A stretch of DNA of 37,403 nt from an uncultured delta proteobacterium (lineage in GTDB: Bacteria; Myxococcota_A; Polyangia; Polyangiales; Polyangiaceae): NCBI GenBank assembly GCA_903906315.1, contig CAIVJW010000066.1, forward strand, positions 1 to 37,403, given 5' to 3'. The notes beneath the pieces are model-generated. The model worked only from the letters and a program-made list of their open reading frames with translations, searched no databases and was not told the origin of the DNA. This document shows, in pieces, positions 1 through 37,403 of this stretch. The position numbers and the translations under genes are program-made. Within the stretch, counting starts at the first letter, position 1. The number at the start of each line of letters is the position of its first letter.

Positions 1-25
1 CTCGTGGGCCACCCGGAACAGAAGC

Positions 26-87
26 TCACCACGGAGGCACGGAGGCAGATCAAATCTGAGCTCCGTGCCTCTGTGCCTCCGTGGTGA
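26..87. repeat. Dispersed hairpin repeat, copy 1
   Basis: Near-perfect inverted repeat. The left arm at 26-47 begins TCACCACGGAGGCAC and the right arm at 66-87 ends GTGCCTCCGTGGTGA. All 22 positions pair, with one G-T wobble (41/72), around an 18-nt loop that holds a small AGAT/ATCT inner stem. Both arms are built from 8-nt units of the form NCACRGAG. A second, more decayed copy lies at 25410-25473. It sits in a gene-free stretch about 200 nt before the DUF1385 gene. It resembles REP-like dispersed palindromes rather than a terminator, because it recurs and has no T-tract. Nothing else is recognisable in 88-287. Confidence 0.8.
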
Positions 88-287
88 AAATCAGGGCTCT
101 TGGTCGGTCGCCAAGGCGGCAGCGCTTTTCGGCGAGGGTCTAGCTGCCCAGCACCGGCGCCTTTCGAGCCAGTGCCCGAGGCCGCGGCCGCGCCCACCCG
201 CCTTCATGGCGACCGGAGCGGGAGGCCGTGCGGGCTCCGTCGCGCAGGATCGCTGCGCGAAGGGCGGCGCCGCGCTAGATTCCGCGC

Positions 288-1442
288 ATGACGCAGTCGA
301 GCCAGAGCGAGCGCGCACCGAAGACACCGACCGCCCCGCGCGCGTACGTCGGCGGCCAGGCCGTGATCGAGGGCGTGATGATGCGCTCGCCCGGGTCGCT
401 TTCGGTCGTCTGCCGGCGCAAGAGCGGCGAGCTCGTGGTGCGCGAGCGACCGATGGCGCGGCCCACCGCGCGCGGCCTCACCTCGTGGCCGCTCTTCCGC
501 GGCGTCGCGACGCTGGTCGAGTCGCTGAAGCTCGGGTCGCAGGCCCTGCGCTGGTCGGCCGAGCTCTACGAGCAGGACCTCGAGGCCGAGGAGGCCGCCG
601 AGAAGGCGAAGGGCCTCGGCGCGAAGAAGCCGGGCGTGATGAGCGTGCTCGCGCTGTCGACGGTCGCGCTGCTCACGCAGGATCCCGACGCGCCGCCGGC
701 GCAGCTGGAGGAGGCGAAGAAGTCGGGCGGTAGCCTCACGTGGCTGCCGCTGCTCTTCGCGATCTTCCTCTTCGTGGCGCTGCCGCAGGCGGGCGCGGAG
801 GGGCTGAACCGCGTGTTCAAGCTCGGGCTCGAGGTGACCTCGCCCGGCTACCAGGCGCTGACGGGCACGGCGAAGCTCGTCATCGTCGTCGGGTATCTGC
901 TGGCCATCCGCCAGATGGCCGACATTCGGCGCGTTTTTCAGTACCACGGGGCCGAGCACAAATCGATTTCGACCTACGAGGCCGAGGAGGCGCTGACGGT
1001 CGACAACGCCCGCACGAAGACGACGATGCACCCGCGCTGCGGCACGACCTTCCTCGTGATGGTCGCGATGGTGTCCATCCTCGTCTTCTCGGTGATGGGC
1101 GCGTTCCTGCCGCACATGCCGGGCGGCCGCCTCGCGGAGAGCGTCGGCTTCTTCCTGATGAAGCTGCCGTTCTTGCCGCTCGTCGCCGCGATCACCTACG
1201 AGATCCAGCGGGTGTTCGCGCGCTACTGCACGACGGGCCCGCTGCGCCTGGTGCTCTACCCCGGCTTCCTCGTGCAGAAGATCACGACGGCCGAGCCCGA
1301 CGACGCGCAGCTCGAGGTCGCGCTCGGTTCGCTGCGCGCGGCGCTCTGGCGCGAGGCCGCGACGGAGGCGCCGGCGACGCCGGACCGCACCTTCGCGGGC
1401 TACGCGGAGCTGCTCGAGGATCCGGGCTACGCCGAGGCCTGA
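288..1442 (+). CDS. DUF1385 (YqhQ-type) membrane protein
   Basis: A 384-residue integral membrane protein of the DUF1385/YqhQ family. The hallmark N-terminal motif GGQAVIEGVMMRSP is at about residues 22-36. The conserved block YHGAEHKSISTYE, followed by HPRCGTTF, is at about 220-255. The His, Glu and Cys residues of these blocks make the family a suspected metal-dependent membrane enzyme; no reaction is established as far as I know. Hydrophobic stretches near 150-170, 190-210, 245-275 and 290-310 fit three to four membrane spans. ATG 288 is kept because the family motif follows closely; no clear Shine-Dalgarno is visible. It converges on the lipoprotein gene that ends at 1506. In other bacteria the family sits near prfA or rpmE; here prfA lies 6 kb downstream. 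Confidence 0.9.
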   Translation: MTQSSQSERAPKTPTAPRAYVGGQAVIEGVMMRSPGSLSVVCRRKSGELVVRERPMARPTARGLTSWPLFRGVATLVESLKLGSQALRWSAELYEQDLEAEEAAEKAKGLGAKKPGVMSVLALSTVALLTQDPDAPPAQLEEAKKSGGSLTWLPLLFAIFLFVALPQAGAEGLNRVFKLGLEVTSPGYQALTGTAKLVIVVGYLLAIRQMADIRRVFQYHGAEHKSISTYEAEEALTVDNARTKTTMHPRCGTTFLVMVAMVSILVFSVMGAFLPHMPGGRLAESVGFFLMKLPFLPLVAAITYEIQRVFARYCTTGPLRLVLYPGFLVQKITTAEPDDAQLEVALGSLRAALWREAATEAPATPDRTFAGYAELLEDPGYAEA

Positions 1443-1505
1443 TCCGAGCGACCGACGCGCCTCGACACCCGCGCGGCGGCGGACGCGATCGCGGAGCGCC
1501 GGGGG

Positions 1506-3398
1506 CTACTCGTGGAGCTTCTGCAGGTTCGACCCGCCGGCGTACCAGTAGCTCGTGTACTGGCCATAGCCATAGACGGTGAGGCCGAAGGGCTGCGCCG
1601 CCTTGGCGTTGTGGTTGCCGTCGCCCGCGTTCGAGAGCGTCACGAAGGCGACCGAGTAGCCCGACCCGCCGATCGGCTGGAAGCCGCCTATCGAGGCGCC
1701 GTCGACCGTGACGTCGACGCCCGTCGGAGCCACGATGTTCGCGTAGCTGTAGTCGTAGTTCGTCGGCGCGTGGAACAGGTAGCTGTCGCGGAACTGGTCC
1801 TTGGCCACCGCGAGCGCCATGGCCGGATCGCCCGAGCCGCCGCCCGCCTCCTGGCCCTCCATGTACTGCGCGACGAGGATGGGCTGATTGGCAGTCACCG
1901 AGAAGCTCGCGGCCGTGTCGGCGATCTGGACCCACTGACCGGCCGTCGCGAGGGCCGCCGGCGCGTTCGGCTGCGGGGGGTCGTAGGTGAGCGTCGTGTT
2001 GTCGGCCGTGGCGACGATGCGGACGAGCTCGACCTTCGGCGAGGGCTGCGTCGGAATGAGCGGCGGCGTCACGAGGTAGGTCGTCGAGAGCGTCTGGTAG
2101 GGGAACATCGACTCTTCGATGTGGTCGCACGCCGGGACCGTGTCGGGGACGTCGGTGCACTGGTGGCCGCCGATCACCTGGACGGGCTTGTCGGCGGCGA
2201 CGAGCGTGCCTGTGACGTCCGACGGGCAGGACGGGTCGCCGTCCCCGCAGCCGCCCGTCACGACCTCCATCACGTCGCCCGCGTTGAGCGTCACGACGCC
2301 GTTGCCGGCGCCGTCGAGGCCGGGCACGCCCCCCTTGACCTGGCTCTGCGGGCCGCCGGTCAGGGTGACGGTCGTGCCGTCGTGGGCGGCGGTCACCGCG
2401 TAGAAGCCCGAAGAAGCATACCAGTGGTGCCAGGCCACCACGCGGTAGGTGCCGGTCCAGGCGTTCGTCGGCAAGAGCAGCGAGGCGTCGTTCGTGTACG
2501 ATGGGACCCCGCCGAGCGTGTACTCGAGCGGGTTGAACTGATAGACCGTCACCGGCTGCGTGGAGCGCAGTCGATAGCCGCCCTGGGGCACGAGGATCGA
2601 CTGCGGCATCGGCGTCGCGAAGCCGGACGACGGGCCCTTGAGCTCCTCGATCCACGGCAGGGAGACGACCTTCACGCTGTTCGGGGCGACCTTGTCGCTG
2701 ACCACCACGGCCGCGCCGCGGGTGATCGTCAGCGCAGCCTCGACGTTGGTCGTGTTCGACACGGCCACCGCGAAGTGGAACGTGCCCGAGTCCGTGAGGT
2801 TGGCCGTGACGGTCGGGTAGTACTCGCAGCCGATGTAGCTCGTGCCGAGGGACTTGGCGCTGCACGCCCCGGTGCAATGGCCCGTCTGCGGGTTGCACGT
2901 CGTGCCCTGCACGGGGTCGCACGCCTCCGTCTCGAAGGCGGAGCCGTCGTCATTGCAGTACTGGCCCTCGTCGCCGTTGCACGATCCGGATCCCGGCTGG
3001 CAGACCGCGCAGCCGTAGCCGGGGATGCACGTGAGGCCCCCCTGCAAGGCGCAGTTGATGATGTCGGAGTAGCCCCCGTAGCCGTCGCAGACCTTCTTGG
3101 TCGCGCCCTCGCACTGGATCGTGCCCTGCGCGCACGCCGCGCCGCCGCCCTGGCCCGATCCGCCGCTGCCGCCGCTGCCGCCCTGCCCCGATCCGCCCGG
3201 GTGCGACGTGGTGGTGACGCCGCCGCCGCCCTGCCCCGATCCGCCCGCGCCCGTCGTCCCGCCACCCCCTCCCGTCGTCCCGCCACCCTGCCCCTCGCCG
3301 AGGGAGGGCGAATCGCTGCTCGATCCGCAGGCGGACGCGAGCGTGAGGGCGACGATCGAGCCGAGGACCGGCGAGCCGAAGCGAAGGGCGCGGCGCAT
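1506..3398 (-). CDS. IgGFc-binding-domain surface lipoprotein
   Basis: A 630-residue predicted lipoprotein. The ATG at 3398 is preceded by GGAGG with 7-nt spacing (3406-3410), which decides the start. The signal peptide ends in a lipobox (LASAC, Cys at about residue 24). A Gly/Ser-rich low-complexity tether follows (about 30-90, rich in GSGQGG-type units), then a Cys-rich module (about 90-185, roughly a dozen Cys). The large C-terminal part (about 190-630) matches the IgGFc-binding N-terminal family, judged from blocks such as GCEYYPT, TDSGTFHFAV, PVTVYQFNP and WHHWY. The protein is probably anchored to the outer membrane and exposed on the surface. The domain name comes from eukaryotic mucin-like proteins; in myxobacteria the ligand is unknown and adhesion is an inference. 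Confidence 0.85.
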   Translation of the reverse strand: MRRALRFGSPVLGSIVALTLASACGSSSDSPSLGEGQGGGTTGGGGGTTGAGGSGQGGGGVTTTSHPGGSGQGGSGGSGGSGQGGGAACAQGTIQCEGATKKVCDGYGGYSDIINCALQGGLTCIPGYGCAVCQPGSGSCNGDEGQYCNDDGSAFETEACDPVQGTTCNPQTGHCTGACSAKSLGTSYIGCEYYPTVTANLTDSGTFHFAVAVSNTTNVEAALTITRGAAVVVSDKVAPNSVKVVSLPWIEELKGPSSGFATPMPQSILVPQGGYRLRSTQPVTVYQFNPLEYTLGGVPSYTNDASLLLPTNAWTGTYRVVAWHHWYASSGFYAVTAAHDGTTVTLTGGPQSQVKGGVPGLDGAGNGVVTLNAGDVMEVVTGGCGDGDPSCPSDVTGTLVAADKPVQVIGGHQCTDVPDTVPACDHIEESMFPYQTLSTTYLVTPPLIPTQPSPKVELVRIVATADNTTLTYDPPQPNAPAALATAGQWVQIADTAASFSVTANQPILVAQYMEGQEAGGGSGDPAMALAVAKDQFRDSYLFHAPTNYDYSYANIVAPTGVDVTVDGASIGGFQPIGGSGYSVAFVTLSNAGDGNHNAKAAQPFGLTVYGYGQYTSYWYAGGSNLQKLHE

Positions 3399-3552
3399 GA
3401 GAGGACCTCCGTGGGGAGCGCATTTCACAGGAACGACAAGCGCGTGGAGCGTACCGCAAGGAGCCGCGGCGGACGAGGTCGGGCCGCGCCTCCGGCCGCG
3501 CGCGCGAGCCGATCGCGTCGGGAGGCCGCGGCCGTGCTAGTGGCTCGCGGCC

Positions 3553-6500
3553 GTGCCGCTCCGCTTCCCCGAAGAGCTCCCGATCACCGCGCGCGTCCGC
3601 GACATCGCCGAGGCGATCGATCGGCACCCCGTGATCGTCGTCGCCGGCGAGACGGGGTCGGGCAAGACGACGCAGCTGCCGAAGATCTGCCTGGCGATGG
3701 GGCGCGGCCTCGCGGGACGCATCGGCGTCACGCAGCCGCGGCGCATCGCCGCGCAGAGCGTGGCCGCGCGCGTGGCCAAGGAGCTCGAGGTCGAGCTCGG
3801 GCGGGAGGTCGGCTACCAGATCCGCTTCAACGACCGCACGTCGGCCGAGACGTACGTGAAGTTCATGACGGACGGCATCCTCCTGGCCGAGATCCAGGGC
3901 GATCCGCTGCTGCGCGGCTACGACACGATCATCCTCGACGAGGCCCACGAGCGCAGCCTCAACGTCGACTTCCTGCTCGGCTACGTCCTTCGCCTCCTGC
4001 CGAAGCGCCCCGATCTGCGCGTGATCGTGAGCTCCGCGACGCTCGAGACGGCGCGCTTCGCCGCGTTCTTCGGGGGCGCGCCGGTCATCGAGGTGTCGGG
4101 GCGAACGCACCCCGTCGAGGTGATCTTCCGGCCGCCGGAGGGCGAGGAGATCGACGTCGCGGAGGCGGTCGCGGAGACGATCGAGGAGATCACCGCGATC
4201 GACCCGCGCGAGGACGTGCTCGTGTTTCTGCCCGGAGAGCGCGAGATCCACGAGACCGCGGACGCGCTCGCAGCGCACGGGCTGCCGCACACGGTGGTGC
4301 TCCCGCTCTACGGGCGGCTGTCGGCCGGCGACCAGGCGCGCGTGTTCCAGCCGCTCCCCCAGCGGCGCATCGTGCTCGCGACCAACGTCGCCGAGACGTC
4401 GCTCACGATCCCCGGCATCGTCTACGTGGTCGACACGGGCACCGCGCGCGTGAACCGGCACAACCCGCGCACGGGCGTCACGCAGCTGCTCGTCGAGCCG
4501 GTCTCGCGCGCCAGCGCCGACCAGCGCAAGGGGCGCGCGGGCCGCACGCGCAGCGGCGTCTGCTTTCGCCTGTACGACGAGCGCGAGTTCGAGCTGCGGC
4601 CCGCGCACACCGACCCGGAGCTCCTGCGCGTCGGGCTCGCCGGGGTCATCCTCCAGATGAAGGCGCTCGGGCTCGGCGACGTCGACGCCTTCCCGTTCCT
4701 CGACCCGCCGCCGAAGCGCGCGGTCGACGAGGGCTACCGCGTGCTCGAGGAGCTCGGCGCGATCGACGGCGACCGGGTGCTCACCGACATCGGCAAGAAG
4801 CTCGCGCGACTCCCGCTCGATCCGCGCATCGGCCGCATGATCCTCGCCGGCGAGCAGGAGGGCGCGCTGCGCGAGGTGCTCATCATCGCGGCGGCGCTCG
4901 GCGTGCAGGACCCGCGCGATCGGCCGCTCGCCGCGCAGCGCAAGGCGGACGACGCCCACCGGCGCTTCCGCGACGAGGGGTCGGACTTCCTCTCGCTGCT
5001 CAAGCTCTGGCACTTCTACCAGGACGAGCAGGCGAAGAAGAGCCAGGGGCAGCTCCGCAAGGTCTGCCGCGATCACTTCCTCTCCTACCTGCGGATGCGC
5101 GAGTGGAGCGACGTGCACCAGCAGATCGCGCGCATCGCGCGGGAGCTCGGCTTCCGGCCGAACGACGCGCGCGCGAGCGACGACGCCGTGCACCGCGCGC
5201 TCTTGCCGGGGCTATTGAGCCGCATCGGCGCCTGGAACAGCGAGGCGCGCGCGTACGTCGGCGCGCGGCAGACGCGCTTCCAGCTGCACCCCGGGTCGGG
5301 CGTCGCGAGGAAGCAGCCGCCCCCGTGGATCGTCGCCGCCGAGCTCGTCGAGACGTCGCAGCTCTTCGCGCGCACGGCGGCGAAGGTCGACCCCGCGTGG
5401 CTCGAGGCCGCCGGGGGCGCGCTCTGCAAGCGCAGCTACGGCGAGCCGAGCTGGTCGGAGCGCAGCGCGGAGGTGATGATCCGCGAGCAGGTCTCGCTCT
5501 ACGGCCTGCCGATCGTGAAGGACCGGCGCGTCCACTACGGGCCGATCGATCCGCGCGCCTCGAGGCGGCTCTTCATCCTGCACGCGCTGGTGCGCGGGGA
5601 ATGGACGCCGCCCAAGGAGGCGCGCTTCGTCGATCACAACAAGGCCCTCTTCGTCGAGGTCGCGCGCCTGCGCGACCGGGCGCGCCGCAGCGACATGCTC
5701 GCCGACGACGACGCAGTGGCCCGCTTCTTCGAGGAGCGCGTGCCGGCCGAGGTCTACAGCGGCAAGACGTTCGAGAAGTGGCGCGCGGTCGCCGAGGCGG
5801 CCGATTCGCGGGTGCTCTTCCTGTCGCTCGAGGACGTGCTGCAAGGCGACGCGAAGGACCTCTCGCCCGATCGCTTCCCCGACGCGCTGACGATCGGCGG
5901 CGCGACGCTGCCGCTGTCGTACCGGTTCGAGCCGGGCGAGGACGACGACGGCGTCACGGTGACGCTGCCGCTCGCGCTGCTCCCGGCGATCGACCCCGGC
6001 GTGCTCGAGCACACGATCGCGGGCTGGCAGGCCGACAAGATCGCGCTGCTCCTGCACTCGCTACCGAAGGCGCTCCGCAAGGCGGTGATGCCCGTCGGCG
6101 AAACCTCGCGCGTGCTCGCGGACCTCGTGCGCCCGTTCGACGGGCCGCTGCTCGCCTCGCTCGGCCGCGCGATCTTCGAGCTGACCGGCGCGCGCGTGCC
6201 GGAGGACGCGTGGAACCTCGACGATTTGCCGCCGTACCTGCGCTTTTTCTTCCGCGTGATCGAGGGCGGCAAGACGATCGCCGAGGGGCGCGATCTGCGC
6301 GCGATCGGCGATCGGTTCGGGCGGCGCGCGCGCGAGGTGTGGAGCGCGACCGCGCCGGCGGGCTGGGAGCGCGAGGGCCTCACGCGCTTCACGATCGACG
6401 CGCTGCCCGAGGCGGTCGTCGCGACGGTCGGCGGGGCGCGCGTGACGGCGTACCCGGCGCTGATCGATCGCGAGACGAGCGTGTCGCTCCGCCCGCTCGG

Positions 6501-7251
6501 GTCGCGCGCCGAGGCCGACGCGGCGAGCCGCGAGGGGCTGCGGCGCCTCTTCCTGTTCGAGATCGGCGGGTCGGTCGACGCGATCGAGCGGCAGCTCCCG
6601 CAGGCGATCACGATCGGCGGCATCGCGGATCTCGCCGGGCCGGCGCCGCGGCGGCGGCTCGCGCTGCGCGCGCTCGACGAGGCCTTCGATCTGGTCGCGC
6701 CGAGCGAGCTTCCGCGCACGCGCGCAGCCTTCGTCGAACGGCTCGAGGCCGGCAAGCGGGGGCTGCCGCAGGCGATCGCGGAGCTCGGCGGGATCGCGCG
6801 AGAGATTGGCGCCGAGCTCGATCGAGCGATCGCGGCGCTGCGATCGCTCGTGGGCAGGCCGGGGGCGCCGCGCGCCGCGCTCGACGACGTCCGCGGTCAG
6901 CTCGCCCACCTGGTCACGCCGGGGCTCCTGGCGCGCGCGCCGCGCGATCGGATGGCGCAGGTTCCGCGCTATCTCCGGGCCGTGCGCGTGCGGCTCGAGC
7001 GCCTGCCGAACGGGCCGCAAAAGGACCAATCGAAGGCCGATCAGGTCGCGCCGTTCTGGAGCGACTGGCTCACGTACCGCGAGGGGCTGCGCGCCCGCGG
7101 CGTGGCGGAGGAGGACCTCGACGCCTTCCACTGGCTCGTCGAGGAGTACCGCGTGTCGGTCTTCGCACCCGAGATCCGCGCGGCCGTCCCCGTCTCGGGG
7201 CCGCGCCTTACCGAGCACTGGCGCGCGCTCACCGGGCGCTGGGACGGCTGA
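3553..7251 (+). CDS. hrpA: ATP-dependent DEAH-box RNA helicase HrpA
   Basis: A 1232-residue DEAH-box helicase. Walker A GETGSGKT is at residues 33-40, DEAH at 129-132, motif III SSATLE near 160, and the arginine-finger motif QRKGRAGR near 320. The helicase core is followed by the helicase-associated domains and the long C-terminal DUF3418 region that marks HrpA rather than the shorter HrpB. Its end (EEYRVSVFAPEIR) also matches HrpA. The family unwinds RNA and acts in mRNA processing and ribosome rescue. The start is well bounded: an in-frame TAG lies at 3538-3540 and GTG 3553 is the first start codon after it. No Shine-Dalgarno is visible. The protein is close to full length for HrpA. The gene lies 68 nt before prfA on the same strand. 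Confidence 0.95.
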   Translation: MPLRFPEELPITARVRDIAEAIDRHPVIVVAGETGSGKTTQLPKICLAMGRGLAGRIGVTQPRRIAAQSVAARVAKELEVELGREVGYQIRFNDRTSAETYVKFMTDGILLAEIQGDPLLRGYDTIILDEAHERSLNVDFLLGYVLRLLPKRPDLRVIVSSATLETARFAAFFGGAPVIEVSGRTHPVEVIFRPPEGEEIDVAEAVAETIEEITAIDPREDVLVFLPGEREIHETADALAAHGLPHTVVLPLYGRLSAGDQARVFQPLPQRRIVLATNVAETSLTIPGIVYVVDTGTARVNRHNPRTGVTQLLVEPVSRASADQRKGRAGRTRSGVCFRLYDEREFELRPAHTDPELLRVGLAGVILQMKALGLGDVDAFPFLDPPPKRAVDEGYRVLEELGAIDGDRVLTDIGKKLARLPLDPRIGRMILAGEQEGALREVLIIAAALGVQDPRDRPLAAQRKADDAHRRFRDEGSDFLSLLKLWHFYQDEQAKKSQGQLRKVCRDHFLSYLRMREWSDVHQQIARIARELGFRPNDARASDDAVHRALLPGLLSRIGAWNSEARAYVGARQTRFQLHPGSGVARKQPPPWIVAAELVETSQLFARTAAKVDPAWLEAAGGALCKRSYGEPSWSERSAEVMIREQVSLYGLPIVKDRRVHYGPIDPRASRRLFILHALVRGEWTPPKEARFVDHNKALFVEVARLRDRARRSDMLADDDAVARFFEERVPAEVYSGKTFEKWRAVAEAADSRVLFLSLEDVLQGDAKDLSPDRFPDALTIGGATLPLSYRFEPGEDDDGVTVTLPLALLPAIDPGVLEHTIAGWQADKIALLLHSLPKALRKAVMPVGETSRVLADLVRPFDGPLLASLGRAIFELTGARVPEDAWNLDDLPPYLRFFFRVIEGGKTIAEGRDLRAIGDRFGRRAREVWSATAPAGWEREGLTRFTIDALPEAVVATVGGARVTAYPALIDRETSVSLRPLGSRAEADAASREGLRRLFLFEIGGSVDAIERQLPQAITIGGIADLAGPAPRRRLALRALDEAFDLVAPSELPRTRAAFVERLEAGKRGLPQAIAELGGIAREIGAELDRAIAALRSLVGRPGAPRAALDDVRGQLAHLVTPGLLARAPRDRMAQVPRYLRAVRVRLERLPNGPQKDQSKADQVAPFWSDWLTYREGLRARGVAEEDLDAFHWLVEEYRVSVFAPEIRAAVPVSGPRLTEHWRALTGRWDG

Positions 7252-7319
7252 TCGGGGCGCACGGGGCGGCCCAGGCGCGCTATAGGATCGCGCCCGCCCG
7301 CTTTCCCCCCGAGCCCGCC

Positions 7320-8408
7320 ATGCTGCCCATCGAGAAACTCCGCGCCGTCGAGCGTCGCTTCCGCGAGCTCGAGCACCTGCTCTGCTCGCCGGACGTGCTC
7401 ACCGACCCGAACAAGCTCCAGAAGCTCAACCGCGAGCGATCGGAGCTCGAGCCGGTCGTGGCCTCGTTCGGGCGCCTGCAGGGCGTCGAGAAGCGCATCA
7501 CCGAGGACGAGGAGATGCTCTCCGACCCGGAGATGGCCGACCTCGCGCGCGCCGAGCTGCCCGAGCTGCAGACGGAGCGCACGCGCCTCGAGCGCGAGCT
7601 CGAGCTGCTGCTCCTGCCGAGGGACCCGAACGACGAGCGAAACACGGTCCTCGAGATCCGCAGCGGCGAAGGGGGCGAGGAGGCGGCGCTCTTCGCGGCC
7701 GACCTCTTCCGCATGATCTGCCGCTACGCCGAGGGCAAGCGCTGGAGGGTCGAGATCCTCACGATGAGCGAGGCCTCCGCGGGCGGCTACAAGGAGGTCG
7801 TCGCGCTGATCACGGGGCAGGCCGTCTACTCGCACCTGCGCTACGAGGCCGGCGTCCACCGCGTGCAGCGCGTGCCGGCGACCGAGGCGCAGGGGCGCAT
7901 CCACACGTCGACGGCGACCGTCGCCGTGCTGCCCGAGGCCGACGACGTCGAGATCGCCATCGACGACAAGGACCTCGACATCTCGATCGCCGCGTCCGGC
8001 GGCCCCGGCGGCCAGGGCGTCAACACGACGAACAGCGCCGTGCAGATCCGTCACATCCCGACGGGCATGATCGTCAAGTGCCAGGACGAGCGATCGCAGC
8101 TCAAGAACAAGGCCAAGGCGATGAAGGTGCTGAAGAGCCGCCTGCTCGAGATCGAGCAGCGCAAGCGCGACGAGGCGCAGAGCGCGGAGCGGCGCGGCAT
8201 GGTCGGATCGGCGGAGCGTTCGGCGAAGATCCGCACCTACAACTTCCCGCAGAACCGCATCACCGATCACCGCATCGGGCTGACGATCCACAAGCTCGAG
8301 CGCGTCCTCGACGGCGACCTCGAGGAGCTCGTGTCGGCGCTGCGCACCCACCGGCAGGCCGAGCTCCTGCGGCAGGGCGACGGCCGAGGCGACTCGAACC
8401 TCGCGTGA
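7320..8408 (+). CDS. prfA: Peptide chain release factor 1 (RF1)
   Basis: A 362-residue class I release factor that reads UAA and UAG and triggers peptidyl-tRNA hydrolysis on the ribosome. It has the GGQ catalytic tripeptide at residues 230-232. The recognition segment contains the PAT motif (RVPATEAQGRIHTST), which marks RF1 rather than RF2, and the RF1-type C-terminal block YNFPQNRITDHRIGLT is present. The residue after GGQ is Gly (GGQGVNTTNSAVQ), whereas E. coli RF1 has His there. ATG 7320 gives a normal family length and N-terminus (coiled helical domain, residues 1-100). Its TGA is embedded in the GTGA that starts the next gene, so the two are translationally coupled. The usual neighbour prmC, the GGQ methyltransferase, is not found here. 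Confidence 0.97.
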   Translation: MLPIEKLRAVERRFRELEHLLCSPDVLTDPNKLQKLNRERSELEPVVASFGRLQGVEKRITEDEEMLSDPEMADLARAELPELQTERTRLERELELLLLPRDPNDERNTVLEIRSGEGGEEAALFAADLFRMICRYAEGKRWRVEILTMSEASAGGYKEVVALITGQAVYSHLRYEAGVHRVQRVPATEAQGRIHTSTATVAVLPEADDVEIAIDDKDLDISIAASGGPGGQGVNTTNSAVQIRHIPTGMIVKCQDERSQLKNKAKAMKVLKSRLLEIEQRKRDEAQSAERRGMVGSAERSAKIRTYNFPQNRITDHRIGLTIHKLERVLDGDLEELVSALRTHRQAELLRQGDGRGDSNLA

Positions 8409-8887
8409 TCGAGCCGCCGCACGATCCGGAGGCGCTCCTCGTGGCGCTGACGCTCGCGCCGGCGACCTGGTCGCGCAACCGATTCTTCGAGCTCTACCGC
8501 GACCCCGCGGTGCGCCGCGCGCGCCGCCGCGCCAGCTTGGTCCGGCATGTCGCGGCCGATCTCGTCGGCCGGGCCGAGATCGCGCCCGGGCGGGTGATCG
8601 AGGTGCGGCCCATCGGCGGCGACCTCCACCGCGTGACCTACGAGGTGGCGGCGATCGGCCTCCGGCGCGCCACGACGATCGATGCGCTCGAGCTGTCGCT
8701 GCTGCGCTACGTGCTGCGGCGCGCCGCGCGGGCGCCGGACGCGCCCGAAGCGCGCGCGCTCGGCGAGACCGACGGCGGCGCGGCGGACCGCGCGCGGATC
8801 GAGGGCACGCTCGCCCGGATGCGCGCGACGACGGGGCCTACGGCGATCGGCGCGGAGCAAGGCGGAGGAAACACGTCCGCGGAGTAG
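8405..8887 (+). CDS. Unknown protein coupled to prfA
   Basis: A 160-residue protein I do not recognise. GTG 8405 overlaps the prfA stop codon by four bases (GTGA), which strongly supports both the start and co-translation with RF1. The sequence is soluble-looking. It has an N-terminal ARNRFFELYRDP-like helix (SRNRFFELYRDP at about 23-34), an Arg-rich stretch (RRARRRASLVRH), a central beta-like segment (PGRVIEVRPIGGDLHRVTYE, about 61-80), an all-helical Leu/Arg-rich region, and a disordered tail after about residue 115. The alternating positive helix and short beta strands could suit RNA or ribosome contact, but that is only inference. It lacks the NPPY motif of PrmC, so it is not the GGQ methyltransferase. 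Confidence 0.8.
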   Translation: MIEPPHDPEALLVALTLAPATWSRNRFFELYRDPAVRRARRRASLVRHVAADLVGRAEIAPGRVIEVRPIGGDLHRVTYEVAAIGLRRATTIDALELSLLRYVLRRAARAPDAPEARALGETDGGAADRARIEGTLARMRATTGPTAIGAEQGGGNTSAE

Positions 8888-8965
8888 CCAGGAACGATCC
8901 GAAGGCGATCCCCCCTGGGTTCCCCGGATTGCGATGGCACGTACAAAAGACCACAGTCCGCGCGG

Positions 8966-9460
8966 ATGGCTGAACGGCAAGACGACCCTTCGCTGTGGCG
9001 CGCGGCGCTCGACGCGGCGCTCGACGCGATCGGCGCGCCGGCGTTCCTGGTCGACGGCGAGGGCCACGTGGAGCTGGCCAACGTGGCGGGCCGAGCGCGG
9101 ATCGAGGCCGATCCGGACGGAGCCTCGAGGCGGCTGGCGGGCCACCTCGCCGCGCCCGAGCACGCGGCGGCGCGCGTCCTGCGCATCGATCACGAGTGCG
9201 GCTGGGCGATCGTCATCGACGAGGACGACCAGGGCGCGACCCGCGCGCACGGCCGCCTCGCCGAGGTGTCCGCGCAGCTCTCGCTCACGCGGCGGCAGCG
9301 CGAGATCCTCGGCCTCGTGAGCCGCGGGCTCTCGAACCGGTCCATCGCGACCACGCTGTCCATCGCCGAGGCCACCGTCGAGCAGCACGTCGGCACGCTC
9401 ATGCTGCGCGCGGGCGTCGAGAGCCGCGCCGCGCTGATCGCGATGCTGCTCTGGCGCTGA
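8966..9460 (+). CDS. LuxR-family solo regulator with PAS-like N-terminus
   Basis: A 164-residue transcription regulator. The C-terminal ~60 residues form a LuxR/GerE helix-turn-helix: LTRRQREILGLVSRGLSNRSIA, then TLSIAEATVEQHVG. The N-terminal ~95 residues start like a small PAS fold (APAFLVDGEGHVELAN), with a poorly conserved remainder. There is no receiver domain and no autoinducer-binding domain, so the input is unknown. The gene stands 78 nt after the prfA-linked gene. The intervening sequence is relatively AT-rich just before the start (ACGTACAAAAGACCACAG), as expected for its own promoter. No good Shine-Dalgarno precedes ATG 8966. Its targets cannot be told from the sequence. Confidence 0.85.
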   Translation: MAERQDDPSLWRAALDAALDAIGAPAFLVDGEGHVELANVAGRARIEADPDGASRRLAGHLAAPEHAAARVLRIDHECGWAIVIDEDDQGATRAHGRLAEVSAQLSLTRRQREILGLVSRGLSNRSIATTLSIAEATVEQHVGTLMLRAGVESRAALIAMLLWR

Positions 9461-9518
9461 CGTCCCGCCCGGCCGGACGCGCGCGTCGACGCCCCGATCG
9501 GGCGAGCCGGGCCCGGCC

Positions 9519-9534
9519 CCTTCCGCCCGGAAGG
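9519..9534 (+). terminator. Small hairpin between luxR-type gene and HIT gene
   Basis: CCTTCC-GCCC-GGAAGG forms a perfect 6-bp stem with a 4-nt loop. It lies 58 nt after the regulator stop and 22 nt before the HIT start. No T-tract follows. It could end the regulator transcript or lie in the HIT leader. Confidence 0.35.
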
Positions 9535-9556
9535 CGGATGCGCCAAGACGCGCGGC

Positions 9557-9895
9557 ATGTGCCTCTTCTGCAAGATCGCGATCGGGGAGATCCCCTCCAA
9601 GGTCCTCTTCGAGGACGCCGACCTCCTCGCGTTCCACGACGTCGCGCCGCAGGCGCCCGTCCACGTGCTCGTCATCCCGAAGCGCCACCTCGCGTCGCTC
9701 GCCGAGGCGGCCGAGGCGGACGCCGCGATCCTCGGCAAGCTCGCGCTCGCCACGCGGCGCGTGGCCGAGGAGACGGGCATCGCGGCGAGCGGCTTCCGCG
9801 TCGTCGCGAACAGCGGTGCGGACGCGGGGCAGAGCGTCCACCACCTGCACCTGCACGTGATCGGCGGGCGCGCGATGGCCTGGCCGCCCGGCTGA
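9557..9895 (+). CDS. HIT-family (HINT-like) nucleotide hydrolase
   Basis: A 112-residue histidine-triad protein. It begins with the Cys-containing motif CLFCKIAIGEIPS seen in HINT/YcfF proteins (purine nucleoside phosphoramidases) and ends with the catalytic triad HHLHLHVIGG (about residues 95-104). Between these are the conserved segments LAFHDVAPQAPVHVLVIPK and FRVVANSGADAGQSV. The length matches the HINT branch. The enzymes hydrolyse AMP-linked phosphoramidates and adenylated compounds in the cytosol. The gene is monocistronic in appearance: a hairpin precedes it and a 12-bp hairpin follows its stop codon by 11 nt. The adenine deaminase gene lies 0.8 kb downstream, a loose purine theme but not a shared operon. 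Confidence 0.95.
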   Translation: MCLFCKIAIGEIPSKVLFEDADLLAFHDVAPQAPVHVLVIPKRHLASLAEAAEADAAILGKLALATRRVAEETGIAASGFRVVANSGADAGQSVHHLHLHVIGGRAMAWPPG

Positions 9896-9906
9896 CGATC
9901 GGCGCG

Positions 9907-9938
9907 CCGCGGGTGCGGAGCGACGACCGCACCCGCGG
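9907..9938 (+). terminator. 12-bp perfect hairpin after the HIT gene
   Basis: CCGCGGGTGCGG and CCGCACCCGCGG pair perfectly over 12 bp around the 8-nt loop AGCGACGA, starting 11 nt after the HIT stop codon. It is the strongest simple stem in the window outside the repeat at 26-87. There is no T-tract, so if it terminates it does so as a U-less hairpin. Confidence 0.6.
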
Positions 9939-10014
9939 AGTGGGCGCGCGGCGTGGGGTGCGGCAGGCGATCCGCAGGCGGCCCGATTCACGCGGATCGA
10001 GGCGGTTCGCGCGG

Positions 10015-10030
10015 TGGCATCGACCGTGCA
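10015..10030 (+). promoter_or_regulatory. Candidate sigma-54 promoter (-24/-12)
   Basis: TGGCAT-CGACC-GTGCA resembles the sigma-54 consensus TGGCAC-N5-TTGCA. It keeps the invariant GG and GC dinucleotides with exactly 10 bp between them. It would place transcription start near 10041, about 36 nt before the ATG of the exported protein at 10077, with a good ribosome site (AGGAGA, 10065-10070). It is a pattern match only; no activator site was identified. Confidence 0.4.
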
Positions 10031-10076
10031 ATCGCCCTCGACGAACCCACCGGGACCCCACCCGAGGAGAACCACC

Positions 10077-10568
10077 ATGATCCGCTTCGCCACGATCGCT
10101 CGCTCCGCCGCCGCCGCCCTCGCCCTCGCCCTGACCGCCGCGCCCCTCACCGCGCTCGCCGACGAGCCCGCCGCGGGCGCCCGCGATCACGGCCGCGACC
10201 ACGAGGACCGCGCCGCCCGGTTCCCGATGAAGCCCGAGGCCTTCGAGCAGCTCGTCGAGAAGCGCATCGCCAAGGCGCGCGAGCACCTCGAGCGCGTGCT
10301 CGCCGCGCAGCCGCTGCCCGATCTCGTCAAGGTGAGCGTGCGCCGGGACTTCGAGGAGGGCGCCGCGCAGGTGCGCGCGGCCGCGAAGAAGGCCGCGGAC
10401 GGCGGCACGGTGACGAAGGAGGAGGCCCGCGCCGTGCGCGAGCTCGCACGCTCGATCGTCGAGCAAGGGCGCGCGAAGTACGGCCTCGGCAAGCCGGATC
10501 ACCCGAAGGGCCGGCGCGCGCAGGCGCACGGCAAGGGCCACGGCAAGGCGCACCCGCGGAAGGCGTGA
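10077..10568 (+). CDS. Small exported helical, His/Lys-tailed protein
   Basis: A 163-residue secreted protein of unknown function. ATG 10077 follows AGGAGA by 6 nt, which decides the start over longer in-frame options. A classic signal peptide (RS then a long Ala/Leu core, ending ALADE near residue 28) predicts export to the periplasm. The mature part begins with an acidic/His segment (DHGRDHEDR) and continues as amphipathic helices (FEQLVEKRIAKAREHLERVL and a second block around VTKEEARAVRELARS). It ends in a basic His/Lys/Gly-rich tail (HGKGHGKAHPRKA). The helical body with His-rich ends recalls periplasmic metal-binding or CpxP/Spy-like proteins, but I see no diagnostic motif, so function is open. 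It is likely transcribed alone from the candidate promoter at 10015. Confidence 0.8.
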   Translation: MIRFATIARSAAAALALALTAAPLTALADEPAAGARDHGRDHEDRAARFPMKPEAFEQLVEKRIAKAREHLERVLAAQPLPDLVKVSVRRDFEEGAAQVRAAAKKAADGGTVTKEEARAVRELARSIVEQGRAKYGLGKPDHPKGRRAQAHGKGHGKAHPRKA

Positions 10569-10723
10569 GCCTCGGCCGGGCGCGAGGGCGGGCCCGCGCG
10601 CGAAAGGCGATCGGGCGCGGGAGGCGCGGGCGCTGCGGGCGTCGCGCGCCGACTCGCGGAGGAGTAGCGTGCCCGGCCCCGTCGCGGCGCGGCCGCGGCG
10701 AGCCAGCTCCCGAGGAGGCCCGC

Positions 10724-12451
10724 GTGAAGATCCGCGATCTCGTCCCCACCGCGCTCGGCGACGCGCCCGCCGACGCCATCGTCAAGAACGCCCGCATCCT
10801 CGACGTCTTCACGGGCGAGATCGAGCACGCGAACATCGCGATCCAGGGCAAGCGCATCGCCGGCATCGGCGATTACACCCAGGCCGGTCGCGTGATCGAC
10901 GCGGGCGGGCGGATCGTGCTGCCGGGCTTCATCGACGCGCACGTGCACATCGAGAGCTCGATGCTCGTGCCGCGGCAGATGGCGCGCGCGGTGCTGTCGC
11001 GGGGCACGACCACGCTCGTGGCCGACCCGCACGAGATCGCCAACGTGCTCGGCACCGCGGGCGTCGAGTACATGATCCGGTCGACCGAGGGCATCCCGCT
11101 CGACGTGTACATCGGCGTGCCGTCGGCCGTGCCCGCGACGCGCTTCGAGACGTCGGGCGCGACCCTCGGCACCGACGACATGATCGGCCTCGTCGACCGC
11201 TACCCGAGCCGCATCATCGCGCTCGGCGAGGTGATGAACTACCCCGCCGTGCTCGGCCTCGATCGCGAGCTCCTGACGAAGATCGAGATCCTGCGGTCGC
11301 GCCACAAGCGCATCGACGGCCACGCGCCGGGGCTCTCGGGAAAGCGCCTGAACGCCTACCTCTGCGCGTTCATCCGATCCGACCACGAGTGCACGACCGA
11401 GGCCGAGGCGCTCGAGAAGGTCCGGCGCGGGATGCACGTCTTCATCCGCGAGGGCAGCGCGGCGCGCAACCTCGACGCGCTCATCGGCGCGGTCAACGAG
11501 CGCAACCACGGATCGTTCTCGTTTTGCACCGACGACCGCGACCCGCTCGAGATCCTGGACGAGGGCCACATCGATCACCTGGTACGCAGGGCGATCGCGC
11601 GCGGGGTCGACCCGGTGATCGCCGTGCGCATGGCGACGTTGAACCCGGCGCGCCACTTCGGGCTCCGCAGCATGGGAGCCGTCGCGCCGGGCTACAAGGC
11701 GGACTTCCTGCTCGTCGACGACCTCGAGGCGCTGTCGATCCACGCCGTCGTCAAGAACGGCCGCGTCGTCGCCGAGCGTGGCGAGATGGTCGCGCCGATC
11801 GAGGGCGATCTGCGCGACGAGCCCGGCGCGCTCGGGTCGTTCCGCATGCCGCCGCTGTCGGTCGAGGCGCTGCGCATCCCCGCGCGCGCGGGCGGAACGG
11901 TGCGGGTCATCCAGTTCTCGGAGGGCAGCCTGATCACGGCCGCTCGCGAGGTCACGCCGAAGGTCGAGGCCGGCGCGGTCGTGGCCGATCCGGGGCGCGA
12001 TCTCGCCAAGGTGATCGTGGCCGATCGACACCGCGGCGAGCACCTCTCGGTCGGCCTCATCGGCGGCCTCGGGCTCGCGCGCGGCGCGGTCGCGACGAGC
12101 GTCGGCCACGACGCGCACAACGTGTGCGCGGCCGGCGTCGACGACGCGGACATGGTGCTCGCGGCGCAGACGGTCGCCGCGAGCGGCGGCGGGCTCGCGG
12201 TGGTCGCGGGCGGCGAGGTGATCGCGTCGCTCGCGCTGCCGGTGGCCGGGCTGATGTCGAACCTCGAGCTCTACGAGGTCGCGGCGCGGCTGCGCGCCAT
12301 CCGCGCGGCGCTCCGCGTCTGCGGCACCGATCGCGAGGTGTTCATGACCCTGTCGTTCGTGCAGCTCGCGGTCATCCCGTCGCTGCGCCTGACCGATCAG
12401 GGGCTCGTCGACGTCGAGGCGCAACGGTTCGTCGACCTCTGGGCGAGCTGA
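10724..12451 (+). CDS. ade: Adenine deaminase
   Basis: A 575-residue adenine deaminase of the amidohydrolase superfamily. It converts adenine to hypoxanthine and ammonia in purine salvage. The start is GTG 10724, with AGGAGG at 10713-10718 (5-nt spacing). Metal-binding blocks are visible: GFIDAHVHIESSM (about residues 66-78), the ADPHEIANV segment, and GHAPGLSGKRLNAY. The C-terminal family-specific blocks are also present: SVGHDAHNV, AGVDDADMVLAA and GGLAVVAGGEV. The length is typical (550-600). It is cytosolic and needs a divalent metal (Mn or Fe in characterised enzymes). It follows the exported protein by 155 nt, so probably has its own promoter. A 6-bp GC hairpin (12458-12482) follows the stop. 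Confidence 0.95.
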   Translation: MKIRDLVPTALGDAPADAIVKNARILDVFTGEIEHANIAIQGKRIAGIGDYTQAGRVIDAGGRIVLPGFIDAHVHIESSMLVPRQMARAVLSRGTTTLVADPHEIANVLGTAGVEYMIRSTEGIPLDVYIGVPSAVPATRFETSGATLGTDDMIGLVDRYPSRIIALGEVMNYPAVLGLDRELLTKIEILRSRHKRIDGHAPGLSGKRLNAYLCAFIRSDHECTTEAEALEKVRRGMHVFIREGSAARNLDALIGAVNERNHGSFSFCTDDRDPLEILDEGHIDHLVRRAIARGVDPVIAVRMATLNPARHFGLRSMGAVAPGYKADFLLVDDLEALSIHAVVKNGRVVAERGEMVAPIEGDLRDEPGALGSFRMPPLSVEALRIPARAGGTVRVIQFSEGSLITAAREVTPKVEAGAVVADPGRDLAKVIVADRHRGEHLSVGLIGGLGLARGAVATSVGHDAHNVCAAGVDDADMVLAAQTVAASGGGLAVVAGGEVIASLALPVAGLMSNLELYEVAARLRAIRAALRVCGTDREVFMTLSFVQLAVIPSLRLTDQGLVDVEAQRFVDLWAS

Positions 12452-12457
12452 CCCGCG

Positions 12458-12482
12458 CCTCGCACCGCGCGCCCGCGCGAGG
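12458..12482 (+). terminator. GC hairpin after ade
   Basis: CCTCGC and GCGAGG pair over 6 bp around a GC-only 13-nt loop, 6 nt after the ade stop codon. It has no T-tract. The match is modest for such GC-rich sequence. Confidence 0.3.
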
Positions 12483-12531
12483 ACCGCCACGCGAGCATCC
12501 GCGCCGCCATCGAAGTAGGCTGCGGCCATCC

Positions 12532-13629
12532 ATGATGGTCGCCAGCCAGCGGGTCGTCCTCGGGAGCCTCGGCCTCCTCGTGATCGTCGCGATCGGGTGC
12601 GGCGGCGGGACCGACGGGCCGAGCGTGGCGACGGCCTCCGGCGCGAGCTCGGCCGCCGGCGGGCGGGGCCACGGTGGCGCGTCGACCGACACGCACGGCG
12701 GGGGCGGCACGGGGGGCGCGGGCGGCGCGGCGGCCAGCGGCGGCAACGGCGGCGGCAATGGCCCCGCGAGCTGCGCGGGCACGTACTCCCCGCCGACCGA
12801 GATCCCCGTCGCCGAGCCGGCCCTCCTCGAGGCGTCGGGCATCGTGAGCTCGCGCCGCAACCCGGGCGTCCTCTGGCTCCACAACGACTCGGGCGACACC
12901 GCGCGCCTCTTCGCCGTCGGCGTCGACGGCGCCGCGCTCGGCGTGCTCGACCTGCCCGGGGTCGAGGCGCACGACTTCGAGGACATCGCCGCAGCGCCCT
13001 GCCCCGACGGATCCGGGCCGTGCCTGTGGGTCGCCGACCTCGGCAACAACGATCTCAAGCGCGACGACCTCGCCCTCCTCGCGGTGGCCGAGCCCGCCGT
13101 CGACGCGAAGGTCCCGTTCGGCGCCGCAACGGCGTCGAAGGTCTGGCGCTTCCCGGTCGCGTACCCGAAGGGCGTCGCGATCAACGCGGAGGCGATCGTC
13201 GTCGCGCCCGACGGATCGGCCGTGTGGGCGTTCGAGAAGGTCGACGCGCCGACCGCGCGCATCTTCGGGGCGAAGACGCCGCTGTCGGAGTCCACGCCGA
13301 CGGTCCTCGAGCAGGTGGGGTCGGTCCTCGCGCCCGGCGTGGCCGTGAAGAACGGCGTGATGATCACCGGCGCGGACCTGCACCCGTCGGGCGGTCGCCT
13401 GCTCGTCCGCGTGTACACCGGCGTCTACGAGTACCGCCTGGCCCCCGGCCAGTGGCCCGCGCACCTCGACCAGGCCGAACGGGTGACCATCGCGCTCGGC
13501 CCGCTGTCGGAGAAGCAGGGGGAGGCCATCGCCTACGACGAGGCGGGCACCGGCGTGTGGACGATCTCCGAGGACCCGAGCCTGAAGGCGACGCAGCCGC
13601 TGCACCACTACGCGTGCGCGGCGCCCTGA
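12532..13629 (+). CDS. Predicted beta-propeller lipoprotein
   Basis: A 365-residue exported protein. ATG 12532 (or the adjacent ATG 12535) starts a hydrophobic signal sequence ending VAIGC, a slightly atypical lipobox with Ala at -3. A Gly/Ala/Ser tether follows at about 25-80 (GGGGTGGAGGAAASGG-type). The folded part (about 85-365) has motifs LWLHNDSGD, HDFEDIAAAPCPDG, LWVADLGNN and KQGEAIAYDEAG. These resemble secreted propeller proteins found widely in actinobacteria and myxobacteria that carry the pattern HNDSGD...DFEDIA...GDNG. The function of that family is not known to me; extracellular binding or hydrolysis are options. It converges on the FAD-enzyme gene, with a 9-bp hairpin in between. 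Confidence 0.8.
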   Translation: MMVASQRVVLGSLGLLVIVAIGCGGGTDGPSVATASGASSAAGGRGHGGASTDTHGGGGTGGAGGAAASGGNGGGNGPASCAGTYSPPTEIPVAEPALLEASGIVSSRRNPGVLWLHNDSGDTARLFAVGVDGAALGVLDLPGVEAHDFEDIAAAPCPDGSGPCLWVADLGNNDLKRDDLALLAVAEPAVDAKVPFGAATASKVWRFPVAYPKGVAINAEAIVVAPDGSAVWAFEKVDAPTARIFGAKTPLSESTPTVLEQVGSVLAPGVAVKNGVMITGADLHPSGGRLLVRVYTGVYEYRLAPGQWPAHLDQAERVTIALGPLSEKQGEAIAYDEAGTGVWTISEDPSLKATQPLHHYACAAP

Positions 13630-13642
13630 CGACGGAGCTCGT

Positions 13643-13677
13643 GGCGATCGCGGGCGAGCGCCCAAGCGGCGATCGCC
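13643..13677. terminator. Bidirectional hairpin between convergent genes
   Basis: GGCGATCGC (13643-13651) and GCGATCGCC (13669-13677) form a perfect 9-bp stem. The 17-nt loop contains a GGGC/GCCC inner stem. It fills the 55-nt gap between the lipoprotein stop (13629) and the FAD-enzyme stop (13685), so it could serve both strands. There is no T-tract. Confidence 0.5.
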
Positions 13678-13684
13678 CCGAACC

Positions 13685-15745
13685 TCAGGGCGCGGATCCG
13701 CCCCGCGGAACGCGCGCGACGGCGGCGACGACGCGGTCGAGGAGCCCGCGCACGGCCTCGCCGACGGGCGCGTCGCGATCGAGGCGCGTCGAGAGCTCGC
13801 GGGCGCGCTCGGGGCCGCGCGCGCAGAGGTGCGCCGACGTGACGACGCCGGCGCGCCCCTCGAGGCCGTGAAACAGGGCGTAGAGGTCGGGCCCGACCGC
13901 GCGGCGAGGCGCGGGGCGGACCTCGAGCTCGGCGCCGCTCGGGAGCGCGGCGGTGAAGCCGGCGACGAGGTGGTCGACGGGATCGACCCACGGATCCGGC
14001 GCGCCCGGAGTGCCCTTCGCCAGCCATTCGGCCACGGTCGTCCGATCGATCGGAGGCGCGGCCGCGCCGAGGCCGAGCGACAAGCCGTGGGGCGCGAGCG
14101 CCCGCTCGACCTCGGCGATCGTCGCGGCGCCGGCGACGTGCACGAGCTGCGAGGCGCGGTCGACGACGGGTGCCGCGGGCGGAGGCGGCGCGGGCCTGCG
14201 AGCGGGCGCCTCGCGCGGCACGAGGTTGCCCGGGTTCATCACGCCCGCGGGGTCGAAGACGCCCCGCAGCGCGTGGATCACGTCGACGCCGAGGCCGATC
14301 TCGGCGCCGAGCTTCGGGGCCTTGCTGCGGCCGACGCCGTGGTGGTGCGAGAGCGTGCCGCCGGCCGCGATGGCGGCGTCGAGCGCAGTGCGCCACGTGG
14401 CGTCGTACGTCTGGAGCTCGGCCTCGGGGCTCGCCCCGGATCCTGCGAATGTGAAATATATGGAGCACCCGTCCGGGTAGGCGTGCGACAGGTGCGCCAT
14501 GACGAACACGCGCTTGCCGAGAGCCTCGCGCACGGCGCGGTACAGGCCGTCGAGCTTCGACCACGGGGCCGCGACCTCCATCGTGTCGCCGAACGCGCCG
14601 GCCATGAAGATCGGCGCCTGCCGGTAGCTCACGGCGTAGCGCTTGGCGAGCCAGTGCCGCGCGGGCTCCTCGCCGAGCGCGAGGCCGCCATGGCGCGCCG
14701 CGATCGCCGACGCGCTCGCCAGGTCGGCCGCCGCGCCGTCGACCGTCCCGTCGAAGACGAGCACGAGCTGCGAGCCGACGAGGCCGCGATCGCCGAGCGC
14801 GTCGACGAGCGAGTTGACGATCCCGGGCACGCGCAGCAGGCCCCGCAGCGCCACGGCGCCGGCGCCGGGGATGTGGTGCGTCTGCAGCGCGTTCGGCTCG
14901 CGCTTCGGTCGCCCGTGCGCCGCCGATCGCGCGCGCTTCTTCGCGCCCATGCTGGCCAGGAACGAGTCGAACGGGTCGTAGAGCCTCGCGACGGCCGGGC
15001 GCAGCCCGCGCTGAAAGAGCTCCTGCATCACCGTCCAGCCGGCCTCGATCGACGCGAACGAGAACGCGCCGAACGACCGCGTGGCCGGCGCCGGGTGCAG
15101 GCGCAGCCGCGCGCTCGTGACGACGCCGAAGACGCCCTCGCTGCCGATGACGAGCGGCGTCAGGTCGGGGCCGCGCGTGCGGCGCTCGAGGCGCACGACC
15201 TCGCCGCGGCCGACGACGCACTCGAGCGACGCGACCATGTCCTCGATCTTGCCGTAGAGCCCCGAGCACTGGCCGGCCCCGCGCGCCGCGACCCAGCCGC
15301 CGACGGTCGAGCACAGGATCGACGACGGGAAATGCCCCGCCGTGAAGCCCGCGCCCGCGAGCTCCTCCTCGAGGCGGATGCCGATCGCGCCCGCCTCGAC
15401 CTCGAGCGACGGCGCGTCGCGGTCGAGCGCGCGCCAGCGGTTCATGCGCTTGAGGTCGACGACGACGGTGCGGCGGTCGGGCAGGATGCCGCCGCACACG
15501 CCCGATCCCGCGCCGAAGGGCACGATCGGCACGCCCTCGTCGGCGCAGAAGCGCACGAGCGACGCGACCTCTTCGGTCGACGACGGCCACGCGACGGCGC
15601 CGGGCTCGTGCGCCGCGATCCGGCCCGCCTGCACCTCGAGGTGGTGGCGCGGCCAGAGGTCGCGCGCGTAGGCGATCTTGTCGACGGGGGACGTGCTCGT
15701 GCGGAGACCGGGCAGCGCGGAGCCGAGATCGCGTTCGAGGTCCAT
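13685..15745 (-). CDS. Alkyl-DHAP-synthase-like FAD enzyme with second partial FAD domain
   Basis: A 686-residue vanillyl-alcohol-oxidase-fold flavoenzyme. The FAD-binding domain (about 45-230) has VPFGAGSGVCGG and GSEGVFGVVTSARL. The cap domain (to about 520) has SHAYPDGCSIYFTF and SHHHGVGRSKAPKL. The HHHGVG motif and the preceding Tyr match alkyldihydroxyacetonephosphate synthase, which makes the ether bond of ether lipids, better than lactate or glycolate oxidases (EHGIG). The first domain ends as usual in DPAGVMNPGNLVP, but about 150 residues follow. These resemble a second, shortened FAD-binding half of GlcE type (GAATIAEVERALAPHGLSLGL, then ELEVRPA and GRAGVVTSAHL). ATG 15745 is preferred over an upstream TTG at 15781. 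It is the last gene of the minus-strand psd run, 58 nt after the cyclase gene. Glycolate-oxidase-like activity remains an alternative. Confidence 0.8.
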   Translation of the reverse strand: MDLERDLGSALPGLRTSTSPVDKIAYARDLWPRHHLEVQAGRIAAHEPGAVAWPSSTEEVASLVRFCADEGVPIVPFGAGSGVCGGILPDRRTVVVDLKRMNRWRALDRDAPSLEVEAGAIGIRLEEELAGAGFTAGHFPSSILCSTVGGWVAARGAGQCSGLYGKIEDMVASLECVVGRGEVVRLERRTRGPDLTPLVIGSEGVFGVVTSARLRLHPAPATRSFGAFSFASIEAGWTVMQELFQRGLRPAVARLYDPFDSFLASMGAKKRARSAAHGRPKREPNALQTHHIPGAGAVALRGLLRVPGIVNSLVDALGDRGLVGSQLVLVFDGTVDGAAADLASASAIAARHGGLALGEEPARHWLAKRYAVSYRQAPIFMAGAFGDTMEVAAPWSKLDGLYRAVREALGKRVFVMAHLSHAYPDGCSIYFTFAGSGASPEAELQTYDATWRTALDAAIAAGGTLSHHHGVGRSKAPKLGAEIGLGVDVIHALRGVFDPAGVMNPGNLVPREAPARRPAPPPPAAPVVDRASQLVHVAGAATIAEVERALAPHGLSLGLGAAAPPIDRTTVAEWLAKGTPGAPDPWVDPVDHLVAGFTAALPSGAELEVRPAPRRAVGPDLYALFHGLEGRAGVVTSAHLCARGPERARELSTRLDRDAPVGEAVRGLLDRVVAAVARVPRGGSAP

Positions 15746-15803
15746 CGCCGAGAGGTTCGAGCGGTCGGGGCGGGGACGCAAGCGGACGCGCGGCCCGCGG
15801 CGG

Positions 15804-17135
15804 CTACGCGGGCGCCGCGACCACGCGATCTCGACCGGCGCGCTTCGCCGCGTAGAGCGCCTCGTCGGCGCGCGCGAGCGTGACCTCGACGGGCTCGTCG
15901 GGCCCCCGCGCGACCGCGACCCCGACCGACACGGTGGCGCGCACCGGCGTCCCGGTGCCCGCGTCGAGCCGCAGCGCCGCGCACTCGCGCCGGATCGCCT
16001 CCGCGCGCCGGAGCGCGACGGGCAGCGTCGCCCCGGTCAGGACGACGACGAACTCCTCGCCGCCGAACCGGCACGCCAGGTCCGACGATCGGACGCGCGC
16101 CCCGAGCACGCCCGCGAGCGCTTGCAGCAGGCGATCGCCGAGCGGGTGGCCGTAGGAGTCGTTGACGAGCTTGAAGTGGTCGACGTCGACCGCGAGCAGC
16201 GCGACCGGCTCGCCGGCGCGCGCCGCGGCGGCGAGATCGCGCGCGATCGACTCGTCGAAGTAGCGGCGGTTGAAGAGCCCGGTGAGCGGATCGCGGATGG
16301 CCTGGTCGCGAAGGATCTTGTTCAGGGCCTCGATCTCGGCGACCCGCGCGGCGAGGTCGGCCTGCGCCCTCGCGAGGGCGGCCTCGGTGCGCCGCCGCTC
16401 GGTGACGTCCTGCTTGATGGCGATGAAATGGGTGAGCGCGCCCGACTCGTCGACGACGGGCGCGATGGACTGCTCCTCGTCGTACGTCGACCCGTCCTTG
16501 CGCCGGTTCACGATCGTGCCGGACCAGGTCTCGCCGCGCGCGACCGTGCGCCAGAGCTCGCGGTAGAACTCGGGCGCGTGCTCGCCCGACTTGAGGATGC
16601 GCGTGTGCTGCCCGACGAGGTCCTCGGCCGAGTAGCCGGTGATCGCGCACGCCGCCGGGTTCACCCAGGTGATCACGCCCTGTCGATCGGTGATGACGAC
16701 GCCGTTGGCCGCGGAGCGCAGCGCGGTCGCCTGCACGCGCAGCGTGTCCCCCGCGTACGGCGAGCCGCGCATGTCGCGGATCGCGGCGAGCACGACCGGA
16801 CGGCCGGCGCGCTCGAGCGGGGTGAGCGCGATGTCCACCGGCACGTCGTGGCCGTCGTGGTGGCGCGCGACGAGCGCGATCCCCGCGCCCATCGCGCGCG
16901 GGCGCGCCTCGGCGGCGTAGCGCCGGCGGTGCGCGGCGTGGCCCTGGAAGCGGTCGGGCACGAGGGCCTCGACGGGGAGGCCGACGAGGCCCCCGGGGTC
17001 GTAGCCCAGCAGTCGCTCGCACGCGGCGTTGGCGAAGAGGACGAGGCCGTGGTCGTCGGTCACCAGCATGCCGTCCGAGGCGGTCTCGAAGAGCGTCCGG
17101 AACAGCCTGCCGTCGTCGTCCAGGGGAGGCGACAT
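15804..17135 (-). CDS. PAS-PAS-GGDEF diguanylate cyclase
   Basis: A 443-residue soluble sensor cyclase. Two PAS domains (about 10-125 and 135-255; LFETASDGMLVTDDHG and ANGVVITDRQGVITWVNPA) precede a short coiled-coil linker (about 255-285) and a GGDEF domain (about 285-440). The catalytic motif is GGEEF at residues 358-362. The inhibitory I-site RSSD stands five residues before it, so it should both make c-di-GMP and be feedback-inhibited by it. Linker helix and DPLTGLFNRRYFDE are typical. There is no transmembrane segment, so it senses a cytosolic signal. ATG 17135 is chosen over the TTG at 17216, because the PAS domain begins right after it. It lies between the methyltransferase (84 nt upstream) and the FAD enzyme (58 nt downstream) on the same strand. 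Confidence 0.93.
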   Translation of the reverse strand: MSPPLDDDGRLFRTLFETASDGMLVTDDHGLVLFANAACERLLGYDPGGLVGLPVEALVPDRFQGHAAHRRRYAAEARPRAMGAGIALVARHHDGHDVPVDIALTPLERAGRPVVLAAIRDMRGSPYAGDTLRVQATALRSAANGVVITDRQGVITWVNPAACAITGYSAEDLVGQHTRILKSGEHAPEFYRELWRTVARGETWSGTIVNRRKDGSTYDEEQSIAPVVDESGALTHFIAIKQDVTERRRTEAALARAQADLAARVAEIEALNKILRDQAIRDPLTGLFNRRYFDESIARDLAAAARAGEPVALLAVDVDHFKLVNDSYGHPLGDRLLQALAGVLGARVRSSDLACRFGGEEFVVVLTGATLPVALRRAEAIRRECAALRLDAGTGTPVRATVSVGVAVARGPDEPVEVTLARADEALYAAKRAGRDRVVAAPA

Positions 17136-17219
17136 GGGGGAAGGAGCGAGCCTACCACCCGCGGGCCCGCGTCCACCACGATCCGCCGCAGGGTGGCCCC
17201 CGCGACGGTCCCTCAATGG

Positions 17220-19658
17220 CTATCCCTTCTCGGCGACGATCAGGATGCGCGGCGATTCGGTGCCAAAGAAGACGCCGGGATGCGCGTGATGACCGGTGAC
17301 CTCGACGACCTTGTAACCGGCGTCGTGGAGCATCGTCCCGAGCTCGTGGAGCGCGTAGAGACGAATGGAGTAGTCGATCTCGCGCGACCGGCCGTCGTCG
17401 AACATCGCCGTGCGCTTGACGCGAAGGCGGCTCGTGAAGAAGTCGAAGTACGTCTCGTCCATGCAGACGCAGCCCTCGCCCTCGAACCACACGAGGCTCG
17501 GCAGGCGCGGCGCCACGTAGTCGCGATTGGTGACGTCGAGCAGCAGCATGCCCCCCTGCCGCAGCGCGCGGTGCGCGCGGAGCAGGACGTCGAGGTTCTT
17601 CTCCTCGTCGAAGTAGCCGAAGCTCGTGCCCCAGCAGTAGATGCCGTCGAAGGTCTCCTCGAAGGCCATCTCCCGCATGTCGCCCTGCAGGAAGTTGAGC
17701 TTCTGCCCGCGATCCTGGGCCTCGTCGGCGGCGCGCGCGAGCATCGCGAGCGAGAGGTCGTAGCCGACGACGCTGTAGCCGCGACTGGCGAGCTCGACCG
17801 CGTGCTGACCAGCGCCGCACGCGAGGTCGAGGATCACGGCGCCCTTCTCGAGCGCGAGGCTCTCCTCGATGAAGTCGGCGTCCTTGCGCACGTGCTTCGG
17901 CTCGAGCCGATCCATCGTGCGGAGGTAGTCGTCACCGAAGAGGTCCTCCCACCACGAGCGCGGGCGCTTGCGCGTCTCCGGGGGCGTCGTGGTGGCGACG
18001 GGCGAGGGCTTGACGGGCGCAGCCCCGGGGAACGCCGGGGCGACCGCGCCGGGCGCGGACGTCGGCGGGGGCGTCGCGGCGGGGCGCGCGGCCGGGGGCG
18101 GAGGCGGCTTCGAGATCGCGGCCGGCGGCCGGTCCGAGGTCGGGCGGGCGCGAGCGACGTCGTCGGCCGAGGGCGCGGCGGCGACCGTGGCGATGGCGGG
18201 CAGCGCGCCCGGCGCGGGGTCGCGCGGCTGGGTGAGGATCGCCAGGCTCGGGAACGGGACGGGAGGCGCGCCGATGTCCGGAATGCTGGCGCTCGGGGCG
18301 CGCTTCGGCGGCGGGGGCGGCGGCGGCGGCTTCCGGGGCGCCGCCAGCGGGCCGTCCATGTCGAGGTCGACCGGGATCTCCTCGCTCGGTGGCGCGCTGT
18401 CGGTGGCGTCGACGTCGATCTCGTCGATCGTCTCGGGGTCGTGGATGCGGAACGGGCTGCTCGGCGGCGGCGGCAGGGGGGCCTCGAGCGCCGCCGCGGC
18501 GATGACCACCTTCGGCGGGCCCGCCACCGGCGGGGGAGGCGGGTGCCCGCCGGGCGGCGACGCCGCGACGGGATCGGACGGCGGTCCGAAGCCGCCGTGC
18601 CCCGGCGCCCACGGCAGGCTGGACGAGCCCGGGATCGTCGGGGCCGCGTCGGGGATCTCGACGTCCGACCAGGCCGAGCGCGGCAGCGTGGGGGCGGCGT
18701 CGGGCACCTCGATGGGCCGGCGGACCTCTCCCCGACGGGTCGGCGCGGCGTCGGGGACGGCCGTCGGCTCGTCGAGCGGGCCGAAGTCGTCGAACGGCTC
18801 GACGTCGATCTCGGGCGTCGGCGCGACGAGCGGCGCGCGCGCGACCTCCGGCACGCCCATGCCGGCGCTGACGAGGCTCGCCGCCTGCTCGACGACGGGC
18901 GGCATCGGCGTCCAGCCCTTCTCGAGCACGTCGGGCGAAGCAGGCGGCGGCACCGAGCCGATCTGGATGATGCGCTGAGGCCGGATGACGTCGTCCCCCG
19001 GCGGCGGGGGCGGCGCCTGCTCGACCTCGGGGTCCGGCAGCCGAGCGAAGCTCGCGACGGGCCCGGGCGGGGCCGTCGGCGAGATCTCGTCGAAGGGCGC
19101 CTCGTTCCCGGAGACGTCGACGACCTGCGCGCGCGGCACGGAGTCCGCGGGGATCTTCACCGTGCGGCGCGACTGGCGGCGCCGCGCGGGCCAGCCGTCA
19201 CCCGGGTCACTGGGCGCCGGCGTGGGCGGGTCGGCGAACGAGGATCGCGTCCGGCCGTCGGCCTCGCCATCGGGCGCCGAGGGGGCCGGCGGCCGCGGCC
19301 CGAAGACCGGCGCGGGGCCGAGGGGGGCGAGCTCGTCGAGGCCGGCGATCGTCGGGAGCGTCGGCGGCGGAGGCGGCGCGGGCAGCGGCACCACGACGGG
19401 CGCGACGCCGGCGGCGGGCCGAGGCGGGGGGGTGGACCGCGGGCCGCCTGGCCGCGGGGGAGCCGCTGGCGCGCCGCGGAGCGGCGAGGCGGAGACGGCC
19501 GAAGCGAGGGGCGGCGCGGGGTTCGACGGCGACGCGGACGGCGCCTCGGCGGGCGGCGGTGCCGATGGGGGCGCCGGGCCGGGGGCCGCTCCGTCGCGAT
19601 CCTCGGTGGACTGCGCCGGCCCCGAAGGCAGGGCGTCGCGCGGCGTCTCGTCGGTCAC
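17220..19658 (-). CDS. Methyltransferase with long proline-rich N-terminus
   Basis: An 812-residue protein with two very different halves. Residues 1 to about 565 are low-complexity, rich in Pro/Ala/Gly/Asp and surely disordered. They include poly-Pro runs (PPPPPPPPK) and three copies of [VI]PDAAPT spaced exactly 17 residues apart (about 300, 317 and 334). Residues ~568-812 form a class I SAM-dependent methyltransferase: WWEDLFGDDYLRT, motif I ILDLACGAGQHAVEL, then GYDLSLAMLARA, LNFLQGDMREM and GGMLLLDVTNRDY. GTG 19658 overlaps the psd stop (GTGA), so it is coupled to phosphatidylserine decarboxylase. A lipid or lipid-associated substrate is therefore conceivable (PE N-methylation would be the textbook guess), but the domain is not clearly PmtA. 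The substrate is unknown. Confidence 0.85.
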   Translation of the reverse strand: MTDETPRDALPSGPAQSTEDRDGAAPGPAPPSAPPPAEAPSASPSNPAPPLASAVSASPLRGAPAAPPRPGGPRSTPPPRPAAGVAPVVVPLPAPPPPPTLPTIAGLDELAPLGPAPVFGPRPPAPSAPDGEADGRTRSSFADPPTPAPSDPGDGWPARRRQSRRTVKIPADSVPRAQVVDVSGNEAPFDEISPTAPPGPVASFARLPDPEVEQAPPPPPGDDVIRPQRIIQIGSVPPPASPDVLEKGWTPMPPVVEQAASLVSAGMGVPEVARAPLVAPTPEIDVEPFDDFGPLDEPTAVPDAAPTRRGEVRRPIEVPDAAPTLPRSAWSDVEIPDAAPTIPGSSSLPWAPGHGGFGPPSDPVAASPPGGHPPPPPVAGPPKVVIAAAALEAPLPPPPSSPFRIHDPETIDEIDVDATDSAPPSEEIPVDLDMDGPLAAPRKPPPPPPPPKRAPSASIPDIGAPPVPFPSLAILTQPRDPAPGALPAIATVAAAPSADDVARARPTSDRPPAAISKPPPPPAARPAATPPPTSAPGAVAPAFPGAAPVKPSPVATTTPPETRKRPRSWWEDLFGDDYLRTMDRLEPKHVRKDADFIEESLALEKGAVILDLACGAGQHAVELASRGYSVVGYDLSLAMLARAADEAQDRGQKLNFLQGDMREMAFEETFDGIYCWGTSFGYFDEEKNLDVLLRAHRALRQGGMLLLDVTNRDYVAPRLPSLVWFEGEGCVCMDETYFDFFTSRLRVKRTAMFDDGRSREIDYSIRLYALHELGTMLHDAGYKVVEVTGHHAHPGVFFGTESPRILIVAEKG

Positions 19659-20551
19659 GGCGTGCTCCCGCCGCCGGACGCGCGCGCGTGGCCGGGGCGC
19701 GAGGCGGTCGCCCCGGCGGCGAGGGCCTGCCCCATGCGGATCGTGCCGAGCGGCGCCGTGAAGGCGGGCGAGGCGCCCTTCTCGACGAACACGACGGCGG
19801 TGGATCCGAGGTGAAATACGCCGATTTCGTCGCCGCGCGCGACGGATCGGGGCGGCGCGATCGGGTGATCGCCGACCGGCACGTCGCGCCCCGCGACGCC
19901 CGTCACGGTGATGCGTCCGACGATCATCGCGCCGACCATCACGACCGTGACGCGCCCGCGCGCCGAGCCGTCGACCGGGTCGATCACGATGGCGACGCGG
20001 CGGTTGCGGGCGAAGAGCGAAGGGATGTGGCGCTCGCCGATCGAGTTGACCGGATAGAGGTCGCCGGGCATCGAGCGGACGACCGTCACGGCGCCCCCGA
20101 CCGGGGCGTGCACCCGGTGGTAGTCGCGGGGCGAGAGGTACACGACGACGAACTGCCCGCCGTCGTAGCGATCGGCCTCGGCGGCGTCGCCGACGAGCTC
20201 GGCGACCGTGTAGTCGCGGCCCTTGATGCGGAAGCGGCCTCCGCGGTCGACCGGGCCGATGGCCTCGATCCGCCCGTCGGACGGGCTGACCACGGCGTCG
20301 GCGTCGACGTCGATCGGCCGGGCGCCGTCGCGCAGGGCGCGCGTGAAGAAGGCGTCGAAGCTGCCCCACGCGCCGACCGGGTCGACGGTGTCCTCGAGCG
20401 CCACGTCGTACGCGCGGGCGTAGAGGCCGACGACGGCGGTCGAAAGCGCGGTAGGCAGGCGAGCGTCGCAAAGACGCCCGACGGCGCGGGTGATGTGGGT
20501 CCTCGGGAGCACCCGAAGAAGCTGTGCGGCGGCGTAGGTGGCTGCGGTCAT
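19655..20551 (-). CDS. psd: Phosphatidylserine decarboxylase proenzyme
   Basis: A 298-residue proenzyme that decarboxylates phosphatidylserine to phosphatidylethanolamine in the inner membrane. The self-cleavage site LGST is visible (FHLGSTAVVF, about residue 253), whose Ser becomes the pyruvoyl group. The conserved SPSDGRI (Asp of the charge relay) and YHRVHAPVGG (catalytic His) blocks are present, as is the N-terminal DAFFTRALRDGARPID segment. The length fits the bacterial membrane-type enzyme (E. coli 322). It leads a minus-strand run with the methyltransferase, a GGDEF cyclase and the FAD enzyme. A 284-nt divergent region separates it from the metallo-hydrolase gene at 20836, so its promoter should lie there. 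Confidence 0.95.
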   Translation of the reverse strand: MTAATYAAAQLLRVLPRTHITRAVGRLCDARLPTALSTAVVGLYARAYDVALEDTVDPVGAWGSFDAFFTRALRDGARPIDVDADAVVSPSDGRIEAIGPVDRGGRFRIKGRDYTVAELVGDAAEADRYDGGQFVVVYLSPRDYHRVHAPVGGAVTVVRSMPGDLYPVNSIGERHIPSLFARNRRVAIVIDPVDGSARGRVTVVMVGAMIVGRITVTGVAGRDVPVGDHPIAPPRSVARGDEIGVFHLGSTAVVFVEKGASPAFTAPLGTIRMGQALAAGATASRPGHARASGGGSTP

Positions 20552-20746
20552 GGAGGAAGTGCGGGACGGACCCGTCGGATGCTAGGCCCCGCCATGGACC
20601 CCGGTCAACGCTTCGCCGGGCGAGGTCACGATGAAGACGCGAAGGCGGCGACCGCGGAGGGGCGACCGGCCTCGGGGCGCGGCGATCCGTTTCGGCGCTC
20701 CGCGATGGAGCGGGAAGGCTCGGCCTGGACCGTCGAGCGCGCGCCA

Positions 20747-20766
20747 CCCTGGAATTGCCCTGGAAT
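20747..20766. promoter_or_regulatory. Direct repeat in the divergent promoter region
   Basis: CCCTGGAAT occurs at 20747-20755 and again at 20758-20766, with start-to-start spacing of 11 bp (one helical turn). It lies about 70 bp before the metallo-hydrolase start and 200 bp before psd. The spacing on one DNA face suggests a regulator site, but no protein can be assigned. Confidence 0.35.
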
Positions 20767-20835
20767 GTGGCCCGCACGGGGTCGGCATGGGGCTCGCACT
20801 ACGGGTGGGCAGACCACCTGGAAAGGAGCCGGACC

Positions 20836-21684
<849 letters not shown>

Positions 21685-21690
21685 GCCGCC

Positions 21691-23295
<1,605 letters not shown>

Positions 23296-23299
23296 GAGG

Positions 23300-23322
23300 C
23301 CGCGCGCCTCGGCGCCGCGCGG
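23300..23322 (+). terminator. GC hairpin after the sigma-54 activator
   Basis: CCGCGCG and CGCGCGG pair over 7 bp with a 9-nt loop, 4 nt after the activator stop. It is U-less. The cysteine-cluster gene starts 23 nt later, so this may only attenuate read-through. Confidence 0.35.
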
Positions 23323-23345
23323 TCGCCCGTGGTAGACCCCGGACG

Positions 23346-23681
23346 GTGGGCGCACCTCCCGATCTCGACTGCCTCGCTTGCGGGGCCTGCTGCCGGCAGG
23401 GCAGCGACGGGCGCATCCTCGTGCCCGCCGAGGACCTCGCCCGCTGGCGCGCGATCGGTCGCGACGATCTCGCCGACTCCCTGGTACCCGGGCACTTCGG
23501 CGAGCTCGCGTTCCCGTACCGCGCCGACGGATCGTGCGTGCACCTCGGCACGCCCGACGGCGCGCACGCATGCTCGATCTACGCCGACCGCGGGACGACC
23601 TGCCGGGAGTTCGAGGCAGGGAGCCGGCAATGCCTCGAGTTCCGACGCGAAGCGGGCGTCGATCCGCCGCGCGAGCGGTGA
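23346..23681 (+). CDS. YkgJ-type cysteine-cluster protein
   Basis: A 111-residue protein of the YkgJ/UPF0153 family. It has the diagnostic N-terminal cluster CLACGACC (Cys at about residues 9, 12, 15 and 16), then CVHL, and the C-terminal pattern CSIYADRGTTCREFEAG...CL. Eight conserved Cys suggest an iron-sulphur or zinc site; the family is annotated as putative Zn/Fe chelators of unknown role. GTG 23346 is inferred because the first Cys motif follows 8 codons later and no ATG precedes it in frame. It lies 50 nt after the sigma-54 activator and converges on the DUF2752 gene, with stops only 10 nt apart. Confidence 0.85.
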   Translation: MGAPPDLDCLACGACCRQGSDGRILVPAEDLARWRAIGRDDLADSLVPGHFGELAFPYRADGSCVHLGTPDGAHACSIYADRGTTCREFEAGSRQCLEFRREAGVDPPRER

Positions 23682-23691
23682 GCCGAGGGGA

Positions 23692-24108
23692 TCACACGGG
23701 CACGGGGCCACCGAAGGCGCCGAGGAAGCGGGCGACCCAGACGACGGCGCCCGCGACCGCGAGCGCACCGATCACGCGATGCGCGGGGCGCTCCCACGGA
23801 AAGGGCGCGTCGACGCCGCGCGCGACCCTCCAACCCGCGCGGGCCGCGACGTAGACCGCGACGCACGGCGTGACCACGGGCGCGAGCGGGTGGAGCTCGA
23901 CGGCCCGAGCGACGTGGCCCTGGAGCAGCGCGATCGACGCGCGCGTGAGCCCGCACGCGGGGCACGGGACGCGCGCCAGCAGCGCCAGCGGGCAGAGCGT
24001 GAGGTCGGAAGCGACGACGAGGGCCGCGAGCGCGACGAGCCCGAGGATCGCCAACGCTCGCCCCTGCTGCCCGGACGCGAAGCGTGCCGCGCGCCCGGCC
24101 ACCGCCAC
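23692..24108 (-). CDS. DUF2752 membrane protein
   Basis: A 138-residue membrane protein of the DUF2752 family. The signature CPLALLARVPCPACGLTRA is clear, followed by LLQGHVARAVELHPLAP. Three hydrophobic spans are visible (about 17-40, 70-95 and 112-135). The C-P-x-C-G-L-T-R motif is invariant in the family but its role is unknown. GTG 24108 is the first start after the TM2 stop, leaving a 2-nt gap, so it is translated with the TM2 gene; GTG 24102 is an alternative. TM2 and DUF2752 genes are neighbours in many genomes. Confidence 0.85.
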   Translation of the reverse strand: MAVAGRAARFASGQQGRALAILGLVALAALVVASDLTLCPLALLARVPCPACGLTRASIALLQGHVARAVELHPLAPVVTPCVAVYVAARAGWRVARGVDAPFPWERPAHRVIGALAVAGAVVWVARFLGAFGGPVPV

Positions 24109-24110
24109 GA

Positions 24111-24320
24111 TCAGGTCAGCTCGCGGCCGTCTGCCATTTTCATCGACCCGGTCAGGATCATGATGAGGTCGAACATGGCCCAAAAGCCACAGCCGCCGAA
24201 GGTGATGAGCTGAACCCACCAGTTGCTGTAGCCCATCATCTTGCGATGAATGCCGAGACCGCCGAGGAAGAAGCAGATCAGAATCATCGTCGTCTTGGAC
24301 TGCGCGGGCGTGTCGCTCAT
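24111..24320 (-). CDS. TM2-domain membrane protein
   Basis: A 69-residue protein, essentially one TM2 domain. It has a short polar N-terminus (SDTPAQSKTTM), a first membrane span with the family pattern FFLGGLGIHR (the Asp of the usual G-x-H/D-R-F-Y is absent), then FGGCGFWAMFDLIMIL in the second span. ATG 24320 follows AAGGAG (24330-24335) by 9 nt. It is the first gene of a two-gene unit with DUF2752. TM2 proteins are small helical hairpins in the membrane, with no established bacterial function. Confidence 0.9.
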   Translation of the reverse strand: MSDTPAQSKTTMILICFFLGGLGIHRKMMGYSNWWVQLITFGGCGFWAMFDLIMILTGSMKMADGRELT

Positions 24321-24744
24321 CAGTTTGCTCTCCTTGTGAGTGTCCCCAAGGTGAACCTAGCCGGTCTCGTCGCCAACTCGCAACCCCATTGCACGGCAAT
24401 CGGCGGCTCCGGGACAATCCCGACTTGCCGCACCTCGGCGGCCACGCCACCGGACGACGCTCTCGCTGGTCGAGGCGCCGCCCCGCCGCCGCGAGCAGGA
24501 CGCCTGTTGGTCGCCGGAAGCTCGCCCCTCGCCGAGAAGGTGCGGTCGCCACCCCTTTCGATCGTCGGCTTGAAAGCCGGTGCAAAGCGGCCAGGAAGCC
24601 CGACCTACGGCCGGGTTCGAATCGATCCGAGCCCGGCAGCGCCTCTCTCCTGGGGAGTGGGGTTGGCTGGCACGGGGTGGCGACGCAGGAGGCGTTGCGC
24701 CGACGCGGGCCGCGACCGTACGGTTCGATCCGAGGAGGTACGAG
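24321..24744. other. Gene-free region with possible structured leader
   Basis: No convincing gene in 424 nt. The left edge holds the TM2 ribosome site. In the right half there are two stems: CGGCT-TGAA-AGCCG at 24566-24579, and a 10-bp stem (one G-T pair) at 24610-24619/24628-24637 with an 8-nt loop. The palindrome ACCGTACGGT lies at 24715-24724, just before AGGAGG (24733-24738) of the next gene. The arrangement could be a folded 5' leader. I could not match it to a known riboswitch. Confidence 0.4.
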
Positions 24745-25395
24745 ATGACCAAGTACGCTGTGTTGGGATCGGGGCAGGTCGGTAAGGTGCTGGCGGACGG
24801 CCTGCTGGGCCTCGGCCACGAGGTGATGCGCGCGAGCCGCGAGCCGAGCAAGCTCGCGGAGTGGAAGGCGGGCGCGGGCGCGGGCGCGCAGGTGGGCACG
24901 TTCGCGGAGGCGGCGGCGTGGGGCAACCAGGTCGTGCTCGCGGTGAAGGGCAGCGCCGCCGAGGAGGCCGTCGGGCTGGCGGGGCCGGAGAACCTCGCGG
25001 GCAAGACCGTGATCGACGCGACGAACCCGATCGCCGACGCGCCGCCCGTGAACGGCGTGCTGCGCTACTTCACGAACCACGACGAGTCGCTGATGGAGCG
25101 CCTGCAGAAGCGGGCGCCCGAGGCCCACTTCGTCAAGGCGTTCTCGTGCGTAGGCGGGCCGTTCATGGTCCAGCCGAAGTTTCCCGGCGGGCCGCCGACG
25201 ATGTTCATCTGCGGCAACGACGAGGCGGCCAAGGGCGAGGTGCGGACGCTGCTCGAGGCGTTCGGCTGGGACACGGCCGACATGGGCGCGGTCGAGGCGG
25301 CGCGGGCGATCGAGCCGCTCTGCATGCTCTGGTGCATCCCCGGGCTGTCGAAGAACAGCTGGGGCCACGCCTTCAAGCTCCTGCGGCTGGGCTGA
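24745..25395 (+). CDS. NAD(P)-binding F420-reductase-like oxidoreductase
   Basis: A 216-residue Rossmann-fold protein. The dinucleotide motif GSGQVG (residues 8-13) is followed by the GHEV...SREPSKL region typical of NADPH-binding members. Middle blocks KTVIDATNPIAD, FVKAFSCVG and PTMFICGNDEAAKG match the NADP oxidoreductase coenzyme F420-dependent family, in which such proteins are often annotated as NADPH-dependent F420 reductases or predicted dinucleotide-binding enzymes. No F420-specific feature can be seen, so the electron acceptor is open. ATG 24745 follows AGGAGG with 6-nt spacing. A decayed hairpin repeat starts 15 nt after the stop codon. Confidence 0.88.
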   Translation: MTKYAVLGSGQVGKVLADGLLGLGHEVMRASREPSKLAEWKAGAGAGAQVGTFAEAAAWGNQVVLAVKGSAAEEAVGLAGPENLAGKTVIDATNPIADAPPVNGVLRYFTNHDESLMERLQKRAPEAHFVKAFSCVGGPFMVQPKFPGGPPTMFICGNDEAAKGEVRTLLEAFGWDTADMGAVEAARAIEPLCMLWCIPGLSKNSWGHAFKLLRLG

Positions 25396-25409
25396 AGAGG
25401 TGTAGAGAA

Positions 25410-25473
25410 TCCACCACGGAAGCGGCAGAGGAGAGGATTGAACATCGGTGTCTTCTCTGTGCCTCCGTGGTGA
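25410..25473. repeat. Dispersed hairpin repeat, copy 2 (decayed)
   Basis: The left arm CCACCACGGAAGCGG (25411-25425) and the right arm CTCTGTGCCTCCGTGGTGA (25455-25473) match the copy at 26-87. The right arm is almost identical; the left has substitutions and a one-base shift. The outer CACCACGGA / TCCGTGGTG pairs perfectly. It lies 15 nt after the oxidoreductase stop and may double as its terminator. Confidence 0.75.
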
Positions 25474-25554
25474 ACCCATCGTGATTTTCGGACCCCTCTC
25501 AAGACAGCGCGCCACGCGAGCGCGGCTGTCGCGGCCCCGCGCGAGGATGACACG

Positions 25555-26538
25555 ATGGGACGATCGCCGGACGACGACGGACAACCCGCTTCGGCGGTGC
25601 CGACACCGCGCACGGCCGGGCGCGGGACGTGGCGGCCGCATGCACCTTCGTCGAAGCCGCACGCGGCCCCCGGCGCCGGGTCGCCCCGCGGTGGCGACTG
25701 CGAAGACACCTGCGCGGCGTTCGGGGCAGCGCGGGGTCGTTTCCTGACGCGGCGCTCGCTGCGCACCCGCGCCCTCGGCGGCCTCGCGCTGACCGCTGCG
25801 ACCCTGATCGCGGGCGAGGCGGGGGCGCGACCGCCCTTCGAGCCGACCGACGTCTCGCTCGAGGAAAGCGGGACGGTCGAGATCGACACGCAGATTGGCC
25901 TGCTCCGCACCTCGGACGCGCGGTGGAAGAGCCCGCTCGTGGACGTCGAGCTGGACGTCGGCGTCGCCCCCGGCGTGGAGATCGACCTCGATTTCGCGTA
26001 CGCGGCGCTGGGCCCCGAGAGCGGGCGGATGGGCTACGCCGAGTCGGCGCCGGACAACCTGTGGGCCGCCATGAAGCTCGGGCTCCTGAACCGACGAGAC
26101 GAAGCCACGGGCAAGGCGTGGTCGATCGTCGCGCAGCTCGGGCCGCGCGTCCCGACCTCGCGGGGCGCGCACGGCGCCGGCGGCGAGGCGCTGCTGCTCG
26201 TCGGACGCACGTGGCCCGGCCAGCACGTCGTGCTCAACGTGGGGGCCGCCGTCGACCCCGCGCCGGAGGCGGGCGCGCGCCGGCCCGCCGGGATCGAGCT
26301 CGGGATCGACGTCGACTACGACCTCGACCGCGCGCACCGCTTCTCGCTGCTCGGCGAGATCGGCGGCTTCGCGGCGCTGACCGGCGCGAGTCATCAGGTC
26401 CACGCGACGCTCGGAGTCGGCTGGTCCGCGACGAGCTGGCTCACCCTCAGCGCGTCGGGGCTCGCCGGGTTCGTGGGCGACAGCGATCGGTTCGGCGTGC
26501 TCCTCGGCGTGTCGCCGAAGTGGGCGATCTGGCAGTAG
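25555..26538 (+). CDS. Outer-membrane beta-barrel-like exported protein
   Basis: A 327-residue protein as read from ATG 25555. Residues 1-65 are Pro/Arg/Ala-rich and look non-coding or disordered. A signal sequence then appears (TRRSLRTRALGGLALTAATLIAGEAGARPP, about 65-95), with a TRRSLR motif that resembles a twin-arginine signal. The mature part has repeated amphipathic strands, typically EVEIDLDF- or HVVLNVGA-like, alternating with short turns, and ends in an aromatic residue region (KWAIWQ). This fits a transporter-type outer-membrane barrel of about 230 residues. The true start is uncertain: no in-frame ATG/GTG lies just before the signal sequence, so ATG 25555 is used. It converges on the cytochrome b561-type gene. 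Confidence 0.65.
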   Translation: MGRSPDDDGQPASAVPTPRTAGRGTWRPHAPSSKPHAAPGAGSPRGGDCEDTCAAFGAARGRFLTRRSLRTRALGGLALTAATLIAGEAGARPPFEPTDVSLEESGTVEIDTQIGLLRTSDARWKSPLVDVELDVGVAPGVEIDLDFAYAALGPESGRMGYAESAPDNLWAAMKLGLLNRRDEATGKAWSIVAQLGPRVPTSRGAHGAGGEALLLVGRTWPGQHVVLNVGAAVDPAPEAGARRPAGIELGIDVDYDLDRAHRFSLLGEIGGFAALTGASHQVHATLGVGWSATSWLTLSASGLAGFVGDSDRFGVLLGVSPKWAIWQ

Positions 26539-26620
26539 GCGGTCCCGCCCATCGCGTCCCCGCCCGCGCGCGAGCCACGATGTCGAACGGGAGCTCACGC
26601 CCCGGGCCGCGTCCTACGCT

Positions 26621-27388
26621 TCAGTCGTCGTGGTGCCGATCGCGCCCACGACCGCCGCGGCGATCGCGATCGCCCTCCTCGGCATTGCCGAGCTCCAGGC
26701 TCGGTCCGACGCCGGGGAGCGTGAGGCGCCGAGTGGCCGGGTCGTAGCCGCGAACGAGGACCGCCGCCGAAGCGACGAGGAGGCCGATCGCCGCGACGGC
26801 CGCCACGGGGTGCGCCGAGGCGATGGCGTGCGCGGGGTCGCCGACCTGCTTGCCATCGACCATGTCGATCGCCACGTTCTCTCGGCGGCGGATCGCCTGG
26901 AGCGCGAGGCCCGCGAGGTGCGCCGCAACGACCGCGACCATCGCGTACACCAGGACCGCGTGAACGTCCTTCACCACATGCCCGCCTCGCGCGATCAGCG
27001 CGCCCGTGGCCGCGACGCCCAGGAGGAGCGCGAACATCGCGAAGGCGGCCCACGCGTTCGCCGGGTTGTGCCCTCGGTGCCGCTCGCCCTCGCCCCGGAA
27101 TACGCCGCGCAGATAGGACACGACCGACCCGGGTCCGAAGGCGAAGGAGCGGAAGCGCGCGTAGCGCGAGCCGACGAACCCCCACGCGACGCGGAGGACC
27201 ACCGCGATCGCGGCGATCGCCCCGAGCAGCATGTGGACGACGAAGGAGGGGCTGTGCTCGTCGGCGACGGACGCGACCACGAAGGCGGAGGCGAACGAGC
27301 CGGCGAGGGTCCAGTGAAGGAGACGAGTCGGCAGGTCCCAGACGAGGACGCGCGTGGACGGGGACGGCGCGGGCGATTTGGACGTCAT
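26621..27388 (-). CDS. Cytochrome b561-type membrane protein
   Basis: A 255-residue protein of the cytochrome b561/Ni-Fe hydrogenase b-subunit fold. It starts WDLPTRLLHWTLAGSF, the usual first helix with heme-ligand His. Four hydrophobic helices follow, with His in VVHMLLGA, VKDVHAVLVY and AAHLAGLAL as the probable remaining axial ligands for two b hemes. A long loop (GHNPANAW) separates helices two and three. An added hydrophobic span (VAAVAAIGLLVASAAVLV) and an acidic/Arg-rich tail end the protein. It transfers electrons between a soluble donor and the membrane quinone pool; the partner is not encoded nearby. ATG 27388 is chosen because the family N-terminus follows 18 codons later; no clear Shine-Dalgarno is visible. 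Confidence 0.88.
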   Translation of the reverse strand: MTSKSPAPSPSTRVLVWDLPTRLLHWTLAGSFASAFVVASVADEHSPSFVVHMLLGAIAAIAVVLRVAWGFVGSRYARFRSFAFGPGSVVSYLRGVFRGEGERHRGHNPANAWAAFAMFALLLGVAATGALIARGGHVVKDVHAVLVYAMVAVVAAHLAGLALQAIRRRENVAIDMVDGKQVGDPAHAIASAHPVAAVAAIGLLVASAAVLVRGYDPATRRLTLPGVGPSLELGNAEEGDRDRRGGRGRDRHHDD

Positions 27389-27867
27389 GCGAACACCATG
27401 GAGTCGAACGGACGAGCTTGCATGAGAGCTCGCTGAGATCCTTCTCAGGAACCGCCGGGGCGGCGCGGTTCTTTCGTCGAGGCCCGCGCCCGCACGCGCT
27501 GCGCACACCCGTCGGGTCGGACGCGCGGCTGCGCGCCGGGACGCAAGCGCTGCCGCCCGATGCCCCGAGGGTCGATCCCGGGGGTGGGCCGCAGCGGGCG
27601 CCACGGCAGACTCCTGCCATCGAGAATCCCCGGCCGTACGGCCCGCGTCCCTGCCCGGGCCGGAAAGGCCCCACTTCGCGCGTGCGGTCCGAGCCTTGCA
27701 GACTGACGCGCAACTCGGGGTTGGCCATGGCCCCGCACGTCACCGAGGCGCCGCGTCCGGAGCCGTCGGGCGACGTTCGACGCCTCGAACGCGCGCCGCG
27801 GCGCGCCAGACCCTTCGTCAACGAGCACGTGGGGAGTCAGGGCACGGTGATTGCGATGCTTGCCTAC
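27389..27867. other. Divergent gene-free region with clustered stems
   Basis: This separates the cytochrome b561-type gene (minus) from the glycine-zipper gene (plus), so it should hold both promoters. I could not assign -35/-10 boxes. Three small stems lie side by side: GAGCT/AGCTC (27414-27431), CTGAG/CTCAG (27433-27448) and GAACCGC/GCGGTTC (27449-27471, then TTTC). The reading frame of the zipper gene is open upstream to ATG 27727, so part of this stretch could be coding. Confidence 0.4.
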
Positions 27868-28299
27868 ATGAGCACCGCGAACCGGACACCGTCGGGGGCG
27901 CGAGCCACCGAGAGCGGGGACACGTCGCGCTTGGCTGCAAATGGAGCGGGGCCGAAGCCTCGAGAGCTCGCGCCCGTGGTTCACCACGGCCACGCGGCCA
28001 CGCTCGAGATCTTGTCGGGCGTCGCCGCGGGCGCGGCCGGCGGGTCCGCGGCCGGCCCCCCCGGCATGCTGGCCGGCGCGGTCCTCGGCGGAATGGTCGG
28101 TGCGGCGGCCGTCTTCGCCATCGACCGGACGGCCGCCGCGACGCGCGCGAACGACGAGCAGCTCGACCACGATATCGGCGTCATCGGGGGCGATCTCGGC
28201 AACGTCCAGCCCCCGAGCGACGGCGAGCCCGACCTGCGGAGCGCCGAGGACCAGTTCTTCAACGGACCGCTATCGGGGCCTCCGGACGGTCGCGCGTAG
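27868..28299 (+). CDS. Glycine-zipper protein
   Basis: A 143-residue protein from ATG 27868. ATG 27727, GTG 27847 and ATG 27856 are in-frame alternatives and no ribosome site decides. Residues ~45-85 form a glycine zipper (GVAAGAAGGSAAGPPGMLAGAVLGGMVGAAAV), i.e. GxxxG-type membrane helices. The acidic C-terminal part has LDHDIGVIGGDLGN, which recurs in small zipper proteins of proteobacteria. These are thought to insert in membranes; no activity is known to me. The gene is 65 nt before the MASE1-GGDEF-EAL gene on the same strand and may be co-transcribed with it. Confidence 0.7.
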   Translation: MSTANRTPSGARATESGDTSRLAANGAGPKPRELAPVVHHGHAATLEILSGVAAGAAGGSAAGPPGMLAGAVLGGMVGAAAVFAIDRTAAATRANDEQLDHDIGVIGGDLGNVQPPSDGEPDLRSAEDQFFNGPLSGPPDGRA

Positions 28300-28364
28300 C
28301 CAGGGTCCGCCCCGCGACCGCCCTCCTCGCAATCGGCGGCGGCTTGGGGCACGATGGCCTTCTC

Positions 28365-31301
28365 GTGTCGTCGGCTCCCAGGGGCAAGACCATCGCGAGG
28401 CTGCTCGTCCTCGGGGCGGCCTACGTCGCCACCGGCTGGCTAGGGCTCTCCATCCCCTACGCCGGCCGATACATCACGCTCGTCTGGATCCCGGCGGGCA
28501 TCGCTCTCGCCGCGCTGCTCCGATGGGGCCCGGCGTCCTGGCCAGCCGTCACCGTGGCTGCGCTCCTCGTGAACCTGTCCGCCGGCGCCCCCTGGCCGCT
28601 GGCGGCGGGCATCGCCGCGGGAAACACGATCGGCCCGTGGATGGCCGCGAGGTGGCTCGTCCGCGTCGGGTTCCGACCCGCGCTCGACCGCTCCCGGGAC
28701 GTCGGATTCTTCATCGTGGCGTCGGGCGCGGGCATGGCCGTGACGGCCTCGTGGGGCAGCGCCTGTCTTCATCTGGCGGGGTCTTTGGACCTCGCGTCCC
28801 TGGGACCGGCGTGGCTCTCATGGTGGATGGGAGACTCCGTCGGCGCCCTGCTCGCCGGCCCTCCGCTGCTGGCGCTGGACCGGAGGAGCCTCGGGCGCCT
28901 CCTGCGGGCCCCCGGGCAAGCGCTGCTGTGGCTCGTCATCGCGTGTCCGGTCGCCTGGCTCGGGTTCCTCGACGACGCCGCGCCGATCAGCCGCATCTTG
29001 CCGATGGCGTTCCTGACGCTGCCACTGCTCACGTGGGCAGCCCTGCGCTTCGGGGTCGCCGGGGCGGCGCTGGCCGCGCTCGGGTTCTCGCTGGTCGCGG
29101 CCTCGCGCGCCGCGACGGGTCACGGCCTGTTCCAGCAGACCGACCCCCGGATCGGGCAGTTTCTGCTGTGGAGCTACATGGCGGCCCTCGTCGTGACCGG
29201 GCTCCTCATCACGGCGCTGCAGGCCGAGCGGCGACGCGTCGAGCGCGCGCTGCGCGAGAGCGAAATCAAGCTACGCGGGCTCTACGAGCTCTCACCGGTC
29301 GGCATCGCGCTCGTCGACGACGCGGGGCGCTACGTGGAGTTCAATCCGGCGTTCCAGCGCATGTCCGGATATCCTGCCGAGGAGCTGCGGACGCTCGACG
29401 TGTCGACGCTCTTCCCCGAGCGGACTCCGACCGACGCCGCAGCGCCGCGCGCGGGCCGTCACGACGCCCACGAAACGGAGATCGTCCGCAAGGACGGCAG
29501 CCTCGTGCCCGTGCGACAGAACGGAGTACCGATCACCCGGGCCGACGGCCGCAAGCTCACCTGGTCGATGGTCGAGGACGTCACCGAGAGCCGCCGCGTC
29601 GCGTCCGACCTGCGGGTCGCGGCGGCGGCGTTCGACTCGTACGAAGGCATGATCGTGACGGACGCCGAGACCCGGATCCTGCGCGTCAACCGGGCGTTCA
29701 CCGAGCTCACGGGCTACGCCGCGGAGGACCTCGTGGGTCGAACTCCGCGCCTCCTGCAGTCGGGGCGGCACGGCCCCGAGTTCTACCGGGCGATGTGGCG
29801 GAGCATCCACGAGACCGGCGGCTGGCAGGGAGAGATCTGGGACCGCCGCAAGAACGGCGAGGTCTACCCGAAGTGGCTCACCATCTCGACCGTGCGCGAC
29901 GAGGGTGGCGCCGTCACCCACTACCTCGGCGCGCAGGTGGACATCACGCTGCGCAAGCTGGCCGAAGAGCGCATCGAGGCGCTGGCGTTCTTCGACCAGC
30001 TGACGGGCTTGGCGAATCGGACGCTCCTCCTGGACCGCTTGACGCAAGCGAGGACCGCGAGCGGCCGAAGCGGGCAGTTCGGCGCGCTCCTCCTCATCGA
30101 CCTCGACCACTTCAAGACGCTGAACGACACGCTCGGCCACGACGTCGGCGACGCCCTGCTCCGGCTCGTCGCGGCGCGCCTCACGGGCTGCGTTCGCGAG
30201 GGGGACACCGTGGCACGGCTGGGCGGCGACGAGTTCGTCGTGCTGCTCGGGCCGCTCGGCACGAACGAGGCGGACGCCGCCCGGACGACCGAAGCCCTCG
30301 GCGAGACGCTGCTCGCCGAGATCGGCCGCGGCTACCAGCTCGGCGACGTCGCGCGCAACTGCACCGCGAGCGTCGGCGCCACGCTGTTCTGTGACGGCGG
30401 CGCCGCGACCGACGACCTGATGAAGCAGGCCGATCTCGCGATGTATCGCTCGAAGGACTCGGGGCGGAACGCGCTGCACTTCTTCGACCCGGACATGGAG
30501 CGGAGTGTGCTCGAGCGCGCGGCCCTCGAGGCGGACCTCCGCCAGGCCATCGAGGGCGGGCAGATCTCGCTCCACTACCAGGCCCAGGTCGACCGCGAGG
30601 GCCGCGTCACGGGCGCGGAGGTCCTCGCGCGGTGGAATCACGCCTCGCGCGGCATGGTGCCTCCTTGCGAGTTCATCCGGGTGGCGGAGGAGACCGGGCT
30701 GATCCTGCCACTGGGGCGCTTCGTCCTCGAGTCGGCCTGCGCCCAGCTCGCACGGTGGGCCGGCCAGCCCGCGCTCGGCACGCTCAGCCTGGCCGTGAAC
30801 GTGAGCGCCCGGCAGTTTCGCCAGCCCGACTTCGTGGCGCAGGCGTCGGCCGCGATCGACGCAAGCGGAGCCGACCCGCGCAGGCTGCGGCTCGAGCTGA
30901 CGGAGAGCCTGCTCATCGAGGGGCTCGAGGAGCTCGCCGAGCGGATGACCGCGCTGAAGGCCCGAGGCGTGGGCTTCGCGCTCGACGACTTCGGCACCGG
31001 CTACTCGTCCCTCTCGTACTTGAAGCGACTGCCGATCGACGAGCTCAAGATCGACGGGTCGTTCGTGCGCGACATCCTGACCGACCCGAACGACGCCGCG
31101 ATCGCCCGGACCGTCGTCGCGCTGGCTCGGAGCCTCGGCCTGGGGGTCATCGCCGAGGGCGTGGAGACGGAGCCGCAGCGAGCCTTCCTGGCGACGCTCG
31201 GCTGCGACGCCTACCAGGGGCACCTGTTCAGCAAGCCAGTGCCGGTGGAGGCGTTCGAGCAGCTGGTGCGGAGCAGCGCGGCGGGCAGCGACGGGGGCTG
31301 A
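28365..31301 (+). CDS. MASE1-PAS-PAS-GGDEF-EAL c-di-GMP enzyme
   Basis: A 978-residue membrane-bound c-di-GMP protein. MASE1 (about 12-285, eight or so hydrophobic spans) is the sensory membrane domain. Two PAS domains follow (about 297-415 and 417-530). The GGDEF domain (540-700) has GGDEF at 619-623 and I-site REGD five residues before, so cyclase activity and feedback control look intact. The EAL domain (about 718-965) has EVL instead of EAL at 752-754. It retains VNVSARQF, LELTES, ALDDFGTGYSS, KIDGSFV, IAEGVET and YQGHLFSKP, so phosphodiesterase activity is plausible. GTG 28365 gives an N-terminus that leads straight into the first helix. The net direction of its activity cannot be told from the sequence. 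Confidence 0.93.
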   Translation: MSSAPRGKTIARLLVLGAAYVATGWLGLSIPYAGRYITLVWIPAGIALAALLRWGPASWPAVTVAALLVNLSAGAPWPLAAGIAAGNTIGPWMAARWLVRVGFRPALDRSRDVGFFIVASGAGMAVTASWGSACLHLAGSLDLASLGPAWLSWWMGDSVGALLAGPPLLALDRRSLGRLLRAPGQALLWLVIACPVAWLGFLDDAAPISRILPMAFLTLPLLTWAALRFGVAGAALAALGFSLVAASRAATGHGLFQQTDPRIGQFLLWSYMAALVVTGLLITALQAERRRVERALRESEIKLRGLYELSPVGIALVDDAGRYVEFNPAFQRMSGYPAEELRTLDVSTLFPERTPTDAAAPRAGRHDAHETEIVRKDGSLVPVRQNGVPITRADGRKLTWSMVEDVTESRRVASDLRVAAAAFDSYEGMIVTDAETRILRVNRAFTELTGYAAEDLVGRTPRLLQSGRHGPEFYRAMWRSIHETGGWQGEIWDRRKNGEVYPKWLTISTVRDEGGAVTHYLGAQVDITLRKLAEERIEALAFFDQLTGLANRTLLLDRLTQARTASGRSGQFGALLLIDLDHFKTLNDTLGHDVGDALLRLVAARLTGCVREGDTVARLGGDEFVVLLGPLGTNEADAARTTEALGETLLAEIGRGYQLGDVARNCTASVGATLFCDGGAATDDLMKQADLAMYRSKDSGRNALHFFDPDMERSVLERAALEADLRQAIEGGQISLHYQAQVDREGRVTGAEVLARWNHASRGMVPPCEFIRVAEETGLILPLGRFVLESACAQLARWAGQPALGTLSLAVNVSARQFRQPDFVAQASAAIDASGADPRRLRLELTESLLIEGLEELAERMTALKARGVGFALDDFGTGYSSLSYLKRLPIDELKIDGSFVRDILTDPNDAAIARTVVALARSLGLGVIAEGVETEPQRAFLATLGCDAYQGHLFSKPVPVEAFEQLVRSSAAGSDGG

Positions 31302-31608
31302 CCCTCCTCGCGGGTCGGCCGCGCCCGAGGGAGCGGGGGAGATCCGGGGCGCGGCGAGACCACCGGCGCGCACGACCTGCGCAGCCCCGCTGTCCGCAGC
31401 TTCTGCTCGTTGACGGCCTCGCCTGGATGGCTAACGTCCACGCACACCGGGGCGGAGTCGCTTTCTCGCCCCAGGTTTGGCCTCTCGGCCGACCCGGCAC
31501 GATCCGCCGGCTAGCGAGGGGCTTCGCGGGCAGGCCCGGCTTGCCGGCGAAGAGCGGGTATCGGGGCGGGCGCGCGAACGCTCGGCTCGCACCCGCGAGG
31601 AGCATGCC
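31302..31608. other. Intergenic region before the kinase gene
   Basis: No gene is supported. A stem at 31449-31472 pairs GGGGCG(G)AG with CTCGCCCC, with one bulged base and a 7-nt loop. AGGAG at 31598-31602 is the kinase ribosome site. The promoter for the kinase gene probably lies in this stretch, but no box can be named. I looked for c-di-GMP (GEMM) riboswitch cores and saw none. Confidence 0.4.
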
Positions 31609-33540
31609 ATGCCCGAGCACCGAGGGGTCGCGCGACCGGAGGGCCGTCCGCTGGGCGGCGACTCGCTTCGCAGGGTCGCCGACGCCGGCGGCCTTCGGGA
31701 GGCCGGCCCGGAGGCCGTCTCGAGCGGTGACTGCGCGCCCGCGACCTCGGTCACGCTGCGCGAGGCGGCCGCGGACCGGACGCCCGCCGCCTTCGGCCCG
31801 GGCCGGCGTGCAGGCGGCCCGGCGCGGTCGCCGGAGGACCTTTGCCGCGCATTCGACGACAACGCGCAGTTCCTGCAGCGCGTGGGCACGACGCTCTGCC
31901 ACAAGTGGACGTTGGTTCGCCTCATCGGCATCGGCGGCATGGCCGCCGTCTACGCCGCCGTCCACACGATCGGCCGCCGTGACGCCATCAAGGTGCTCCG
32001 CCCCGAGGCCGCCCGTAACCGCGACCTCGCGGCGCGCTTCGAGCGCGAGGCCCGGGTCGTGAACCGCCTGCGGCACCCCGGCGCGGTCGAGATCCGGGAC
32101 ATGGACGTGACCGAGGACGGCCTCCCATTCCTCGTGATGGAGCTGCTCGAGGGCGAAGTGCTCACCGAGCGCCTCGCGAGCCCCGAGCCCCTGCCGGTCG
32201 ACGAGGCGCTTCGCCTGATTGACCAGCTGCTCGACGTGCTCGACGCCGCCCACACGCTCGGGATCGTCCATCGGGACATCAAGCCGGACAACCTCATCGT
32301 GCTCCCCGGGGGTCGGCTGAAGGTGATCGACTTCGGGGTCGCGCAGCTCCGAGGGGACGTCGTGGGCCGCGCGACCCCGTGGGGAATGAGGCTCGGCACG
32401 GTCGGCTACATGGCGCCCGAGCAGGCGCGCGGCGAGCCCGTCGACGCGCGCGCGGACCTCTTCGGCGTGGGCGCGACGCTGCTGCGCATGGTCGCCGGAC
32501 CGCCGATCGGCCCCCCCGTGACGCGCGCGCAACAGCTCGTCGACCTCGTCACCGGGACCACGCCGCGCGCCGCGGAGCTGCCGCCCCGCCTCGGGCGCGA
32601 CCTCACGCTCGTCCTCGACTGCGCGCTCGCCCGAGCGGTCGACGCTCGCTATCCGGACGCGGCGACCATGCGCGACGACGTGCACGCGCTGATGCGCGAC
32701 GAGCCGCCCCCCTTCGCGCGGGCCTCGGTCGGGGCGCATGGCCGGCCGACGCGGTCGCCGGGCGGCGGCGCGCTCGACGCGCCGCGATCCGAGGCAAACG
32801 CGGCGAGGCGCACGCTCCGCATCGCGCCGGTGAGCGGCGACGCCCCTCGGGACGGCGCGGCGGCCAGCGAGCGCGCGCCCGCGCCTTCGGGGCCTCCGGC
32901 CGCCACCCCCGCCCCGCGCGACACCGCCCCCGCGTCCCCGTGCACGGTGAGCGGCGACCCGATCGTCCGCAGCGGGCGCCTCCGCTCGGGTCACGCGATG
33001 CGCGGGGCGACCGTCATCGTCGCGCTGGCCGTCGCAGCCGAGGTCGCGGCGCTCGTCGGCATGCACGCACGGCGCGCGCCCCACTCGCTTTCCGCCGGCA
33101 CCGCGACGGCGGCTCCGGTGGAGGTGGCCGCGGCCGCAGCCGGGCCGAGCGAGCCTCCGCCCCCCGTGGTCGCGCCGGCGTCGACCGCGGTCGGCGAGGC
33201 GCTGGTCGACACGCAGGCGCGCGAGGTCGATCCCGAGACGAATCGGCCCCCCGGGACGCTGCCGAGAGACATCGGCTATCTCCAGGTCGATGGGCCTGCC
33301 GAGCTCGGCGTCTACGTCAATGGGCGCCCCCTCGGCGCGGCCGGCACACGGCTGCGGGCCCCCTGCGGCCCGCGCTTCGTGAGGCTCGGCGGGCCGACGC
33401 GAGCCGGGGGCGTGCCGTGGGCCGGGCCGGGTCGCCCCGTCCACGTGAGCTGTCGGGGGACCACGACGGTTGCAGGGATGTTCGAAGGACCTGCGACCCA
33501 ATCCGCACTCGGCGGCGAAGCCGCACCACCTCGAGAGTGA
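31609..33540 (+). CDS. Membrane Hanks-type Ser/Thr kinase with PEGA-like tail
   Basis: A 643-residue kinase. The N-terminal ~95 residues are disordered. The kinase domain (about 103-370) has the glycine loop GIGGMAAVY, the lysine in AIKVL, HRDIKPDN, DFGVAQL and MAPEQA, so all catalytic residues are present. An Ala/Pro-rich juxtamembrane region (370-455) leads to one membrane span (about 463-485, TVIVALAVAAEVAALVGM). The periplasmic part ends in a PEGA-like domain (about 555-605: GYLQVDGPAELGVYVNGRPLG). ATG 31609 follows AGGAG by 6 nt. Such receptor kinases control development and motility in myxobacteria; here the neighbours suggest cross-talk with c-di-GMP. The stop lies 10 nt before the EAL gene, so the two form one unit. 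Confidence 0.93.
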   Translation: MPEHRGVARPEGRPLGGDSLRRVADAGGLREAGPEAVSSGDCAPATSVTLREAAADRTPAAFGPGRRAGGPARSPEDLCRAFDDNAQFLQRVGTTLCHKWTLVRLIGIGGMAAVYAAVHTIGRRDAIKVLRPEAARNRDLAARFEREARVVNRLRHPGAVEIRDMDVTEDGLPFLVMELLEGEVLTERLASPEPLPVDEALRLIDQLLDVLDAAHTLGIVHRDIKPDNLIVLPGGRLKVIDFGVAQLRGDVVGRATPWGMRLGTVGYMAPEQARGEPVDARADLFGVGATLLRMVAGPPIGPPVTRAQQLVDLVTGTTPRAAELPPRLGRDLTLVLDCALARAVDARYPDAATMRDDVHALMRDEPPPFARASVGAHGRPTRSPGGGALDAPRSEANAARRTLRIAPVSGDAPRDGAAASERAPAPSGPPAATPAPRDTAPASPCTVSGDPIVRSGRLRSGHAMRGATVIVALAVAAEVAALVGMHARRAPHSLSAGTATAAPVEVAAAAAGPSEPPPPVVAPASTAVGEALVDTQAREVDPETNRPPGTLPRDIGYLQVDGPAELGVYVNGRPLGAAGTRLRAPCGPRFVRLGGPTRAGGVPWAGPGRPVHVSCRGTTTVAGMFEGPATQSALGGEAAPPRE

Positions 33541-33550
33541 GGGCCTGGCA

Positions 33551-34561
33551 ATGATGTTCGACGCAACGACGCCACCGCGTGCGGGAAGGCCCGTGCTGGC
33601 TCCGACTGAATACGCGATCACCCTCGCTTCCAGGGCCCCGAAGCGCCCCGGGGGCGCGCGCGAACATGGCAGTCTGAGCCCCACCGTCCCGACCGCCGCG
33701 GGCTGCACGCACGAGGAGGCCTCCTGCCGCCCGCCGCCGGTCCCACGCAAGCGCACGATCACCGGTTGGCCCCTGACTCCCTCCCCACCGGACCCGCCCT
33801 CCGGTCGCTGTCGCGGCGACTCCGCGCCCGACGGGCTGCTCGGCGCGACCACCATCGAGGGCGTCCTCGCCCACCACCTCCTCTCGGTCGTGTTCCAGCC
33901 GATCGTCAACCTCCGCACCGGCAGCCTGTTCGCCTACGAGGCGCTCGTCCGCTGTCCGTCGCCCGCGTTCGCCGAGCCGGAGAGCCTGATCGCGGCCGCC
34001 GTCGACCGGGGGCTCATCGGCGAGCTCGGGCGAGAGATCCGGCGCCTGGCCGTCGAGCGCTGCCCCCACTGGCCGCTGTTCGTCAACGTGCACCCGGGCG
34101 AGTTCGAGGACCGCTGGCTCGTGCGCACGGACGACCCCATCTTCAGCCACGAGCTGCCCGTCTACCTCGAGATCACCGAGCAAGCTTCGCTCGATCGCTA
34201 CCCCTTGCACCGCGGGATGCTGAGCGAGCTGCGCGGTCGCGGTCTTCGCGTCGCCGTGGACGATCTGGGCAGCGGATACTCGAACCTCAAGTACCTCGCC
34301 GACCTGTCGCCGGACTTCGTGAAGCTCGACCGCAACCTCGTCGCCGACCTCGCGGCGCAGCGGCGCGTCCGGCACCTCGTGGGGGCCGTCGTCGCGCTGT
34401 GCGATAGGCTCGGCGCCTCCTGCATCGCCGAGGGGATCGAGACGTACGCGGACCTCCGCGCGGCGCGCGAGGCCGGCGTGCAGTACGGGCAAGGCTACCT
34501 CCTGGCGCGGCCCGCGAGCCCGCCCCCCTCGCTTGGACGATGGGTGCGCGAGGCCCGCTGA
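33551..34561 (+). CDS. Stand-alone EAL phosphodiesterase
   Basis: A 336-residue c-di-GMP phosphodiesterase. The first ~100 residues are Pro/Arg-rich and unordered. The EAL domain (about 105-331) has FAYEALVRC (intact EAL), FVNVHPGEF, LEITEQ, VDDLGSGYSNLKY, FVKLDRNL, IAEGIET and YGQGYLLARP, i.e. all the metal and catalytic positions I can check. It should cleave c-di-GMP to pGpG. There is no sensory domain or membrane span. ATG 33551 (or 33554) lies 10 nt after the kinase stop with GAGGG shortly upstream, so it is probably co-translated with the kinase. The N-terminal tail is rich in Ser/Thr and could be a kinase target, which is inference. Confidence 0.9.
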   Translation: MMFDATTPPRAGRPVLAPTEYAITLASRAPKRPGGAREHGSLSPTVPTAAGCTHEEASCRPPPVPRKRTITGWPLTPSPPDPPSGRCRGDSAPDGLLGATTIEGVLAHHLLSVVFQPIVNLRTGSLFAYEALVRCPSPAFAEPESLIAAAVDRGLIGELGREIRRLAVERCPHWPLFVNVHPGEFEDRWLVRTDDPIFSHELPVYLEITEQASLDRYPLHRGMLSELRGRGLRVAVDDLGSGYSNLKYLADLSPDFVKLDRNLVADLAAQRRVRHLVGAVVALCDRLGASCIAEGIETYADLRAAREAGVQYGQGYLLARPASPPPSLGRWVREAR

Positions 34562-35111
34562 GGAGGCGGTTCGCCGTGCGGCGGCGCGGGGCGCTTCCGG
34601 ACACCCCTCGATCGCGAGAAGCTCGCGTCCGCCCGATCGGAGTGACACCTCGGGCGGGAGCGCAACGCCCGAAGTGAGGCCTGCGCGAAAGGAGGTTTGG
34701 GCCCGCGGGGCGGTGGGCAAGGGCGACCGTGAACCGTCGCGCGCCTTGCCGCCCGCCCACGTCGACTTGCCCTGACGGAGACCGTATCGGCGCCCGCGGC
34801 GTGGGGCAATGGCCTCGCGGCGCGGCGGGCGACGGGAGCGGGAGCGCCTGCCCCGAGGCCCACTCGGAGCCTGGCACGCTGCGGCCATCGGCCGGGCGCG
34901 GGCCGGCGGCGACGCACGCCTCGACGGACTCCACAGCCAAGCTCTCCCCGCGCATGCCCCTCGCGGCCCGGAGCGCCGCGACCCGCCGCCTCGTCTGCGG
35001 CACGCTCGGCCGCCTCGTGCGACCAACGACCCAACGACGCCGCCGCCCGACCGCGCCTCGCGCGATGAGCGGCAGGATTACGCGGCGCACGCGCGCCGCC
35101 TGGAGGCTCCG
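34562..35111. other. Gene-free region with a terminator-like stem
   Basis: No gene is supported in 550 nt; the open frames here are Arg/Pro-rich with no family signal. A perfect 7-bp stem TCGGGCG/CGCCCGA with a 9-nt loop lies at 34650-34672, about 90 nt after the EAL stop. The right end holds GGAGG (35102-35106) before the lipoprotein start. Confidence 0.5.
34650..34672 (+). terminator. Hairpin downstream of the EAL gene
   Basis: TCGGGCG (34650-34656) and CGCCCGA (34666-34672) form a perfect 7-bp stem with loop GGAGCGCAA. It probably ends the kinase-EAL transcript. No T-tract follows. Confidence 0.4.
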
Positions 35112-36512
35112 ATGGCAGCACCTCGTGGGTGGGCGAGTGGGTGCGCGCGGCGTGTTGCGCGCGCGGGGTGGCTCGGTGCGGTCGCGGCGGCCCTCGCCGC
35201 CGGCTGCTCGGACGGACGATCGGCGCCGCGAGGATTCCCCCCGAGGCCGCTCGATCCGGGCTCGGGCGCGCCCGTCGACGCGGGCGCCGCGGGCTGCGAG
35301 GACGGCGAGGTCGTGCCGTGTCACGTCGCCCTCGGTGAGCACGCGGGGGTGGTGAGCTGCTTCGTCGGGTCGGCCGTGTGCCGTGGGGGCACGCTCGGGC
35401 CGTGCGTCGACGGGGCGGTGTCGACGCGAGAAGCGCCGGCGGGCGCGCTCCTGCTCGCCGGGTCGCTGCCCGGCTCCTGCGCGTCGAACCCCTGCGACCC
35501 GTACTGCTTTTCGCTCCTCGCCCCGCCCGATGGCGGGCTGTCGCCGTCGAGCGCCGAGGCCGGCAGCTACGTCGGAGGGAGCCTGTCTTCGATCCCCGCA
35601 GGGCTCAAGAACAAGGGCCTCAAGGATGCCGCGCATCCGCCGAAGTTCTCCCCCTGCTCGGCGCCAGAAGACTGCCAGTTCGACACGCACTGCGTCGCGG
35701 GCGTGTGCGTGGCCTGGGCCCCCGGCGAGGTCGACCCGGCCTGTGACGGGGTCGACCTGACGGCCGGACCGGCCTGCGGAGACGTGGTCCCGGTCTGCAA
35801 CCGCGGGAAGCTCGCCGCGCCCGCGGGCATCGCGCTCGTCGTCCTGACCGGCAACAGCTCCCAGCTGCAGAACGACCTCGGCGTGTGCGCGAGGCCCGGC
35901 GGCACCGTCGTCGGAGGATGCCAGACGACGGCGCCCATCCCGCCCGGCGGCTGCGTCGACGTCCTGGGCTGTCCGCTCGGTGGGACGTCCACGATCATGG
36001 TCAATCCGCCGAGCCTGCCGCCCGCGACGCCGCAGGTGACCGAGTGTCACTGCGAGAACGACTGGAGCGTTTACCACCCGCAGAGCGAGTGCGTGACGAT
36101 CGGCGCGCCGCTCGAGGCGACGACGGTCACGCAGAGCTACCAGCCGGTGTGCCCGCCGGGGTCGCACGTCCAGTGGGGCTATCTCGCGTTCGAGGCGGTG
36201 GCGCCGAGCGACGCGAGCGGCGCCTCGTCGCTGACGATCCACGCCGTCACGTCCTCCGGGTCGGCGCCCCTCGCGACCGTCGAGGACGGCGCCGCCCTGC
36301 TCGCGGACGTCCCGTCGGCGACGCCCGGGAGCTGCGCGATGGGCGGCCCGGCGCCGTGCCCTACGGACGTCTTCGAGGCAGTCGGCGGGCTGCCGAACGC
36401 GATGGACGAGAAGCTGACGCTCGTCTTCCGGCTGACGCCCACGCCGAGCGGTCTCGCCGGCCCGGTCGTCTCGTCGTGGCAGCTCACCTACTCGTGTCGC
36501 CCGATCGAGTGA
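35112..36512 (+). CDS. Cys-rich surface lipoprotein
   Basis: A 466-residue predicted lipoprotein of unknown function. ATG 35112 follows GGAGG by about 5 nt. The signal peptide ends in lipobox LAAGC (Cys at about residue 32). Cys-rich segments follow: CASNPCDPYC (about 125), CSAPEDCQFDTHCVAGVC (about 180-200), and DLTAGPACGDVVPVCNRG (about 215). The later part (about 230-466) is predicted beta-rich with further paired Cys (GGCVDVLGCPLGG, CHCEN). The pattern NPCDPYC ... DCxxDxxCxxGVC ... VCNRG recurs in large Polyangiales secreted proteins, as far as I recall, and suggests a disulphide-stabilised extracellular module. It converges on the GST gene. Confidence 0.75.
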   Translation: MAAPRGWASGCARRVARAGWLGAVAAALAAGCSDGRSAPRGFPPRPLDPGSGAPVDAGAAGCEDGEVVPCHVALGEHAGVVSCFVGSAVCRGGTLGPCVDGAVSTREAPAGALLLAGSLPGSCASNPCDPYCFSLLAPPDGGLSPSSAEAGSYVGGSLSSIPAGLKNKGLKDAAHPPKFSPCSAPEDCQFDTHCVAGVCVAWAPGEVDPACDGVDLTAGPACGDVVPVCNRGKLAAPAGIALVVLTGNSSQLQNDLGVCARPGGTVVGGCQTTAPIPPGGCVDVLGCPLGGTSTIMVNPPSLPPATPQVTECHCENDWSVYHPQSECVTIGAPLEATTVTQSYQPVCPPGSHVQWGYLAFEAVAPSDASGASSLTIHAVTSSGSAPLATVEDGAALLADVPSATPGSCAMGGPAPCPTDVFEAVGGLPNAMDEKLTLVFRLTPTPSGLAGPVVSSWQLTYSCRPIE

Positions 36513-36542
36513 GGCGTCGGTCGATGCCCGCGCTTCGCGGAC

Positions 36543-36575
36543 GTGCGCGGCGAGGGTCGCGCCCCCGCCGCGCAC
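36543..36575. terminator. 10-bp hairpin between convergent genes
   Basis: GTGCGCGGCG (36543-36552) and CGCCGCGCAC (36566-36575) pair perfectly over 10 bp with a 13-nt loop. It fills the 90-nt gap between the lipoprotein stop (36512) and the GST stop (36603), so it could end transcripts from both sides. It is U-less. Confidence 0.55.
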
Positions 36576-36602
36576 CGCCGCGCAACGTCGCGGGCGCTTC
36601 GG

Positions 36603-37208
36603 TCAGCCGGGGCGCCGGCTCGCGAGGTAGCTCGCGAGCTCGGGGAGCGCGCGCACGCGGTCGACGAACGCGGCGAGGCGCGGCGAGCCGGCGAGGATCG
36701 CGGGCCACGCGCCGACCAGGCGATCGAGCGTGTCGAAAGCGACGAGGTCGGCGTACGTCGGCGCGCTCGAGGCGAACCACGTGCGGTCCCCGATCAGCTT
36801 GTCGAGCCGCGCGAGGTGCGCGGGCACCGTCTCCGCCGCGAACTTCGCCTTCGCGGCCTCGTCGGCCCACGCGGGCGAGAAGCGCAGCTGCGAGTGCGCC
36901 GTGCGCGCGTCGAGGGCGGTCTCGGCCGCCACGTCCGCCGCGACGCGCTCGAGCTCGTCCTTGCCGTCGAGCCCGTTCGCGCGCGCGAGGTGGCGCACGA
37001 TGGCCATCGTCTGCGGGATCACGCGCTCGCCGTCGGCGTCGCCCACGACGAGGTACGGCAGCTGGCCGAGCGGCGTTTCGGCCTTCGCCTTCGCCCATTG
37101 CTCGTGCGAGAGGCCCCGGTCCTCGAACGGAACTCCGGCATAGGCGAGGACGAGGCGGATGGGCTCGGCGCGGCCGCGAGCATCGAAGTAGGTGAGGGTC
37201 GTCGTCAT
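36603..37208 (-). CDS. Glutathione S-transferase
   Basis: A 201-residue cytosolic GST. The thioredoxin-like N-terminal domain starts TLTYFDARGRAEPIRL, the sigma/alpha-type pattern with Tyr as the likely catalytic residue near position 6. It continues with ETPLGQLPYLVV (the cis-Pro that contacts glutathione) and QTMAIVRHLA. The all-helical C-terminal domain (about 85-201) includes PTYADLVAFDTLDRL. Length and arrangement are typical. ATG 37208 is chosen because the fold starts at once. Upstream 37209-37403 is unusually AT-rich for the window (TTTGTGGTTTTGTGTG, CTGCTTTTTCG), which fits a promoter region, perhaps shared with a gene beyond the right edge. Confidence 0.92.
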   Translation of the reverse strand: MTTTLTYFDARGRAEPIRLVLAYAGVPFEDRGLSHEQWAKAKAETPLGQLPYLVVGDADGERVIPQTMAIVRHLARANGLDGKDELERVAADVAAETALDARTAHSQLRFSPAWADEAAKAKFAAETVPAHLARLDKLIGDRTWFASSAPTYADLVAFDTLDRLVGAWPAILAGSPRLAAFVDRVRALPELASYLASRRPG

Positions 37209-37289
37209 GGGTCGCGCAGCGTAGCGCCCGGAGGGCTGGGGCCCAAGGGCGACCGACGGCGAGCAGGGCCGGCGCGCCATCCCACCGAT

Positions 37290-37320
37290 CGCACTTTGTG
37301 GTTTTGTGTGCGTTTGTGCG
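37290..37320. repeat. TGTG-rich quasi-repeat, possibly a decayed repeat copy
   Basis: CTTTGTGG-TTTTGTGTG-CGTTTGTGCG has three TTTGTG units 8-10 nt apart and CGCAC/GTGCG at its ends. Read on the other strand the units are NCACAAA, similar in layout to the NCACRGAG units of the hairpin repeats at 26-87. The link is weak. Confidence 0.25.
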
Positions 37321-37403
37321 GAGACCGTACGACCGTTCGACGTCGGCCGCGCCGATTCGTGCGGCAATTGCGGCTTGAATCTGCTTTTTCGAGCCCATGG
37401 CTC

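Follow-up and report, generated by a model that had tools for sequence, protein, structure and literature searches.

A conserved psd-methyltransferase unit with an AGPS-like flavoprotein and a probable passenger diguanylate cyclase in a Polyangiaceae genome

Does a gene cluster that places a diguanylate cyclase among membrane-lipid genes represent one regulatory circuit, or an old lipid unit into which an unrelated gene has been inserted? The window analysed here, a stretch of 37,403 nt from a Polyangiaceae genome akin to Sorangium and Minicystis, contains four open genes, all on the minus strand: psd (19655..20551; phosphatidylserine decarboxylase, 298 aa), a methyltransferase gene, MT (17220..19658; 812 aa), a PAS-PAS-GGDEF diguanylate cyclase gene (15804..17135; 443 aa) and the gene for an FAD enzyme (13685..15745; 686 aa). 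The MT start overlaps the psd stop by 4 nt, and gaps of 84 nt (17136..17219) and 58 nt (15746..15803) separate MT from the cyclase and the cyclase from the FAD gene. An earlier note described this arrangement of four genes in one direction with spacings of -4, 84 and 58 nt, and it was confirmed by open reading frames, Pfam and our own codon-usage gene caller, which recovered all four genes but began psd at a later start. The note also proposed that the last gene makes ether lipids and that lipid remodelling and c-di-GMP level are set together, and it is these two proposals that the comparisons below address.

In a simple consensus scan one site a short way upstream of psd resembled a promoter, compared with 0.1 in shuffled sequence; this sigma-70-like site (20579..20608, minus strand) agrees at 9/12 positions and is a consensus match only. 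No promoter-like or terminator-like site was found inside the cluster, including both intergenic gaps, by the same scan, which is of a kind that can miss real sites in this group. The outcome lends weak support to a single psd-to-FAD transcript. On one side the cluster is flanked by MBL and sigma-54 genes that match Sorangium and Minicystis, and on the other by genes for a release factor and a HIT protein that are 65-80% and 58-72% identical, respectively, to their counterparts in these genera. Four other window genes in the flanks (8966-9460 and 10077-13629) had no match in 22 Sorangium/Minicystis-type loci.

The first two genes form an old unit, conserved throughout Polyangiales and in some of the other Myxococcota. 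Psd, which in general converts phosphatidylserine to phosphatidylethanolamine (PE) by decarboxylation, is recognised by Pfam PS_Dcarbxylase (PF02666; 5e-60, 203 bits against a cut-off of 22) and by TIGR00163 (172 bits against 112), and its translation carries LGST near the C-terminus, as seen by eye, which we take to be the self-cleavage motif. Matches to psd were present in 71 of the 78 genomes searched and matches to the MT domain in 74 at E<=1e-25, our own genome included in both counts. Among the 77 relatives besides our own genome, 56 carry both genes on one contig, 10 carry them on different contigs and in 11 one of the two was not found; in all 56 of the first group psd and MT lie on the same strand no more than 2.5 kb apart. 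An even draw of 235 genomes from the phylum yielded MT in 85 at E<=1e-40, and since MT is found in only these, the pair is not phylum-wide. Fifty-nine further MT genomes of the phylum were compared, of which 43 have both genes on one contig (the other 16 comprise nine whose psd place was not among the matches listed and seven with different contigs); 38 of the 43 have the pair on the same strand within 2.1 kb, three have it on the same strand at 4.1-4.6 kb and two have the genes adjacent on opposite strands. The 4-nt overlap itself recurs in 14 of the 34 loci opened, which are not independent genomes.

The MT protein consists of a Pro-rich N-terminal arm of ∼560 aa followed by a class I SAM methyltransferase domain (17220-17969), with the Methyltransf_25 match (2.5e-21) falling within the last ∼250 of its 812 residues. 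General methyltransferase families and ubiE/COQ5 score above cut-off in Pfam, while no NCBIfam model did so among the matches listed (25 of 31). The nearest solved folds to its AF2 model (pLDDT 87.8) are 3d2l, 1y8c, 1wzn, CcbJ and the NmbA bacillithiol methyltransferase, with glycine/sarcosine N-methyltransferase lower in the list. Most likely the enzyme would act on the product or a neighbour of the Psd step, and N-methylation of PE would be the simplest guess for its reaction. To our knowledge, a psd-MT unit with a SAM methyltransferase bearing such a Pro-rich arm has not been described.

The cyclase gene tells a different story from its neighbours. Its product has a GGDEF domain (1.2e-44) and two PAS domains by Pfam, with the signature RSSD-x5-GGEEF from residue 349; RSSD five residues before GGEEF is presumably the I-site pattern, and judged by these residues the enzyme looks catalytically intact. 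MT and the FAD gene share a strand and contig in 14 relatives, at a distance of 6-655 nt in 13 and 2,589 nt in one (G006), and none of the 14 has a cyclase between them; the psd-MT-FAD order is kept in a Polyangiaceae subset. Of the gene order put forward in the earlier note, the psd-MT-FAD part is retained in a set of relatives, and membership of the cyclase in this unit is not supported. In 13 of the gaps a cyclase is absent because 655 nt or less is too short for such a gene, and the gap in G006 holds three called genes (121, 75 and 273 aa), none with a cyclase match. Nor was there a cyclase match at E<=1e-50 on the psd contig among the matches listed for the 77 relatives, with at most 22 candidates scored per genome. 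Genes in the relatives come from a codon-score caller that may miss or shorten genes. Because the relatives include no genome of the same genus, the cyclase may have been retained within its own genus. We also considered whether alien codon usage marks it as a freshly acquired foreign gene, and rejected this: its GC3 of 0.966 and its codon usage match those of its neighbours. The most fitting reading of the cyclase is an insertion private to this lineage, and no conserved coupling of lipid synthesis to c-di-GMP is seen. A literature search by titles and abstract openings found no case of psd and a diguanylate cyclase in one operon.

The FAD enzyme is more complex than its first label suggested. 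Residues 1 to ∼510 contain FAD_binding_4 (5.9e-42) and FAD-oxidase_C (7e-34) by Pfam and form a catalytic half of the AGPS superfamily, and the C-terminal ∼165 residues (aa ∼521-686; 13685..14185, minus strand) are an additional, truncated GlcE-like FAD-binding half, which corrects that label. This domain aligns with separate GlcE-like proteins by hhalign at E 2.7e-24 (200 columns from column 85) and with the N-terminal FAD domain at 4.8e-15, and in some relatives (L021, L023, L026) it is a separate overlapping ORF. The fused-GlcE label given to short chains at other loci (for example L102, L107, L112 and L117) may reflect the N-terminal FAD domain.

Sequence searches of the PDB place AGPS first (1.7e-54), with ∼27% identity to the two solved AGPS, that from guinea pig included; a family member at locus L149 reaches 48% to the guinea pig enzyme. 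In our tree, however, the two solved AGPS share a clade, supported at 1.0, that excludes the window protein. The latter falls in clade A, which has 33 rows including itself, or 30 distinct ones given three identical pairs. The branching between A and B has poor resolution, with many nodes at 0.0-0.44, and B is not one clade, two of its rows lying nearer the AGPS side at 0.39. For the tree, proteins no longer than 350 aa were left out and some chains trimmed at 530-600 aa. The B rows derive from 28 hand-listed loci and include the GlcE-like L096_7 and the truncated L121_0, both kept in the residue counts.

All 33 clade A rows carry equivalents of guinea pig AGPS Arg419 (R352 in Dictyostelium) and Tyr578 (Y508), and the window protein retains the equivalents of the His triad (His615-617, the HHH motif). 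At the position of Arg515 (R447), where both PDB AGPS have Arg, clade A has Gln in 32 rows, the window protein (Gln376) among them, and Leu in one; half of the C/D rows lack this Arg too (it is present in 10 of 20). The preceding residue is Arg in 31, again with the window protein among them, and His in two of the 33, and a neighbouring Arg could possibly compensate in part for the missing Arg515. R352, Y508 and R447 are given as important in the legend to figure 5 of PMC3509576; Dictyostelium numbers were placed on the chain with a constant offset of 3, itself inferred from three residues. A targeted literature search on Arg515 and Tyr578 in AGPS was without result, and one on Sorangium lipids yielded nothing of use. 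LctD, the 9qgz enzyme and the two own-genome paralogues carry GDGNLH and [GA]EHG stretches that are absent from all 33 clade A rows, which have the AGPS-type Tyr and His triad instead. We set aside structure as an arbiter between AGPS and a dehydrogenase: Foldseek ranks AGPS first for the AF2 model (pLDDT 86.5; E 8.4e-32, TMt 0.76), but the Z scores are tied, at 28.1 for AGPS (rmsd 2.5, 452 aligned) and 28.6 for D-lactate dehydrogenase (rmsd 2.7, 416 aligned), and the structural matches listed mostly span residues 1-512.

Elsewhere, relatives of the FAD protein show the gene order FAD, GlcE-like, Fe-S (Fer4/CCG), often followed by a diacylglycerol-kinase-like (DAGK_cat) gene. The loci opened were the best 80 of 562 confirmed, some of them duplicating the relatives' records and seven with no FAD gene called by the codon-score caller. 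Of these, 22 have the Fe-S gene, and at nine of the 22 no kinase gene was flagged (counts of loci rather than independent genomes); in L119 the gene after the Fe-S set is something other than a kinase. The Fe-S label rests on a cysteine motif, confirmed by Pfam in the three cases tried, and the kinase label on a GGDGT motif. No GlcF-like Fe-S gene lies beside the window FAD gene; the best Fe-S homologue in its own genome is on contig C449 (37%), next to which no FAD or GlcE gene was recognised from first residues and earlier searches. A literature search for an FAD-binding oxidase with diacylglycerol kinase and iron-sulfur protein in Myxococcus gave no result. Because of this gene order in relatives, often with the kinase gene, a lipid-linked redox role is the likelier one, and the protein, rather than making ether lipids, more likely acts as a flavin oxidase or dehydrogenase on a lipid-related substrate.

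A better candidate for ether-lipid synthesis lies on contig C123, where an elbD-elbE-like locus encodes an ElbE-like epimerase and a protein whose domains follow the order of ElbD. No closer AGPS homologue than the FAD protein was found in its own genome. A search of that genome for CarF/PF10520 gave no match, as did the positive control. Several relatives (for example G003, G021, G031 and G038) carry a clade A protein together with an AGPS-clade-like paralogue. An ether-lipid role by homology was rejected as the main reading on the clade and residue evidence; myxobacterial AGPS is probably a different protein, and the earlier proposal of an ether-lipid maker at this position is not borne out.

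In our view the best explanation, with a probability of about 0.7, is an ancient phospholipid unit that carries a passenger cyclase private to this lineage. A divergent AGPS-superfamily flavoprotein, descended from or near an FAD, GlcE-like and Fe-S system, would have joined psd-MT in part of the Polyangiaceae, the truncated GlcE-like domain becoming fused to it and no Fe-S gene standing beside it; a sensor diguanylate cyclase would then have inserted between MT and the FAD gene in the source genome. The cyclase would probably be transcribed from the psd operon, and its level would follow psd expression in this lineage only. The data show the gene order, the lack of the cyclase at this place in the relatives examined, and the residues and tree position of the FAD protein, whereas co-transcription, substrates and every catalytic activity are what we infer. 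A more specific version, to which we give a low probability, holds that the flavoprotein belongs to an undescribed AGPS-fold family of glycerolipid-phosphate redox enzymes. Their ancestral system, with GlcE-like and Fe-S subunits, would have stood beside a diacylglycerol-kinase-like enzyme; in Polyangiaceae it would have become one fused chain within the psd-methyltransferase operon, and cyclase capture in one lineage would have brought c-di-GMP synthesis under phospholipid-gene control.

Three other explanations deserve consideration. One makes the FAD protein a genuine but diverged alkyl-DHAP synthase that assumed the AGPS role in those Polyangiaceae without a closer homologue, the cyclase still being a passenger. 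It seems unlikely: the retained Arg, Tyr and His residues, the top PDB match and the want of a closer own-genome homologue speak for it, but clade placement, Gln at 515, the GlcE-like domain, the Fe-S partner in relatives and the genomes with both paralogues speak against. Less probable again is a plain 2-hydroxyacid oxidase of glycolate or lactate type, beside psd by chance; the AGPS-type Tyr and His triad throughout clade A, where four compared enzymes have GDGNLH/[GA]EHG, and the DAGK_cat gene adjoining in relatives count against this, despite the GlcE-like domain, the GlcF-like partner in relatives and the structural tie with D-lactate dehydrogenase. The original proposal, a single functional operon that sets the c-di-GMP level together with the synthesis of PE and of ether lipids, we regard as the most improbable. 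It accords with the gene order, direction, short gaps and uninterrupted interior in the simple scan, with the intact GGEEF and I-site pattern, and with reports that c-di-GMP is essential for development of Myxococcus xanthus (PMC4877007) and that the ether lipid TG-1 is a developmental signal there (PMC9131029), but the cyclase is missing from this place in every comparable relative, clade and residue 515 set the FAD protein apart from AGPS, and a separate elbD-elbE-like locus exists.

More broadly, had operon position been the only guide, one would have proposed a circuit joining c-di-GMP to ether lipids, which is not shared by the relatives examined. The interest of the locus lies instead in the conserved psd-methyltransferase pair and the AGPS-like redox family, whose members outside Polyangiaceae are tied to Fe-S and lipid-kinase genes and so bear on how non-redox AGPS relates to its redox relatives.

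Compared with AGPS/ADPS (M. xanthus MXAN_1676), the window flavoprotein shares the fold, the FAD domain and the equivalents of Arg419, Tyr578 and HHH, but differs in its low identity, its place outside the clade, Gln for Arg515 and the extra GlcE-like domain. In the MXAN_1676-1674 operon the AGPS gene stands with FAR/acyltransferase genes (PMC9131029), which are absent beside the window FAD gene, where psd, MT and the cyclase stand instead. With GlcDEF glycolate oxidase the relatives' loci have the FAD, GlcE-like and Fe-S order in common, and the window protein contains the GlcE-like subunit as a truncated fused domain; in contrast to GlcDEF, its catalytic half has the AGPS-type His triad and Tyr and it has no adjacent Fe-S gene. 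The elbA-elbE ether-lipid operon of M. xanthus has its ElbD/ElbE-like counterparts on contig C123 and none at the psd locus. The Psd family and PE synthesis are common to psd operons of other bacteria, from which the window differs in its Pro-rich-armed SAM methyltransferase partner. Finally, the cyclase has the domain order, GGEEF and RxxD pattern of PAS-GGDEF diguanylate cyclases and is unusual only in lying within a cluster of lipid genes.

Direct inspection of the window confirmed the four-gene arrangement at 13685-20551: psd, a methyltransferase gene (MT), a cyclase gene and the gene of an FAD protein (FAD) run co-directionally on the minus strand with spacings of -4, 84 and 58 nt. The arrangement is real. 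Psd is encoded first and the FAD protein last; the MT product joins a SAM methyltransferase domain to a Pro-rich arm of ∼560 aa (17970-19658) with repeated PDAAPT-like words, and the cyclase is a PAS-PAS-GGDEF protein with a GGEEF signature and an RSSD I-site pattern. The window sits on contig 66 of an 8.8 Mb genome in 455 contigs from the Polyangiaceae, the family of Minicystis, and FAD homologues at 67-70% identity occur in Polyangium, Sorangium and Minicystis.

The lipid core of the cluster is conserved. Among 77 relatives (own genome excluded), psd and MT lie on a common contig in 56; all 56 have them on the same strand, psd being followed at 400-2,450 nt by the MT domain. According to our own gene caller, MT's arm takes up this space wholly or partly in the loci opened. 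The two genes are on separate contigs in 10 of the 77, and the search did not find one of them in 11. Another 43 genomes have the two genes located on a single contig; there they share a strand within 2.1 kb in 38 and at 4.1-4.6 kb in three, and are adjacent on opposite strands in two. The pair is not phylum-wide, since MT was detected in only 85 of 235 genomes of a phylum sample. MT and FAD share strand and contig in 14 relatives, separated by 6-655 nt in 13 and 2,589 nt in one; they lie on different strands of a common contig in relatives G020, G028 and G039, and in the remainder FAD was either not found or placed on a different contig. Overlaps of 4 nt join psd to MT in 14/34 opened loci and MT to FAD in 3/26, some loci being one record twice.

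The earlier note had proposed an operon setting lipid remodelling and c-di-GMP level together. Its gene order held in relatives for psd-MT and, in 14, for MT-FAD, but membership of the cyclase in that unit is not supported: it occupies the 1,478 nt between MT and FAD in the window and is missing from this gap in all 14 relatives, with no cyclase among the genes called in the 2,589-nt gap. Counting the own genome, 6 of 78 have matches to it at E≤1e-50; in the other five they are always on a contig other than that of psd, and only that of relative G055 spans nearly the full protein. The own genome has 24 GGDEF matches, the sole other one at E≤1e-50 (38%) being a MASE1-PAS-GGDEF-EAL protein at 28365-31301. 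The plain reading is that the cyclase is, as far as can be seen, a lineage-private insertion. The relatives compared included no genome of its own genus, within which the cyclase may be kept; codon usage is ordinary, so nothing flags it as freshly foreign.

The flanks agree with those of Sorangium and Minicystis. A divergent MBL-fold gene and a GAF-sigma-54 activator gene (20836-23295) adjoin psd, as they do in both genera and in relative G003; at loci L022, L024, L028, L030, L031, L037, L044 and L045 the divergent pair gives way to two genes that precede psd in its own direction and belong to shared clusters, one representative of each cluster matching Peptidase_MA_2 and DUF4175. Beyond FAD lie a release factor gene, with 65-80% identity among the matches shown, and a HIT protein gene (58-72%). 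Besides the cyclase, the window departs from related loci in one other place: tblastn against 22 of them gave no match to the four genes that lie between FAD and the release factor gene (8966-9460 and 10077-13629), of which one encodes an adenine deaminase. An IgGFc_binding (PF17517, 1.6e-74) protein is encoded at 1506-3398.

The MT domain resembles small-molecule N-methyltransferases, including the bacillithiol methyltransferase NmbA and glycine/sarcosine N-methyltransferase, as well as other methyltransferases. Given psd alongside, the simplest proposal is that MT may act in PE headgroup methylation.

The neighbourhoods of FAD relatives were read from the best 80 of 562 confirmed homologue loci, some of them the same records as the relatives and hence not independent genomes; 73 had a called FAD gene. 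An Fe-S cysteine-motif gene lies downstream in 22 of the 73 (Fer4/CCG by Pfam in all three tried), followed in 13 of these by a kinase-motif gene and in L119 by something else; all ten kinases checked match DAGK_cat and YegS_C. Loci L089, L090, L095, L097, L099, L103, L104, L111, L113 and L124 have the order AGPS-like FAD, GlcE-like, Fe-S and lipid kinase, the kinase being Pfam-confirmed in seven and assigned by motif in the rest. A GlcE-like match was flagged inside 34 of 73 FAD chains; 28 of these are at least 600 aa long, and all 28 lack the Fe-S gene. The fused domain of the window FAD protein matches separate GlcE-like proteins (E 2.7e-24) from their column 85 onwards and has thus lost its first part.

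An ether-lipid role for the FAD protein, also put forward earlier, is not supported. Its top phmmer match is AGPS (1.7e-54, in two pieces), at only ∼27% identity; L149, the AGPS-like protein of a family member, reaches 48%. An 81-sequence tree joins L149, L035, the AGPS of guinea pig and Dictyostelium and others in a clade (support 1.0) that leaves out the window protein, which falls in clade A (33 rows, 30 distinct; support 0.998); the rows labelled B do not form one clade, and many of the intervening nodes are weak. A figure legend in a review (PMC3509576) names R352, Y508 and R447 as important for AGPS catalysis; we map these to 419, 578 and 515. Clade A retains Arg419, Tyr578 and the His triad; position 515 is Gln in 32 and Leu in 1, with Arg or His one residue earlier. 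The own genome has a separate candidate: contig C123 (L167, 4002-9814) encodes a protein of 1602 aa whose domains follow the order of ElbD (FAR, AMP-binding, carrier, acyltransferase), its gene overlapped by 4 nt by a following epimerase gene. According to PMC9131029, ElbD is the main route in M. xanthus, and disrupting MXAN_1676, the AGPS homologue there (∼42% identity to human AGPS), has little effect. The predicted structure of the FAD protein (pLDDT 86.5) is about equally near AGPS and D-lactate dehydrogenase, and we infer an AGPS-superfamily flavoprotein with a probable redox role on a lipid-related substrate. The value of the locus lies mostly in the psd-MT pair and this AGPS-like redox family, whose window member shares Arg419, Tyr578 and the His triad with AGPS but lacks Arg515 and stands outside the AGPS clade.
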